Of a DNA stretch of 64,000 nucleotides, positions 1 through 64,000 are shown in pieces. The notes under the pieces were generated by a model. That model did no database searches. It had not been told where the DNA came from and worked only from the letters and a program-made list of their open reading frames with translations. The position numbers and the translations under genes were made by a program. This DNA is from Methylomonas subterranea (GTDB lineage Bacteria; Pseudomonadota; Gammaproteobacteria; Methylococcales; Methylomonadaceae): positions 1-64,000 of the forward strand of contig NZ_JANIBJ010000006.1 of the NCBI RefSeq assembly GCF_024505185.1, read 5' to 3'. Each line of letters starts with the position of its first letter. Positions within the stretch are counted from its first letter, which is position 1.

Positions 1-128
1 TTAGCAACCAATACCTTTTCAAGACAAACCAAGACCTCACTGTTGATGCTACGCCGATGCAGTTCGGCAGCAGATTTCAATTGTTCATATAACGAGTCTG
101 GAATGTTTTTGATGGTCAAGGCGGGCAC
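1..128 (-). CDS. FitA/Arc-like ribbon-helix-helix antitoxin, 3' end outside window
   Basis: The visible 42 residues start at a GTG at 126-128, preceded by AGAGG at a normal distance. They read as a FitA-type antitoxin: a short beta strand (LTIKNIP), then DSLYEQLKSAAELHRRSINSE, which fits the ribbon-helix-helix DNA-binding fold of VapB/FitA proteins. The reading frame is still open at the window edge. Such antitoxins usually lie just upstream of a PIN-domain RNase toxin (FitB/VapC), which would be beyond base 1. Family assignment is from motif similarity; toxin presence is inference. Confidence 0.7.
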   Translation of the reverse strand, partial: MPALTIKNIPDSLYEQLKSAAELHRRSINSEVLVCLEKVLVA

Positions 129-343
129 AGTGTTACCTCTGAAAGCAAGTGTGGTTGCATTATGGTTGCTATTAACAACTTATGCAGCCAGCTGACTTTG
201 GTTACTACACACAGGGGTCGGGACAAGACCGCCATGATCCAGCCAGCCAAGCTTATTTCGCCCATGGCTCAATAAAGTACAATGTATCGCTTAGAAATTA
301 GTCAACATACACTTTATGCAAGCCACCGAGGTCGTTCAGCGCC

Positions 344-1633
344 ATGTTTTCAGTGATGGATGAAGCCTTTGCGGTGTTTGCCGGCCGGGTAATCAGCCGG
401 AATCAGTTGTGGGCGGATGTCGGGCGCTTAGCCGCCGTTTTGCCCGAGCGCGCCCATGTGTTCAATTTATGCGAAAACCGCTATTTGTTTTGCATCACGT
501 TGCTGGCCGCCGCCAGCCGGCAACAAGTGTGTCTGTTGCCGCCATCCCAGCAAGCCGCGACCATTCGGGAAATCCTGGTGGATTATCCCGACGCTTACAT
601 CGCCGGCAACCGTGACCCGGGTCTGGCGGACATCGATTGGTTTGAGGTGCCCGCGCCGGACGGTGCCCAACACAGCGGTCGGCCGCTGGAGATAGTTTGG
701 CCGTCCGCGCGCTTGATCGCATTTACCTCCGGCAGCAGCGGCAGGCCGCGGGCTTCCGAGCATAGCCTGGAAACACTGAGGATTTCGGCCGGCATGGCCG
801 TCGGCGCCCTGGGTTTGGGCGATCAGGTCCGCCTGATGATATCGACCACGCCGCCGCAACACATGTATGGACTGGAAACTTCGGTGTTTTGGCCCTTGTT
901 TTCCCGTCTGATTCTGTACGACCGGCGGCCCTTCTTCCCGGAAGACATCCGCGAAGCCGTCAACGATGCCGGCTGGCCGGCCGTATTGGTCACCACTCCC
1001 ACCCATTTGCGGCACCTGAGCGGGGGGGATTGGCACAATCTGAGCGGCGTCATTTCGGCTACCGATAACTTGTCCGATAAATTGGCGGGTGAAACCCGCG
1101 CCATTCTGGGGCAATCGCCGGTCGAAATATACGGTAGCACCGAAACGTTGTCGTTCGCGCACAGGCAGACATTACAGGACGGTTTATGGCGGCTTTATCC
1201 GGGCTGCCGGCTGCGGCGGGACGACCTGGGCCGGGTTTGCTTGCGGGCCGCGCACTTGCCGGAGTCGGTGGCATTGCCCGACAGGATCAACCTGGAGGGG
1301 CAAGATACTTTCGCCGTGTTGGGCAGGCAAGAGGATATGGTCAAGATAGGCGGAAAAAGGTCCTCGTTAAGCGAGCTGAATCGCCGCTTGCTGGACCTGG
1401 ACGGGGTGGAGGACGGGTTTTTCTATCAGCTCGCCGGCAACGACGGCGAAGACAGATTGGCCGTCGTGGTGGTGAGCAAGCTGGAAAAACAGCAAATCCG
1501 CGCCGGCTTGCAGCCCTATCTGGATGAAGTGTTTCTGCCCAGAAAAATCCATTTCGTTGCGAACATTCCCCGCAATCCGACCGGCAAGCTGACCAGACAG
1601 GCAAGGGATGCCCTGCTGGCCAAGCTGGTGTAA
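344..1633 (+). CDS. Stand-alone acyl/aryl-AMP ligase (ANL superfamily)
   Basis: This 429-residue protein has the adenylate-forming enzyme motifs in order. The phosphate loop is AFTSGSSGRPRA (about residue 127), the aromatic/ATP motif is YGSTET (about 265), a GRQEDMVKIGGKR hinge lies near 330, and a C-terminal NPTGKL supplies the catalytic lysine of the acyl-CoA or thioester step (about 414). It is shorter than typical acyl-CoA synthetases (500-550). This resembles the AMP-ligases of aryl-polyene and xanthomonadin clusters, but no acyl carrier protein, ketosynthase or dehydratase lies nearby. The substrate is unknown. The start at 344 lacks an obvious Shine-Dalgarno; the ATG at 356 is an alternative. 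It converges on prlC. Confidence 0.75.
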   Translation: MFSVMDEAFAVFAGRVISRNQLWADVGRLAAVLPERAHVFNLCENRYLFCITLLAAASRQQVCLLPPSQQAATIREILVDYPDAYIAGNRDPGLADIDWFEVPAPDGAQHSGRPLEIVWPSARLIAFTSGSSGRPRASEHSLETLRISAGMAVGALGLGDQVRLMISTTPPQHMYGLETSVFWPLFSRLILYDRRPFFPEDIREAVNDAGWPAVLVTTPTHLRHLSGGDWHNLSGVISATDNLSDKLAGETRAILGQSPVEIYGSTETLSFAHRQTLQDGLWRLYPGCRLRRDDLGRVCLRAAHLPESVALPDRINLEGQDTFAVLGRQEDMVKIGGKRSSLSELNRRLLDLDGVEDGFFYQLAGNDGEDRLAVVVVSKLEKQQIRAGLQPYLDEVFLPRKIHFVANIPRNPTGKLTRQARDALLAKLV

Positions 1634-1662
1634 GAGCCTGTCCGCAATGGACGATTCGACGC

Positions 1663-3702
1663 TCAGGCGGCAATGCCGTTGTGTCTCAACAAGGCATCGA
1701 TATTCGGCTCCCGGCCGCGAAAGTTTTTGAACAGGTTCATGGCTTGGTCGCTGCCACCCTGTTCCAGAATATGGTGTAAAAACGACTCGCCGGTGGCACG
1801 GTCGAAGATGCCTTTTTCCTCAAACAGCGAGAAGGCGTCGGCTGACAGAACTTCCGCCCATTTGTAGCTGTAATAGCCCGCCGCGTAGCCGCCGGCGAAA
1901 ATGTGCGAGAAGCTGTGGGCGAAACGGTTGAACGGCGGTACCTTGACGACGGCGACCTGATCTCGAATTTGTTGCAGGGTTTGATAAATTCGCCCGCCCT
2001 TGGCCGGGTCGTAGTGTTGGTGGATCTTGAAATCGAATAAGCTGAATTCCAATTGCCGGACCATCAGCATGCCGGCCTGAAAGTTTTTCGCCGCCAGCAT
2101 TTTGTCGAACAGGCTGTCCGGCAGTGCCGCGCCGGTTTGGAAATGGCCGGAGATCAGGGCCAGCGCCGGTTTTTCCCAACACCAGTTTTCCATGAACTGG
2201 CTGGGTAGTTCCACTGCGTCCCATTCCACGCCGTTAATGCCGGACACGCCGAGATGGTCGATCCGGGTCAACATGTGGTGCAAGCCGTGGCCGAATTCGT
2301 GGAACAGGGTTTGCACTTCGTCGTGGGTCAGCAAGGCGGGGGCGCTGCCGGCGGGCGGGGTGAAATTGCAGGTCAGGTAGGCAATCGGGGTTTGCAGGCC
2401 GGCGGCGGTTTTTTTGCGGCACACGCAATCGTCCATCCAGGCGCCGCCGCGTTTTTTGGCGCGGGCGTATAAGTCCAGATAAAAGCGGCCGCGCAATTGG
2501 CCGGCGGCGTCCAAAATTTGGTAGAAACGCACATCGGGATGCCAAGTGTCGAAGTCCTTGATTTCGCCGATTTGCAAACCGTAAAGTTTTTCCACGATGG
2601 CGAACAGGCCCGGAATCACCCGGTCGGCGGGGAAGTAGGTTTTCACTTCTTCCTGCGACAATTGATAAAAATGCTGGCGCATTTTTTCCGAGTAATAGCC
2701 GATGTCCCAGGCTTGCAGGTCTTGCAGGCCGTGTTCCGAAGCAGCGAATTCCTTCAGTTCGGCCAAGTCGCGGCGGGCTTGGCGCCAGGATTTGTCGGCC
2801 AGATCCTCCAGAAACTTCACCACGTCATCGGTGGATTCGGCCATTTTGGTGGCCAGGGAATATTCGGCGTAATTGTTGAAACCCAGCAGTTGGGCCTTTT
2901 CGTGGCGCAGGGCCAGGATCTGTTCCATGATGTCGGAATTATCCCAGCGGCCGGCGTGCGGGCCTTGGTCGGAGGCGCGGGTGCAGAAGGCTTCGTAATG
3001 TTCGCGGCGCAGGTCGCGATTGTCGGCGTATGTCATCACCGCCAGATAGGACGGAAATTGCAGGTTGATCAACCAGCCTTGCTTGCCGTCGGCTTCCGCC
3101 AGTTGTTTGGCTTGCACCAGTGCCGATTCGGGCAGGCCGGCCAAATCGTCGACATGAGTGAGGTGTTTGTGCCAGGCATTGGTGGCGTCCAGCAGGTTTT
3201 CTTCATATTGGCTGGCCAGCTTGGATAATTGCTGATTGATATCCTTGTAGCGGGCCTGTTTGTCGGTCGGCAAGTCGACACCGGACAAATGAAAATCGCG
3301 CAAGGCGTTGTTGACGATTTTTTGCTGGGCGCGGTCAAGGCCGGCAAAGTCCGCGCTGTCGCGGATGGCGCGGTAGGCTTGATAGAGGGCGCGGTTTTGC
3401 CCGACTTCGGTGGAGTATTCGCTGAGTTTGCCCAGGCAGGCGTTGTAGGCATCGCGCATGGCGTCGCTATTGACCACGGAATTCATGTGGCTGACCGGCG
3501 ACCAAGCCTTGTTCAGGCGGTCTTCGGCTTCGTCGATGGGGGCGATCAAATTATCCCAGCGATAGGGGCCGCCGGTTGCCAGTTGCTCGGCGATGGTTTG
3601 CCGGGCGGCATTGAGCAGGTGGTCGATGGCGGGCTCCACGTGTTCGGGCAGAATTTTGGAAAATTGCGGCAGTTCGGTGTTTTCTAACAAAGGATTGGTC
3701 AT
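1663..3702 (-). CDS. prlC: Oligopeptidase A (M3 metallopeptidase)
   Basis: At 679 residues it has the full length of PrlC/OpdA. The zinc-binding HEFGH lies at residues 468-472, with the third ligand glutamate about 26 residues on in ELPSQ (about 498). The N-terminal helical half is typical of thimet-family peptidases, and it starts with MTNPLLENTELPQF. It is a cytoplasmic enzyme that degrades short peptides, including cleaved signal peptides. It is transcribed away from the HDOD genes' side with an 85-base gap, so it may be the last gene of that minus-strand run or have its own promoter. Nothing is missing from the active site. Confidence 0.95.
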   Translation of the reverse strand: MTNPLLENTELPQFSKILPEHVEPAIDHLLNAARQTIAEQLATGGPYRWDNLIAPIDEAEDRLNKAWSPVSHMNSVVNSDAMRDAYNACLGKLSEYSTEVGQNRALYQAYRAIRDSADFAGLDRAQQKIVNNALRDFHLSGVDLPTDKQARYKDINQQLSKLASQYEENLLDATNAWHKHLTHVDDLAGLPESALVQAKQLAEADGKQGWLINLQFPSYLAVMTYADNRDLRREHYEAFCTRASDQGPHAGRWDNSDIMEQILALRHEKAQLLGFNNYAEYSLATKMAESTDDVVKFLEDLADKSWRQARRDLAELKEFAASEHGLQDLQAWDIGYYSEKMRQHFYQLSQEEVKTYFPADRVIPGLFAIVEKLYGLQIGEIKDFDTWHPDVRFYQILDAAGQLRGRFYLDLYARAKKRGGAWMDDCVCRKKTAAGLQTPIAYLTCNFTPPAGSAPALLTHDEVQTLFHEFGHGLHHMLTRIDHLGVSGINGVEWDAVELPSQFMENWCWEKPALALISGHFQTGAALPDSLFDKMLAAKNFQAGMLMVRQLEFSLFDFKIHQHYDPAKGGRIYQTLQQIRDQVAVVKVPPFNRFAHSFSHIFAGGYAAGYYSYKWAEVLSADAFSLFEEKGIFDRATGESFLHHILEQGGSDQAMNLFKNFRGREPNIDALLRHNGIAA

Positions 3703-3787
3703 GGCGGTTGGTGGCGTATTGTGCTGATAAATGTTGTTTTCGGTTGGCGGCGGATGAATGGGTTTGATTCGGTCGGTTTTTATGACG

Positions 3788-5083
3788 TCAGGTTCTGAAA
3801 AAACTCAGGGCTTCGGCGATTTGTTGCTTGGCTTCCTGCAAGGCTTGCAAAGACATGTCCGGCGTCAGGGTTTTTTCGCCGAATTTGACAAACGCCGGCA
3901 AGGTGTTCAGCGGCGGCAGTTTTTGGGTTTGCCGGTTGCCGAGTTGAGCATGAAAGCGGGCCAGCAGAACGATGTCGCTCATTTGCAGTTCCGGGGCGGC
4001 GTCGTAATACCAGTTGCCGGATTGGCTGGGAATTTTTAACAGACTGTCGGGGAAATGCCATTTTTTCAAAATGAATTCGCCTACCACGTCTTGCAGGGCT
4101 TCGATGGTTTTATCCAGTTCCTGTTCGGTATAAGCCACATTGTCGACGCTTTCGGCGAACGTGATGATGGGCAATGCGCCGATATTTTGCGTGAGACCCG
4201 CCAGCAGCGCTTCGTCTGGATTGATTTTCCTAGCCATGCCGGCCAGCGTATAGCTGAGACTGGCTATCTGTATGCTTTGCCGCCAGAGCTGTTGCACGCG
4301 GTTGTTGAGCAGTTTGTTATGACTGCGAAACAGGTTGTGCAGGCTGATGCTGGTGACCAGATTTTGCGTGGTTTTCAGCCCCAGACGATTGATGGCGTCG
4401 TGGCATTTGGAAATGGGGTTGACGGTGCGGTAAAGCGGGCTGTTGGCGACTTGTATCAGTTTGGAGGCGATGACCGGGTCGAGGTTGATGATTTTGACCG
4501 CATCGGCAATGCTGATGTCTTTTTGCAGGGCGCTGCGCAAGCGGAACGCCACATCGGGCAAGCTGGGCAAGCGCAGCTGGTCGCGGCGGAATGCCGCGCA
4601 AAAGGCATGGAAGAAATCGCTGTCGGCCAACCCCGGCGCCACGGATGCGGCATTATCCAGCGGGCTTTTGCCAAGGACCGCCTTGGCGCCATGCTGCAAA
4701 GCCGAGAGCGGTAAATAGGCTATGCGGGTGGCGGATTTGGCGATGGCGCTGAATTGGTGGTCGGTACTTGAAGACAAGGGGTGGTAGGCGGTAAAGGTAG
4801 CTTCCTCGACGGTATGGCCGCTACCGTTTGCCGCTTCCAGGAACACCGTGCCGGAATAAAGGTACATCAGGGAGTCGGCGTTTTCTCCCCGGTTAAAGAT
4901 AATCTGGCCTGGCGTGAAATTTTCCAATGAAACATCAAGGGCTTGCAATTCCTCGGCGGGGAGCGCGCCCACCGGCACCAGTTTCTGTAAAAACGCCAAC
5001 GGCAGGGTCGCCGCGGCAGCGCGCCTGGGATGAGGGCTGGCGGCGGGCTGTTCGGCGTCTTTTTTTAGAAATTTCCAAAACAT
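3788..5083 (-). CDS. Cyclic-nucleotide-like domain plus HDOD signalling protein (second of a tandem pair)
   Basis: The N-terminal third resembles a cNMP-binding (cupin-like) sensor: 'FTPGQIIFNRGENADSLMYL' is followed by a degraded ligand pocket. Residues from about 180 form an HDOD domain ('LPSLPDVAFRLRSALQK', then 'INLDPVIASKLIQVANSPLYR'). HDOD domains are catalytically silent HD relatives used in signalling and motility control. The frame is open upstream to 5137. I chose ATG 5083 because it begins MFWKFLKK four bases after the stop of the upstream gene, whereas earlier starts overlap that gene by 50 bases. It is clearly a diverged duplicate of its neighbour. The ligand is unknown. Confidence 0.75.
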   Translation of the reverse strand: MFWKFLKKDAEQPAASPHPRRAAAATLPLAFLQKLVPVGALPAEELQALDVSLENFTPGQIIFNRGENADSLMYLYSGTVFLEAANGSGHTVEEATFTAYHPLSSSTDHQFSAIAKSATRIAYLPLSALQHGAKAVLGKSPLDNAASVAPGLADSDFFHAFCAAFRRDQLRLPSLPDVAFRLRSALQKDISIADAVKIINLDPVIASKLIQVANSPLYRTVNPISKCHDAINRLGLKTTQNLVTSISLHNLFRSHNKLLNNRVQQLWRQSIQIASLSYTLAGMARKINPDEALLAGLTQNIGALPIITFAESVDNVAYTEQELDKTIEALQDVVGEFILKKWHFPDSLLKIPSQSGNWYYDAAPELQMSDIVLLARFHAQLGNRQTQKLPPLNTLPAFVKFGEKTLTPDMSLQALQEAKQQIAEALSFFRT

Positions 5084-5087
5084 AAAT

Positions 5088-6359
5088 CTAGCTGTTGAAA
5101 ATCGCCAGGGCTTCATGAATTTTGTGTTTGGCGTCATGAAGGATGGACAGGGTGTTTTCGGGCGATAGGGCTATTCCCTTGAGTTTGCTGGCGGCGGGAA
5201 TGGCCGTGATGGCGGGTAACTCGGAGTTGTTTTTGTTGCCGATCAGCGCGTGCAGCCTTGAAAGCACCACAACGTCGGTCAGAGAAAATTCTTCGCCGAG
5301 ATTTTCATACCAATTGCGGGAATTCAAGGCGACATCGACAAATTCGTCGGCAAACTGCCATTCCCTCAGCACGGTGGCGCTTAGCGGGGCGACCACCAAC
5401 GGTAGGGCCTGTTCGATTTCGCTTTCGATAATGAATTCGTCGGGCAGGTTGGCAACAAAATTTAAAAACGGGATGCTGCCGATGTCGCAAACCAGTCCCG
5501 CCAGCAAGGCATCTTCCGGCTTGGCCTGCTGGCTGGACGCGGCCAACACGTGACACAGCGCGGATAAATACAGACTTTGTTTCCAGAGTGTTTCCAGGCG
5601 CTGTTTGATGGAGTGGGATTTGCTTTTAAAAATCTGCTTGAGGCTGAGCGCGATGACCAGATTACGGGTGGCGGTAAGGCCGATACGGTTGACGGCTTCC
5701 AGACAGTTTTTGGCCGGCACCACGGTCAGGTACAGCGGACAATTGGCCACTTCGATCAATTTTGCCGAAATGACCGGGTCGAGTTGGATGATGTTGACTG
5801 CGACGTCCAGGTTGACGTCTTTCTGGATCGCCTTGCGCAATTTGATGGCGACTTCGGGCAAGGATGGAATGTCCAGTTCATGATTTTGAAAATGATCCGC
5901 AAACAAGGCCAGCAGCCGATTGTCGCGCAGATTTTCCGGGATCTCCAGCGCCCTGTGTTGGAAGCGGTTGCGGGTGGACATGATTTTCAGAGAGACCCGC
6001 AGTATGCCGATATCGGATTGCGCCACGGCGGTCGTGGTGTGTTTGCTGCCGCTGCAAATCGGGAACTTGGCTTGGGCGCTGCCGGCTTCTATGTTATAGC
6101 TACGGCCGTTTTGATCGGTAAGCTGGATGCTGCCGAAAATCAGATAAATCGCGCAATCCGCCTGACTGTTGACAGTGAATAAGGTGGTGCCGCCGTCGAT
6201 CAATTCGACATGGGTTTCCGACGCGAAGCTTTGGCGTATTTCTTCGCTGAGATTCCTGATGGGAAATAGCTGCTCCAGAATATCCGGGGTGACTTTCTGG
6301 CCGAAGCGCGCTTGCTTTGCCGAACTCAGTTTGTCGAAAAAACCTTTTATTGAAGCCAT
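5088..6359 (-). CDS. Cyclic-nucleotide-like domain plus HDOD signalling protein (first of a tandem pair)
   Basis: This 423-residue protein has the same architecture as the gene after it. A cNMP-like sensor region (about residues 35-130) is followed by an HDOD domain with 'LPSLPEVAIKLRKAIQK' and 'LDPVISAKLIEVANCPLY' (about 165-360). The glycine-glutamate-arginine set that binds cAMP in CRP is not recognisable, so ligand binding is doubtful. It is probably co-transcribed with the downstream paralogue. There are no membrane segments, so both are cytoplasmic. The first two domains are recognised from conserved patterns; the role in a regulatory pathway is inference. Confidence 0.75.
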   Translation of the reverse strand: MASIKGFFDKLSSAKQARFGQKVTPDILEQLFPIRNLSEEIRQSFASETHVELIDGGTTLFTVNSQADCAIYLIFGSIQLTDQNGRSYNIEAGSAQAKFPICSGSKHTTTAVAQSDIGILRVSLKIMSTRNRFQHRALEIPENLRDNRLLALFADHFQNHELDIPSLPEVAIKLRKAIQKDVNLDVAVNIIQLDPVISAKLIEVANCPLYLTVVPAKNCLEAVNRIGLTATRNLVIALSLKQIFKSKSHSIKQRLETLWKQSLYLSALCHVLAASSQQAKPEDALLAGLVCDIGSIPFLNFVANLPDEFIIESEIEQALPLVVAPLSATVLREWQFADEFVDVALNSRNWYENLGEEFSLTDVVVLSRLHALIGNKNNSELPAITAIPAASKLKGIALSPENTLSILHDAKHKIHEALAIFNS

Positions 6360-6437
6360 ATCATTCCAAGGGATAGTGCGTGTATTTTGCTTGGAAGCAT
6401 AGTCGATTTTGTTTGCACTACACGCATGGGGCTATGG

Positions 6438-7289
6438 TTAGCTGAACGAATTCGGGATTTGCCGTTCGCGGTTCAGCAACGCTATGACCGGAGCGGTATC
6501 GGGACGAATGCCGCGCCAAAGGGCGAAGGCTTCCGCGGCCTGCTCCACCAGCATGCCCAGTCCGTCCAGGCTTTTGCGGGCATGCCGGGCCATGCCCCAC
6601 CGCACAAACGTGGTCGCTTGGTTGCCGTAGGCCAGATCGTAACAACAACCGCTTGCCGCCAATAAATCGTCGGTTAGCGGAGGCAGTTGGCCGCCCAGGC
6701 TGGCGGAGGTGGCGTTGACGATCAAATCGAATTGCCGCCCGGCCAAGCCGGCGTAATCGCAGCAGGAAAGTTTGGCATCGGCGAATTCGTTGACTATGGT
6801 TTCCGCTTTTTCCAAGGTACGGTTGGCGATGGCGATACAGGCGGGGTGCTGCTCCAGCAGCGGCGCCAAAATACCGCGAGTGGCGCCGCCCGCGCCCAGG
6901 ATCAGGATACGGCTGTCCAATAAGTTTATGCCGTGGTTGAGGGTTAAATCGTTCAGCAAGCCGATGCCGTCGGTGTTGTCGCCCCATATGCCGCCGTCCG
7001 CTTGCAGGGCCAGGGTGTTGACGGCCTTGCTTTTCCGGGCCCGCTCGCTAAGCCGGCCGGCGTATTGCCAAGCCAACTCCTTCAGCGGTACCGTGCAATT
7101 CAGGCCCTTGCCGCCGTCGGCGAAAAAGGCGTCGGCGGCGGCTTTGAAGGCGTCGGCAGCCACGTCTTGCGCGGCATAGTAGATTCGTTGCCGGGTTTGT
7201 TCGGCAAACAAGCCGTGAATCCGCGGCGATTTGCTGTGGCTGATTGGGTGGCCGAAAACAGCGTAGTGCTCAGTCTTCGTTATTGTCAC
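6438..7289 (-). CDS. aroE: Shikimate dehydrogenase
   Basis: The 283-residue enzyme catalyses NADPH-dependent reduction of 3-dehydroshikimate in aromatic amino acid synthesis. Visible features are the shikimate-binding GHPISHSKSP at the N-terminus, the catalytic lysine in CTVPLKELA (about residue 68), NTDGIG with the catalytic aspartate, the nucleotide-binding GAGGATRG (about 131) and the C-terminal GLGMLVEQA. Its start overlaps the end of the preceding membrane-protein gene by 20 bases, which indicates translational coupling in one minus-strand transcript. Confidence 0.95.
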   Translation of the reverse strand: MTITKTEHYAVFGHPISHSKSPRIHGLFAEQTRQRIYYAAQDVAADAFKAAADAFFADGGKGLNCTVPLKELAWQYAGRLSERARKSKAVNTLALQADGGIWGDNTDGIGLLNDLTLNHGINLLDSRILILGAGGATRGILAPLLEQHPACIAIANRTLEKAETIVNEFADAKLSCCDYAGLAGRQFDLIVNATSASLGGQLPPLTDDLLAASGCCYDLAYGNQATTFVRWGMARHARKSLDGLGMLVEQAAEAFALWRGIRPDTAPVIALLNRERQIPNSFS

Positions 7290-7830
7290 GGTATTTGATG
7301 ACCCATTTTTTCCAGAGAAATGTCCCGATGATCACGGCAACGCCCAGTCCGCCGCAGGCCCAGATGAAGGCTTCGACATAGGCGATGATGATGGCGCTGC
7401 CCGCCAGATAAAAACCTATCAGGGTGAATTGCCAGCCGATACGCTTGCCGTCCAGCATGGTCGCCATGGCCAGCAACAGCAAAATGACCAAACTGGCGCT
7501 GGTTTCGGTGAGCTGCCCGGATTTTTGTACCAAAAAAGCGGCGACAACGATCAATAATGTCAGCAGCCAATGCGAAGCCTGTTCCTTGACGATGTCGCCG
7601 AATTCTATCTCGCTACGTTTCGATTGCAGCCAGGAGACGAAAATCGATAACACACCGAACACCAGCACCATGATCAGCCAGTAGCCGTAGCCGTCGTGGC
7701 GGGAAAAGTCCGTAACGACCATGCCCAGCAGCGATAGCAGCAACATGATGATGAATATGGCTTGCTCCAGGCCGAAATGGCGCGGATGAATGAGTTCTTC
7801 CAAATCATCCGCTTCTTCTTGCATGTTCAT
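7270..7830 (-). CDS. Uncharacterised inner-membrane protein, about five TM segments
   Basis: The 186-residue protein has a charged acidic N-terminus (EEADDLEEL), then five to six hydrophobic segments beginning at about residues 25, 50, 87, 110, 138 and 155. It ends in a basic-acidic tail (KYRDNNED). I do not recognise a family. It sits between hemB (22-base gap) and aroE (overlap), so it is probably part of a hemB-membrane protein-aroE transcript. The context gives no functional hint beyond co-expression. Confidence 0.7.
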   Translation of the reverse strand: MNMQEEADDLEELIHPRHFGLEQAIFIIMLLLSLLGMVVTDFSRHDGYGYWLIMVLVFGVLSIFVSWLQSKRSEIEFGDIVKEQASHWLLTLLIVVAAFLVQKSGQLTETSASLVILLLLAMATMLDGKRIGWQFTLIGFYLAGSAIIIAYVEAFIWACGGLGVAVIIGTFLWKKWVIKYRDNNED

Positions 7831-7851
7831 GATTTCTCCCCCAGTGAAATA

Positions 7852-8928
<1,077 letters not shown>

Positions 8929-9011
8929 CTAAGAATTATTGTAACAGTGTATCGATCTTGAGCGTTCCGATTTCAGCCGACGATACCTTATATGTAGCGG
9001 TTAAAACAATC

Positions 9012-9653
9012 ATGAGACATTATTTGAAAATTTTATTAATTGCGATGCTGGGGTTTTTGGCAAATGCCGGAGTGGCGACGAATGCCGTTGCCGCCGATTT
9101 GTCCGAGCCGCAAAAAGTCATCGAAGATGCGTCCAGCCAATTAAAAGCGCGCATGCAGGATCCCGGTTTCACCAAGGATTTTCGTAAGATTACCGAGTTT
9201 GTGCATTCGGTGATTTATCCGCGGGCGGATTTCGATCTGATTTCATCGCTGGTATTGGGCAAGCTGTGGAAAGATGCCTCGGCCTCTGAAAAAGAAGCCT
9301 TCAAGAAGGAATTTCAAACCTTGTTGATCAGGACTTATTCCAGGGCGTTTGTGGAGTTCAAGGAATGGTCGGTCAGATTTTTGCCGCTTAACCCGGACGA
9401 GGACGAACGCAAAGTCATGGTCAAAACCGAGATATTGCAACCCGGCTTACAACCGATTGCGGTGAACTACCGCATGCTGTTCAAACAGGGTGAATGGAAG
9501 GTATACGACATTCTGATTGAAGGCGTCAGCTTGGTGACCAACTACCGGACCAGTTTCAAAAATGAAGTCGAGCGTACCGGTTCCTTGCGGGAAGTCATCA
9601 ACCAGTTGGCCAAACGCAACACCGAAGCGCTTTCAGCGCAAAATCATTCCTAA
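9012..9653 (+). CDS. Secreted MlaC/Ttg2D-family phospholipid-binding protein (HpnM-like)
   Basis: I start it at ATG 9012, giving a 213-residue protein that opens with a signal peptide (MRHYLKILLIAMLGFL, cleavage near AVAADL). Frames open further upstream would put 39 unrelated residues before the signal. The body matches the MlaC/toluene-tolerance fold: 'VIEDASSQLKARM' near the start and 'YDILIEGVSLVTNYRTSF' near the end. MlaC carries phospholipids across the periplasm. The rest of the mla operon is absent here, so it could also be an HpnM-type hopanoid-associated copy. It is followed by hairpins and cmoA. Confidence 0.8.
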   Translation: MRHYLKILLIAMLGFLANAGVATNAVAADLSEPQKVIEDASSQLKARMQDPGFTKDFRKITEFVHSVIYPRADFDLISSLVLGKLWKDASASEKEAFKKEFQTLLIRTYSRAFVEFKEWSVRFLPLNPDEDERKVMVKTEILQPGLQPIAVNYRMLFKQGEWKVYDILIEGVSLVTNYRTSFKNEVERTGSLREVINQLAKRNTEALSAQNHS

Positions 9654-9661
9654 GCTCTTTT

Positions 9662-9695
9662 ACTCCCCGGAGTTATCTTCGGGGAGTATTTCCCC
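9662..9695 (+). promoter_or_regulatory. Two mutually exclusive hairpins over the cmoA ribosome-binding site
   Basis: ACTCCCCG (9662-9669) pairs perfectly with CGGGGAGT (9680-9687). The GGGGA of that right arm (9681-9685) can instead pair with TCCCC (9691-9695). The shared GGGGAG is the only Shine-Dalgarno candidate for cmoA at 9696. The first hairpin could also act as a weak terminator for the MlaC-like gene, but no T-run follows. The structure is seen in the sequence; a control function is inference. Confidence 0.45.
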
Positions 9696-10427
9696 ATGCC
9701 ATTCAAAAAAGACTCTCTTTATGCCAATCCGCTTGGCGAAATAACTAGCTTCAAATTTGACGATGCGGTGGCGAATGTCTTTCCGGACATGATCCAGCGG
9801 TCGGTGCCCGGATACAGCGCCATCATTTCCGCCATCGGCTTGTTGGCGGGCCGTTTCAGCCAACCCGGCAGCAATTGTTATGACCTGGGCTGCTCGCTGG
9901 GCGCGGCTTCATTGGCCATGCGCGCGCGGATTACGGCCGCCGATTGCCGGATAGTGGCGATTGATAATTCGGAGGCGATGCTGGAACGTTTCAAGCAAAA
10001 CCTGCCCGCCAACTCATCCGCTCCGCCTATCGATATTCTATGCGCCGATATTCGCGACGTCGTCATCGAGCGGGCGTCGGTGGTGGTACTGAATTTTACC
10101 CTGCAGTTCGTCCCTCCGGCCGACAGACTGGCGCTGTTGGAGCGTATTTATCGAGGCCTGCTGCCTGGCGGGGTGTTGATTTTGTCCGAGAAACTAGCGT
10201 TCGAAGACGTGCGGCAGCAAGCCCTGCAAGTGGAAATGCATCATCATTTCAAGAAAATGCAGGGCTACAGCGATTTGGAAATCAGCCAAAAAAGATCGGC
10301 GTTGGAGAATGTGCTGTTGGCGGAATCGTTCCGGACGCATCGCTCGCGCCTGGTGGCGGCGGGATTCGCCAGCGCGGAAATATGGTTTCAATATTTTAAT
10401 TTCGCTTCCATGATCGCGCTGAAATGA
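9696..10427 (+). CDS. cmoA: Carboxy-S-adenosyl-L-methionine synthase
   Basis: CmoA converts SAM and prephenate into carboxy-SAM, the donor for uridine-34 modification in tRNA. The 243-residue protein shows the family N-terminus ('FKFDDAVANVFPDMIQRSVPGY'-type), the SAM-binding YDLGCSLGAAS (about residue 63), DNSEAMLERF, and NFTLQFVPP after the Rossmann core. It overlaps cmoB by four bases (ATGA), as expected for a coupled pair. No residue known to be critical appears lost. Confidence 0.95.
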   Translation: MPFKKDSLYANPLGEITSFKFDDAVANVFPDMIQRSVPGYSAIISAIGLLAGRFSQPGSNCYDLGCSLGAASLAMRARITAADCRIVAIDNSEAMLERFKQNLPANSSAPPIDILCADIRDVVIERASVVVLNFTLQFVPPADRLALLERIYRGLLPGGVLILSEKLAFEDVRQQALQVEMHHHFKKMQGYSDLEISQKRSALENVLLAESFRTHRSRLVAAGFASAEIWFQYFNFASMIALK

Positions 10428-11398
10428 AGGCTTACAGTGCCTTGTACCGCGTGTTGGAATCCTTGGGTGCCGGCGATTGGGCGCAAAGGCTGCCCGGTCA
10501 GTTGGCGGAGGCTTTCGACCAGCGAGGCCACGGCGATTTGGCCGCTTGGCTGAACGCGGTCGCTGAATTACCCAATCCCAAGCCAAGCGACGTCGATTTG
10601 CGCGACGCGGTTTCCATCGGCCTGCCCTCCGACCTGTCCCGGCAAGAAAGACAGCAGTTGATCCAGGGCTTGCAAAAACTGCATCCCTGGCGAAAAGGGC
10701 CTTATCGGCTGTATGGGGTCGACATCGATACCGAATGGCGGTCGGACTGGAAATGGGACCGATTGGCGCCTCACATCGCCCCATTGCTCAATCGCACGGT
10801 TTTGGACATCGGCTGCGGCAATGGCTATCACTGCTGGCGCATGTTGGGAGCCGGCGCGCGACTGGTTATAGGTATCGATCCGACTCTGTTGAGCGTGATG
10901 CAGTTTCAGGCGGTGCGCAAGCTTTACGCAGCGGATGCGCCAATCCATCTGCTGCCCCTGGGAGTGGAACAACTGCCGGGTGAAATGAAATTATTCGACA
11001 CGGTGTTTTCCATGGGTGTTTTGTACCATCGTCGCTCGCCCATCGATCACCTGCTGGAATTGAAGGGGTGTTTGCGGCCGGGAGGCGAACTGGTGCTGGA
11101 GACCCTGGTTGTCGAGGGCGGAATGGATACCCTGTTGTTTCCCGAATCGCGCTATGCGCAAATGCGCAATGTATGGTTTTTGCCGAGCTGCGAGTTACTG
11201 ATGAGATGGATGCGTCGCTGCGGCTTTAAAAACATCAGCTTATGCGATGTGACGAAGACCACCGTCGATGAGCAGCGCAGTACCGAATGGATGCGTTTCA
11301 ACTCCCTGCGGGATTTTTTGCACCCGGATAATCCGCAATTGACCTGCGAGGGTTTGCCCGCGCCAACGCGGGCCATCGTGGTGGCGAATACGGATTGA
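10424..11398 (+). CDS. cmoB: tRNA U34 carboxymethyltransferase
   Basis: The 324-residue CmoB transfers the carboxymethyl group of carboxy-SAM to 5-hydroxyuridine at tRNA position 34, forming cmo5U. It shows the family's N-terminal extension, the segment HPWRKGPY about residue 85, DTEWRSDWKWDR, the cofactor-binding LDIGCGNGYHCWRM (about 127) and FSMGVLYHRRSPIDHL (about 197). It is translationally coupled to cmoA. Together they widen codon reading of several four-fold degenerate boxes. Confidence 0.95.
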   Translation: MKAYSALYRVLESLGAGDWAQRLPGQLAEAFDQRGHGDLAAWLNAVAELPNPKPSDVDLRDAVSIGLPSDLSRQERQQLIQGLQKLHPWRKGPYRLYGVDIDTEWRSDWKWDRLAPHIAPLLNRTVLDIGCGNGYHCWRMLGAGARLVIGIDPTLLSVMQFQAVRKLYAADAPIHLLPLGVEQLPGEMKLFDTVFSMGVLYHRRSPIDHLLELKGCLRPGGELVLETLVVEGGMDTLLFPESRYAQMRNVWFLPSCELLMRWMRRCGFKNISLCDVTKTTVDEQRSTEWMRFNSLRDFLHPDNPQLTCEGLPAPTRAIVVANTD

Positions 11399-11704
11399 AG
11401 GGTTTCAACTCTAGGCAGCCCTTTCGCCGGGTCCGTTTTGCTGTTGGGCTTTCAAGGCATCAGCCATCGGCTTGGCTTGCCCGTGCCGGCTTGCGATTGA
11501 GGCGCTCTTGCAATAGCCGATAGCGGAATGGCGGGCTACCTTGCCGTTATTGCTCAACTGCTTAGGATTCCGTCCCTAAGCCTCTCCCTCTCCCGCAAGG
11601 AAAGGGGGGCTTTTACGACAGCCGCCGAGGGGGCAGGGAACAGAATTTGGAAGTTATATTGTGGGCGGAATCCTTGCCGGTTAACGGGGGCGTCCGACAG
11701 GCTA
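11399..11704. repeat. Gene-free stretch holding one copy of a dispersed repeat
   Basis: These 306 bases hold no convincing gene. Pyrimidine-rich CCTCTCCCTCTCCCG (11581-11595) faces a purine-rich GGAAAGGGGGG (11599-11609), giving an imperfect hairpin. Further on, AAGTTATATTGTGGGCGGAATCC (11651-11673) nearly matches, in reverse orientation, bases 44269-44290, which also lie next to CCCTCGCCCTAG-type sequence. It looks like a non-coding dispersed element between the convergent cmoB and speD genes. Confidence 0.45.
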
Positions 11705-12484
11705 CTAACTGAAGTTTCTGCCGTAGAAAATCTCGGCCATCTCTTCCTGTAACTGTTCCTGAATTTCCAGTTTTTCATCGTCGCTGAAATTGCTTTCCTT
11801 TTCGAACAGATAGTTTTCCAGCTCGGTTTCCTTCAGCATCATTTTGGTGTGGAAGATGTTTTCCTGGTACACGTTGACGTCGATCATCTGGTAAAGCTCT
11901 TTGGTGCTTTCGGCGATGTAATTCTGGATCGAGTTGATCTTGTGATCGATATAGTGTTTCTCGCCCGAAATGTCGCGGGTAAAGCCGCGCACCCGGTAAT
12001 CCATGATGACGATGTCCGATTCGAAGCTGTGAATCAGGTAATTCAGGGCTTTTAACGGCGAAATCTGCCCGCAGGTTGAGACGTCTATATCGGCCCGAAA
12101 GGTGCAGATGTCGGTATCCGGATGGCTTTCCGGATAGGTATGCACGGTGATATGGCTTTTGTCCAGATGCGCCAAAATCGTGTCGGGCAAGGGGCCGGGC
12201 GACTCGGAGTTCATGCCGGCCGGAATCGTGGCGCCCTCGGAAATCAGCATGGTGACGCTGGCGCCTTGCGGGTCGTAATCCTGGTGGGCGATGTTCAAAA
12301 TCTGCGCGCCTATGATGTTGGCCACATCCTTCAGAATTTGCGTCAGTCGCTTGGCGTTATAGGCCTCGTCGATATATTCGATATAGGCTTTTTCCTGCTC
12401 CTTGGGCGCGTAACAGACATCGTAAATGTTGAAACTCAACGACTTGGTCAGGTTGTTAAACCCGTGTAATTGTAATTTGCTCAA
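11705..12484 (-). CDS. speD: S-adenosylmethionine decarboxylase proenzyme
   Basis: SpeD makes decarboxylated SAM, the aminopropyl donor for spermidine. The 259-residue proenzyme has the self-cleavage site [13 protein letters not shown], with the serine that becomes the pyruvoyl group at residue 110. Length and site match the E. coli-type class (cleavage at K-S near 111/112). A charged C-terminal region ([18 protein letters not shown]) follows. It lies 4 bases after osmC, so the two are likely co-transcribed. The order crp-osmC-speD is the one known around Pseudomonas vfr. Confidence 0.95.
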
Positions 12485-12488
12485 CCGC

Positions 12489-12908
12489 TCAACCCTCTAT
12501 CACTTCAAAATCATGGCTAATTTCAACACCCGCCTTGCTCAGCATGATGGATGCCGAGCAATATTTTTCCGCCGACAATTTAATCGCCCGCTCCACCGCG
12601 GCGGCGGCTAAATTTCTGCCGGTCACTTTAAAATGCAAGTGAATTTTACTGAAAACCGCGGGAACGGCATCGACCCGTTCCGCGGTCAGTTCCGTAACGC
12701 AATCGACGACGTCATGCCGGCCTTTTTGCAGAATATCGATTACATCGAACGAGGAACAGCCGCCCACGCCCAATAAAAGCATTTCCATCGGCCGTACTCC
12801 CATATTGCGACCGCCATGGTCGGGCGGACCGTCCATCACCACTGCGTGGCCGCTACCGGACTCGCCGACGAATAAGCGCCCGTCGATCCATTTCACTGTT
12901 GCTTGCAT
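12489..12908 (-). CDS. OsmC/YhfA-family protein
   Basis: The 139-residue OsmC-like protein has the two conserved cysteines of the family at residue 51 (GVGGCSSFD) and residue 117 (KYCSAS), which form the thiol peroxidase site in OsmC and Ohr. The YhfA subgroup's substrate is not established. The gene is divergent from crp, as yhfA is in E. coli, and is followed closely by speD. An oxidative-stress function is likely but not proven by sequence alone. Confidence 0.88.
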
Positions 12909-13034
12909 GTTGAATCCCGGAAAATAAAAATGCTGCGGATTTTACAACGATACCCGGCCATGAATTGTTTTTTTTGCAAATTACTTCTCATTTCGTTAGG
13001 GTATCCGCACTTGGATTGGAATGGATTATGACAA

Positions 13035-13691
13035 ATGAGCTTGGTTAAAAAAAATAATAAAATCTCACCGGAAGCGCTGGAAGCGTTTTTACACGTTTGC
13101 CACGTGCGCAGTTATCCGGCCAAATTAACCATCGTCAGACCCGGGGATATAGGCGATAAACTTTTGTTTGTCGTCGACGGCTCGGTCAGCGTCAGCGTTG
13201 AGGATGAAGAGGGTCATGAACTGATTTTGGCCTATCTGAACAAACACGATTTCGTCGGCGAGATCGGCGTGTTCAAAAATGCCGAAATCCGTAGCGCATA
13301 CGTAAAAACCCGCACCGCCAGCCATATGGCTGAAATCGGCTATGATCGCTTCAAGTCCTTGCTTAACACGGAATTGCGCGAACATGCGGTGGAAATTCTG
13401 ACGGTCCTCGGCGAACAGCTGTCCACCCGGCTGTTGATCACCAGCCGTAAATACCGCGACTTGGCTTTCATGGACGTGGAAGGCCGTATCGCCCGTACCT
13501 TGCTGGATCTGACCAAGGAGCCGGATGCCATCACCCATCCCGACGGCATGCAACTGCATATCACCCGGCAGGAAATCGGCCGCATCGTCGGTTGTTCCAG
13601 GGAGATGGCCGGCCGGGTGTTGAAGGAACTGGAAGACAAGGGCTTGATCACCGCGCACGGCAAGACCATAGTCGTGTTTGGTTCGCGTTAA
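13035..13691 (+). CDS. crp: cAMP receptor protein (CRP/Vfr)
   Basis: The 218-residue regulator has a complete cAMP pocket: FVGEIGVF, then IRSAYVKTRTA (arginine and serine that hold the phosphate) and an ITS in the C-helix equivalent to Thr127-Ser128 of E. coli CRP. The helix-turn-helix recognition segment GCSREMAGRVLKEL keeps the arginine, glutamate and arginine that read TGTGA half-sites. The protein should therefore bind cAMP and the classical operator. It is divergent from osmC across 126 bases. No adenylate cyclase gene is in the window. Confidence 0.93.
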   Translation: MSLVKKNNKISPEALEAFLHVCHVRSYPAKLTIVRPGDIGDKLLFVVDGSVSVSVEDEEGHELILAYLNKHDFVGEIGVFKNAEIRSAYVKTRTASHMAEIGYDRFKSLLNTELREHAVEILTVLGEQLSTRLLITSRKYRDLAFMDVEGRIARTLLDLTKEPDAITHPDGMQLHITRQEIGRIVGCSREMAGRVLKELEDKGLITAHGKTIVVFGSR

Positions 13692-13715
13692 TCCCCCTGG
13701 GCAAGTCTGTCGCCA

Positions 13716-14918
13716 TTGAAACCCAGGGCTGATCTGGTCTGGCGGCGTATTCCCAGGGGGGTTTGGGCGCTGGGTTGCGTCAGCCTGTTGATGGATATTT
13801 CATCGGAAATGATTCACGCCCTGTTGCCATTATTCATGGTGAGCAGTCTGGGCGCCAGTAGCCTGACCATAGGCTTGATCGAAGGGGTGGCGGAAGCCAC
13901 CGCGCTGATCGTGAAAATTTTTTCCGGGGCGCTCAGCGATTATCTGGGCAAGCGCAAAGGCTTGGCGCTGCTGGGTTATGGATTGGGCGCGCTGACCAAA
14001 CCCTTGTTCGCCATCGCCGCCGGCAGCGGCATGGTTTTGGCCGCCCGATTGATAGACCGGATCGGCAAGGGTATTCGCGGCGCGCCCAGGGATGCGCTGG
14101 TGGCGGATATTGCTCCGGCGGAAATTCGCGGCGCCGCTTTCGGTTTACGGCAATCGCTGGATACGGTGGGTGCCTTTCTCGGTCCCCTGCTGGCCGTGGC
14201 CTTGATGCTGTTGTGGGCCGACGATTTTCGCGCCGTGTTTTGGATGGCGGTCATACCCGGCCTGCTGGCCGTTTTGCTGCTGCTGATAGGCGTCCGCGAA
14301 CCGCCCCGTGGCGGCAACCCACATCGGAGTAATCCGATCCGCAAACGGAACCTGCGGCGCTTGAGCCGGCCTTACTGGGGCGTGGTGGCGATGGGTGCCG
14401 TATTTACCCTGGCCCGCTTCAGCGAAGCCTTTTTGGTGTTGCGCGCCCAGCAAAGCGGTATTCCGATCGCCTGGGTACCCTTGGTGATGGTGGTGATGAA
14501 CATCGTTTATGCCGCCAGCGCTTATCCTTTCGGGCATTTGTCCGACCGAATCAACCCGGCTAAATTGTTGGCCTGGGGGCTGATGGTTTTAATAGCCGCC
14601 GACTTGGTGTTGGCTGCCAGCGTCGACTGGCCGTCGCTGTTGGCCGGGGTTGCGCTATGGGGTGTACATATGGGCATGACCCAGGGTCTGCTGGCCAAAA
14701 TGGTGGCGGATACCGCTCCGGCGGATTTGCGCGGCACGGCCTACGGTTTTTTCAATCTGATCGGCGGTATCGCCATGCTGCTTGCCAGCGTACTGGCGGG
14801 TTGGCTATGGGACCGCCACGGCGCGCCGGCGACTTTTTACGCCGGCGCGCTGTTTTGCCTTTTGACGCTGTTGCTGGTCGGCGCGCTCAAGCCCGGAAAA
14901 ACCGGCTCATCGCCATAG
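13716..14918 (+). CDS. Major facilitator superfamily transporter
   Basis: The 400-residue protein has about 12 hydrophobic segments and the MFS loop motif in both halves: LSDYLGKRKG (about residue 75) after helix 2, and FGHLSDRINPAK (about 270). RIGKGIRGAPRDALVADIAP near residue 115 is typical of a subgroup of MFS proteins lacking known substrates. It begins 24 bases after crp in the same direction and could share its transcript. No substrate can be assigned. Confidence 0.85.
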   Translation: MKPRADLVWRRIPRGVWALGCVSLLMDISSEMIHALLPLFMVSSLGASSLTIGLIEGVAEATALIVKIFSGALSDYLGKRKGLALLGYGLGALTKPLFAIAAGSGMVLAARLIDRIGKGIRGAPRDALVADIAPAEIRGAAFGLRQSLDTVGAFLGPLLAVALMLLWADDFRAVFWMAVIPGLLAVLLLLIGVREPPRGGNPHRSNPIRKRNLRRLSRPYWGVVAMGAVFTLARFSEAFLVLRAQQSGIPIAWVPLVMVVMNIVYAASAYPFGHLSDRINPAKLLAWGLMVLIAADLVLAASVDWPSLLAGVALWGVHMGMTQGLLAKMVADTAPADLRGTAYGFFNLIGGIAMLLASVLAGWLWDRHGAPATFYAGALFCLLTLLLVGALKPGKTGSSP

Positions 14919-14932
14919 CTCAAGCCCAAAAC

Positions 14933-15277
14933 TTACTTGCGGGTAGAGCTAAAGGTGTAAGACCGCACCACGCCCTGCGGGTCGAAGCGAATCAACAAAT
15001 CCTGGGTGTCGTCGGCACCGAACAGGGAGTATTTATAGATGCCGTAGGTCCAGGTAGTCTTGCCGTCTTCCATGCCGGTGCGCCAGGGTCGGCCGAAAAT
15101 ATCGGTGATCTCCTGCCGGGTGGTTTGACCGATTTTGATTTCGGGTACCCGCGATCCGGCAAACTCCTGCCCGACCGTAAAGCAACCGGTCAGCTGGCTG
15201 GCCGCCACGCCGCCGAGTAACAATAACCAACTGAATTTGATAGCGGCCGTGCTGCGTTTAGGAAACAGTTTTTTCAT
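14933..15277 (-). CDS. BamE/SmpA-like outer-membrane lipoprotein
   Basis: The 114-residue protein has a lipoprotein signal with the lipobox LTGC, cysteine at about residue 32. The mature part matches the SmpA/OmlA fold: 'IKIGQTTRQEITDIFGRPWRT' then 'TWTYGIYKY' and 'DLLIRFDPQGVVRSY'. BamE itself belongs to the beta-barrel assembly complex. This copy is isolated, facing the MFS gene, so it may be a paralogue rather than bamE proper. Confidence 0.82.
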   Translation of the reverse strand: MKKLFPKRSTAAIKFSWLLLLGGVAASQLTGCFTVGQEFAGSRVPEIKIGQTTRQEITDIFGRPWRTGMEDGKTTWTYGIYKYSLFGADDTQDLLIRFDPQGVVRSYTFSSTRK

Positions 15278-15377
15278 GAAATGAACCTCAATTGCTTGAA
15301 CGATTGTTATAAAGTGCGGGTAACACTATCTTAGCCGCTTCCCGCCTCCAACCGAAACTGATTTTCGTCATAACGCC

Positions 15378-16973
15378 ATGCCGACTCAAGCCAACGACAA
15401 CCTTTTCAATACTTTGACTTTCGATAACCGTTTTGTCCGCGAGTTGCCCGGCGACCCCGAAGCCGACAATTACCGCCGGCAGGTCTATCAAAGTTGTTAT
15501 TCGCGGGTGTCGCCCAAGGCCGTCAAGGCGCCGCGGCTGGTGGCGTATTCCAGGGAAATGGCCGGCGAATTGGATTTGTCGGAAGCTGCTTGCCAATCCG
15601 AAGTGTTTTGCCAGGTATTTGCCGGCAATCACTTGCTGGACGGTATGGAGCCCTACGCCATGAATTACGGCGGCCAGCAATTCGGTCATTGGGCCGGGCA
15701 GCTGGGCGACGGCCGCGCCATCAATTTGGGCGAGGTCGTCAACCGGCAAGGCCGGCGTTGGACTTTGCAACTGAAGGGCGCCGGTCCCACGCCCTATTCG
15801 CGTAGCGCCGACGGCTTGGCGGTGTTGCGCTCGTCGATACGCGAATTTCTCTGCAGCGAAGCCATGCATCATCTGGGCGTGCCGACCACCCGGGCACTGA
15901 GCGTGATATTGACCGGCGAACAAGTGGTGCGCGACATGTTTTACGACGGCAACCCGCAACTGGAGCCGGGTGCGGTGGTATGCCGGGTGGCGCCGTCGTT
16001 TATCCGTTTCGGTAATTTCCAGTTGTTTACTTCGAGAGACGACCTGGAAACCCTGAAACAACTGGTCGATTTCACCATCAAAACCGACTTCCCGCATTTG
16101 GGTCAACCCGGCAAAGCGGTTTACCTGCAATGGTTCGCGGAAATCTGCCGCGGCACCGCCGAAATGATAGCGCACTGGCAACGGGTGGGTTTCGTGCATG
16201 GGGTCATGAATACCGACAACATGTCCATCCTGGGTCTGACTATCGACTACGGCCCCTATGGCTGGCTGGAAAATTACGACCCGGATTGGACGCCCAACAC
16301 CACCGATGCCCAGGGTCGGCGCTACCGATTCGGTAACCAACCCAAAATTGCCTACTGGAATCTGGTGCAATTAGCCAACGCCCTCTATCCCCTGATTCTG
16401 AAAGCCGAGCCCCTGCAGGACGCCCTGACGGTGTTTACCCAAACCTTCGAGCAAACTTGGCAGCGCATGCAGGCGGACAAGTTGGGCTTGACCGCTTTCG
16501 ACCCGGCCGTCGACCAAAGTCTGACAGCTGAATTGGCCGGCTTGCTCCAGGCAGCGGAAACCGATATGACGCTGTTCTATCGCGGCTTGTCCGCCATCGA
16601 AGCCGATAGCGCCCTTGCGGATTTTCGGGCGCATCTCGAGGCCTGCGCCTATGCGCCCTTGTCCGCGGAAACCCTAAGCCTGGCCGACGCATGGTTCAAG
16701 ATCTACCAGGGTCGCTTGCAACGCGACGGACGGCCGCGCATCGAGCGCCAACAGTCCATGGATGCAGTCAATCCGCTCTATGTGTTGCGTAATTATCTGG
16801 CGCAACAAGCCATCGACTTGGCGGAACAAGGCGACTTCAGCGAGGTTTGGCAATTGCTGGAGGTGCTGCGCCGTCCTTATACCGAACAAGCCGGCAAGCA
16901 GCGTTTCGCCGAAAAACGCCCGGATTGGGCTAAACAACGCGCGGGTTGCTCCATGCTGTCCTGCAGTTCCTGA
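15378..16973 (+). CDS. selO: SelO (YdiU) pseudokinase-fold protein AMPylase
   Basis: SelO is a kinase-fold enzyme that binds ATP in a flipped orientation and transfers AMP to protein hydroxyls. In this 531-residue copy, MNYGGQQFGHWAGQLGDGRA (about residue 95), LQLKGAGPTPYSR, SSIREFLCSEAM and HGVMNTDNMSILG with DYGP (metal and catalytic residues, about 275-295) are all present. It ends in CSMLSCSS, where C...C replaces the selenocysteine-containing tail of some homologues. It is usually linked to redox stress. It stands alone, with its own promoter presumed in the 100 bases upstream. Confidence 0.93.
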   Translation: MPTQANDNLFNTLTFDNRFVRELPGDPEADNYRRQVYQSCYSRVSPKAVKAPRLVAYSREMAGELDLSEAACQSEVFCQVFAGNHLLDGMEPYAMNYGGQQFGHWAGQLGDGRAINLGEVVNRQGRRWTLQLKGAGPTPYSRSADGLAVLRSSIREFLCSEAMHHLGVPTTRALSVILTGEQVVRDMFYDGNPQLEPGAVVCRVAPSFIRFGNFQLFTSRDDLETLKQLVDFTIKTDFPHLGQPGKAVYLQWFAEICRGTAEMIAHWQRVGFVHGVMNTDNMSILGLTIDYGPYGWLENYDPDWTPNTTDAQGRRYRFGNQPKIAYWNLVQLANALYPLILKAEPLQDALTVFTQTFEQTWQRMQADKLGLTAFDPAVDQSLTAELAGLLQAAETDMTLFYRGLSAIEADSALADFRAHLEACAYAPLSAETLSLADAWFKIYQGRLQRDGRPRIERQQSMDAVNPLYVLRNYLAQQAIDLAEQGDFSEVWQLLEVLRRPYTEQAGKQRFAEKRPDWAKQRAGCSMLSCSS

Positions 16974-17051
16974 AGAACAAAAAAACATGCTGAAAACGGC
17001 CTTTTCGGGTATCCTTTTTGGGCTAAGCCAACGATTTTCTAGGTCCCGTTA

Positions 17052-19724
17052 ATGAACAACAACACCGATATTGCCGCCAAACACGATATTGATCCTGCCG
17101 AAACCCAGGAGTGGATGGAGGCGCTACGGGCGGTGATTGAAAGAGAAGGCAGCGACCGCGCCAGCTTTTTGATCGAAACACTGCTAGACACCGCCAGACA
17201 AGCCGGCCTGGATATTCCCTTTTCCGCCAATACCCCTTACATCAATACCATTCCGGTCGACAAGCAACCCAAGTTTCCGGGCAATTTCGACATAGAGCGC
17301 ACCATACGTTCCTACGTGCGCTGGAATGCCATGATGATGGTATTGCGGGCCAATAAGTACACCAATGTCGGCGGGCATATCGCCAGCTTCGCTTCAGCCA
17401 TCACCTTGTACGATGTGGGGCAAAACCATTTCTGGAACGCGGCTTCCGACAAACACGGCGGCGATTTGATTTTCTCGCAGGGCCATTCGGCGCCCGGCAC
17501 CTATGCCCATGCATTTTTGTTGGGCCGCCTGAGCGAAGAGCAAATGGATAACTTCCGGCAGGAAGTCGGCCGTAACGGTCTGTCCTCCTATCCGCATCCC
17601 TGGCTGATGCCGGAGTTCTGGCAATTCCCCACCGTGTCCATGGGTCTTGGCCCCATCATGGCGATTTATCAGGCTCGCTTCATGCGTTACATGCAGGATA
17701 GAGGTTTCGCCAATACCGAAGGCCGCAAGGTTTGGGCCTTTCTGGGCGACGGCGAATCGGACGAACCGGAAACCCTGGGCGCTATCGGCATGGCCGGCCG
17801 CGAAAAGCTGGACAACCTGATTTTCGTGGTCAACTGCAATCTGCAACGCCTGGACGGCCCGGTACGCGGCAACGGCAAAATCATTCAGGAACTGGAAAGC
17901 AACTTCCGCGGCGCCAACTGGAACGTCATCAAGGTGATCTGGGGCCGGCGCTGGGATGCCATTCTGGCTCGCGACAAGGACGGCTTGGTGGTCAAGCGCA
18001 TGATGGAATGCGTCGACGGCGATTACCAAACCTTTAAATCCAAGGACGGCGCCTATGTAAGGGAGAAATTCTTCAATACCCCCGAACTGCAGGAACTGGT
18101 CAAGGATTACACCGACCGCGATATCTGGGAACTGAATCGCGGCGGCCACGACCCGATCAAAGTCTTCGCCGCATACAACGCCGCCGCCAATCATAGCGGC
18201 CAACCCACAGTGATTCTGGCCAAAACCATCAAGGGTTACGGCATGGGCGATTCCGGGCAGGCACAAAACACCAGCCATCAGCAAAAAAAGATGAGCATGG
18301 AATCGATCAAGGCCATCCGCGACCGTTACCAACTGCCGATCAGCGACGAAGAGCTGATCAATCTGCCTTACATCCGTTTTGCGGAAGATTCCGCCGAACT
18401 GAATTACCTGCGCCAACGCCGGGTCGATCTGGGCGGCTATCTGCCGTCACGCCGCACCAAGGCCTACCCGCTGGAGATTCCGGCGCTATCCGCCTTTAAA
18501 GCTCTGCTGGAAGGCACCGGCGAAGGTCACGAAATTTCCACCACCATGGCGTTCGTGCGCATCCTGAACATCCTGGTGAAAGACAAGCAGATCGGCAAGC
18601 GCATCGTGCCCATCGTGCCCGACGAATCGCGCACCTTCGGCATGGAGGGCATGTTCCGCCAACTGGGCATCTGGTCGCAAGTCGGTCAGCTGTACACGCC
18701 TCAGGACGCCGAACAGCTGATGTTCTACAAGGAAGACAAACACGGCCAGGTATTGCAGGAAGGCATCAACGAAGCCGGCGGCCTGTGCGACTGGATCGCG
18801 GCCGGTACGTCGTACTCGACCCATGGCGTGCCGATGATTCCGTTCTTCATCTATTATTCGATGTTCGGTTTCCAGCGGGTGGGCGACCTGATCTGGGCCG
18901 CCGCCGACCAACGTACCCGCGGCTTTTTGCTGGGCGGCACAGCCGGCCGCACCACCTTGAACGGCGAAGGCTTGCAGCACGAAGACGGCCACAGCCATCT
19001 GATGTCGGCCACGGTGCCGAACTGCTATTCCTACGACCCCACCTTCGCCTGCGAGCTGGCGGTGATCATTCAGGATGGCTTGCGCCGTATGTATGTGGAT
19101 CAGGAAGATATTTTCTACTACATCACCCTGATGAATGAAAACTACGATCAACCCGCCATGCCCGAAGGCGCGGAAGCCGACATTCTGAAAGGCATGTATT
19201 TGTTCAAGAAGGGACCGAAAAGTAACAAACCCCGGGTACAACTGTTGGGTTCCGGCACCATTTTCATCGAAGTCATTTTCGCCGCCCAGTTGCTGCACGA
19301 AGACTGGGGCGTCGACGCCGACCTTTGGAGCTGCCCGAGCTTTACCGAGTTGGGCCGCGACGGCCAAAGCTGCGAGCGCTGGAATCGCCTGCATCCGACC
19401 GAAACGCCGCGCGTCCCGCATGTCGCTCAGTGCCTGAGCGGCACCACCGGCCCCATCATTGCCGCCACCGATTACATGCGGGTGTTTGCCGAGCAGATTC
19501 GGCCCTGGGTGAACCGGCCTTACACCGTATTGGGTACCGACGGTTTCGGCCGTTCCGATACCCGCGCCAATTTGCGCAGTTTCTTCGAAGTGGACAGATA
19601 CAACGTCGCCGTGGCGGCCTTGCATGCCTTGGCGCAAGCCGGCGAATTCGAGGCCGCCAAGGTCGAAGTGGCGATTGCCAAATACAATATCAACCCGGAT
19701 GTTTCCGCGCCTTGGTTGATTTAA
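17052..19724 (+). CDS. aceE: Pyruvate dehydrogenase E1 component, homodimeric type
   Basis: At 890 residues this is the alpha2-type E1 of the pyruvate dehydrogenase complex, which decarboxylates pyruvate with thiamine diphosphate and acetylates the E2 lipoyl group. It shows the thiamine-binding GDGESDEPE...NLIFVVNCNLQRLDGPVRGN (about residues 233-275), the N-terminal sequence with YINTIPV, SQGHSAPG, and the histidine-containing HEDGHSHL. The next gene is aceF, 25 bases on, so both form one operon. E3 (lpd) is not in the window. It supplies acetyl-CoA even if growth is on one-carbon compounds. Confidence 0.96.
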   Translation: MNNNTDIAAKHDIDPAETQEWMEALRAVIEREGSDRASFLIETLLDTARQAGLDIPFSANTPYINTIPVDKQPKFPGNFDIERTIRSYVRWNAMMMVLRANKYTNVGGHIASFASAITLYDVGQNHFWNAASDKHGGDLIFSQGHSAPGTYAHAFLLGRLSEEQMDNFRQEVGRNGLSSYPHPWLMPEFWQFPTVSMGLGPIMAIYQARFMRYMQDRGFANTEGRKVWAFLGDGESDEPETLGAIGMAGREKLDNLIFVVNCNLQRLDGPVRGNGKIIQELESNFRGANWNVIKVIWGRRWDAILARDKDGLVVKRMMECVDGDYQTFKSKDGAYVREKFFNTPELQELVKDYTDRDIWELNRGGHDPIKVFAAYNAAANHSGQPTVILAKTIKGYGMGDSGQAQNTSHQQKKMSMESIKAIRDRYQLPISDEELINLPYIRFAEDSAELNYLRQRRVDLGGYLPSRRTKAYPLEIPALSAFKALLEGTGEGHEISTTMAFVRILNILVKDKQIGKRIVPIVPDESRTFGMEGMFRQLGIWSQVGQLYTPQDAEQLMFYKEDKHGQVLQEGINEAGGLCDWIAAGTSYSTHGVPMIPFFIYYSMFGFQRVGDLIWAAADQRTRGFLLGGTAGRTTLNGEGLQHEDGHSHLMSATVPNCYSYDPTFACELAVIIQDGLRRMYVDQEDIFYYITLMNENYDQPAMPEGAEADILKGMYLFKKGPKSNKPRVQLLGSGTIFIEVIFAAQLLHEDWGVDADLWSCPSFTELGRDGQSCERWNRLHPTETPRVPHVAQCLSGTTGPIIAATDYMRVFAEQIRPWVNRPYTVLGTDGFGRSDTRANLRSFFEVDRYNVAVAALHALAQAGEFEAAKVEVAIAKYNINPDVSAPWLI

Positions 19725-19749
19725 CGGCTGATCTAACGGAAAACACCCT

Positions 19750-21039
19750 ATGAGTTCTATAATCGAAGTAAAGGTCCCCGACGTCGGCAACGTGCCCGAG
19801 ATCGACATTGTCGAAGTATTAATTCAGCCCGGCGACGTGGTGGCCGTGGAGCAAACCCTGGCGGTGATGGAAACCGACAAGGCCACCATGGACTTGCCCT
19901 CCAGCGCGGCCGGCGTTATCAAAACCGTGCATATCAAGCCTGGCGATAAAGTGGCGGAAGGCACGTTGATCGCCACCGTCGAAGTCAGCGAAGCGGCCAC
20001 GGCCGCTGCTCCCGCGCCGGCGGAACCCAGCCCGGCGCCCGCGCCTGCTCCGGTAGCGCTGGCCGAAGCCCCCAAGCCCGAACCCGCCAAGCCTGCGGCC
20101 GCACCCTCGGCTCCCGTTGCAAGCAGTGGCGAAGCGGTTAAAGCTCATGCCACCCCCAGCGTCAGACTCTATGCCCGCGAACTCGGCGTCGATCTTGGCA
20201 AACTGCAAACCGGCAGCGGTCGCAAGGGTCGCATCCTGAAAAGCGATGTGCAAAATTTCGTCAAGCAGGCGATGGCTACTGCTGGCGCGGCGGGCGGTGG
20301 AGCGGGTATTCCCAGTATTCCCGCCGTCGATTTCAGCCAGTTCGGCGAAATCGAGGAAAAGCCTTTAAGTAAAATCAAGCGCCTGACCGGACAAAACCTG
20401 ACCCGGGTCTGGCTGAATTTGCCGCTGGTGACTTATCACGACGAAGTGGCCATCGACGAAATGGAAGAATTCCGTAAAGCCACCAATGCCGGCCAAGGCA
20501 AAGATGGCATCAAACTGACGGGATTGGTCTTCATCATGAAGGCGCTGGTTGGAGCGATGCAGAAGTATCCGTCCTTCAACAGTTCCTTGTCGCCGGAAGG
20601 CGATAAGCTGTTCTTAAAAAAGTATTTCCATCTCGGCATTGCCGTGGATACCCCCAACGGCTTGGTGGTACCGGTGATTCGGGATGTGGATAAAAAAGGC
20701 ATTTTCCAACTGTCCACGGAACTGGCGGAGGTCAGCGAACTGGCCAGACAGGGCAAGCTGAAACCGTCCGACATGCAGGGCGGCTGCATGACCATCTCCA
20801 GCCTGGGAGGCATCGGCGGCAGCGCCTTTACGCCGATTGTGAATGCGCCGGAAGTGGCGATTTTGGGCGTCACCCGCGCCAAGGTGCAGCCGGTCTGGAA
20901 CGGTTCCGCATTCGAACCAAAACTGATGCTGCCGCTGGATATCACTTACGACCACCGCGTCATCGACGGTGCCGAAGGTGCTCGCTTCATGGAAGCCCTC
21001 AAGGCCAATCTGGCGGATATTCGGCGCTTGTTGCTGTAA
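19750..21039 (+). CDS. aceF: Dihydrolipoamide acetyltransferase (E2 of pyruvate dehydrogenase)
   Basis: The 429-residue protein has a single N-terminal lipoyl domain with the modified lysine in METDKATMDLPS (about residue 43), an alanine/proline-rich flexible linker (about 80-125), a peripheral subunit-binding domain with ATPSVRLYARELG (about 133), and a C-terminal catalytic domain ending in TYDHRVIDGAEGARF with the catalytic histidine and aspartate. E. coli AceF has three lipoyl domains, so one is at the low end but common. It follows aceE closely. Confidence 0.95.
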   Translation: MSSIIEVKVPDVGNVPEIDIVEVLIQPGDVVAVEQTLAVMETDKATMDLPSSAAGVIKTVHIKPGDKVAEGTLIATVEVSEAATAAAPAPAEPSPAPAPAPVALAEAPKPEPAKPAAAPSAPVASSGEAVKAHATPSVRLYARELGVDLGKLQTGSGRKGRILKSDVQNFVKQAMATAGAAGGGAGIPSIPAVDFSQFGEIEEKPLSKIKRLTGQNLTRVWLNLPLVTYHDEVAIDEMEEFRKATNAGQGKDGIKLTGLVFIMKALVGAMQKYPSFNSSLSPEGDKLFLKKYFHLGIAVDTPNGLVVPVIRDVDKKGIFQLSTELAEVSELARQGKLKPSDMQGGCMTISSLGGIGGSAFTPIVNAPEVAILGVTRAKVQPVWNGSAFEPKLMLPLDITYDHRVIDGAEGARFMEALKANLADIRRLLL

Positions 21040-21053
21040 ACAGGGCCGTTGAC

Positions 21054-21077
21054 CCCGGAGTCGCCGCAGACTCCGGG
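21054..21077 (+). terminator. Hairpin after aceF
   Basis: CCCGGAGTC (21054-21062) pairs perfectly with GACTCCGGG (21069-21077) around a six-base loop, 14 bases after the aceF stop. Only a short CTTTC follows, so it may stabilise the 3' end rather than end transcription on its own. Confidence 0.5.
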
Positions 21078-21199
21078 AGCTTTCGGCGCTAGCCCCCTTA
21101 TAAGCTGTCTTCTGTCGCATGACTGAGCGGTTAAGGTGAACGTCCCTCTTTAAAGCGAGGGGTTGCCACCGGCCACGGGAAGCAATTAACAGCCATTGC

Positions 21200-21898
21200 T
21201 TACCCGGCCGAAAAATCCACAGTCAGGCGTCTTGCCATATCGGCCTTGCGCGCGAGCATCTTGTCGGCCAGGGCCCGAGTGCCGCTGGCGCTCAGGATGG
21301 TCTCGACAATCCGTTCGTCGGATATTCCCAGCACCACCTTCACGGCCCGTTCAATGTCGTCCGGATTCATGCCGGCGAATAGTTTGGCCGCGTGCGGATT
21401 GCCTTGGTCTGTTCGCAGAACGTCCAGTTCATCCACCTGGGTCCCGAACGCTTTGCCCTTGGGATCGCCTTGGGCCCGGAATGCCAGCGCTCCACCGACA
21501 TCGAGCGTCAACACAATGCCGTTTGCCACCCCCTGGTTGTCGCCGTGGTAGCCGGCGGCGTCCCAGTTGGCGGTCCAGGCGTGCACGCCGAACCAGTGTT
21601 GCGCCTGTTTGCGTTCGTTTTCGCTGAGATGCGCGACGCATTTTTTATCGAGATCGACCCATGCGGTAGCGACCCGGTCTGGCGCCATCGTACTCACGTA
21701 GGGCAATGTCGGCGCGCCAGCCAATCGGTAAAGCTTGGCCGCTATCATTTCGTTACGGGCATGAGCGGGTGATTCCGGCGACTTCACGTAATAGCGCCTT
21801 CCCTGGCCGTCTTGAAAGATGCCGGCCGGGTTGCTGCCCAGTTGCCCGCCAACCCGCAGCAGCGTGTCGGTATCGAGCAAAAAATCCACCTCGTTCAT
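21200..21898 (-). CDS. Small HipA/PI3K-like kinase-fold protein
   Basis: The 232-residue protein reads as a minimal kinase. It has a glycine-rich nucleotide loop GSNPAGIFQD (about residue 21) and a lysine strand RRYYVKSP (about 39). The helix NEMIAAKLYRLAGAP carries a candidate glutamate, and a catalytic segment NWDAAGYHGDNQG (about 115-128) follows. A metal-binding LDVGGALAFRAQG (about 138) completes the set. This layout recalls HipA and actin-fragmin/PI3-4-kinase-like folds rather than Hanks kinases. The phosphatase gene lies 13 bases upstream in the same direction, which suggests the two act on one target. The identity of the substrate (protein, nucleotide or tRNA) is open. Confidence 0.6.
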   Translation of the reverse strand: MNEVDFLLDTDTLLRVGGQLGSNPAGIFQDGQGRRYYVKSPESPAHARNEMIAAKLYRLAGAPTLPYVSTMAPDRVATAWVDLDKKCVAHLSENERKQAQHWFGVHAWTANWDAAGYHGDNQGVANGIVLTLDVGGALAFRAQGDPKGKAFGTQVDELDVLRTDQGNPHAAKLFAGMNPDDIERAVKVVLGISDERIVETILSASGTRALADKMLARKADMARRLTVDFSAG

Positions 21899-21911
21899 CG
21901 GCGGCCCTGCC

Positions 21912-22466
21912 TCAGGGAATGGGCTTGATTCGGCGCACCAGCGCCAGTTGCGCCGGCGTTTCTATAGCGCCCTGGCGGACGCGGCGAACGGCATGAATAG
22001 CTGCATCGGCATCCATGCCCAATTCCACCAGCAAGCGGGCGGCTATCATGCCGGCCCGGCCCAGGCCGCCCTTGCAATGAACCAGCACGTCATGGCCGTT
22101 GCGCAACAAGTCGCGTATTTCGCGGCCTTGCGTGAGCCAATGTCGTTCGAAGGCCGGGGTGGGAACGGAAAAGTCGGCGATGGGCAGATGCAGCCAAGCC
22201 ATGCCGCGCGCGCGTATCTCGTGCCCAAGCAGCGGTACCTTGAGCGCCGAAAGTTCGGCGGGCTCCACCAGCGTCAACACCAGTTTCGCACCCCAAGCGG
22301 AAATGCTGTCCAGATCGATACCGAGGTCGCGCTCCCAGGCCCCGGTGAGGGCAAAATGGTCATGCTTGCCGGGGCAAAAGGTAATGCCGATCCGACCGTG
22401 CGACGGGCTCGCGCGGACTTCGGCGATTTGCAGGGGGTGTGTGTGGCTTGTCCGTGGGGTTGCCAT
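21912..22466 (-). CDS. Dual-specificity/tyrosine phosphatase (CDKN3-like)
   Basis: The 184-residue protein has the cysteine-phosphatase signature VHCKGGLGRAG (about residue 137: HCxxGxxRxG), with the P-loop cysteine and arginine both intact. The likely general-acid aspartate is in HLPIADFSVPT (about 101). The AWERDLGIDLDSISAWGAK segment and overall size fit the bacterial CDKN3-like group, members of which are often found fused or adjacent to ADP-ribosylglycohydrolases. Here the partner is the kinase-like gene 13 bases downstream. The start at 22466 gives MATPRTSHTHP; an internal start is possible. Confidence 0.8.
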   Translation of the reverse strand: MATPRTSHTHPLQIAEVRASPSHGRIGITFCPGKHDHFALTGAWERDLGIDLDSISAWGAKLVLTLVEPAELSALKVPLLGHEIRARGMAWLHLPIADFSVPTPAFERHWLTQGREIRDLLRNGHDVLVHCKGGLGRAGMIAARLLVELGMDADAAIHAVRRVRQGAIETPAQLALVRRIKPIP

Positions 22467-22559
22467 GGCGAGTTCCTGCCGGATATTGAATGTCGGTAAG
22501 GGCTTCGGCTTTAATGACTTCTCTATCAGGAAAATGACGATAATTGGCTGGATGGCAGT

Positions 22560-22955
22560 TTAATGCGCGTCCGAGTTGGCGGGAGCCATCTCGAATATGA
22601 TGATTTCCGCTTCGCCCTTGCCGACATTCTCCACCGTCATTTCAGCGCCGGTTTCCCAAAATACTTGGCCCGGGCCAAATACATTGGTTTGGCCGTTATC
22701 TTCGATTTTCAATTTGCCCTTCAGGACAAAACGCGGTCCAGGGCCTTCGTGGGTATGCAGCGGCGTTTTATAGCCCTTGGGAAAGTGCACGCGGATTACC
22801 TTGGTGTCCACTTCCTTGCTTGGCAGCGACACCTGCTTGTTCAATAACAATTCGCGGGAGAATTTTGCCGGCGACGGGTCGGCATTGGCGACGGGCATGG
22901 ACAGGATAGGCCACAAGGCGGACGCCAGACAAAAAACGCGGATTATGGGTTTCAC
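22560..22955 (-). CDS. Secreted cupin-domain protein
   Basis: The 131-residue protein has a signal peptide (about residues 1-25, ending near ANADPSP) and a single cupin fold. Motif 1 is represented by HTHEGPGPRFVLKGKL (about 67) and motif 2 by GPGQVFWETGAEMTVENVG. Two histidines and a glutamate could bind a metal, but motif 2 lacks the usual histidine. Function is unknown. It is the first gene left of the RND operon's end, 109 bases downstream of it, and is probably separately transcribed. Confidence 0.75.
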   Translation of the reverse strand: MKPIIRVFCLASALWPILSMPVANADPSPAKFSRELLLNKQVSLPSKEVDTKVIRVHFPKGYKTPLHTHEGPGPRFVLKGKLKIEDNGQTNVFGPGQVFWETGAEMTVENVGKGEAEIIIFEMAPANSDAH

Positions 22956-23064
22956 GATGGATTCCTCCTAACAGGATTGCATGATTAAGCGCCGGTCGGA
23001 ACGCCGATTGGGCGGAACCGATCTTCGCGCGGGAATGCCGGGGCATGGCCCCAGCATACAACGA

Positions 23065-26000
23065 CTATTGCTCGACTTCCACCGCCTTGGGCATATTCCG
23101 ATTGATCAGGAAATATACCAGGGGTATCACCACCAGCGAGAACAAGGTCGAGGCGATAATACCGAAGATAAAACTCCAGGCAAGTCCCGAGAAGATCGGG
23201 TCTAGCACTATCATCACCGAGCCCAGCACCGCGGAGGCCGCCGTCAAAAAGATCGGATTCAAGCGGGTGGCGCCGGCTTCGACGATGGCGTCGGTCAAGC
23301 TGATATCCGGGTTGCCGCGATAAATGTTCTCGATAAAATCGATCAGAATGATGGAATTCCTTACCACGATGCCGGCCAGCGCAATCATGCCTATCATCGC
23401 CGTGGCGGTGAAATATACCGGGTCCGCGTATTGGCCCACATCAGCCGAAAACAGATTGATGAACCAGAAGCCGGGCATGATGCCGATGACCGTCAACGGA
23501 ATCGCAATCATCATGATCAGCGGCACGCCCAGCGAACCGGTCTGCCCAACCAGCAGGATGTAGATCATCACCATGGCCGCCGCGAAGGCCAGGCCCAAAT
23601 CGCGGAACACGTCCACGGTGATTTTCCATTCGCCTTCGCCGGCCATTTCAGCGCGGTAGCCGGCCGGCAGCGGTTGTTCCTCCAGCTTGTCGCCCAAATC
23701 CCACACCGCTTCCACCGGGCTGCGGCCGGCCATTTCGCCCAGCACGTAGGAAACCGGTTGCAGATTCTTGTGATAAATGGTCTGGTCGCCGCCCTCGCGT
23801 TCAAAATGGCCCAATTCGCTCAGGCGCACCAAGTCTCCGTTGGCCGATTTCACCGACAGGGTCAGCAAATCGGTCTCGGACGACCGGGCGGCTCTGGGCA
23901 ATTGCAGTCCTATCAGCAGAGGCTGGCGTTCGCTGGCGACGTGCAGGGTGCCGGCCATGCCTCCTTCCACCGCCAGTTTCAGACTATTGGCCACTTGTTG
24001 ATTGTTGATGCCCAGCAAGGCGGCCTTGTCCTGATCGAGAATGAAATGCAGACGCTCCCGCGGGGCTTCCACATAATCGTCCACATCGACCACGCCGGCG
24101 GTTTTTTCCAGCTCGGCGCGCACACGATTTGATACCTGGATGATGTCGGCATAACGGGCTTCCGGCGGGCCGTAGATTTCCGCCACCACGCTGGATAAAA
24201 CCGGCGGGCCCGGCGGCATTTCGACGATTTTGACGTTGGCGCCGTATTGTTTGCCGATGCGCTCGATATCCGGCCGCATGCGCAGGGCTATCGCATGCGA
24301 CTGTTGCTCGCGGCGGGTTTTGTCGACCAACACCAAGCGAATGTCGCCGACGTAAGCACCGCGCCGCAGATAATAATGCCGCACCAGGCCATTGAAATCC
24401 ATCGGCGACGCCAGACCGACATAGGTTTGATAATTGCTCACTTCGTTGACCGTGGCAAGATATCGACCCAGCGCTACCGCCACTTCGTCGGTCGCTTCCA
24501 GGGACGAGCCGCGCGGCATGTCGATCACCAGTTGCAGCTCGTTTTTATTGTCGAACGGCAACAGTTTCAAGGGTACCACCCGAGTGACCGCCATCAGGGT
24601 GGACAGCACGAAGGCAATAAAAACCGCCAGCAAAAACCAAAACGCCTTGGATTTGTGGAGCAGCAGCGGCGTCATGATCGCTTGGTAAATCTTGAATCCT
24701 CGGGTATCCCGCAATTGGAATTCCGGGCCGTGATCCTTGCCGTAATCGGCCTTCAACAACTTGTAACTGGCCCAGGGCGTCACGGTAAAGGCGATCAGCA
24801 AGGACATCAACATCGCAATCGGCACGTTGAAGGCCATGGGCGCCATGTAAGGCCCCATCATGCCGGTGATGAAAAACATCGGCACGAAAGACATGATGAC
24901 GGCAAAGGTGGCCAATATAGTCGGCGGACGGATTTCGTTGACCGCCGTCAGCAAGGCCCGCAACGGCGGTTCCTTGCGCATCTTGTAATGGCGGTGGATG
25001 TTTTCGACGTCGACGATGGGGTCGTCCACCAGCAAACCCAAGGACAGGATCAGGGCGAACAGCGTCACCCGGTTGATGGTGTAGCCGAACAACAAATCCA
25101 GCATCAGTGTCACCGCAAAAGTCATCGGCACGGCCAGCGACACGATCAAGGATTCCTTGAAACCCAGCGACAGCGCCAGCAGCACGATGATGGTCAAAAT
25201 GGCGATACTTAAATGCATCACCAGTTCGTTGACCTTGTGATCGGCGGTTTCGCCGTAGTTGCGGGTAACCGTCACCAGCACATCATTGGGAATCAAGCTG
25301 CCATGCAGTTGCTCGGTCAATGCCAATACCTGTTCGGCGACGGCGACTGCGTTGCTGCCGCGCCGCTTGGCGATGGCGATGGTGGCCATTTGCCGTTCCT
25401 CGCCAACCTCCGGCGGGGTGTCGCCGGCGTGGCCGACGGTTTTCATCTGCCCCACGCCCGGCCCGAAACCGATGCGGGTGTAGTAATCGGTATCCGCGGC
25501 ACCGTCGATAATTTCCGCGACATCCCTTAAATAGACCAGTCTGCCGCCAACGCTTTTCAGGACCGTGGCCCCGACTTGCTCCACGGACTGGTAATTCGGT
25601 CCGGCTTCCAGCAGGATCTCGCGGTTGTCTTGATTCAGCCGGCCGGCCGCCAGATTGACGTTGCCGCCGGCCAAGCTTTGTTGCAGTTCCAGCAGACTGA
25701 CGCCGGCGGCCTGCAGTTTCGCGGGGTCGGGATACACCGAAATCCGCCGCGGCGCGGCGCCCAGCACGTAGCTTTTGCCCACGTCGTCTATGGCGCGTAA
25801 ACGCTCGATCAGCTCTTCGGCGATACGGCGAATGGACATGATGTCCTCGGCGGACTTGGGCATGGACAGGCCGAGCAGCAGAATCGGCACGTCGTCGATT
25901 TCAACCGGTTTGACCACCCAATCGGTGACGCCGGGCGGAATGATGTCGAGATTGGCTTCCAGTTTGTCGCGGGTTTTGATCAGACTGTCTTCTATGCTTT

Positions 26001-26340
26001 GTCCGACTTCGTAACGAACCGTAACCAGCGCCTGACTTGGACTGGAAGCGGAGTAGACATACTCCACGCCTTGGATTTGCTTTAACAGCACTTCCAGCGG
26101 CGTGGTGACGCGCTTCTCGACTTCCTCCGCCGTTGCTCCCGGATATTGCACGAACACGTCCATCACCGGCACGATGATTTGCGGATCTTCCTCGCGCGGT
26201 GTCAACCAGAGCGCGGCGGCGCCTGCCAGCAAGGAAATCAGCAGAAACAGCAGCGACAGGTGCGAAGTGGTAAACAAACGGACGATGGCGACCGTCAGAC
26301 TGTCTTTTTGCCCTTCGGTGGATTTCATGGCGTCTTTCAT
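23065..26340 (-). CDS. RND efflux pump inner-membrane transporter
   Basis: The 1091-residue protein has the RND two-fold arrangement of 12 membrane segments and two large periplasmic loops. It shows VQYPGATAEEVEKRVTTPLE near the N-terminus, and a proton-relay aspartate pair in GLLVDDPIVDVENIHRHY (about residue 437). DP replaces the usual DDAIVVVEN, placing it in the MMPL/AcrB-like group with 'DDPIVD', which I associate with a less studied RND subfamily. A second-half GIVVRNSIILIDF is also present. It overlaps the membrane-fusion gene by four bases (ATGA). The substrate is unknown. Confidence 0.9.
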   Translation of the reverse strand: MKDAMKSTEGQKDSLTVAIVRLFTTSHLSLLFLLISLLAGAAALWLTPREEDPQIIVPVMDVFVQYPGATAEEVEKRVTTPLEVLLKQIQGVEYVYSASSPSQALVTVRYEVGQSIEDSLIKTRDKLEANLDIIPPGVTDWVVKPVEIDDVPILLLGLSMPKSAEDIMSIRRIAEELIERLRAIDDVGKSYVLGAAPRRISVYPDPAKLQAAGVSLLELQQSLAGGNVNLAAGRLNQDNREILLEAGPNYQSVEQVGATVLKSVGGRLVYLRDVAEIIDGAADTDYYTRIGFGPGVGQMKTVGHAGDTPPEVGEERQMATIAIAKRRGSNAVAVAEQVLALTEQLHGSLIPNDVLVTVTRNYGETADHKVNELVMHLSIAILTIIVLLALSLGFKESLIVSLAVPMTFAVTLMLDLLFGYTINRVTLFALILSLGLLVDDPIVDVENIHRHYKMRKEPPLRALLTAVNEIRPPTILATFAVIMSFVPMFFITGMMGPYMAPMAFNVPIAMLMSLLIAFTVTPWASYKLLKADYGKDHGPEFQLRDTRGFKIYQAIMTPLLLHKSKAFWFLLAVFIAFVLSTLMAVTRVVPLKLLPFDNKNELQLVIDMPRGSSLEATDEVAVALGRYLATVNEVSNYQTYVGLASPMDFNGLVRHYYLRRGAYVGDIRLVLVDKTRREQQSHAIALRMRPDIERIGKQYGANVKIVEMPPGPPVLSSVVAEIYGPPEARYADIIQVSNRVRAELEKTAGVVDVDDYVEAPRERLHFILDQDKAALLGINNQQVANSLKLAVEGGMAGTLHVASERQPLLIGLQLPRAARSSETDLLTLSVKSANGDLVRLSELGHFEREGGDQTIYHKNLQPVSYVLGEMAGRSPVEAVWDLGDKLEEQPLPAGYRAEMAGEGEWKITVDVFRDLGLAFAAAMVMIYILLVGQTGSLGVPLIMMIAIPLTVIGIMPGFWFINLFSADVGQYADPVYFTATAMIGMIALAGIVVRNSIILIDFIENIYRGNPDISLTDAIVEAGATRLNPIFLTAASAVLGSVMIVLDPIFSGLAWSFIFGIIASTLFSLVVIPLVYFLINRNMPKAVEVEQ

Positions 26341-27455
26341 GGCAGCTGCCCGCCATCGCCTGGCAAGGACGCCGCGCCGCTAATCAGAATGGTTTCGCCT
26401 TCACGCAGGCCGGACAAGACTTCGATTCTTGATCCATACTGTTTGCCCGCGCGGATATGGCGGGTGGTCAGGCCTTGACCCTCCAGCACTTTAACCGCCT
26501 GTAACTGGCCATATTGCACGATGGCCGTTACCGGAATCAGCAGGGCTTGTTGCTCGGCCAGGCAGGCCAGTTCCAGCCAGCCGAACTGGCCTTGCCTTAC
26601 GCCCTCGACTTTCGGCAATTTGACCTTGACGCCTTGGGTGCGGGTTTGCGGGTCGATTTCCGGGGCAATTTCATCCACCGTCGCCGTCAAGATTTGCCGA
26701 GGGGCCTCGAGACGCACCCCGACTGTCATACCCAATTTGATGGCGGCCGCGCACTGGCTGGCAATGGCGGCTTCCAGGCGCAAGTCGTCCGGTTTATGCA
26801 GGGTGACGATGGGTTGATTGGGTAAACCCATGTCGCCCGGCTCTTGCAGGCGTTCGCCGATGATGCCGTCGAACGGCGCGTACAACACGTTTTCCCCCAA
26901 CATCACCTTGCTTTGGTTGGCCGCACTGGCGGCTTGAGCCGCCGTGGCGCGCGCCGCCTTGGCTTGAGCCAAGGCCGCTTCGTAAGCCTGTGTGGTCGCC
27001 GCCTGTTTTTCATACAGGCCAAGCATGCGTTTTTCGTCCGCGCTGGCTTGCCCGGCTTGCGCTTGGGCGGCTACATGCGCGGCGCTGGCGGCTTGGTAGG
27101 CCGCGCGCAGGTCCCGGTCGTCGAGTCTGGCGATGATGTCGCCTTTTTTCACGCTATCGCCGGGGCGCACGGCGATTTCCACAATCCTGGCATTCAGTTT
27201 GGGGGCGATTTTTGCCGACAGGCGCGATTGCACGATGCCTTGCCAGGACAACACATTGTCCGCCGCCTGCTTGGCGACTTGCAGCGTTTGCGCGCCCGCC
27301 GGCAAGGATGCTGCATTTGGCGGGGTATTGCCGGGCGGGGTTTTGCTTGCGCCGCCCAAAATTCCCAAGGCGAATAAAATCACCAGCAGCAAGGCGGTGA
27401 TGGCCGCCGCCGGAATTAACCAGTTCGGTTTGTTCATGCCAAAGTGTTCGGTCAT
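26337..27455 (-). CDS. RND efflux membrane-fusion protein
   Basis: I start it at ATG 27455, which has AAGGAAAT nearby and lies 10 bases after the tolC-like stop; the longer frame would overlap that gene. The 372-residue periplasmic adaptor has an N-terminal membrane anchor (about residues 13-30). A biotinyl-lipoyl half (VRPGDSVKKGDIIARLDDRDL) is followed by an alpha-helical hairpin rich in alanine (AAYQAASAAHVAAQAQ) and the returning half (LYAPFDGIIGERLQEPGDMG). It bridges the RND pump and TolC-like channel. Confidence 0.92.
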   Translation of the reverse strand: MTEHFGMNKPNWLIPAAAITALLLVILFALGILGGASKTPPGNTPPNAASLPAGAQTLQVAKQAADNVLSWQGIVQSRLSAKIAPKLNARIVEIAVRPGDSVKKGDIIARLDDRDLRAAYQAASAAHVAAQAQAGQASADEKRMLGLYEKQAATTQAYEAALAQAKAARATAAQAASAANQSKVMLGENVLYAPFDGIIGERLQEPGDMGLPNQPIVTLHKPDDLRLEAAIASQCAAAIKLGMTVGVRLEAPRQILTATVDEIAPEIDPQTRTQGVKVKLPKVEGVRQGQFGWLELACLAEQQALLIPVTAIVQYGQLQAVKVLEGQGLTTRHIRAGKQYGSRIEVLSGLREGETILISGAASLPGDGGQLP

Positions 27456-27465
27456 CTCGATTTCC

Positions 27466-28803
27466 TTATTGCCAGAAGCCCGTGGCTTGCTTGAGTTCCG
27501 CTTCGGCGCGCAAGGCATCGAAACGGGCGTTGATTTGACGGCTGTGGGCCTTGTCGCGGGCGACTTCCGCTTCGATATAACGGGTCACGGTCACCACGCC
27601 GGCCCGCCGTTGTTCGTTGACCAGACGCAGGGCTTCCTCGGCGGAATCCACCGCAATCCCGGCAACTTCGGCGCGGCTCAAGGCGTCCTGTAATTTGAGT
27701 TGAGCGGATTTCAACTGGTTTTCGATACGCAGGCGGGTCTGCCGGGCGCTTTCAAGGGCGGCGGTCAACTCATGCTCGGCTTTTTTGATGTTTTCCTGGG
27801 TGGCGAAGCCGGAAAATATGTCCACTTCCACCATCACGCCGGCCGTGACGTTATCGCGATTGGCGCTGTAGGCCAGATCCTTGCTGTCGGAGCCGTAGCT
27901 GACAAAAGCATCCGCCCTGGGTAGATGGGCGGCTTGGGCCATCTTGACTTTTTGTTCGGCCATGGCCACCCGCTTTTCGGCGGCCATCAACTCGGGGTGG
28001 CGCGCCAGGGCCTGACCGAGCAAGTCGTCGAAACTGGCCGGGGTGTCCGGTAAGGCGGTCGGCCGGGCCGAATCGATCGGAAAACTTTCGCCAGCGCCGA
28101 GACCGAGCAGGGTTTTCAACATGCTTTGCGCCATTTCGATGGCGTTGGCCGCCTGAATTTCGGCATCCCTGGCTTCGGCCAATTGCACTTCCAGCGACAA
28201 CACGTCGGACTTCAGTACGGTTCCGGCATCGAAGCGAATTTTCGATTGGGCAAGCTCGCTTTGCACCGCTTCAATCGAACGCCGGCTGATGGCGTGTGCT
28301 TCCATGGCCGCCAGCTCGCCGTAATAGGCCGCGGTGACGTTGTTGAGCAGTTGATTGCGGGTGGCGGATTTTTCATATTCGGAGGTTTCCACGCCCAATT
28401 CGGCCGCCTGCTTGCCGTAGTAATCCCGGCCGCCGCGAAACAAGGAATAACTGGCGGTCACTTGCGGACGGTAATTGTCGACGCCGCCCGGGTGATTGAA
28501 ATCGCTGCCGGTAAAACTGAGACGCCGTTGCGCAATGATCATGGCAAAGGCCTGCGCCGGGTTATCGCTGTGCAGATACGATAGGCTGGCCTTTATTTGA
28601 GGGTAAAAGTTCGCCAAGGCTTCACCCAATTGGGCATTGGCCTGATCGATGCGGGCCTGCATGATGCCTAGCTCGGGGTTATTGGCCAATGCCGTATCCA
28701 TGGCCTGTTCCAGGGTATGCGGGCTTGGTCCGGAATCGGCGCGGACCGGATTAACCACCAGCATTAACGCGAACGGTATTTGCCAAAAGTGTTTGTGTCT
28801 CAT
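27466..28803 (-). CDS. TolC-family outer-membrane channel protein
   Basis: The 445-residue protein has a signal peptide (MRHKHFWQIPFALMLVVNPVRA) and two repeats of the outer-membrane efflux domain. The first repeat opens TLEQAMDTALANNPELGI (about 31), and the second DLLGQALARHPELMAAEKRV (about 253). The long alanine/glutamine-rich helices continue to the end. It is the first gene of the minus-strand tolC-MFP-RND operon, so the promoter should lie in 28804-29103. Confidence 0.92.
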   Translation of the reverse strand: MRHKHFWQIPFALMLVVNPVRADSGPSPHTLEQAMDTALANNPELGIMQARIDQANAQLGEALANFYPQIKASLSYLHSDNPAQAFAMIIAQRRLSFTGSDFNHPGGVDNYRPQVTASYSLFRGGRDYYGKQAAELGVETSEYEKSATRNQLLNNVTAAYYGELAAMEAHAISRRSIEAVQSELAQSKIRFDAGTVLKSDVLSLEVQLAEARDAEIQAANAIEMAQSMLKTLLGLGAGESFPIDSARPTALPDTPASFDDLLGQALARHPELMAAEKRVAMAEQKVKMAQAAHLPRADAFVSYGSDSKDLAYSANRDNVTAGVMVEVDIFSGFATQENIKKAEHELTAALESARQTRLRIENQLKSAQLKLQDALSRAEVAGIAVDSAEEALRLVNEQRRAGVVTVTRYIEAEVARDKAHSRQINARFDALRAEAELKQATGFWQ

Positions 28804-28865
28804 GAAAAAATCCGAATTCAGTTTGAACGGGTAATTTGTAACTATTCAGCGCTGGTGACGTGTGG

Positions 28866-28895
28866 GTCGGATGCGCTTCGCTTATCCGGCCTACG
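28866..28895. repeat. Short REP-like palindromic element
   Basis: GTCGGATGCGCTTCGCTTATCCGGCCTACG has arms CGGAT (28868-28872) and ATCCG (28884-28888) and the general look of enterobacterial REP elements, which also pair GGATGCG with TTATCC. Only one copy is seen in this window. Confidence 0.4.
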
Positions 28896-28950
28896 TTTGT
28901 TTTACGTTGTTTTGACCGAATAATAATTACGGTAATTAAAGTCATGGTAG

Positions 28951-29003
28951 GAGCGACGCATAGTCGCGATTCGCAAGGCCATCATCGCGACTATGCGTCT
29001 CTC
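28951..29003. repeat. 20-base near-perfect inverted repeat between sqr and the efflux operon
   Basis: GAGCGACGCATAGTCGCGAT (28951-28970) is mirrored at 28984-29003 with a single mismatch, around a 13-base spacer. The preceding GGTAG and the form of the arms recall REP sequences of other proteobacteria. It lies within the roughly 300-base gene-free interval 28804-29103 between the sqr stop and the tolC-like start, which otherwise shows the REP-like element and no gene. No T-run follows, so it is more a mobile repeat or mRNA-end hairpin than a canonical terminator. Confidence 0.6.
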
Positions 29004-29103
29004 CAACGAGACTGTCTTGCATTTGCCGGGGCGATGCGCTCATTACTCTCGGATTAAAGACAGCGGCGCGTGTGCCGCGACTTCACCGCTGTTTCGCCCT
29101 GTT

Positions 29104-30375
29104 TTAGCCCTTGAGCCGCATAATGCCGAACATTTTTAAGGTCAGTTTTTCGTAATACGGCTCGCTGATGCCCTTGCGGACTTTACGCATGAAGTATTTT
29201 TCGTAGCCTATTTTGGCCAAATGCACCCATTTACCTTTGGAAGCCCATTGCACATTGCGCGGCGGAATCTGCGGCATGGCCAGGAAGGCTACGCCCGAGT
29301 CGCCGAAATCCGCCAGACACAAAGCATTCCAGGTACCTTTGTCCTTCGGTTGTTTACCGTCCAGTTCGGCGCGAATGTTGTGCGCGGTGGCGGTAACCAT
29401 GGACTCTATCATGTAGCCGGTTTTGGGCACACCGGTGGGAACCGGGGTTTGCTCCAAGGGCGGAATGGCAATGCAGACCCCGATGGAATAAATGTTTTTA
29501 AAGGTGGGGTTGCGCTGATGCTCGTCCACGATGACGAAACCGCGCGGATTGACCAATTTATCGATTCCAAACAAAGCATCCACGCCCTTGAAAGCCGGCA
29601 GTATCATGCTGTGCTTGAACGGCAGTTCGTGTTTTTTCTTTTCCTGGCCGTTTTCGTCGACCTCGGTGACATACATCATGCCGGCTTCGATTTTGTCGAT
29701 TTTGGCATTGCAAATCCAGTTGATGCTTTTATTGCGCAGTTCGCTTTCCAGCATGCCCTTGGTGTCGCCGACGCCGCCCAGGCCCAAATGGCCGATATAA
29801 GGTTCCGAGGTGACATAGGTCATTTTGACTTTGTCGCGAATTTTGCGTTGGCGCAGATCGGTTTCGGCAATGAACATGTATTCATAAGCCGGGCCGAAGC
29901 AGGAAGCACCCTGGGCCGCGCCGACAATGATGGGGCCCGGATCTTCAACGAATTTATCCCAAAACTCGCCCGATTCGCCGGCGTGATCGACATGGCACAC
30001 CGATTGGGTGTGGCCGTCCGGACCCAGGCCCGGTACTTCGTCGAAGGCCAGCTTGGGGCCGGTGGCTATGATCAGGAAATCGTAAGCGACCCGCGAGCCG
30101 TCGGCCAGTTCGAGCTGATTGTCTTCCGGGTGAAAGCGCGTGACTTTTTGCTGGATGAAGCCGATATTCTTTTTCTGGAACATCGGCGCCAGTTCCACCT
30201 TGATGTCTTCCGGTTTGCGCCAGTTGACCGCTACCCAGGGGTTGGACGGCACGAAGTGAAAAGTCGGGGTATCGGCGATCACCACGACCTCGTCTTCCTT
30301 GCGAGCGTTTTCCTTCATTTCCAAGGCCATTGGTATACCGCCTATGCCGGCCCCCACGATTACTATTTTTGCCAT
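29104..30375 (-). CDS. sqr: Sulfide:quinone oxidoreductase
   Basis: SQR is a peripheral membrane flavoprotein that oxidises sulfide to zero-valent sulfur and reduces quinone. The 423-residue protein has an N-terminal FAD fold (IVIVGAGIGGIP), a second dinucleotide segment, and three cysteines at 127 (SVCHVDH), 159 (GASCFGPAYE) and 301 (SIGVCIAIP). These correspond to the redox-active and auxiliary cysteines of characterised SQRs (128, 160 and 356 in Acidithiobacillus). The C-terminal amphipathic helices fit membrane attachment. It is the last gene of a run that includes cytochrome bd and a persulfide dioxygenase, so electrons from sulfide could go directly to that oxidase. Confidence 0.92.
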   Translation of the reverse strand: MAKIVIVGAGIGGIPMALEMKENARKEDEVVVIADTPTFHFVPSNPWVAVNWRKPEDIKVELAPMFQKKNIGFIQQKVTRFHPEDNQLELADGSRVAYDFLIIATGPKLAFDEVPGLGPDGHTQSVCHVDHAGESGEFWDKFVEDPGPIIVGAAQGASCFGPAYEYMFIAETDLRQRKIRDKVKMTYVTSEPYIGHLGLGGVGDTKGMLESELRNKSINWICNAKIDKIEAGMMYVTEVDENGQEKKKHELPFKHSMILPAFKGVDALFGIDKLVNPRGFVIVDEHQRNPTFKNIYSIGVCIAIPPLEQTPVPTGVPKTGYMIESMVTATAHNIRAELDGKQPKDKGTWNALCLADFGDSGVAFLAMPQIPPRNVQWASKGKWVHLAKIGYEKYFMRKVRKGISEPYYEKLTLKMFGIMRLKG

Positions 30376-30417
30376 GTGACTACTCCTAATTGATTGATAG
30401 ATATTTTTTTGCCGGTG

Positions 30418-30630
30418 TTACCGGCAAGTTTCTTTTATGCCCAATTTTTTCAGAATGATTTCCAGCGGACAGAATCGGGTAAAACCGCTTTGAAACAAAT
30501 TGGCGCCGACAAAGGCGGTAAACCAAAGCCAGTTGCCGGAGTGGAACAGTGGACTGCCTTCCACGCCCAAGCTCAGAGACAGCAGGATAAAAAAGCCCGC
30601 CACAATTCTGACGATGCGTTCCGTGCTCAT
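30418..30630 (-). CDS. DUF2892/YgaP-type small membrane protein
   Basis: The 70-residue protein starts MSTERIVRIVAGFF and has two hydrophobic segments. The second carries GFTRFCPLEIILKKLG, the conserved signature of the YgaP membrane domain, which in other bacteria is fused to rhodanese (a sulfur transferase). Here the rhodanese part is absent. Its start overlaps the cydX stop (ATGA), and sqr follows 42 bases later, so it is probably translated with the bd oxidase. A link to sulfur metabolism is inference from this context. Confidence 0.85.
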   Translation of the reverse strand: MSTERIVRIVAGFFILLSLSLGVEGSPLFHSGNWLWFTAFVGANLFQSGFTRFCPLEIILKKLGIKETCR

Positions 30631-30782
30631 GACAGCCTCTCCTTGCCGCGTTGCGCCAAACTCTCGCAGGATTGATCGATACCGTGGTGGTCGATGTCGC
30701 AGACCGATTCCAGCCACATGGCGTTGATGATGGCGAAGGACGCCGCGAAACCGACGCCGAGTATCCAAGCGAAATACCACAT
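30627..30782 (-). CDS. cydX: Cytochrome bd accessory subunit CydX
   Basis: The 51-residue protein begins MWYFAWILGVGFAASFAIIN and continues AMWLE. This is the CydX/YbgT signature, a single membrane helix that stabilises the haems of cytochrome bd. It lies 11 bases after cydB and overlaps the DUF2892 gene by four bases. The extended tail (DIDHHGIDQSCE) is longer than in E. coli CydX (37 residues). Confidence 0.93.
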   Translation of the reverse strand: MWYFAWILGVGFAASFAIINAMWLESVCDIDHHGIDQSCESLAQRGKERLS

Positions 30783-30793
30783 GATGTGTCTCC

Positions 30794-31933
30794 TCAGTAA
30801 AGTGTGTGAGTGTCTTTCAAGACGCTGGCTTCGGTGACGCTGCCCCAGATGATTTTGTAGACCCAACGGGTATACAGCAGCACGATGGGCAGGAACACCA
30901 CGGTAATCCAGAAAGCCAGCAGCATGGTTGAGTGACTGGAACTGGCGTCCCACAGCGTCAGGCTGGAGCGTGGATCGGTCGCAGAAATCAGCAGGAAGGG
31001 AAACAAGCCGAAGCCGACCGTCAGGGCAATCCCGGCTATGCCCAGGCTGCTGAACATAAAGGCTCCCATCCTGGATTCGCCCTTGCCCAACCACCAGGCC
31101 AAGGCCAGACCGGCAAATCCGGCCACCGGCGCCAGCCACATCCAGGCATGCGCCATGAAATGCCCGAACCAACCGGCGCCGTTGCCGATCACGGTTTTAT
31201 TCAGCGGGTTGGACGGCGCATCGTTAGCCGCCATTTGGGTTATTTCCGGACGCTCGATGCCGACAAACACCCACAGCGTTGCCGCCGCCAGCGCGAGCAA
31301 CAGCATGGGGCCCAGCGCTTCGACGGCCAGTACGGCCCTGTCGTGAATCACGCCCTCGCTGCGCCATTTCAGGAACAAGGCGCCGTGAAAGGTGGTCAGC
31401 AACAAGCCGGTCACCCCGCACAGCAAGGCAAAGGGACTCAACAAGGCCCGGAACGAGCCGTCGTAGAAAGCTCTTAAATCCTGGTCGAGATGAAACGGCA
31501 GTCCCAGGATCAAATTTCCGACCAGCACGCCGAGTAATACCGGCGGCAGGCTTCCGCCCAAAAACAGGCACCAATCCCAGGTATTGCGCCAGCGCGGGTC
31601 TTCGATCTTGCCGCGGTAATCGAAACCGGCCGGCCGAAAGAACAGCGAGAACAACACCAGCAGCATGGCCGCGTAAAGTCCGGAAAACAGCGTGGCGTAA
31701 ACCGCCGGCCAGATGGCGAATATCGCCCCGCCCAACAGAATCAGCCAGACCTGATTGCCTTCCCAGGTGGCGCCGACGGTGTTGATGATGACCCGCCGCT
31801 CGATATCGTTGCGGCCCACGAAGGGCAATAGAGTGCCGACGCCGAAATCGAAGCCCTCGGTCAAGGCAAAAGCGATGCCGACGACGCCGATAAACAGCCA
31901 CCAAATGACGCGTATGGTTTCATAATCGAACAT
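30794..31933 (-). CDS. cydB: Cytochrome bd quinol oxidase subunit II
   Basis: The 379-residue integral membrane subunit starts MFDYETIRVIWWLFIGVVG and has the family motif EGFDFGVGTLLPF, about nine helices and the later conserved WEGNQVWL. It pairs with CydA, here separated from it by one gene. It lacks haem ligands of its own in this family and is needed for assembly and structure of the oxidase. It lies 11 bases before cydX. Confidence 0.95.
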   Translation of the reverse strand: MFDYETIRVIWWLFIGVVGIAFALTEGFDFGVGTLLPFVGRNDIERRVIINTVGATWEGNQVWLILLGGAIFAIWPAVYATLFSGLYAAMLLVLFSLFFRPAGFDYRGKIEDPRWRNTWDWCLFLGGSLPPVLLGVLVGNLILGLPFHLDQDLRAFYDGSFRALLSPFALLCGVTGLLLTTFHGALFLKWRSEGVIHDRAVLAVEALGPMLLLALAAATLWVFVGIERPEITQMAANDAPSNPLNKTVIGNGAGWFGHFMAHAWMWLAPVAGFAGLALAWWLGKGESRMGAFMFSSLGIAGIALTVGFGLFPFLLISATDPRSSLTLWDASSSHSTMLLAFWITVVFLPIVLLYTRWVYKIIWGSVTEASVLKDTHTLY

Positions 31934-31936
31934 GGG

Positions 31937-32515
31937 TTACTCCTTGCCTTGTGTGGATTGCGGCATCTGCCGGGACTGTTTGTGCGGGTGATGATGCTTA
32001 TGGCCCTTGTGTTCGCAATTCATAGGCTGGCCGCCGACCGCATGGTGGGCATGGTCGCTGAGCTGAGCATTGAAGAAACGGTGGATCGCATCGACCAGCG
32101 CGCTGTCTTCGGCCGAATACTCGATTTCGGCGCCGTTCGGCAGGTCGCGGTAGGCGAATCGCACCGCGCCATTCGCGCTGGCCAGTTCCGCCAAGCCGGG
32201 CATATCGTCGCCATGGATGCGGCGCTGCTTGGAAAAGTCGCCTTGTTTGAAGCGCTCGCTAATGTCCGCCAGATGCTGGCGTATCAAGCCAATTTGTTCG
32301 CTATCGCCGGCATCCTTGGCAATCACTTGCTGAATGCCGCCATGCGCGGTTTTATCGAAGATATGTTGAGTCTTTTCCAAATGAAACGGCATCACACGGC
32401 TGCCGCGCTCGGCGACATCGTGCAAGCGTTGCTCGCTGGCCGGCGCTTGCGCGTAAACCGTGCCCACCGAGGCGCCTATCAGTAAGGCCAAAACAGATTT
32501 GTGCATAAAGTTCAT
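31937..32515 (-). CDS. Secreted His-rich protein inserted between cydA and cydB
   Basis: I start it at ATG 32515, preceded by AGGAAA; the frame is open further upstream but would read into non-homologous sequence. The 192-residue product has a signal peptide (about residues 1-22, ending AYAQ-like) and a periplasmic body with MPFHLEKTQHIF and HGGIQQVIAKD. The tail is histidine-rich (HKGHKHHHPHKQ). I recall related methanotroph proteins carrying the database label 'aspartate carbamoyltransferase', but none of that enzyme's motifs is visible, so I do not use it. A role in metal or haem supply to the oxidase is inference. Confidence 0.7.
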   Translation of the reverse strand: MNFMHKSVLALLIGASVGTVYAQAPASEQRLHDVAERGSRVMPFHLEKTQHIFDKTAHGGIQQVIAKDAGDSEQIGLIRQHLADISERFKQGDFSKQRRIHGDDMPGLAELASANGAVRFAYRDLPNGAEIEYSAEDSALVDAIHRFFNAQLSDHAHHAVGGQPMNCEHKGHKHHHPHKQSRQMPQSTQGKE

Positions 32516-32531
32516 GGAGTTTTCCTGGCGA

Positions 32532-34085
32532 TTAGTGGGCGGAACGCGGTTCGAAGCAGTAGCGGCCGGTATGCAGGCTGCTGGGCCCGAGCCGCACATA
32601 CTTCAACATCAGATACATTTCGATGATCAGCAGCACGGTGTAAAACAGGGCAAAACCGCCGATACTGAACCACAGCTGGTCGGCGCTGAGGCTGGACACG
32701 CTCATGTGGGTCGGTAATACGCCGGAGATGGTCCAGGGTTGGCGGCCGACTTCGGCCACGAACCAGCCGGTTTCGGCGGCGATCCAGGGCAGGGGTATGC
32801 ACCATACCGCCATGCGTAGCAACCAGCGCTTCTGGTCGGCAACCCGGGTGGCGCAGTAATAAAAGGTCATGCCGAAGATGAACAACATGGTGAAACCGCA
32901 GGCGACCATGATGCGAAAGGTCCAGAACAAGGGCGCGACCTTGGGAATGGTGTCGTTGGCGGCCTTGGCTATCATGTCTTGATTCGCGTCCACCACCTTG
33001 TCGGTATATTTTTTCAACAACAGACCATAGCCCAAATCGGCTTTATGCGCTTCGAAAGCCGGTTTGGCGCTCAGGTCGCCGGCCCGCAGTTTCTGCAGAT
33101 TGTCGTAAGCCAGCATGCCGCTTTTGATGCGTTCTACGCTTTCTTCGCGCAAGTCTTTCAAGCCCTTGACGTCTTCGTCTATGGAGCGGGTGGCAATCAA
33201 ACCCAGTACGTAGGGGATTTTGACGGCGTAATCGGTTTTCCGGTTTTCCTGATCGGGGAAGCCGATCACCGTAAAGCTGGCCGGCGCCGGGTGGGTTTCC
33301 CATTCCGATTCGATGGCGGCCAGCTTGATTTTTTGCGTCTCGCCAGAGGTGTAACCGCTTTCGTCGCCGAGCACGATCACCGACAGTACCGACGCCAGAC
33401 CGAACGCCGAGGCAATCGAGAAAGAACGCCGGGCGAAACCGATGTCGCGTTTGTTCAGCAAATACCAGGAGCTGATGCCGAGCACGAACATCGAACCGGT
33501 GACATAACCCGCCGCCACGGTATGCACGAACTTGACCTGGGCCACCGGGTTGAAGAAAACATCGGCGAAACTGGTCATTTCCATGCGCAGGGTTTCGTAA
33601 TTGAATTCGGCGCCGACCGGATGTTGCATCCAGCCGTTGGCGATCAAAATCCACAGGGCCGACACGCTGGTGCCGATCGCCAGCAACCAGGTCACCAACA
33701 GATGTTGTACCTTGCTGAGTCTGTCCCAGCCGAAGAAGAACAGGCCGACGAAGGTCGATTCCAGGAAAAACGCCATCCAGCCTTCGCTGGCCAGCAAGGG
33801 CCCGAAGATGTCGCCGACGTAATGCGAATAGTAGGCCCAGTTGGTGCCGAACTGGAATTCCAGCGTCAGGCCGGTGGTCACCCCCATCGCGAAATTGATG
33901 CCGAACAACTTGCCCCAGAATTTGACCATGTCCTTGTAGACTTCGCGCCCGGTCATTACATAGACCGATTCCATGATGCCGAGGATGAAGGTCATGCCCA
34001 GAGTCAGCGGCACGAATAAAAAGTGATACAGCGCGGTCAGACCGAACTGCATGCGGGACAGCATGACAATATCTTCACCGAACAT
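32532..34085 (-). CDS. cydA: Cytochrome bd quinol oxidase subunit I
   Basis: I start it at ATG 34085, which has AGGAGCC just upstream; the longer frame adds unrelated residues. At 517 residues it matches E. coli CydA (522). [20 protein letters not shown] holds the haem histidine region, [14 protein letters not shown] is the quinol-site signature, and a long Q-loop lies near residues 250-345. That size puts it in the long-Q-loop group. It takes quinol electrons and reduces oxygen with high affinity. bd oxidases are known for tolerating sulfide and cyanide, which fits the neighbouring sulfide genes. Confidence 0.95.
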
Positions 34086-34317
34086 GGGAAGGCTCCTGGC
34101 TTGCTTGCGAGGAAAAGTCGGGATTGCCGGATTGCGGCGCGGCCGGCAAGGCAAAATGCCCGGCTATATCCGGTTTGGCGGTGGGTTTATCCAGCCAGCG
34201 AAAAATCAGAAACCAGAGGCCGATCAACAACAGGATTTTGATCAGCATGGCAATGCCTATCTCCCAACGCAGTAGGCTGGGTTTAGGCAGGGTCGGCTGC
34301 ATGGGCGCGTGCTGCAT
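34075..34317 (-). CDS. cydP: Small cytochrome oxidase subunit CydP
   Basis: The 80-residue protein has one membrane helix (about residues 25-43, [17 protein letters not shown]) and a proline/alanine-rich tail. It overlaps the cydA start by 11 bases, the arrangement of the putative oxidase subunit CydP upstream of cydA in many proteobacteria. The family name is recognised from size, position and helix; direct function is poorly known. Confidence 0.78.
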
Positions 34318-34350
34318 GGCGTTATCTCCTTTAATCCGATAAAAGTAGTT

Positions 34351-35391
34351 TTAATGGGCCGGCGGCGCGGTTTGGGTTTGCCCGCTCATTGCCGGCATGT
34401 GTCCGCCCTTGAGCAGCATCAGGCCGCGTTGTGCCATCATTAGCCCCATGGCGATTACCAGCAGGCCGGAAACCCTAACCATCTGCCGCATGGCGCCATG
34501 CGACAGCAAGCTGGCGAATAAGCCGAATCCCAATAACGGTAACAAGGTGCCCAGGCCGAACAGCAACAAAATCATGCCGCCCTGGAAGGGATCACCGCTG
34601 CCGGCCGCCATGATGTACATGGCTTGCAGAGGCCCGCACCCCAGCAGCAACCCGGTCAATAAGCCGGTGCGCAGAGCGCTGCGTCGGGGCCGGCGGAATT
34701 CGTCGGCTACCACCCGGTCGACGGTTTTGGGCATGCGCAGGGTAAAGCGGCGTAGAAGCGCAAACACGTTGAGCATTTTCAGGCCGTATATCAGCAGAAA
34801 AACGCTTGCGGCCAGTGCCACGCCGCCGCGCATTTGCGGGGTAATGGCGATGGCGGCCCCCAGCAAGCCAAAACCCGCGCCCAACAGCGTGTAAGACAGG
34901 GTCTTACCGAAGGCGTAACTCAGATGTGCCAGCAACTGTCTAGCCTTGGTCTGGGTCGGATCGGTATAGCCGACCACAAAACCGCCGCACATGCCGATGC
35001 AGTGAAAGCCGGTCAGAAAGCCTATGCCCAGCAGTACGGCATGGCTCATGTGCGGCTTGATTTGTTGCATTACGCCCGGCATCAGGCCCTTGCCCCAGAA
35101 CGCCACGCCGCCCACCAGGATCAATAAGACCAGAAAAAGCAGTGTTCGCTTGATTTTGTCAGCCGTCGATGTCGAAACGGTCGAGACAGCATAGCCTTTG
35201 CTTTCTATGCAAGCGCGGATGCGCGCTTCGTCGACGACCGCCTCATCAAATTCGACATCCAGCGCGGCATTTATATAACTGACTTTAACGTCGCGCACCC
35301 CCGGCAAGGCACTAACCGCCTGGCTGAGGATGTCCTCGCAACCCGGGCAATGCATGCCGCCGATCGATAAATGTCTGCTGGTGATTGACAT
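34351..35391 (-). CDS. HMA domain fused to TauE/SafE-like membrane protein
   Basis: The 346-residue protein starts with a heavy-metal-associated domain containing GGMHCPGCE (cysteines 15 and 18). Seven or so membrane helices with GFHCIGMCGGF (histidine 130, cysteines 131 and 135) follow. This is the arrangement of the 'urease accessory UreH-like/TauE-SafE' family often found near cytochrome oxidase and copper genes. It probably moves or reduces a metal, likely copper, for oxidase assembly or detoxification. It lies between the multicopper oxidase and cydP with gaps of 37 and 33 bases. Confidence 0.82.
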   Translation of the reverse strand: MSITSRHLSIGGMHCPGCEDILSQAVSALPGVRDVKVSYINAALDVEFDEAVVDEARIRACIESKGYAVSTVSTSTADKIKRTLLFLVLLILVGGVAFWGKGLMPGVMQQIKPHMSHAVLLGIGFLTGFHCIGMCGGFVVGYTDPTQTKARQLLAHLSYAFGKTLSYTLLGAGFGLLGAAIAITPQMRGGVALAASVFLLIYGLKMLNVFALLRRFTLRMPKTVDRVVADEFRRPRRSALRTGLLTGLLLGCGPLQAMYIMAAGSGDPFQGGMILLLFGLGTLLPLLGFGLFASLLSHGAMRQMVRVSGLLVIAMGLMMAQRGLMLLKGGHMPAMSGQTQTAPPAH

Positions 35392-35428
35392 ATCCTGCTC
35401 CCTGATAATTGGCGCCTGGAACGGGCTC

Positions 35429-37261
35429 TCATTCCACCAAAAAGTCGCGCATCATGCCCATGTCCTCATGCTCCAGATTATGGCAGTGGTACATGAACAA
35501 GCCTTTAAAATCCTGGAACGGCTTGATGATCTTGACGCTTTCGCCGGGCATCACCAATACCGTGTCTTTCCAGCCGCCATTGATGAAGCCATCCTTGACG
35601 GTGGCATAATCATCGCTTTCGCCCATGCCGATGTTGCGGCCGAGAATCTGGAAATATTGGCCGTGCAGGTGAATGGGATGGGCCATCGACATCATCATGC
35701 CCATGCCGCCCATGCCACCCATTTTATGACCGCCCTCGCCGCTATCGTTGCCGTGGCGCATGCCCATTCCCATGCCTCCCATGCGATGACCGCCTTCGCC
35801 CTGAGCTTTATCGCCATCGTGATTCATACCACCCATCATGCCCATGCGTCCCATTTTGTGTCCGCCGGACTCGGATGGCTTATCACCACCGTGACCGCCG
35901 CCGTGGGCATGGAAAATCTCCATCAATTGCACGGTGTTGAGCGGGATACGTTCGCTGGGCAGAACGTCGTTGTAGGCGTAGGGCCGGCCGTTCAGAACCA
36001 TTTTCATCGGCCCTTCGGAAATTCCGATGGGTACAGGTTTGTTGGGGTTGGCGGTGTCGGCCAGGGTGTAGTGTTTGATGGTGGACAAGCGGTTCGGCAG
36101 CTTGGGACTGTCGCTAACGCTTTTGGTCACGCGCACCGTGAAAATCGGGTAATCGCTACCGACCGGCAAGTTACTGCCGTGCATGCCCATGCCCATGCGA
36201 TGGCCGCCGCCACCGTGCCGCCGATCGTCGCCGCCGTGTTTTCCCGTCATCATGCGTTCGGCCATTTTCGGCAATACGCCGGAAAAAGAACGGCTGCGCA
36301 AAACAAGCTGGGAGCCGACTTTGCGCCCGCTGAAATCCGCCCACACATCCAGACGTTCGCCGGGGGCCAGCATCACGTAGGGTTTGTTGACGGGGGTTTC
36401 CAGCAAGCCGCCATCGGTACCGATCACCGTGACCGGTGACTTGTCGTCCCAGGCCAGCTTGTATATGCGCGCCGTTGAGCCGTTGAGGACGCGGAAGCGA
36501 TAAGCCCGACTGGCGACGTCGAGCTGAAAATTGGCGCGACCGTTGACCAGAATGCGGTCGCCGTAAAAGCCCATCATGCGGTCGTGCATATGACGCACAT
36601 ATTGCAATTGGTTGTTGGCGTCGAATAGCCGGTCCTGAATCACGATCGGTACTTCGTATTCGCCGGCCGGCAACTCCAGACGGCGTTCTTCGTCGTCATT
36701 GACCAATATGGCTCCGGCCAGGCCGTGATAGACCTGTTTGGCGGTGGTATTGTGCGGATGCGGGTGGTAAATGTTCATGCTGGCGCGGTTGAGCATTTCG
36801 AACTCGTAGACCAGCGTTTCACCCTTGTCGATCGCATAAAGCGGATGGCCGTCCTGTTCCGCCGGCACATGCAGGCCGTGCCAGTGGGTGACGGTCGGTT
36901 CGGTTAGTTGATTATGCAGATTGATACGGATCTTCTGGCCTTTTTCAAAGCGCAGGACCGGCCCGAGATAGGAATCGGGAATTTCGGTCAACGTGTTGGC
37001 CGGGCCCTTAACCAGCTTGGCAAAATACTGCTGTACGCGAGTCGGTTGACCGGGCAGTATAGACACTGTCGACGGTTTACAAATCAAGTCGATTTCGACA
37101 TCGGGATGAAAATTGGCCGAGGCTTTTTTAGGCGTCATTTTCGGCATTTCGCCCATCCCTTCCATGGCTCGCAGCCAGCCCGGCAATCCCGCATAGGCTA
37201 ATAATCCAGCACCGGTTTGCGCAAAAAAGCGCCGGCGTGAAGGGTTGATTGAGTATTTCAT
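35429..37261 (-). CDS. Periplasmic multicopper oxidase with Met/His-rich insertions
   Basis: I start it at ATG 37261, where MKYSINPSRRRFFAQTG gives a twin-arginine signal and GAGGAGA is the ribosome site. The 610-residue protein contains all four copper-binding motifs: HWHGLH and HPHPH in the first cupredoxin, then HPIHLHG and HCHNLEHEDMGM at the C-terminus (type 1 and trinuclear sites). Two low-complexity insertions are notable. One near residue 350 is rich in GGHRMGM; the other, about 455-530, is built from GGHKMG-MGM units directly before HPIHLHG. CueO has a Met-rich helix there, so this probably oxidises Cu(I). Confidence 0.88.
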   Translation of the reverse strand: MKYSINPSRRRFFAQTGAGLLAYAGLPGWLRAMEGMGEMPKMTPKKASANFHPDVEIDLICKPSTVSILPGQPTRVQQYFAKLVKGPANTLTEIPDSYLGPVLRFEKGQKIRINLHNQLTEPTVTHWHGLHVPAEQDGHPLYAIDKGETLVYEFEMLNRASMNIYHPHPHNTTAKQVYHGLAGAILVNDDEERRLELPAGEYEVPIVIQDRLFDANNQLQYVRHMHDRMMGFYGDRILVNGRANFQLDVASRAYRFRVLNGSTARIYKLAWDDKSPVTVIGTDGGLLETPVNKPYVMLAPGERLDVWADFSGRKVGSQLVLRSRSFSGVLPKMAERMMTGKHGGDDRRHGGGGHRMGMGMHGSNLPVGSDYPIFTVRVTKSVSDSPKLPNRLSTIKHYTLADTANPNKPVPIGISEGPMKMVLNGRPYAYNDVLPSERIPLNTVQLMEIFHAHGGGHGGDKPSESGGHKMGRMGMMGGMNHDGDKAQGEGGHRMGGMGMGMRHGNDSGEGGHKMGGMGGMGMMMSMAHPIHLHGQYFQILGRNIGMGESDDYATVKDGFINGGWKDTVLVMPGESVKIIKPFQDFKGLFMYHCHNLEHEDMGMMRDFLVE

Positions 37262-37428
37262 AATGTCTCCTCGACCTTGACAGGTTCTTTTTGTAATCAT
37301 TTTTGAAAATCCCGTTTGTGCGGTATTTTCGTCCCCCAACGGTTACTACTCCCTGATGATGGTCAAGCTTGTTAGCCTGACGCAGATCGTCGGTCTCCGC
37401 GCGACGATGTAAACGGTTTGACTTAAGT

Positions 37429-37857
37429 TCAGTGGATCTCCGATTCCGACGGCGGTTTGCGGATGACCCGGGTGGCAATCGCCAACAGTAAAATCGCCAC
37501 GGATACCCATAACATGCCCATGCCGGCCTCGTGATGCGCCTGCACATCGGCAATCACCAAGCGGGCCAGCGCGGTGATGGCGATGTAAATCAGACAGCGC
37601 ACCGGCATGGCGTTGGTCTTGAAATAAATCCCCACCATCGCACCCAGTTCAAGATAGATGAACAACAATAAAATGTCGCCGATGGTGGCGTGGCCTTGCC
37701 CCATCATGCCGATATAGGCGAGCACGCCGGACCAGACCACGCTGGCGCCGATTACAAACAGGGCCAGGTAATGAAAAATCTCTATCAGCAGGTTGCCCAT
37801 GGTGTCGACTCGGGTTTTCCAACGTCGATGCAGGTTGGCAAAATGTTCGCTATCCAT
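37429..37857 (-). CDS. psiE: PsiE-family inner-membrane protein
   Basis: The 142-residue protein has four hydrophobic segments and matches the PsiE group (phosphate-starvation-inducible in E. coli), including LLLFIYLELGAMVGIYF and a short polar N-terminus. It lies 3 bases after the TauE gene and 167 bases before the multicopper oxidase, with which it shares orientation. Its biochemical role is unknown. The position suggests membership of the sulfide/copper block rather than a phosphate regulon, which is inference. Confidence 0.8.
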   Translation of the reverse strand: MDSEHFANLHRRWKTRVDTMGNLLIEIFHYLALFVIGASVVWSGVLAYIGMMGQGHATIGDILLLFIYLELGAMVGIYFKTNAMPVRCLIYIAITALARLVIADVQAHHEAGMGMLWVSVAILLLAIATRVIRKPPSESEIH

Positions 37858-37860
37858 GGC

Positions 37861-38787
37861 TTAGCCCTTTGAAACTTTATTAAGTGTGAACACGGCGGCG
37901 TCCGCCTTGTGAACCCAGTGACCGATGCGCAGTAGCAGTAACAGCAGCAGCAAGCCGACCAGCAGGCGTCCGGCGTCTGCGGCATTCGTCAGCCACTGTT
38001 GCAGCGAATCGAGCATTTGCGCGCTGACGGCTTGAGATAGCACATAAGCGGCAACCAGCGTCACCATGATCCCGAAGGCTTTCCGCAATAGAGCGGGTTT
38101 AACGTAGGCCGAGAGCCAGGCTCCAATCGCGCTGCCGAAAATGGCGCCGGCGCCGACCAGCCCGGTCAATTCCCAATCCAGCGCCACGTATTGGCTGTAA
38201 CCGCTTAGACCCGCCACGGCGTTCATGGCAATGATCAACAACGAGGTGCCGACCGCGCCCTGCATCGGCAGGCCGACCAGCAGGGTCAATGCCGGCACGA
38301 TCAAAAAACCGCCGCCCACTCCGACCATGCCGGTCAAGCCGCCGACGAAAAAACCGTCGAACAGTACGCGGAAAAACGGCACCCGCAGCGGACATACCGA
38401 TGTGGGGTTGACGGCTAAGTCGGTTGGGGTTTCGTCGCGTTTTCCGCGCAGCATCAGCAGACCGGTGGACAGGCTGACCAAGCCGAACAGCGCCATCAAA
38501 ATGTCGTCGGCAAAGTGCGCGGCCAGACGGCCGCCGCCGAATGCGCCGACCATGCCGGCCAGTCCGAAGAACAAGCCGCTTTTCCAGCACACAAAACCGC
38601 GGCGAGCGTGGGAAATCAATGCCATCAAACTGGAGATGCCCACCACCACGAAGGATGTCACGATGGCTTGTTTCGGCTCTATGTGCAGTACATAGACCAG
38701 CATGGGCACGGTCAGGATCGAGCCGCCGCCGCCGAGCAGGCCCAGCAGCAAGCCGATGACGATAGCCAGGCCGAGGGTTAAAAACAT
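37861..38787 (-). CDS. TauE/SafE-family sulfite or sulfonate exporter
   Basis: The 308-residue protein has about eight hydrophobic segments and the family's GLLGGGGSILTVPMLVY near the N-terminus. A repeat of that motif, GLTGMVGVGGGFLIVPAL, occurs near residue 157. Members export sulfite or related organosulfur anions. It lies 14 bases after the persulfide dioxygenase gene, whose product is sulfite, so removal of sulfite from the cell is the simplest reading. The substrate has not been tested. Confidence 0.85.
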   Translation of the reverse strand: MFLTLGLAIVIGLLLGLLGGGGSILTVPMLVYVLHIEPKQAIVTSFVVVGISSLMALISHARRGFVCWKSGLFFGLAGMVGAFGGGRLAAHFADDILMALFGLVSLSTGLLMLRGKRDETPTDLAVNPTSVCPLRVPFFRVLFDGFFVGGLTGMVGVGGGFLIVPALTLLVGLPMQGAVGTSLLIIAMNAVAGLSGYSQYVALDWELTGLVGAGAIFGSAIGAWLSAYVKPALLRKAFGIMVTLVAAYVLSQAVSAQMLDSLQQWLTNAADAGRLLVGLLLLLLLLRIGHWVHKADAAVFTLNKVSKG

Positions 38788-38801
38788 TCGCCTAAGCTCG
38801 C

Positions 38802-39500
38802 CTATTCCGCGGCCAAGCCGCAGGATTGGTTGGCGGGCAGGGCTTGGTCGATAAATTTCGGGTAGGCCAGTTTGAGGTCTTGCATGGTGGCAATAAATTC
38901 GTCACGCGATTTACCTCCGCCCAGGCGGGCATTTTTGACCATCTCCTGCTTGATGGTCGAGACCGTGTTGCCTTGATAATCGTGGCCTGGGTACACCAGG
39001 GTATCCGGCGGCAGGATGAACAATTTGCCGGTGATGCTATCGTACAGTTGGCCGGCGTCGCCCTGTTGGAAGTCGGTGCGGCCGCTGCCGCCGATCAACA
39101 AGGCATCGCCGGTAAACACCCGGTCGGCCATCGCATAACTGACGCAGCCGGCGGTATGGCCGGGAGTATGCAGCACTGCAAACTCCAGCTCGCCGACCTG
39201 CAACAGCACGCCGTCGGTGACCAGTAAATCGGCGCACATCGCGCCGGCATCGCGATGCACGATACTTTTACTCCCTAATGTATTGCGAAGTAAACCGGCT
39301 CCGGTAATATGATCGGCGTGAACGTGAGTCTCCAGGGTGTAGATCAGTTTCAAGTTCAGGGCTTGCAGCAGTTGAATATAGCCGTCGACTTCCGAGGCCA
39401 CCGGATCGATCAATACCGCGCGGCGGCTGCGTTCGCAGCCCAATAAATAGCTGTAGGTCGAGGTTTCGGGTTCGAACAATTGGCGAAAGATCATGGTCAT
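38802..39500 (-). CDS. Persulfide dioxygenase (ETHE1/Blh type metallo-beta-lactamase fold)
   Basis: The 232-residue enzyme oxidises glutathione persulfide to sulfite. It has the single-iron ligands of ETHE1: THVHADH (histidines 59 and 61, aspartate 63), HTPGHTAG (histidine 115), GDALLIGGSGRTDF (aspartate 132) and PGHDY (histidine 173). Glyoxalase II uses two metals; the GRTDFQQGD segment is the persulfide-dioxygenase variant. Two in-frame ATGs stand at the start. ATG 39494 is the better spaced one behind GGAG (39501-39506). It is first in the minus-strand block and has a sigma-54 promoter. Confidence 0.9.
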   Translation of the reverse strand: MTMIFRQLFEPETSTYSYLLGCERSRRAVLIDPVASEVDGYIQLLQALNLKLIYTLETHVHADHITGAGLLRNTLGSKSIVHRDAGAMCADLLVTDGVLLQVGELEFAVLHTPGHTAGCVSYAMADRVFTGDALLIGGSGRTDFQQGDAGQLYDSITGKLFILPPDTLVYPGHDYQGNTVSTIKQEMVKNARLGGGKSRDEFIATMQDLKLAYPKFIDQALPANQSCGLAAE

Positions 39501-39541
39501 ACTCCATCAAGAACTAAATCAGTATAGTCTGATAAAGTTAT

Positions 39542-39557
39542 ATCAAGTATCGTGCCA
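39542..39557 (-). promoter_or_regulatory. Sigma-54 (RpoN) promoter for the persulfide dioxygenase operon
   Basis: On the minus strand TGGCACGATACTTGAT matches the -24/-12 consensus TGGCAC-N5-TTGC with correct GG-N10 spacing. Only the -12 C is changed to A. Transcription would start near 39530, about 30 bases before the dioxygenase start codon. The adjacent divergent gene encodes a sigma-54 activator. Confidence 0.8.
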
Positions 39558-39611
39558 AGACTCTCCAGCGCTGCCGCCGCTGGATTTCAAGCCCTGCAGG
39601 CCGGCTTGTTG

Positions 39612-39668
39612 TGTTTCATGTTGAAACATTGAAACACTTGTGCCATAGTGTGAAACATATTTGAAACA
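39612..39668. promoter_or_regulatory. TGAAACA repeat cluster, likely activator binding site
   Basis: TGTTTCA-TGT-TGAAACA (39612-39628) is a perfect inverted repeat with a 3-base spacer. TGAAACA recurs at 39630-39636, 39651-39657 and 39662-39668. The cluster lies 55-126 bases upstream of the sigma-54 promoter and ends 13 bases before the regulator's start codon, so it is well placed for activation of the operon and self-repression of the regulator. Confidence 0.7.
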
Positions 39669-39680
39669 AATCCCCCCGCC

Positions 39681-41072
39681 ATGAGCCAATCTTCCCCCTT
39701 TTTTAACCGCTGGTTGAGCAGGATAGGTCCCGATCAGGTCTTGACCATACTCACCGATCTGCTGGATGCCGGCGCCGTGTTTGCGGTGGATGCCGGTGGT
39801 AAAGTGTTGTTCTGGAGTAAAGGGGCGGAAAAACTGTTCGGCCTGACGGCGGAAGCCGTTCTGGGTAAACCCTGCGCGGAAACGCTGGGTTGCGAGGAAG
39901 GTCAAGACCCTTGCGGTCTGGCCGAGCTGGGTTCGATCAAGGCGCAAATAGTCAATCCCAAGCGCGCCAACGGCGAGCGCGTCACCTGCTACCGTACCGC
40001 CCGCGCCTTCTTCGACGCCAATGGAGAATTCGCCGGCGCGCTGGAGTTTCTGCGGCCGCAAGCGGCAAGCGAAACGGCGCTCGGCATACGGGAAAACAGC
40101 GAAAGTTTTCACGGTATTTTGACCCGCGACCCCATCATGCTGGAGGCGATCAAAATCATCCGCAATGTCGCGGAAACCGAAGCCACCGTATTGATACGCG
40201 GTGAATCGGGTACCGGAAAGGAACTGGTGGCCAGGGCCTTACACCAGGAAAGCCCGCGTCATCAGCGGCCTTTTCTGGCAATCAACTGCGCCGCGCTGTC
40301 TCCAAGCCTGTTGGAAAGCGAACTGTTCGGCCACGTCAAGGGGGCATTTACCGGGGCGCTGCGGCAGCATGACGGCTTGTTTCAGCGCGCGCATGGCGGC
40401 ACGCTGTTTCTGGACGAAGTCGCGGAATTGCCCTTGGAATTGCAAGCCAAACTGCTGAGGGTTTTGCAGGAACAAAGCTTTACCCCGGTGGGCGGCGACG
40501 CAATCCTCAACGTCGACGTCAGAATTATCGCCGCCACCCATCGTTCGTTGCGCGAAGAAACCAAAGCGGGACGTTTTCGGGAAGACTTGATGTATCGGTT
40601 ACGGGTGGTGCCGGTGTTTCTGCCGCCGCTGAGGGAAAGGCGGTTGGATGTAAACCTGCTGCTCTGGCATAGCATCGGCCTGCACAACCTTCACGGCAGG
40701 CGGCATGTCGACAGTATCGCCCCGGATGCCATGCGGCGTTTGCTCGATTACAGTTGGCCCGGCAATGTCAGGGAACTGATCAACGTTGTCGAATACGCCT
40801 TTGCGGTGGGGCGCGGCAACGAATTGAGTCTGGATGATTTGCCGCCGGAATTTCGCGAAGTAAAGCCGGCCGCCATTCCCGAAACCCAAGCGGCGGCCGG
40901 ACATAAAACCTTTCGCGGCGAGGCGGACTTGATCCGCGAAGCCTTGCAAATCACGGGCGGCAATCTGGAGGCCGCCGCTAGTTATGCCGGCATGAGCCGA
41001 GCTACATTCTGGAGAAAGCGAAAAAAATATAACATCGATCCGGTTGCGGATTTTTCCGGCGCTGACGGATAG
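39681..41072 (+). CDS. Sigma-54-dependent activator, FisR-like, with cysteine-bearing PAS domain
   Basis: The 463-residue protein has an N-terminal PAS domain (about residues 22-130), a AAA+ sigma-54 activator module (about 145-385) and a Fis-type helix-turn-helix (about 425-450, [19 protein letters not shown]). The module keeps Walker A GESGTGKE, the sigma-54-contact loop GAFTGA and GTLFLDE. Cysteines 65, 71, 78 and 103 lie in the PAS region; three cysteines in the sensor of Cupriavidus FisR form a polysulfide switch. It diverges from the persulfide dioxygenase gene, the known FisR-pdo-sqr layout. Sulfide sensing is inference. Confidence 0.85.
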
Positions 41073-41184
41073 GCCGAGGTTGACAGCGCCGTCCAACTGG
41101 AATATTAGTTATTAATAATATGTGTTGTCGGGATCAATGGAATCCCGCCGGCGAAATTTGAATCCTTGGCCTGGGCTGAAATTT

Positions 41185-43056
41185 ATGAAAACCTCTCGTT
41201 TGATCGGCCTGCTGGCTTTGGTAACCGCTTTAGTCTGCCGGGCCGAAATCCCCTTGGCGCCGGGTCATGCCGTCTTGCCGTATCAATTGGCCGCGCCCGC
41301 CAGCTATTCGCTGCCTGTGGTCGGAGCCGCCGGCGACGGCGAGATTTTGACCGGCGACAACCAGCCCAAGCGTCTGCATGAGCTGATGGGCGACAAACTG
41401 GTGTTGTTGAGTTTTATTTACGCCACGTGCAGCGATGTAAACGGTTGCCCGCTGGCGACCCAGGTACTGCATAAAATCAGCCGGCAATTGCAAAAACAGC
41501 CGGAATTGGCGGCCAAGCTGCGCCTGTTGACCCTGAGTTTCAATCCGGCCCACGATACGCCGGACATGATGCGCCAGTACGGTTCCGGCTTTAAAACCGG
41601 CGAATTCGATTGGCGGTTTTTGACTACCCGCGACGAACAAACCCTGCAACCCATACTGGACGCCTATCAGCAAAACGTGCAAAAAATTTATGACGAACAA
41701 GGCCAATTTACCGGTACTTTTTCGCATTTGCTGCGGGTTTATCTGATCGATACCGACAAAAATATTCGCAATATCTACAACGTGGACTTTCTGCATGCCG
41801 ACACGGTCATTAACGACGTGAAAACGCTGTTGGCGGCACCTAATGAGTCGGCGGCCGCGCGGCCGGCAGTCGCGGAAAATCTATATCAAGCCGGTGATAA
41901 CAAACAGAACTATCAGCGGGCCGATTACCACACCCGCTCGCTGGCGCTGGAGCATAGGCGAGGCCAGCCGGCCAAACTGATCGAGTTTGTAAAAAAACCG
42001 CCGCTGGGGCTGCCGAAACTGCCGGAGCCGCCGGATAACCCCGTTACCGCCGCCAAAATCGATTTGGGCCGTAAATTGTTTTACGACCGCCGGTTGTCGT
42101 TCAACAATACCTTTTCCTGCGCGATTTGCCATATTCCCGAGCAGGGTTTCAGCAGCAACGAAATGGCGACCGCCGTCGGCGTGGAAGGCCGTAGCGTGCG
42201 GCGTAACAGTCCGTCGCTATACAACGTCGCTTATGCGCAACTGCTGTTTCACGACGGCCGGGAAAACAGCCTGGAGCAACAGGCGTGGGGGCCGCTGCTG
42301 GCGCATAACGAAATGGGCAATCCGTCCATCGGCCATGTGGTGGATAAAATCAAGGCCGGCGCGGACTACCGGGGCCTGTTCGAAAAGGCCTTTGGAAAAG
42401 GCCCTGGCATGGAAACCATCGGTCAGGCCCTGGCCAGTTACCAACGGGCGTTAAATTCCGCCGATTCGCCGTTCGACCGCTGGTATTTCGGTAAACAAAG
42501 CCAAGCCCTGAGCGATGCCGCCCGGCGCGGATTCGAGCTGTTTACCGGCAAGGCCGCCTGCGGCGGTTGCCATGGCATAGGCGAAAAGTCCGCCTTGTTT
42601 ACCGACCAAAAACGCCATAACACCGGCATCGGCTATGCCGAATCCATGCTAAGAGTGCCGGACAAGCAGCGGGTGCAAGTGGCGCCGGGCGTGTTTGTCG
42701 ATGTGGACGCTAAAAGCTTGCAAGGCGTCGCCGAAGCCAGAGCCAACGACCTGGGTTATTACGAAATCAGCCAAAATCCGGCCGACCGCTGGGCATACAA
42801 AACGCCGTCGCTGCGTAACGTGGCGCTCAGCGCGCCCTACATGCACAACGGCAGCCTTTCCAGTCTGAAGGATGTGGTGGAGTTTTATAACCGGGGCGGT
42901 ATCGCCAACGAAAATCTGTCGCCGCTGATCAAGCCCCTGGGGCTTTCGGACGCGGAAATCGACGATCTGGTGGCATTTTTACAGGCGCTGACCGGCGGTA
43001 ATGTCGAAGCTTTGGTTTCCGATGCCTTCGCCGCGCCGGTGGGAGATAGCCGATAA
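41185..43056 (+). CDS. SCO1/SenC domain fused to MauG-like diheme cytochrome c peroxidase
   Basis: I start it at ATG 41185, giving a signal peptide (MKTSRLIGLLALVTALVCRA); the open frame upstream adds basic sequence without homology. Residues about 30-220 form a SCO-like thioredoxin fold with cysteines 82 and 88 (TCSDVNGC, five residues apart instead of the canonical three) and histidine 181. Residues about 285-610 are a MauG/CcpA domain with haem motifs CAICH (312-316) and CGGCH (459-463). The protein should be periplasmic. Copper or redox transfer to haem is inference; SCO is normally an oxidase copper chaperone. Confidence 0.85.
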   Translation: MKTSRLIGLLALVTALVCRAEIPLAPGHAVLPYQLAAPASYSLPVVGAAGDGEILTGDNQPKRLHELMGDKLVLLSFIYATCSDVNGCPLATQVLHKISRQLQKQPELAAKLRLLTLSFNPAHDTPDMMRQYGSGFKTGEFDWRFLTTRDEQTLQPILDAYQQNVQKIYDEQGQFTGTFSHLLRVYLIDTDKNIRNIYNVDFLHADTVINDVKTLLAAPNESAAARPAVAENLYQAGDNKQNYQRADYHTRSLALEHRRGQPAKLIEFVKKPPLGLPKLPEPPDNPVTAAKIDLGRKLFYDRRLSFNNTFSCAICHIPEQGFSSNEMATAVGVEGRSVRRNSPSLYNVAYAQLLFHDGRENSLEQQAWGPLLAHNEMGNPSIGHVVDKIKAGADYRGLFEKAFGKGPGMETIGQALASYQRALNSADSPFDRWYFGKQSQALSDAARRGFELFTGKAACGGCHGIGEKSALFTDQKRHNTGIGYAESMLRVPDKQRVQVAPGVFVDVDAKSLQGVAEARANDLGYYEISQNPADRWAYKTPSLRNVALSAPYMHNGSLSSLKDVVEFYNRGGIANENLSPLIKPLGLSDAEIDDLVAFLQALTGGNVEALVSDAFAAPVGDSR

Positions 43057-43156
43057 ATGGTGCCGGAGGTAAGCTACTTGCGGGTGGCATTCGAACCGAG
43101 AGGGAAAACAATGACACGTTTTGCGAAACCGGCGAAAGGCGGGCAGAGCCGAAGGA

Positions 43157-43630
43157 TTACAAATAAGTCCAATCGCTGAAGCAGGCGGCCTGTCCCAGAT
43201 ACCGACCCAGCCGGTCATGCACATTCCAGATCGCCACATTATCTATCCTGAAGCGCCGGCCGGTTTTGGAAACGCGGATGCCCGTGTAATTATCCACAAA
43301 ACCCTTATCCGTGACCGCCGCCATCAGGCGTTCGCGGGCTTGTTGATTTTCTGGCTCTACCGACAATCTGGACGGCATGCCGATCAATTCGTCCCAGCTT
43401 AATTCGAATAATTCCAGAGCCTTTAGATTGGCGTAGTTAAACAAGGGGTCCGGGTCGGTGTTGTGCGACAGCAGGGCGAACTCCGCCTCAAATACCCGCT
43501 GTCCCAGGCAGTCCTCGCCGATGTCGTGCAAAAATGAGCGCTGCAACAGCTGTCGATAACTATCGATCAGTAAAGCCACATGGTCTCGGTAAAAATGATT
43601 GCCCTGAGCGGGCGCCGGTATTTTTTGCAT
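43157..43630 (-). CDS. MEKHLA-domain (PAS-like) protein
   Basis: The 157-residue protein matches the MEKHLA family, a PAS-like fold. It shows 'LIDSYRQLLQRSF' near the N-terminus, 'FALLSHNTDPDPLFNYANLKALELFE' in the middle and 'NYTGIRVSKTGRRFRIDNVAIWNVHDR' near the end. Such proteins are usually small stand-alone proteins of unknown ligand. It faces the peroxidase fusion gene across 100 bases. I see no operon partner. Confidence 0.8.
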   Translation of the reverse strand: MQKIPAPAQGNHFYRDHVALLIDSYRQLLQRSFLHDIGEDCLGQRVFEAEFALLSHNTDPDPLFNYANLKALELFELSWDELIGMPSRLSVEPENQQARERLMAAVTDKGFVDNYTGIRVSKTGRRFRIDNVAIWNVHDRLGRYLGQAACFSDWTYL

Positions 43631-43831
43631 GGTTTAGCCGGCATCCTTGAAGTTGATCGTCATCGTAACCATTATTGACTGGAAAGGTGGCGCAAATATT
43701 ACCATCAGATTAAAAAATCCATTTTAACCTTATAGCGGGCTACACTTTGCCCGGCAAACCGGACAGCCAGCGCGGTTGTAGCCGGTTGTTTTTCGATTTA
43801 ATCAGGCGGGTTTCTCGACAAGGCAGGCACG

Positions 43832-44269
43832 ATGATCCTAATTTTGAAACGAATCAGCGAATCCACGCTGGTTCCCGATATTGAATCCTTTATCAGCCCC
43901 GCGCTTAAAGGGGGTTTGTTTAGCAAACCGGGTAATCTGGTAAAAATCAGCATCCAGATGTTAACGGCCGCCAATTCGGATAAAGCGGAATTCAACGCCT
44001 TGGTGAGGGTGGAGCCGGATGCGGCGGCCATGCGCATCATCAAGCAGCTCAACCGGAAACCGTTGAACGGTAAACCCATCAATATTGCGGAATATTCCTT
44101 AAGACTGCGCAACAACGACCGGCGCGGCAACAGCTCGCGGCTGGCAAACGACAGGCGGCGCCAGGATCGCAGGCGCTCGGAGTTGCAATTGATGGATGTC
44201 ACCGCGCAAAGGATAACAGACGTCATGCCAAGAGCGGTCAAGGGCTGGGAAACCGACATCACGCTTTAG
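43832..44269 (+). CDS. Small RRM-like protein with basic C-terminus
   Basis: The 145-residue protein shows a beta-alpha-beta-beta-alpha-beta pattern: MILILKRI, then DIESFISPALKGG, VKISIQML, FNALVRVEP, AAMRIIKQLNRKPLNGKPIN and IAEYSL. This mirrors an RNA-recognition motif, but the aromatic residues of RNP1 and RNP2 are missing. A strongly basic segment (RLRNNDRRGN, RRRQDRRRS) follows. I recall similar proteins annotated only as RNA-binding in methylotrophs. RNA binding is plausible but not shown. It is isolated, with a 200-base gene-free stretch before it. Confidence 0.6.
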   Translation: MILILKRISESTLVPDIESFISPALKGGLFSKPGNLVKISIQMLTAANSDKAEFNALVRVEPDAAAMRIIKQLNRKPLNGKPINIAEYSLRLRNNDRRGNSSRLANDRRRQDRRRSELQLMDVTAQRITDVMPRAVKGWETDITL

Positions 44270-44290
44270 GATTCCGCCCACAATAACTTA
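44269..44290. repeat. Dispersed repeat copy
   Basis: GGATTCCGCCCACAATAACTTA is the reverse complement of the segment at 11651-11673, differing by a two-base length change, and is followed by CCGGGCTAGGGCGAGGG. It begins on the last base of the RRM-like gene's stop codon and fills part of the 104 bases before fumA. Confidence 0.55.
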
Positions 44291-44373
44291 CGCATACCGC
44301 TCTCCGGGCTAGGGCGAGGGATATAAATATGGGATTCATTTGGGCTGGAATCCTTGGCCGGCAAGCGGCCGGC

Positions 44374-45894
44374 TTACACTACCGTCACCGGAATTTTGCC
44401 TATCCGGGATTGCCAATATTTCGGCGCCGTGTCGTGTATGGACTCGCCGCGGCTATCCACCGCTACCGTCACCGGCATATCTTCCACCACAAATTCATGA
44501 ATTGCTTCCATACCCAACTCGGGAAAGGCCACCACGCGGGACTTGCGGATGGCTTTCGACACCAGATAGGCCGCGCCGCCGACCGCGATCAAATAGACCG
44601 ACCGATGTTTTTCGATGGCCCGCAGCGCCGCCGGGCCGCGCTCGGCCTTGCCTATCATGCCCAGCAGACCGGTCTGCGCCAATACGGTATCGGTAAAGCC
44701 ATCCATGCGGGTGGCGGTGGTGGGGCCGGCCGGACCGACCACTTCGTCGCGCACCGGATCGACCGGGCCGACGTAATAAATGAACTTATCCTTGAAATCG
44801 ACGCCTTCCGGCAGCGGTTCGCCCTTGTGCAGCAGATCGACGATGCGTTTGTGGGCGGCATCGCGGCCTGTCAGCAGCGTGCCGCTTAACAGCAAGGTTT
44901 CGCCGGGCCTCCAGTCGGCGATGTCCTGTTTTGTGAGAGTGTCTATATCGACCCGGCGGGCGTTGCCGGCCGCTTGGGTGATGACCGGCCAATCCGTCAG
45001 TTTTGGCGGCGTCAACAGCGCCGGGCCGGAGCCGTCCAAGACAAAATGGGCGTGGCGGGTGGCTGCGCAGTTGGGGATCATCGCCACCGGTTTGTTGGCG
45101 GCGTGGGTCGGATAATCGAGGATTTTCACATCCAGTACCGTGGTCAGGCCGCCCAGACCTTGCGCGCCCAGGCCCAGCGCGTTGACCTTGTCGTAGAGTT
45201 CCAGCCGCAACTCTTCCAAGGCATTGACCGGTCCACGGGCAAGCAAATCCTGAATATCAATCGAACTCATGCAGGCCTGCTTGGCCAGTATCATGGCTTT
45301 TTCGGCGGTGCCGCCGATGCCGATACCCAAAATCCCCGGCGGACACCAGCCGGCGCCCATGGTCGGCACGGTTTTCATCACCCAGTCGACGATGCTGTCG
45401 GAAGGATTCAGCATAATGAATTTGGCCTTGGCTTCCGAACCGCCGCCCTTGGCGGCCAGTTCCACCTCGACTTTGTCGCCGGCCACCAAATCCATGTGGA
45501 TCACCGCCGGGGTATTGTCTTTGGTGTTGATGCGCTTACCGGCGGGATCCGCCAGGATGGAGGCCCGCAATACGTTATCCGGTTGCAAATAGGCTCGGCG
45601 CACGCCTTGGTTGACCATCTCGCCAACGTCCAGTTTGGCGTCCCAGCGCACGTCCATGCCGATCTTCAAAAACACCGTCACGATGCCGGTATCCTGGCAA
45701 ATCGGCCGCCGGCCCTCCGCGCACATCCGCGAATTGATCAAAATCTGCGCCATCGCATCCTTGGCCGCCGGGCTTTGTTCCTTTTGATACGCCGAATATA
45801 GTGCCTGGATAAAGTCCTTGGGATGGTAATAGGAAATGTATTGCAAGGCATCGGCGATGCTTTGAATGAAGTCGTCTTGGCGGATGGTGGTCAT
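44374..45894 (-). CDS. fumA: Class I fumarate hydratase (iron-sulfur type)
   Basis: I use ATG 45894 (MTTIRQDDF) rather than the upstream ATG at 45918. The 506-residue enzyme reversibly hydrates fumarate to malate with a 4Fe-4S cluster. Cluster cysteines are in RRPICQDTG (about 66), GWCPPGILGIG (about 183) and PNCAATRH (about 275). C-terminal fumarase domain signatures such as AGPTTATRMDGF are present. Class I fumarases are oxygen- and superoxide-sensitive, so this cell may also need a class II enzyme elsewhere. No partner gene is linked. Confidence 0.92.
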   Translation of the reverse strand: MTTIRQDDFIQSIADALQYISYYHPKDFIQALYSAYQKEQSPAAKDAMAQILINSRMCAEGRRPICQDTGIVTVFLKIGMDVRWDAKLDVGEMVNQGVRRAYLQPDNVLRASILADPAGKRINTKDNTPAVIHMDLVAGDKVEVELAAKGGGSEAKAKFIMLNPSDSIVDWVMKTVPTMGAGWCPPGILGIGIGGTAEKAMILAKQACMSSIDIQDLLARGPVNALEELRLELYDKVNALGLGAQGLGGLTTVLDVKILDYPTHAANKPVAMIPNCAATRHAHFVLDGSGPALLTPPKLTDWPVITQAAGNARRVDIDTLTKQDIADWRPGETLLLSGTLLTGRDAAHKRIVDLLHKGEPLPEGVDFKDKFIYYVGPVDPVRDEVVGPAGPTTATRMDGFTDTVLAQTGLLGMIGKAERGPAALRAIEKHRSVYLIAVGGAAYLVSKAIRKSRVVAFPELGMEAIHEFVVEDMPVTVAVDSRGESIHDTAPKYWQSRIGKIPVTVV

Positions 45895-46047
45895 GGCTCG
45901 TTCCGATGGGATTGACATAAGGCGGGGAATTTATCACGCCAGCCCCCGCCAGTACCAATACTAAGACGAAACCGGGTTAAGGGATAAAATCCGCCGGAAT
46001 AAGGTTGGCAAGCCGGATAAACGCCGTCAAGGCGCTAAGATCAGCGC

Positions 46048-49000
46048 TCATTCGGCGTGCGGATGCCGTTTCAGCAGGGCGGCAAACTGATTGGCCGGCA
46101 GCGGCGGGCTAAACAAATAGCCTTGCATTTCCTCGCAGCCTTGCTGATTCAGGAAGGTTTGTTGCTCTATGGTTTCCACGCCTTCGGCGATGGTTTTCAG
46201 GCCCAGACTCCGGGCCAGACTTATCACGGCGCGGACGATGGCTCTATCCTCCGCGTCGCTGTCGATATCGCGCACAAAGGACTGGTCGATCTTGAGCTTG
46301 CTGACTTTGAATCTTTTCAGATAACTCAAGGACGAATAACCGGTGCCGAAATCGTCGATGGCCATGCTCACGCCGCGCGCATGCAGATTGTTGATCACAT
46401 CGATGGCGCGTTCCGGATTCAGCATCGCCACGCCCTCGGTCAGTTCCAATTCCAGAAATTCCGGCGCCAAGCCTTCTTGCTCCAGCACGCGCGCGACTAA
46501 GTCCGGCAGGTCGGGATGGCGGAACTGTACAGCGGATATGTTGACCGCCATCGTCAACACGCCCAGCCCCTCGGTTTCCCAGGCTTTCGCCTGTCTGGCG
46601 GCGCGGCGCAATACCCATTCCCCGATCGGCAGAATCAGCCCGCTGTCTTCCGCAATGGGAATGAACTCCGCCGGCGATATCATGCCCAGCTCCGGATGCC
46701 GCCAACGCAACAAGGCTTCCGCGCCGATGATGCGGCCATCCGGCATCGATACTTGCGGCTGGTAATAGAGCTGCAATTGCTCAAGTGTCAGCGCGTGGCG
46801 CAGGGCGTTCAGCAACAAAAGATTGCGGGTTGCCTTGGCTTGCATCTCGGGGGTAAAAAACCGGTAGCCTTGGCGACCTTCCTGCTTGGCGCTATACATC
46901 GCGGCGTCCGCGCTTTTGGATAATGTTTCCAGATCCTCGCCGTCGCCGGGATAAAGCGCGATACCGATCGATGCGGTCAGTGACAGATTATGCTGCTCGA
47001 TTGCATAGGGCTCGGCAATGGCCTCCTGCAGCTTTTGCGCCAAAAAGGCGGCTCCGCGGGCATCAACACCCGGCAACAACAGAATGAATTCGTCTCCGCC
47101 CAGGCGGGTGACCGTATCCTCTTCCCTCAGCAGTTGGCGCAGGCGTTTTGCCAGTTTAATCAACAGGGCGTCGCCCACGCTATGGCCCAACGTGTCGTTG
47201 ATGTCCTTGAAACGGTCGAGATCGAGAAACATCAAAGCCAAACTGCCTTGAGCGCGCTTGGCCAGACTGACGGCGTACCTGACGCGGTCTTGCAACTGAG
47301 CCCGATTGGGTAAGCCGGTCAATGGATCGTAGTTGGCCAAACGCTCGATGCGTGCCAGCGCCTGCTTGCGTTCGGTGATGTCTTGCACCGTACCGACGCC
47401 GGCCAGACAGTTACCGTCCGCATCGAACTCCAACTCCGCTCGTTCCTCCACCCACCGGATATCGCCGTTCACGACGATTCTATGCTCAAGGTGGTAAGGC
47501 GCGCCCTTCAGCGCGGCTTGCCAGGCATTATTGACCTGATCGCTATCATCGGGATGCACGCGCGAAAGGAATAAGCGGTAGTCCACCGGGGTATCCGGCG
47601 GCAGGCCGAAAATGCGGAAGGTTTCGGCGGACCATTCCAAACGGCCTTGTTTCAGATCCAGACGCCAACTGCCGATTTTTGCCACGGCCTGGGCCCGATT
47701 CAGATTGGCTTCGCTACGCAGTAGCGCCAGCTCGGTTTGCTTGATAGCCGTTATATCCTGATAGACGCCCAGCACGCCGATAGTTTGCCGATCCGAGTTC
47801 AATAGAGGAACTTTGGAGGTTCTCAACCAGACGGTCTCGCCATCCGGTTTGATCAGGGGCTCTTCGTAAAACAGCTTGGGCACGCCCGAACTCATCACTT
47901 GGCGGTCGTCGTTTTGATAAAACTCGGCCAGATCGCGCCATGCCAACTGCTTGTCATTCTTGCCTATGACATCCAGGGGGCTGTCGGCGCCCGCATCGAG
48001 GGCAAAAGCAGGATTGCAGCCCAAAAACGTCAATTCCCTATCTTTCCAAAAAATTCGTAGCGGTACCGTGTCGATGATGGTCCGCAGCAGATTACGGGAC
48101 TCGGCCAACTCCGCCAGTGTTTGTCGGCGCTGAATTTCCTGTGCCAGGTTGTTGAGGGCGTAATCGATGTCCGTGGCCATTTCCAGCAACAGATTGCGCG
48201 CGTCTTCATCGAAGGCATTTACGTTGGCGGCATAAAGCGTCATCGCCCCGACTACCCTGCCATTGCCATGCAAAGGCAGCGAGGCCGACGCTTGCCAGTC
48301 GAACTTGGCTTTGGGCAGGCGCCAAGGCGTGGTGGCGGGATTTTGTTGAAAATCCTGGCACCAAAAGGGCCTATCCTCGCGCATGGCCGTGCCGGTTGGC
48401 CCGCGGCCGAAAGGGTCGTCGGGATGGATCGATATTTCGATGTCGTTTAAATAATCGGCGTCGTCGCCGTACCAGGCAACCGGTTTGACTTTTCCGCTCT
48501 CGCTATCCAGCCAGCCTATCCAAGCCAGCTTCATGCCACCGAAAGTCACGGCGGCGCGGCAGATTTCCAAAAACAGCTGCTGCTGATTATCGCAACGCAC
48601 GATGGACTGGTTGCACTGGCTCAAGGCGGCATACAGTTGCGTCAGGCGTTGATTCTTGGCTTCGACCCGACGGTGTTCGGCGTCGAGTCGCGCCAGTTGG
48701 ATTTGCGTTTCGGACACCCAGGCCAAGATGCTGTTTTTTCCGCCGAGGCCGGGTCGAATCCGCGAGGAAAAATCGCCGCTACCCAGGCGGACGAGCGCGT
48801 CGTGCAATTCATCCAGCGAGCCGCCCAATATGTGAAACAAACTCCGGTACGTCCGCCACAACATCAACAGCAACAGCATGCCGAAGGCGATGAACACCAC
48901 TCTCAACTGGCTGGCTTTAAGCAATGCATCTTGCACTGCCTTCGCTGTTCGGCTGTCCACCATCCGGTAGAACTCGCCGATCAGCCGCATGATATCGGCC

Positions 49001-49566
49001 TTGGCTTGATGATAGGCGGAATCATGCAGCATCAAGCTCGCCCGGTTTCGGTCGGCCTCGGTGGGCGACGAAACGGATTCGAGCCGCTGCATCACGGCAT
49101 ACTCGGTCAAGGCAAGCGCGTCCGATTTGTTTTTGGCGTCGGCCAGCTTGGCAAATTCGGCTGCGGTGAAGCCGGCCTGCCGCATCAGAACCAGCAAGGG
49201 CAGTTTCCCCGGGCCGGCCGGCCGGGGGCGGCTATCGTCCTGTAATACCAAGTCCCAATAGATCAAGTGATAATCGACCGGTCTTGCCCGCTTGCCGTCG
49301 CGGATGTCGAGGATTTCCCGAAAGTGACGTTTATAGATGGGGTCGCCGGTTGCCACATAACTGCGTACCATCCGCGTCAAATCGTCGGACGATTGGCGCA
49401 GTTCGTCCGCCAACAAAAACGATTGGAAGCGTTGTTCGTTGGCCACATCGATTTGCTTTTCGGATTGGACGTAGATCGCAAACACCAGCGCGAAGACGAT
49501 GAACATCGCCATGGCCAGCCAGAGTCCGGTGGAGAAACGAAACAAATACTTTTTCAGAGTCGTCAT
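46048..49566 (-). CDS. Membrane GAF-PAS-PAS-GGDEF-EAL protein (c-di-GMP turnover)
   Basis: The 1172-residue protein has two membrane segments (about residues 12-34 and 216-238) bracketing a periplasmic sensor, then a HAMP-like link. GAF (about 310-470), two PAS (about 490-610, 615-735), GGDEF (about 740-900) and EAL (about 915-1165) domains follow. The cyclase motif RLGGDEF is intact, with an inhibitory RxxD (REED) five residues before it. The phosphodiesterase motif GAEALLRW is also intact, so both activities are possible. It is divergent from the next c-di-GMP gene across 292 gene-free bases. Confidence 0.9.
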   Translation of the reverse strand: MTTLKKYLFRFSTGLWLAMAMFIVFALVFAIYVQSEKQIDVANEQRFQSFLLADELRQSSDDLTRMVRSYVATGDPIYKRHFREILDIRDGKRARPVDYHLIYWDLVLQDDSRPRPAGPGKLPLLVLMRQAGFTAAEFAKLADAKNKSDALALTEYAVMQRLESVSSPTEADRNRASLMLHDSAYHQAKADIMRLIGEFYRMVDSRTAKAVQDALLKASQLRVVFIAFGMLLLLMLWRTYRSLFHILGGSLDELHDALVRLGSGDFSSRIRPGLGGKNSILAWVSETQIQLARLDAEHRRVEAKNQRLTQLYAALSQCNQSIVRCDNQQQLFLEICRAAVTFGGMKLAWIGWLDSESGKVKPVAWYGDDADYLNDIEISIHPDDPFGRGPTGTAMREDRPFWCQDFQQNPATTPWRLPKAKFDWQASASLPLHGNGRVVGAMTLYAANVNAFDEDARNLLLEMATDIDYALNNLAQEIQRRQTLAELAESRNLLRTIIDTVPLRIFWKDRELTFLGCNPAFALDAGADSPLDVIGKNDKQLAWRDLAEFYQNDDRQVMSSGVPKLFYEEPLIKPDGETVWLRTSKVPLLNSDRQTIGVLGVYQDITAIKQTELALLRSEANLNRAQAVAKIGSWRLDLKQGRLEWSAETFRIFGLPPDTPVDYRLFLSRVHPDDSDQVNNAWQAALKGAPYHLEHRIVVNGDIRWVEERAELEFDADGNCLAGVGTVQDITERKQALARIERLANYDPLTGLPNRAQLQDRVRYAVSLAKRAQGSLALMFLDLDRFKDINDTLGHSVGDALLIKLAKRLRQLLREEDTVTRLGGDEFILLLPGVDARGAAFLAQKLQEAIAEPYAIEQHNLSLTASIGIALYPGDGEDLETLSKSADAAMYSAKQEGRQGYRFFTPEMQAKATRNLLLLNALRHALTLEQLQLYYQPQVSMPDGRIIGAEALLRWRHPELGMISPAEFIPIAEDSGLILPIGEWVLRRAARQAKAWETEGLGVLTMAVNISAVQFRHPDLPDLVARVLEQEGLAPEFLELELTEGVAMLNPERAIDVINNLHARGVSMAIDDFGTGYSSLSYLKRFKVSKLKIDQSFVRDIDSDAEDRAIVRAVISLARSLGLKTIAEGVETIEQQTFLNQQGCEEMQGYLFSPPLPANQFAALLKRHPHAE

Positions 49567-49858
49567 GAGTGTTTCGGGCTATTCGACCTTGGCTGTTTTA
49601 AAAAACATCGCTATTGGTGTTGTTTTGACGCACATTCTAACTGCGAATCGGAACAGCGGATACTGGCAATAATTTAATGGCTTGGCCCTGGCTTGAATAC
49701 ATCCGGCCAGCAAAATGCCGCTCATTTTTTGCCCGGCGGCCGGCTCGCGCGGGCGGTCGCCAAAATAGTCTTTGTAGGTAATGAATTACAATCGACTTGG
49801 AATATACTGTCAGCCATTCCAGGCCCGTTAGCCCGGCAGTTCAGGATTTATTCGCCCA
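49567..49858. other. Divergent intergenic region between two c-di-GMP genes
   Basis: These 292 bases hold no gene that I can support. There are fragments resembling the ATCCTTGGCC-type words seen near 41160 and 44345, but no clear long repeat. Promoters for both flanking genes should be here; I cannot pick reliable -10/-35 boxes. Confidence 0.3.
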
Positions 49859-51757
49859 ATGCCATCGCCTTCCCCAGCCCGAAACATTTCCAGTGCCTTG
49901 TTACTTTTGCCGACGGCGTATCTTGCGCCCATACTGGTAGCCATGGGCTATTATTTGGGGGCGCTGCTTGGCGTTAAGGCTTCCATCATGTCGGAAGGTA
50001 TCGCCATTCTGTGGCCGCCGAATGCATTTCTGCTGGCGGCATTATTGCTGGCGCCGCCGAAGTATTGGCCGGTTTTCTCGTGCGCCATCATTCCGGCTGA
50101 AATTTTGGCGGACTGGCCGACCTTTACCGTCAAACAGGCGCTGATGTTTGCCGCCGTGAATATTCTGGAAGCGGTCTTCAGCGCGGTATTGCTAAAGCAA
50201 GCCATCGGTCTGCCGGTCAAACTGGATAGGCTGCGCCATGTGGTTTTATTCGGTCTATTTGCCGTGGTCCTGGCCAGCGGTTCGGCGGCATTATTGGGCG
50301 CCGCGGTTTACACGGCGACGGCGGGCGGAGAAGTCTGTTATTGGACCAATTGGCGTATCTGGTGGTTTGGCGACGGCTTGGGGCTTTTGATTATTACGCC
50401 GGTACTTTTGAGTTGGTTTCAGCCTGAAATGGATGCTTGGCCCCGGCCCGCAGCCAAGCGCCTGCCGGAAGCCGTTCTGTTGGCGACCTCGACCATCGCA
50501 ACGGGCTTATGGGTATTTTCCCGATCCGAGTATTTGACCGACCAGTTCCCGCTCAGTCCCATGCTGTTGCTGCCGATGACGATTTGGGCGGCCGGACGTT
50601 TCGGCATGCGTGGGGCTGCTTCGATCAATCTACTGATTGCCGCCATCGCCATATACTGCACTCTTTATCGCCTGGGCCCATTCGTTTCGATGCGGGCGGC
50701 CGACAATGTCCTCCAATTGCAGGAATATATTGCCGCCTTGGCTTTGTCGTCGCTGGCACTGGCCGCTTTGTTGCGGGAGCTGAATTTACAAAACGAACAG
50801 CTCAGGATTTTGGGGCGGGCCATAGATGCCGTCAACGACGGCATTCTGATCGCCGATGCCAGAGCCAAAGACAATCCGATTGTCTATGTCAACAAAGGCT
50901 TCGAAGCCATTACCGGTTATCGGGGTGACGAAGTCAAGGGCAGGAATCCGCGTTTTTTGCAGGCGGGCTTGGATCCGGATGTACTCGAGAGCGTCAGGCA
51001 GGCCGTTGCCGGCCGTCGGCAGGTTCGCGCCTTGTTGAGAAATCGCCGGAAGGACGGTTCTATTTTTTGGAACAATGTCATCATCGACCCGGTCTGCGAC
51101 GAAAGCGGCGAGGTGAGCCATTTCATCGGCATTCAACACGATATTTCCGACATCATGGAAACCGAAACCGCCTTGCTTGCCGCTCGCGACGAACTGGCGG
51201 CGACCAATCGCGATCTGGAGCGGCGCATCGAACAGCGCACCAGGGAACTTAAGCTCGCCAACCTGAAACTGGCCGGGCTGGCCGCAACCGACCCTCTGAC
51301 CGGGGCCTATAACCGCCGTTATTTCCTGAGCCATGCCGGCGCCGAACTCGAGCGCGCCAACCGGCATCGGCAACCGCTGTCCGTCATAGCCATCGATATC
51401 GATCATTTCAAATCGATCAACGATCGATATGGGCATCTTACCGGCGACAAAATACTGGTCGAGTTGACCGAGACAGCTAAAAGCGCTCTGCGTCCGGTGG
51501 ATATTTTTGCCCGCTTCGGCGGCGAGGAGTTTTTTATCCTGTTGCCGGAAACCGCGCGGGAGGAAGCCGTCAATGTGGCCGAGCGTCTGCAGGCTAGAAT
51601 TTCGCGGATCCGGGTTGCGGAAATAGGCTTTAGCGTCAGTATCGGCATTGCCCCGCTGGCCGACGATACCGAGTTGGAGCCGTTACTGGAGCGCGCCGAT
51701 CGAGCCTTGTATGCCGCCAAAAACCAGGGCCGTAACTGCATACGTATCGCGGCCTAA
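49859..51757 (+). CDS. MASE1-PAS-GGDEF diguanylate cyclase
   Basis: The 632-residue protein starts with an eight-helix MASE1-type membrane sensor (about residues 15-300; ILWPPNAFLLAALLL and ILADWPTF are typical). A PAS domain with its PAC part follows (about 310-425: 'DGILIADARAKDNPIVYVNKGF'). A short coiled coil (RIEQRTRELKLANLK) leads to a GGDEF domain with the active variant FGGEEF (about 560). An RxxD inhibitory site (RPVD) stands five residues before it. It should synthesise c-di-GMP in response to an unknown membrane signal. Confidence 0.9.
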   Translation: MPSPSPARNISSALLLLPTAYLAPILVAMGYYLGALLGVKASIMSEGIAILWPPNAFLLAALLLAPPKYWPVFSCAIIPAEILADWPTFTVKQALMFAAVNILEAVFSAVLLKQAIGLPVKLDRLRHVVLFGLFAVVLASGSAALLGAAVYTATAGGEVCYWTNWRIWWFGDGLGLLIITPVLLSWFQPEMDAWPRPAAKRLPEAVLLATSTIATGLWVFSRSEYLTDQFPLSPMLLLPMTIWAAGRFGMRGAASINLLIAAIAIYCTLYRLGPFVSMRAADNVLQLQEYIAALALSSLALAALLRELNLQNEQLRILGRAIDAVNDGILIADARAKDNPIVYVNKGFEAITGYRGDEVKGRNPRFLQAGLDPDVLESVRQAVAGRRQVRALLRNRRKDGSIFWNNVIIDPVCDESGEVSHFIGIQHDISDIMETETALLAARDELAATNRDLERRIEQRTRELKLANLKLAGLAATDPLTGAYNRRYFLSHAGAELERANRHRQPLSVIAIDIDHFKSINDRYGHLTGDKILVELTETAKSALRPVDIFARFGGEEFFILLPETAREEAVNVAERLQARISRIRVAEIGFSVSIGIAPLADDTELEPLLERADRALYAAKNQGRNCIRIAA

Positions 51758-52020
51758 GCCGCCCCGCCATCCCGCGGTCGGATTGCGGAGCGGATTTGCG
51801 TCAGGAAATCCCGAATCCCTGCCTCGTCAAACGGCCAGCCCAGCTCGGACCCGCTCGACTCATGCAGCAATACCGGTATCCGAATCGCATAGCGTTGCAG
51901 CCATTGTTCTCCGGTCATGATGTCCTGCCTGGCAAAACTCACGCCAGCCCGCAACAGCATTTGTTCGGCCTCCTCGCACAAGTGGCAGCCCTCGGTGCCG
52001 AACAATATCAATTCGCTCAT
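51754..52020 (-). CDS. Glutaredoxin-like protein (CxxC)
   Basis: I start it at ATG 52020, which overlaps the stop of the upstream yqhA-like gene (TGATG). The 88-residue product has GTEGCHLCEEAEQML (redox cysteines 13 and 16) and the later conserved IRIPVLL cis-proline, which fits the small thioredoxin-fold family related to glutaredoxin. It probably depends on glutathione or acts as a disulfide carrier. Its 3' end overlaps the stop of the convergent cyclase gene. Confidence 0.8.
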   Translation of the reverse strand: MSELILFGTEGCHLCEEAEQMLLRAGVSFARQDIMTGEQWLQRYAIRIPVLLHESSGSELGWPFDEAGIRDFLTQIRSAIRPRDGGAA

Positions 52021-52520
52021 CAATGTTTGGATATCTTGTCCAGATAACCCATGATAAATGCGGAAAGTACCAGCGTCAGATGAATAATGACGTACCACAA
52101 CATTTTTTCGTTTGCGGTGTTTTCCACTTCCATGAAGACCTTCAATAAGCGAATGGATGAAATGGCCACGATGGAAGTCGCCACTTTCAGCTTCAGGGAG
52201 CCATAATCGTGGGTACCCAGCCAATCCAGTTTTTCGGCCTCGCTGCCGATGTCCAGCCGGGAGACGAAGTTCTCGTAGCCGCTGAACATCACGATCAGGG
52301 TCAGGCTGCCAACCAGGGTCAAGTCTATGAAAGTCAGCAACTTCAAGATAATCTGGCCCTCGTCCAGGTCCAGAATATGCGGCACGAAGTGGTACAACTC
52401 CTGGAAGAATTTAATGGCCAATATCAGCAAAATCAGGCTCATGCCCAGAAAAACCGGCGCCATGATCCAGCGACTGCCGTACATCAGGCGTTCCACAAAA
52501 TGTTCGAGGCGTAACTGCAT
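52020..52520 (-). CDS. YqhA-family (TIGR00645) membrane protein
   Basis: The 166-residue protein starts at ATG 52520 ([18 protein letters not shown]), since the earlier TTG overlaps metH. It matches the YqhA family with four membrane segments and conserved [24 protein letters not shown] near residue 110. The family has no established function. It is coupled to the glutaredoxin-like gene by overlapping stop and start codons. Confidence 0.85.
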
Positions 52521-52534
52521 ATTGTTTACCGTTC

Positions 52535-56230
<3,696 letters not shown>

Positions 56231-56309
56231 TGGCAGGAAAAATCGATGTTAACGCTGAATGGGCTGTAACAGCCGCATTGTTATTTGAACCTTGGAAACT
56301 GAGGAAATC

Positions 56310-56498
56310 ATGTCCAAACCCAGTCTACTGCATGTTGTAAAAAGCGTGCTTGCCGCCGCAGTCGGCGTACAAAGCGACAAAAATCGGGAAATGGATTTCA
56401 AGCACGGCTCGCTGCCTGCTTATATCATTGTTGGCCTTATTGGCACAGTGTTGTTTATTTTGGCGCTCGTGACGATAGTATCGCTGGTTACCGGTTGA
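56310..56498 (+). CDS. DUF2970-family small membrane protein
   Basis: I start it at ATG 56310 behind GAGGAAAT. The 62-residue protein has SLLHVVKSVLAAAVGVQSDKNRE and one C-terminal helix, the pattern of DUF2970, a family often located near oxidase or electron-transport genes in proteobacteria. It is divergent from metH and is closed by a strong terminator. Confidence 0.8.
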   Translation: MSKPSLLHVVKSVLAAAVGVQSDKNREMDFKHGSLPAYIIVGLIGTVLFILALVTIVSLVTG

Positions 56499-56514
56499 GT
56501 CGGGAGCATTTTTT

Positions 56515-56548
56515 ACAAAAAAAAGCCCAAGACAGCTTGGGCTTTTTT
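56515..56548. terminator. Bidirectional rho-independent terminator
   Basis: A-run, AGCCCAAG (56524-56531), loop ACAG, CTTGGGCT (56536-56543), T-run. It serves both the DUF2970 gene and the convergent membrane-protein gene ending at 56566. Confidence 0.9.
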
Positions 56549-56565
56549 CAAGCTCGAAAAACGGC

Positions 56566-56985
56566 TTAGTTGCTGGATGTTTTAAAACTGTTTTTAATGC
56601 TTTCGAACATTTCCTTGACGCCAGCAAACAGATTGGCCGGGGTCAAGGCTTCTTTCAGAATGAACAGCGAACGAATGACCGAAACCGCCAGAAAACCGGC
56701 GATGGGCGGCAACAATTCGAAAATGACCGGCATAATCCAGCCGCCCGCGCCTTCCTGGGTTTTGCGGTCGCCCACGCTGGTCAGTTCGCGATCGTAGTCT
56801 CCACCCACGTTTTTACCGTCCAAGGCATCGATGATCATTATATTGACATTATAGAACAATACCTGAACCACCAGAAAGACAACCGCGCAAATGCTTACCC
56901 ACATCAATACGTTGTCTTTTTTTGCTCTCATCAGTGACTGGTAAACCCAGATCACTGTCAAAACCATTACAATACCGCCAATCAT
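56566..56985 (-). CDS. Uncharacterised small membrane protein
   Basis: The 139-residue protein has about three hydrophobic segments (near residues 2-18, 28-52 and 82-105), with an acidic loop (GKNVGGDYDRELTSVGDRK) between. I do not recognise the family. It is divergent from the 42-residue small membrane protein at 57198. Confidence 0.6.
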   Translation of the reverse strand: MIGGIVMVLTVIWVYQSLMRAKKDNVLMWVSICAVVFLVVQVLFYNVNIMIIDALDGKNVGGDYDRELTSVGDRKTQEGAGGWIMPVIFELLPPIAGFLAVSVIRSLFILKEALTPANLFAGVKEMFESIKNSFKTSSN

Positions 56986-57105
56986 ATCTTTCCCCTTATT
57001 AATTAACTGTTTTTATTCTTGTAAAGTCAGTTTGAACCCTCATACTACCATAAACAGAGGCGTTGGCAATTTGTGGCGGCATCTTTCTTAAAAGGCGACA
57101 ATTAC

Positions 57106-57133
57106 TTGACTTTAAAGTCAGCTGAAGTAACAT
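57106..57133 (+). promoter_or_regulatory. Candidate promoter with overlapping palindrome
   Basis: TTGACT (57106-57111) and TAACAT (57128-57133) are 16 bases apart, resembling sigma-70 boxes. A perfect 12-base palindrome GACTTTAAAGTC (57108-57119) overlaps the -35, where a repressor or activator could bind. It lies 65 bases upstream of the small gene at 57198. Confidence 0.4.
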
Positions 57134-57197
57134 ATCAGTCTCGGAGGCCGTTTGGCTGGCAATTTTTATAACAACTAACAAAAGGTAGGAGGCACCC

Positions 57198-57326
57198 ATG
57201 GGAGCGATCTTAGACTTAACAGAAATGTTAAAAGAACCATCAGGTATGATTGGAGCGGTAGTTATTATCGCTGCAGGATACTTCTTCGTGAAATGGGTGT
57301 TTCAAGAGCCTAAGGACGAAGAATAA
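57198..57326 (+). CDS. 42-residue single-helix membrane protein
   Basis: The small gene begins MGAILDLTEM behind the strong ribosome site GGTAGGAGGC. It has one hydrophobic helix (about residues 17-31, MIGAVVIIAAGYFFV) and an acidic C-terminus (EPKDEE). It has its own candidate promoter and is followed by a good terminator. It resembles small respiratory-complex or membrane-regulatory subunits, but I cannot assign it to a family. The well-spaced ribosome site and flanking signals argue that it is real and well expressed. Confidence 0.72.
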   Translation: MGAILDLTEMLKEPSGMIGAVVIIAAGYFFVKWVFQEPKDEE

Positions 57327-57362
57327 GCTAGATTGCTTCTTGAAGCCTAGTTTTTCTGATTA

Positions 57363-57395
57363 AAGGCGGCACGGTTTCCCGGAGCCGCCTTTTTT
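57363..57395 (+). terminator. Rho-independent terminator after the 42-residue gene
   Basis: AGGCGGC (57364-57370) pairs with GCCGCCT (57384-57390) around a 13-base loop, followed by TTTTT. Confidence 0.88.
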
Positions 57396-57463
57396 GTGTC
57401 CCAACGTTTTTCACCAGCCAAAATACCTTATAATTTGTGGATACTTTGTCTGGCCCGACCTAA

Positions 57464-59371
57464 ATGTCCAACGCATTAGCATCCAAAATTTACACCCTTT
57501 TCCAGCAACAAGCACCCGCCACGGGCATCGGTCTTTTTAGGCTGCTGTTCGGCCTGATTACCTTACAGGAAATTCTCTTCCTGATTTATTTCAACCACCT
57601 GATTTTCGACCCCATTCCCTATATGGACGTCGAGTTTCCGATGATTACCTTCTTTTTGTGGCTATGGGCGGCCGTCGCATTCTGTCTGGTGATTGGTTAT
57701 CGCTGCCAGGCCAGTAGCCTTGCCAATTATGTTTTTTGGTTGGTCTTCGTCAACTTTACCCCCATGCAACGGGATTTTGACGGCGGTTTCGATTTGTTCA
57801 TGATAGGGGCGAATTTTTTTCTGATTTTTATGCCTATGGACAAGGCATTTGCAATTGACGGGCTCAGAAAAAAACTGGCAACACCTTTCACTCACTACTC
57901 CGAGTATCCGGAGGTACAAGTATCCAGGCTGGCCTATTACCTGCCCGTACTCATCTGCTTGGGCTTTCTCTATTTCGATTCAGCCATCCACAAAATGTTT
58001 GCCGAGCACTGGCGTAACGGCCTTGGTGCTTGGCTGCCATCATCCATGCCGTATTACATCTCCGCGTTGGATATGTCGTGGTTATTAAACATGGAGCCGC
58101 TGCAAAAGTTGATTGGCTACACCATCATCGTTTTCCAATTCAGTTTTATACCCTTGTTTCATTTTAGATTGTTGCGACCGCTGTATTTTCTGACCGGCTT
58201 AAGCTTGCATTTGGGCATAGCGCTGTCTTTCAATATTTATCCATTCGGCATGGGCATGCTGATTTTCTATGTGTTGATGGTGCCGTTTGCCTGGTATCGC
58301 CGTGTTGGTTCATGGCTGAGAAGGCCTCAACCTGTCCTGACGGTTTTTTTCGACCAGTATTGCCCGTTGTGTAACCGTACAGTCCTGATTCTGAATCATT
58401 TCGATATTTTGCACGCCGTCGATTTTAAACCAGCCCAAACTTATGCGCGCGCTTATCCCGCCCTCGATAGCCTGAGCGATGAGACCCTGTTGACCGACCT
58501 CTACGCGCTGGATGGCGAAAACAGATTGTATGCCGGTGTCGATACCTACGCGCAAATTCTTGTAGCCATGGGTTACACGGCTGTTATTGGCTGGATTATC
58601 AGAATACCCGGAATCCACGCCTGGGCAAAGTCGCGTTATCGCCGCATAGCCGACAATCGTGCCCGTCTAAGCTGCGATGCAAATTGTATAAGGGAGCCCG
58701 GCGCGACGGTCGCCACCACGCTGTATGAGCGTATTTTTGCCGATGGCCAAGCCATGCAGCAAAGACGTAATGCCCGTAAACTGGGCAAGGTGCTGTTGAT
58801 CATCGTGTTACTGCAGCTGAACAGCAGTATTCATTATGGCTTGTTGTATCGCCTGAAAGTGGATACCCGGCAAACGCCACTCGCCAGTGTCATGGCCGAC
58901 ATGAGCAATGCCGTATTGATGTTTTCGCATACTTTTCTGGGGATTACCCCGCACGCCTTGTACCTGCACGATCATTTCGAAGGTTATGACCATGTGTTGG
59001 CGATTACCTATCTGGACGCCAATGGTGTCGAACGCTGGCTGCCATTCGTCAACGAACAAGGCCGGCTGTTGGCTCCCAATTGGGGCAGAGTGCATTCGAT
59101 GTGGGCCAACATCGCCGTTACTCCCAATATCGATGAGTTCCGCTTAAAAAAATTCATCATGAAGATCACCGCGTTCTGGGGTAAGAAACTCCATCTTGAT
59201 TTTGAAGAGACTCGCTTCATCGTAAAAATGAAAAAAACGCGCGCGCCCTTTGTTTGGGAAAGGGATTTAAGGAATAAAAATCTGGCCGGCGAATGGCGGG
59301 CCATCGGCTCCGCGCAGTGGGCGGGCAAAGAGTTTAAGGTCAATTTGCCTAACGATATCGACATGCTTTGA
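57464..59371 (+). CDS. HTTM (gamma-carboxylase-like) membrane protein fused to a DCC1 thiol-disulfide domain
   Basis: The 635-residue protein starts with a multi-helix HTTM domain (about residues 15-280), the fold shared with vitamin K-dependent gamma-carboxylase. A DCC1/DUF393 domain with FFDQYCPLCNRTV (about 298-310) and the later DLYALDGENRLYAGVDTYAQIL follows. A further membrane segment near 450 and a soluble C-terminal domain with GYDHVLAI complete it. Both parts are known separately, and in some bacteria as fusions. The CPLC pair suggests a redox reaction. The substrate is unknown. Confidence 0.75.
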   Translation: MSNALASKIYTLFQQQAPATGIGLFRLLFGLITLQEILFLIYFNHLIFDPIPYMDVEFPMITFFLWLWAAVAFCLVIGYRCQASSLANYVFWLVFVNFTPMQRDFDGGFDLFMIGANFFLIFMPMDKAFAIDGLRKKLATPFTHYSEYPEVQVSRLAYYLPVLICLGFLYFDSAIHKMFAEHWRNGLGAWLPSSMPYYISALDMSWLLNMEPLQKLIGYTIIVFQFSFIPLFHFRLLRPLYFLTGLSLHLGIALSFNIYPFGMGMLIFYVLMVPFAWYRRVGSWLRRPQPVLTVFFDQYCPLCNRTVLILNHFDILHAVDFKPAQTYARAYPALDSLSDETLLTDLYALDGENRLYAGVDTYAQILVAMGYTAVIGWIIRIPGIHAWAKSRYRRIADNRARLSCDANCIREPGATVATTLYERIFADGQAMQQRRNARKLGKVLLIIVLLQLNSSIHYGLLYRLKVDTRQTPLASVMADMSNAVLMFSHTFLGITPHALYLHDHFEGYDHVLAITYLDANGVERWLPFVNEQGRLLAPNWGRVHSMWANIAVTPNIDEFRLKKFIMKITAFWGKKLHLDFEETRFIVKMKKTRAPFVWERDLRNKNLAGEWRAIGSAQWAGKEFKVNLPNDIDML

Positions 59372-59484
59372 ACTAGGCATTCAAATTTAGCCTTGCATGC
59401 GCCTTTCTGTCATGCTATAAATTTTATGTGCTTAACTTTTAAGTGCACAAAATTATAAAAACCTTAATTTACTCGGAGGATGTT

Positions 59485-59622
59485 ATGAAAAAAGTATTTT
59501 CTGTCTTGGCTATGGCCCTTATGATTGTCAGCTTGAGCGGTTGCATGGACGATCCTGATCAAGGCAACCCAAAACCAAAAAACTATGGTACACCTAACCA
59601 AGTAGGATCAGGGGTCAACTAA
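59485..59622 (+). CDS. 45-residue lipoprotein
   Basis: The small gene behind GGAGGATGTT encodes a lipoprotein signal (MKKVFSVLAMALMIV) with lipobox LSGC (cysteine 20), then only 25 residues rich in glycine, proline and asparagine. It resembles entericidin-like or other tiny lipoproteins in form but not in detail. A strong terminator follows at 59658. Confidence 0.75.
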   Translation: MKKVFSVLAMALMIVSLSGCMDDPDQGNPKPKNYGTPNQVGSGVN

Positions 59623-59657
59623 TCCTAGCCCTGACGGGATTTTTATAAGTCCTTGCT

Positions 59658-59683
59658 TAAGGCCCGCAATTGCGGGCCTTTTG
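59658..59683 (+). terminator. Rho-independent terminator after the small lipoprotein
   Basis: AAGGCCCGC (59658-59666), loop AATT, GCGGGCCTT (59671-59679), then TTGT. It is a strong perfect stem. Confidence 0.9.
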
Positions 59684-59851
59684 TATTAAAAAGCAAACTT
59701 ATTCGGAGCCATTCTATTCAGTGACTCGGCCTTCAAAAAGTCTCAACTTTCTGCCCCATCCTTCATAGTTCAAGTTTCCAACGCAACTTTCTTAAGGCTC
59801 TCGCAAGACTCATTTTCTCCTCGGTCAGCCATTTTCAGCCCGCCGAAACAT

Positions 59852-60610
59852 TCAAGTCGACTTATTCGCAATACTCAGCATGGCCTGGGAAATCCATGCC
59901 TCGGCCTCGGCATTGATATCCTTGGTACTCTTGTCCTGGGTGGAAATCATCGGGCCGATTTTTACCTGGATGACGCCTGGATACTTCAAAAAGCTGTTGC
60001 GCGGCCAATACTCTCCGGCATTATGCGCCAGGGGAATCACCGGAAAACCCGATTTATTGGCCAACATGGCCCCGCCGGCATTGAATTTTTTATAGGCTCC
60101 GGGCGCGACCCGGGTGCCTTCAGGAAAAATCAGCACGAACAAGCCTTCTCGCAGGCGTTCCACGCCTTGGTCGAGCAACATCTTTAACGCCTCTTTTTGA
60201 TTGCTGCGGTCGATGGCTATCGGCTTTAATGTGGCCAATGCCCAACCTCCGAATGGAATCTGCAGCAGCGACTTTTTCAGTACCGCCGTCTGCGGGCTGA
60301 TGATTTGCCGCAGGGCGATGGTTTCCCAGGCGGACTGATGCTTGCTGAGAATGATGGCGGCCTGATTTTTAGGTATGTTTTCCAGTCCCTCGACTTCGTA
60401 GCTCAAACCGCAGCAAAGTTTCAGCATGAACAGCAAACAATCGATCCAAATGTCCGCAAATTTATATCTGGTGGGAAAAGGCAGAAAAAAGCCGCCTAAA
60501 ATTGCCACGCCTACAATCGGGGTGGAAAATAAAACGTAGATAAAAAATAAAGTCGAACCCAGATAGACTTTGAAATCAGCTGTTAGAGGCGATGTATTTT
60601 GCGGCGTCAT
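59852..60610 (-). CDS. plsC: 1-acyl-sn-glycerol-3-phosphate acyltransferase
   Basis: PlsC makes phosphatidate from lysophosphatidate at the inner membrane. The 252-residue protein has membrane segments (about residues 15-45), the catalytic motif SKHQSAWE (about 90; HX4E, which is common in this group), and FPEGTR (about 163) for substrate phosphate binding. Its start overlaps gmhB by 35 bases, so translation is coupled to it. Plain order glyQ-glyS-gmhB-plsC is shared by many gammaproteobacteria. Confidence 0.92.
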   Translation of the reverse strand: MTPQNTSPLTADFKVYLGSTLFFIYVLFSTPIVGVAILGGFFLPFPTRYKFADIWIDCLLFMLKLCCGLSYEVEGLENIPKNQAAIILSKHQSAWETIALRQIISPQTAVLKKSLLQIPFGGWALATLKPIAIDRSNQKEALKMLLDQGVERLREGLFVLIFPEGTRVAPGAYKKFNAGGAMLANKSGFPVIPLAHNAGEYWPRNSFLKYPGVIQVKIGPMISTQDKSTKDINAEAEAWISQAMLSIANKST

Positions 60611-61118
60611 ATAAATTTTCGAATATAGGCAAATTAAGCCGTGGGTGATTGTGCAGGGTTTGCAGGCCCTTGCCGGTCTTTACCAGTACAGGGCGGGCGC
60701 CGGCCGCCCGAGCGGCTTCTATGTCGCGATATGAGTCGCCCACGGCGTAAACCGAGCTTAAGTCCACCGACTTGTCGCTGGCAAAAGCCTTATACATTCC
60801 CGCCTTGGGTTTGCGGCACTGGCATTGCTCCTTGGGGCCGTGCGGACAAAAATAAATGGCTTCAACCTGTCCGCCCAGTTCCGCCAGCATGCCCCGCATT
60901 TTTTCGTGCATGGCCGCCAACGATGCCAGGTCGAACAGCCCCCGGGCTAAACCGGATTGATTGGTAATGACAACCACCTTGAAGCCATGTCGATTCAGTT
61001 CGGCGATGGCTTCAAGGCTGCCGGGTAACGGTAGCCATTCCTCGGGAGATTTGACGAACTCATCGGAATCGACGTTGATAACCCCGTCACGATCGAGTAT
61101 GACCCAGCGTTCCGTCAC
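60576..61118 (-). CDS. gmhB: D,D-heptose 1,7-bisphosphate phosphatase
   Basis: GmhB is a HAD-family phosphatase that removes the 7-phosphate (or 1-phosphate) in ADP-heptose synthesis for lipopolysaccharide. The 180-residue protein has DRDGVIN (nucleophile and acid aspartates), VITNQSG, the zinc cysteines in CPHGPKEQCQCRKPKAGM, and GDSYRDIEAARAAGA. It overlaps glyS by four bases and plsC by 35, so one transcript is expected. Confidence 0.95.
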   Translation of the reverse strand: MTERWVILDRDGVINVDSDEFVKSPEEWLPLPGSLEAIAELNRHGFKVVVITNQSGLARGLFDLASLAAMHEKMRGMLAELGGQVEAIYFCPHGPKEQCQCRKPKAGMYKAFASDKSVDLSSVYAVGDSYRDIEAARAAGARPVLVKTGKGLQTLHNHPRLNLPIFENLYDAAKYIASNS

Positions 61119-63178
61119 GATTGCAATTTGGAAATATCGGCAATCCGCAAGAATTGATTGGATAGCATGGATAACAAGCTCAGGCGGCTGTTGCGCAAGT
61201 CGACATCATCGGTATTGACCATGACATGATCGAAAAACGCATCGACGCTGTCGCGCAGTTGCGCCAGCCTGTTCAATGCCAGCTGGTAATTTTTCTCCGC
61301 CAATAAAGGTTGAATGTCCGCCGCCGAAGCTTCGGCGGCCGCCAACAGATTCTTTTCCTCGATTTCAACCAGCGCACCAATGGCGTTGGACGCGGCCTGT
61401 TCCGATTTTTTCAGAATGTTGATGATGCGCTTGTTGGCGGCGGACAGGCTTTCGGCTTCCGGCAACTGTCTGAAGGCCTGAACCGCCCGGATTCTTTGCC
61501 AAAAGTCGAATGGTTGAGTAGGGTTGACGGCCAAAACCGCTTCGAACTCGTCGCTGCCGAAGCCGCGATCCTGGCAATAGCCCTTCAAGCGATCGAAAAT
61601 AAAGCCGCTGACTTTTCGTCGGGTCTCGGCATGATCGAATGGGTGGCTGAATTGGGCCAAGGCCGCATCCAACAATTCGGCCACGTCCAGCTCCAGACCG
61701 TTTTCGATCAGGGTGCGTAGTATGCCCAAGGTGGCGCGCCGCAAGGCGTAAGGGTCCTTGTCGCCGGTCGGGATGAGGCCGGCGCTGAAAATGCCGGCCA
61801 AGGTGTCGATTTTTTCCGCCACGGCCAGCGCCACGCTGATGGGCGCTTGCGGAATTTCGCCGCCCGATTGTTTCGGAAAATATTGCTCCTCCAAGGCATT
61901 GGCGACCGCCAGGTCCTCGCCGTCCGCCGCCGCGTAATAGCGGCCCATGGTGCCTTGCAAGTTGGCGAATTCGCCGACCATATTGGTCATCAAATCGGTT
62001 TTCGCCAGCAGGGCCGCGCGTTTCGCCAAAGCGCTATCCGCGCCCAGTTTTTCGGCAATCAGGCCGGCCAAATGGGCGACGCGCTCGGTCTTGTCGAACA
62101 AGGTGCCCAAGTCTTTTTGAAACACGATGGTTTTCAGGCTATCGACGCGGTCGGCCAGCGATTGTTTTCTATCCTGTTTCCAGAAAAATTCGGCATCGAC
62201 CAGACGCGGTAATACCACGCGCTCGTTGCCGGCGCGGATTGCAGTTGGGTTGGAGCTTTCGATATTGGCGAAGGTAATGAAATGCGCCAGCAAGCCGCCT
62301 TTGGCGTTTTTGACCGGAAAATATTTCTGGTTGGCTTGCATGGTGGTAATAAGCACTTCTTGCGGCAGTTCCAAAAAACGAGCGTCGAAATTGCCGACCA
62401 CCGGCACCGGCCATTCGTTCAAGGCCGCGACTTCTTCCAGCAAATCCTCCTCGATATGGGCGATACCACCTAATGCAGTCGCCGCCTGCTGGGCGCCGGT
62501 TTCGATTTGCCGCATGCGTTGTTCGAAATCGACCGTGACTTTCGCCGCCAACAATTTTTCGACGTACTCGTTCGGATGGCTCAACTCGATCGGACTTGGT
62601 GCGTGCATGCGATGGCCGAAACTATGGCGGCCGGTTTTCAAGCCCAAAATGTCCGCTTCGATAACGTCGTTTCCGTACAGCAACACTGCACTATGAACGG
62701 GTCTTACGAATTCGTGATCGTAGTCGCCCCAGCGCATGCGTTTGGCGATCGGCAATTGCGCCAGAGTTTTGCGAATGATGTCCGGCATCAATTCAGTGGT
62801 CGGCTGGCCCTTGACAGCTTGCTTGAAGACCAACCAGGAACCTTTATCGGTTTCCAGCTTTTCCAATTGCTCGAAACTGGCGCCACAACTGGACGCGAAG
62901 CCTAGGGCCGCCTTGCTCGCCGCACCGTCCGGTCCATAGGCCGCTTGCAAGGCCGGGCCGCGTTTTTCGACGACCTTGTCCGCCTGCTGGCTGTCCAGGT
63001 TACGAATCAGAACGGCCAGGCGGCGCGGCGTCGCATAGGCCTTGGCTTCGCTGAAACTCAGGCCGGCGTCTTGCAATCCGACGACCATGCCGTCCAATAA
63101 CGACTGGCTGAGTTTTTTCAGGGATTTGGGCGGCAGTTCTTCGCCGCCCAGTTCGAATAATAAATCGTTGCTGCTCAT
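61115..63178 (-). CDS. glyS: Glycyl-tRNA synthetase beta subunit
   Basis: The 687-residue beta subunit of the alpha2beta2 glycyl-tRNA synthetase shows the N-terminal LFELGGEELPPKSLKKL, TPRRLAVLI, an HD-like domain, DPYALRRATLGILRTL (about 465) and an anticodon-binding tail. It lies 3 bases after glyQ and overlaps gmhB by four bases. The bacterial alpha/beta type, not the single-chain type, is used here. Confidence 0.97.
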   Translation of the reverse strand: MSSNDLLFELGGEELPPKSLKKLSQSLLDGMVVGLQDAGLSFSEAKAYATPRRLAVLIRNLDSQQADKVVEKRGPALQAAYGPDGAASKAALGFASSCGASFEQLEKLETDKGSWLVFKQAVKGQPTTELMPDIIRKTLAQLPIAKRMRWGDYDHEFVRPVHSAVLLYGNDVIEADILGLKTGRHSFGHRMHAPSPIELSHPNEYVEKLLAAKVTVDFEQRMRQIETGAQQAATALGGIAHIEEDLLEEVAALNEWPVPVVGNFDARFLELPQEVLITTMQANQKYFPVKNAKGGLLAHFITFANIESSNPTAIRAGNERVVLPRLVDAEFFWKQDRKQSLADRVDSLKTIVFQKDLGTLFDKTERVAHLAGLIAEKLGADSALAKRAALLAKTDLMTNMVGEFANLQGTMGRYYAAADGEDLAVANALEEQYFPKQSGGEIPQAPISVALAVAEKIDTLAGIFSAGLIPTGDKDPYALRRATLGILRTLIENGLELDVAELLDAALAQFSHPFDHAETRRKVSGFIFDRLKGYCQDRGFGSDEFEAVLAVNPTQPFDFWQRIRAVQAFRQLPEAESLSAANKRIINILKKSEQAASNAIGALVEIEEKNLLAAAEASAADIQPLLAEKNYQLALNRLAQLRDSVDAFFDHVMVNTDDVDLRNSRLSLLSMLSNQFLRIADISKLQS

Positions 63179-63181
63179 GGA

Positions 63182-64000
63182 TTACGCTCCTTGTCTGGCC
63201 AGAATCGGGAAGCCCAACGCTTCGCGCCGGGCGTAATAGGCTTCGGCGACCGATTTCGCGAGGTTACGTACCCGCAATATATAACGCTGGCGTTCGGTAA
63301 CCGAGATGGCGTGGCGGGCGTCCAGCAGGTTGAATGAGTGGGAGGCTTTCAAGACCATTTCATAGGCCGGCAGCGGCAGGTTTTGTTCCAGCAGTTTCTG
63401 GCATTCGGCTTCGAAGGTATCGAAGCATTGGAACAGGAATTCGACGTTGGCGTGTTCGAAGTTGAAAGCCGACATCTCCACCTCGTTTTGGTGGAACACG
63501 TCACCGTAAGTCACGACACCCTGCGGGCCGCGGGTCCAGACCAAATCGAACACTGATTCCACGCCTTGCAGATACATGGCGATGCGTTCCAGGCCGTAGG
63601 TGATTTCGCCGCTGACCGGTTTGCATTCCAGGCCGCCGACTTGTTGAAAATAAGTAAACTGCGTGACTTCCATGCCGTTCAGCCACACTTCCCAGCCCAA
63701 GCCCCAGGCGCCCAGGGTGGGAGATTCCCAGTTGTCTTCGACAAAGCGGATATCGTGCTCCAGCAGATCCAAGCCCAAATGCCGCAAGGAACCCAGATAC
63801 AGCTCTTGAATATTATCCGGCGACGGCTTCATGATCACCTGGAATTGGTAGTAATGCTGCAAGCGATTTGGATTTTCGCCGTAACGGCCGTCGGTCGGCC
63901 GGCGCGAAGGTTGCACGTAAGCGGAATTCCAGGGCTCCGGACCAATGGCGCGCAGAAAAGTAGCGGGATGAAAAGTCCCAGCGCCGACTTCCTGATCCAA
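63182..64000 (-). CDS. glyQ: Glycyl-tRNA synthetase alpha subunit, 5' end outside window
   Basis: The visible 272 residues cover nearly the whole alpha subunit (about 300 in full), from [22 protein letters not shown] to [15 protein letters not shown]. This class II catalytic subunit shows [34 protein letters not shown]-type and [12 protein letters not shown] motifs. The real start lies upstream of base 64000. It is first in the glyQ-glyS-gmhB-plsC block. Confidence 0.95.

Follow-up and report, generated by a model that had tools for sequence, protein, structure and literature searches.

A candidate FisR/sigma-54-controlled block joining sulfide-oxidation genes to a cytochrome bd oxidase in Methylomonas subterranea

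Can a single sulfide-responsive promoter in a methanotroph control both the removal of sulfide and an oxidase that tolerates it? The window, a 64,000-nucleotide stretch of the Methylomonas subterranea genome (contig NZ_JANIBJ010000006.1), raises this question with a run of genes in which sulfide-oxidation genes and a cytochrome bd oxidase stand together. Both FisR-pdo-sqr operons and bd oxidases that tolerate sulfide have been described already; it is their fusion that is new. We consider it likely (probability roughly 0.75) that the block is a FisR/sigma-54-controlled unit for sulfide defence and respiration, in which sulfide oxidation is coupled to a quinol oxidase of the bd type. The evidence lies in the identities and order of the genes, a conserved promoter, the sites upstream of it and their linkage to FisR.

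Gene content of the block

A check of the open reading frames bears out the layout given in a preliminary description of this DNA: 12 minus-strand genes run from the persulfide dioxygenase gene (39500) to the sulfide:quinone oxidoreductase (SQR) gene (29104), and the one gap above 50 bp is the 167 bp before the multicopper oxidase gene, all others being at most 42 bp. The sigma-54-type site and the divergent FisR-like activator proposed for the head of the block are likewise present. Block genes were assigned to families with Pfam, NCBIfam and PDB sequences (Table 1).

Table 1. Features of the block and its surroundings
Feature	Position	Strand	Basis or remark
FisR-like sigma-54 activator (PAS, AAA+, HTH_8)	39681..41072	+	Pfam
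Candidate upstream activator sites for FisR (GTTTCA four times, TGAAAC once)	39613..39668	-
Palindrome TGTTTCAN3TGAAACA at these sites	39612-39628
Sigma-54-type site TGGCACGATACTTGAT	39542..39557	-	Sequence match; starts 57 bp before pdo
Dyad ATCAGACTATACTGAT, candidate second operator at expected transcription start	39518..39533	-
pdo, persulfide dioxygenase, ETHE1-like	38802..39500	-	4ysb, E 2.3e-77; ETHE1 4chl, E 1.2e-63
tauE/safE, TauE/SafE exporter family	37861..38787	-	PF01925
psiE, PsiE-family membrane protein	37429..37857	-	PF06146
mco, multicopper oxidase, Met/His-rich	35429..37261	-	Pfam, NCBIfam, PDB sequences
hmaD, HMA and DsbD_2 membrane protein (HMA-SafE)	34351..35391	-	Pfam
CydP-like small subunit	34075..34317	-	NF045611, 20.9 bits (NCBIfam cut-off of 29.6 not reached)
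CydA, bd-I type	32532..34085	-	Pfam; cytochrome bd-I 6rko, E 1.2e-227
ppl, His-rich and periplasmic-looking, encoded between cydA and cydB	31937..32515	-
CydB	30794..31933	-	TIGR00203, 408.8 bits
CydX	30627..30782	-	TIGR02106, 32.8 bits (cut-off 31.6)
YgaP-like transmembrane protein	30418..30630	-	PF11127, scan of longer ORF 30418-30780
SQR	29104..30375	-	3sz0 (presumably Acidithiobacillus ferrooxidans SQR), E 6.6e-153
OEP-MFP-RND efflux system	23065..28803	-	OEP 27466-28803, MFP 26337-27518, RND 23065-26340

By homology and gene order, both pdo and sqr lie inside the run behind the head promoter. The SQR has 3sz0 and 3hyv as its nearest PDB entries and aligns to the former over residues 2–422 of 423; its Cys127, Cys159 and Cys353, which we take to be the catalytic cysteines, are invariant across 11 aligned sequences. 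The TauE/SafE protein is presumably a sulfite exporter. CydA and CydB exceed their Pfam cut-offs, and CydB also that of TIGR00203, while neither reaches the narrower PRK-type NCBIfam cut-offs; CydX, scanned without its first seven residues, passes TIGR02106 by a narrow margin. For ppl, a Pfam scan gave no match, and the top Foldseek hit (E 0.026, probability 0.12) was rejected.

The head promoter and its regulator

The FisR-like activator contains GAFTGA in its AAA+ domain at residue 221, and rpoN was found in the genome. Of 35 distinct aligned sequences (51 rows with repeats), 32 have sensor-domain Cys65, 32 have Cys71 and 31 have Cys78, and the first of these cysteines is absent from five of the 51 rows. 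A report on the Cupriavidus FisR describes a Cys53–Cys64 tetrasulfide, in that protein's own numbering (PMC9495516).

The -12 element of the sigma-54-type site reads TTGAT rather than the usual TTGCW. The pattern TGGCAYN5TTGAT, which like the palindrome and dyad patterns was picked after the sequences had been seen, has 14 occurrences in the 4.41-Mb genome against one for a reversed control. A sigma-54 pattern is present in all 30 fisR-block intergenic regions (TTGAT as the -12 element in 27 from Methylomonas and TTGCT in three others), and it starts 52–65 bp ahead of pdo in the 25 loci where pdo comes first. The upstream palindrome recurs in 22 of the 30. Genome-wide, TGTTTCAN3TGAAAC is found at just two places; the second was rejected as a further FisR target, sitting as it does inside an ORF. 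Across positions 28500–41200, a consensus scan for sigma-70-like sites returned none on the minus strand and one on the plus strand (mean of 7.0 in shuffles); terminator-like sites numbered 20, compared with 16.3 in shuffled sequence.

Conservation and modularity in the genus

We compared 31 FisR loci of the genus, that of the window and 30 others. In 25 of them (the window and 24 of 30) fisR is divergent from pdo, and in 16 cydA follows in the same run. The run includes sqr in only eight loci (the window and seven of 30) and lacks it in 23; ppl, psiE, mco and hmaD are variably present among the blocks of the genus. The same 12-gene order recurs in two further Methylomonas genomes, in locus L078, with fisR, and in L044, where fisR is elsewhere, so the order is not peculiar to this strain.

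Where the block is split, the cydP-A-B-X-ygaP-sqr part detached from fisR carries its own TGGCACGCAAATTGAT site in 7/7 genomes, with the palindrome 81–82 bp upstream of it in 7/7. Since the switch sequence is kept on the split-off part, the grouping of sulfide-detoxification genes with the bd oxidase is, on these sequence comparisons, probably no accident. Together with the fisR-pdo divergence in 25/31 loci, these sites uphold the proposal of a sulfide block that includes the bd oxidase under a FisR/sigma-54-type promoter. The idea of one block stands in that form, but the block is modular, as the eight sqr-containing loci show.

We also examined 23 block heads that do not adjoin fisR. At least three half-sites within 70 bp were found in 14 of 16 heads from genomes with FisR and in one of seven from genomes without it (Fisher p 0.0017), compared with 1.5% of random 600-bp windows; ‘without’ means no FisR at E 1e-100, and G085 was scored so although its locus L083 shows a fisR fragment. 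Relatives are not independent, and within genus g28 alone the counts are 5/6 and 1/5 (p 0.08). The test left out L048, which runs counter to the trend, and the heads truncated at a contig end (L050, L079, L080, L092, L099–L101). The exceptions are G180 (FisR with one half-site), G116 (FisR with two half-sites in 360 bp) and G199 (half-sites present, FisR not found in a 92% complete genome). Outside the 23, G034 has FisR and no half-site in the 480 bp before cydA.

Proposed mechanism and alternatives

Cytochrome bd oxidase is not poisoned by sulfide. We propose that sulfide would be the signal: on entry it would give rise to persulfide, and cysteines in the FisR sensor domain would be oxidised. 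FisR at the GTTTCA sites would activate sigma-54 polymerase at the head promoter, from which the run may be read as one transcript. SQR would then oxidise sulfide and pass the electrons to quinone, PDO would convert persulfide to sulfite for export by TauE, and the sulfide-tolerant CydABX would carry quinol electrons to oxygen while sulfide inhibits the haem-copper oxidases. The least certain step concerns the copper proteins, which probably handle periplasmic copper upset by sulfide. If this is right, one regulon with a defined promoter and regulator installs both sulfide removal and a sulfide-proof oxidase, and the split blocks offer a natural cross-species test of FisR site function.

The alternative that fares best concerns the transcript. 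The head promoter might serve only pdo-tauE-psiE, with mco-hmaD and the genes from cydP to sqr read from promoters of their own. The gap before mco is matched by gaps of 132–171 bp in 11 of 13 relatives compared, and four of 14 such gaps, counting that of the window, contain a dyad that matches ATYAG-N6-CTRAT exactly; other relatives have only 22–86 bp there. The genes from cydP to sqr stand behind their own promoter-like site in seven genomes, and G015 has a sigma-54-like site and half-sites before cydP, whereas within the block of the window we find neither a second palindrome nor a minus-strand sigma-70-like site. We regard several transcripts as possible but less likely than not.

It is unlikely, in our judgement, that the block responds to low oxygen instead of sulfide, with the sulfide genes riding along in a microaerobic respiration set since both conditions coincide. 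FisR does carry a PAS domain, a fold capable of oxygen or redox sensing, and CRP/FNR-like ORFs, recognised by eye, adjoin the related blocks L045 and L081. Bd oxidases serve low-oxygen respiration (PMC12810054). Against this, the sensor cysteines of FisR are mostly conserved, and in minimal loci (L047, L077, L086 and L087) fisR is accompanied by ygaP-sqr or sqr but by no oxidase, a point weakened by L086 and L087, which lack the first sensor cysteine. Moreover, we know of no role for pdo, tauE or sqr in low-oxygen respiration as such.

Methanotrophs handle much copper, but a copper-stress island, with the multicopper oxidase and HMA protein as its core and the sulfide genes serving copper–sulfur chemistry, is highly improbable: fisR-pdo-cydA blocks occur without mco (L237), without hmaD (L223) and without both (L082), and the adjoining RND system has its closest matches among drug pumps rather than in the heavy-metal family.

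Relation to known systems

The FisR-regulated pdo-sqr operon of Cupriavidus pinatubonensis reportedly has, as here, a divergent sigma-54 activator, pdo at its head and sqr. The bd-I-type CydA, CydB and CydX resemble the sulfide-tolerant cytochrome bd of E. coli, which to our knowledge has no link to sulfide-oxidation genes, whereas the oxidase here lies behind a FisR-type promoter. The pairing of YgaV with YgaP is known; as in SqrR/BigR/YgaV systems, a YgaP-like protein adjoins sqr and the promoter has a dyad, but the block contains no repressor gene and we matched the dyad to no published operator.

In Acinetobacter baumannii, FisR drives pdo1-sqr-tauE (A1S_1707-1711), and a copper transporter gene and, at a separate locus, cydAB are induced by sulfide as well (PMC7315123). 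Like the block, that operon starts with pdo, includes sqr and tauE and has a sigma-54 activator running divergently; however, cydAB lies elsewhere (A1S_1433-1434) and the A. baumannii FisR lacks the sensor Cys (PMC7315123). What sets the Methylomonas run apart from both FisR operons is the bd oxidase set, psiE, the multicopper oxidase, the HMA protein and the YgaP-like protein within it. Another methanotroph, Methylacidiphilum fumariolicum SolV, similarly raises SQR and a sulfide-insensitive oxidase, but there the SQR is of type III, the oxidase is a ba3 enzyme and the two are encoded apart, in contrast to the 3sz0/3hyv-like SQR and bd-I oxidase in one run (PMC10205796). Excerpts of two methanotroph papers name sqr and cydAB separately and mention no shared block (PMC12810054, PMC11830464). 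A search of open-licence literature found no paper joining Methylomonas, sulfide and FisR, which is weak evidence.

A possible second regulator

The head promoter is of the sigma-54/FisR type, as had been claimed, but that account may be incomplete, for the promoter may also carry a second operator at the dyad. Its pattern, ATYAG-N6-CTRAT, is not in itself rare, with seven occurrences in the genome against five for a reversed control. Full matches to a slightly looser dyad at a fixed offset are found in six of 30 fisR intergenic regions (exact dyad in five), and none in 700 bp of the detached cydP promoters (0/7). The case for the dyad follows from its enrichment with one mismatch allowed: four promoter sets carry 1.8–3.6 hits per kb and the loci 0.14 (0.20 for a control pattern), and fisR intergenic regions have 14 hits versus 1.5 in shuffled ones. 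With at most one mismatch, it also precedes 16 of 18 unlinked second-clade sqr genes (15 of the 18 being from the genus), and it stands before blocks in genomes without detected FisR. Two sulfide sensors would thus jointly control the promoter, FisR activating through GTTTCA and probably an SqrR/BigR-type regulator repressing at ATYAG-N6-CTRAT, a conjecture that we regard as doubtful. If true, it would place sulfide oxidation, bd respiration and perhaps the SQR-linked efflux pump under joint control.

For a BigR/SqrR repressor, the best match in the genome scores 68.4 of 155 bits, under the family cut-off. This ArsR gene, at C13, has cysteines in LKILC and KVFC, a placement resembling that in the YgaV peptides (PMC9774250). 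We leave it unassigned because the dyad was not found in the 3.3-kb C13 locus. No paper on a BigR operator palindrome, sulfide and ArsR was found in open-licence literature, again weak evidence.

The adjoining efflux system

The preliminary description had the unit run from pdo to sqr. The 12 genes stand, but sqr ends the unit too early, as an RND system comes next, beginning with its outer-membrane gene, a neighbour which that description missed. The system was rejected as a heavy-metal pump on its closeness to drug pumps. Open-licence literature yielded no paper on a cluster of SQR, RND efflux and persulfide genes, itself weak evidence. One set of comparisons covered the best 80 matches. For the neighbours of SQR, 79 of 80 named loci were counted, excluding SQR matches below 60% coverage and loci with less than 2.5 kb downstream; the outer-membrane gene directly follows the SQR of this clade in 35 of 36 comparable loci.

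Gene content of the block

The twelve minus-strand genes and the divergent fisR form a real, conserved and modular FisR-type sulfide block that acquired an oxidase of the sulfide-tolerant kind. The order (pdo-tauE-psiE-mco-hmaD-cydP-cydA-ppl-cydB-cydX-ygaP-sqr) agrees with the preliminary description; the families named there were found again, and Pfam assigns the two left unnamed, one to the PsiE family and the other to the YgaP-like membrane proteins. The alignment of the window SQR with a solved SQR, the Acidithiobacillus ferrooxidans enzyme 3sz0 (PDB sequences), spans the entire protein, and Cys127, 159 and 353 are kept in all 11 aligned sequences. The block CydA is of the bd-I kind by comparison with PDB sequences. 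Because the genome (4.41 Mb, 104 contigs) also encodes a second cydA, 39% identical to the first, and three COX1-family matches, this bd-I probably belongs to a set of several terminal oxidases.

The known FisR pathway (PMC7315123) accounts for pdo, sqr and tauE, and PMC7315123 and PMC10205796 describe bd-oxidase respiration as withstanding sulfide; placing bd-I under a FisR-type promoter shared with pdo, sqr and tauE is consistent with this resistance. We infer roles for PsiE, the multicopper oxidase (mco), the HMA-DsbD_2 protein (hmaD) and the periplasmic-looking, His-rich ppl solely from the genes that accompany them. The predicted ppl structure is fair (pLDDT 80), and ppl has neither a Pfam family nor a confident fold match in a structure search of its model. 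A match to the SCO1/SenC fusion beyond fisR (see table) occurs near fisR at L138 only among the FisR loci mapped, with 44% identity over 52%.

Features located in the window and elsewhere in its genome
Feature	Position	Strand	Remarks
Twelve-gene block	39500-29104	minus	pdo to sqr
ppl	31937-32515	minus	conserved; several His residues do not vary; gene located between cydA and cydB across several genera
SCO1/SenC + MbnH/MauG di-haem peroxidase-like fusion	41122-43056	+	starts 49 bp past fisR, same strand
Inverted repeat	28947-29007		24-nt arms, 13 nt between; sqr-oep gap
Small ArsR-family gene (L245)	G000 contig C13:35882-36142		two Cys positioned like YgaV's

Conservation and modularity

FisR was found in 30 of 37 Methylomonas genomes (E 1e-115 or better), giving 31 loci onto which the block genes were mapped, window included. 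pdo is divergent from fisR at 25 loci, and the run contains tauE at 25, mco at 22, hmaD, psiE and ppl at 20 each, cydA at 16 and sqr at 8. Two loci have fisR adjoining only ygaP-sqr or sqr (G021, G147), and four have no adjoining block gene (G014, G008, G022, G015). The full twelve-gene order recurs at L078, and at L044 with fisR elsewhere. Seven genomes split the run, with fisR-pdo-tauE-mco-hmaD(-psiE)-ppl at one site and cydP-A-B-X-ygaP-sqr at another. Runs of psiE(-hmaD)-cydP-A-ppl-B-X-ygaP-sqr occur in other genera (L081, L093, L094, L097), and cydA-ppl-cydB-cydX-sqr in another family (L048).

Upstream of the detached cyd-sqr runs, and close to the block at L042, there is a methyltransferase-like ORF, read by eye as a thiopurine methyltransferase (L039, L040, L043, L042, L073-L076). 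Among Methylobacter relatives, sqr genes of a second clade are divergent from a different cydA-cydB-cydX set (L154, L158, L162) or a different bd set of which only cydA was seen (L102), apparently a separate sqr-bd pairing.

Candidate promoters and operators

We scanned 30 intergenic regions that separate fisR from a block gene (pdo in 25, ygaP in 4, sqr in 1). All 30 carry the sigma-54 pattern, which begins 52-65 bp before pdo, and 22 carry an upstream palindrome of GTTTCA/TGAAAC, the candidate FisR half-sites; seven of the other eight retain five half-sites, variants included, and one retains three. The strongest point comes from the split genomes, despite the close kinship of the seven: every detached cyd-sqr run (7/7) has its own sigma-54 site, with the palindrome 81-82 bp before it. 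At 23 block heads not adjoining fisR, clustered half-sites (three or more within 70 bp) occur in 14 of 16 genomes with FisR versus 1 of 7 without, the exceptions being G180, G116 and G199. In G004, which is 99% complete, the FisR search gave no hit at E 1e-100, and neither a sigma-54 site nor half-sites or palindrome was found before its pdo.

A candidate second operator, the dyad ATYAG-N6-CTRAT, is perfect in the window from 24 bp past the start of the sigma-54 site, the expected transcription start. Allowing one mismatch, it occurs in 13/30 fisR intergenics, 6/11 block heads in genera g28 and g33, 16/18 regions upstream of second-clade sqr genes unlinked to the block and 4/14 of the gaps before mco; these frequencies exceed the one across whole loci 13- to 25-fold. 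None of the seven detached cydP promoters contains it. A putative SqrR/BigR-type regulator could possibly act there. At L245, the ArsR-family gene (see table) is followed by rhodanese-like and SecB-like ORFs, both identified by eye.

The RND system downstream of sqr

The outer-membrane gene of an RND system (oep) immediately follows sqr, at a distance of 81-910 bp and in the same orientation, in 35 of 36 loci of this SQR clade with at least 2.5 kb of downstream sequence. Among the best 80 SQR matches listed (79 counted), a component of an RND system is located no more than 9 kb away in 9/11 above 80% identity to the window SQR, 20/25 at 70.5-80% and 20/43 lower. Scanning the sqr-oep gaps for the sigma-54 pattern, half-site palindrome and dyad found none of the three. 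By sequence, the pump is closest to multidrug pumps. The inverted repeat in the window's sqr-oep gap could represent either a dispersed repeat element or a site where transcription ends.
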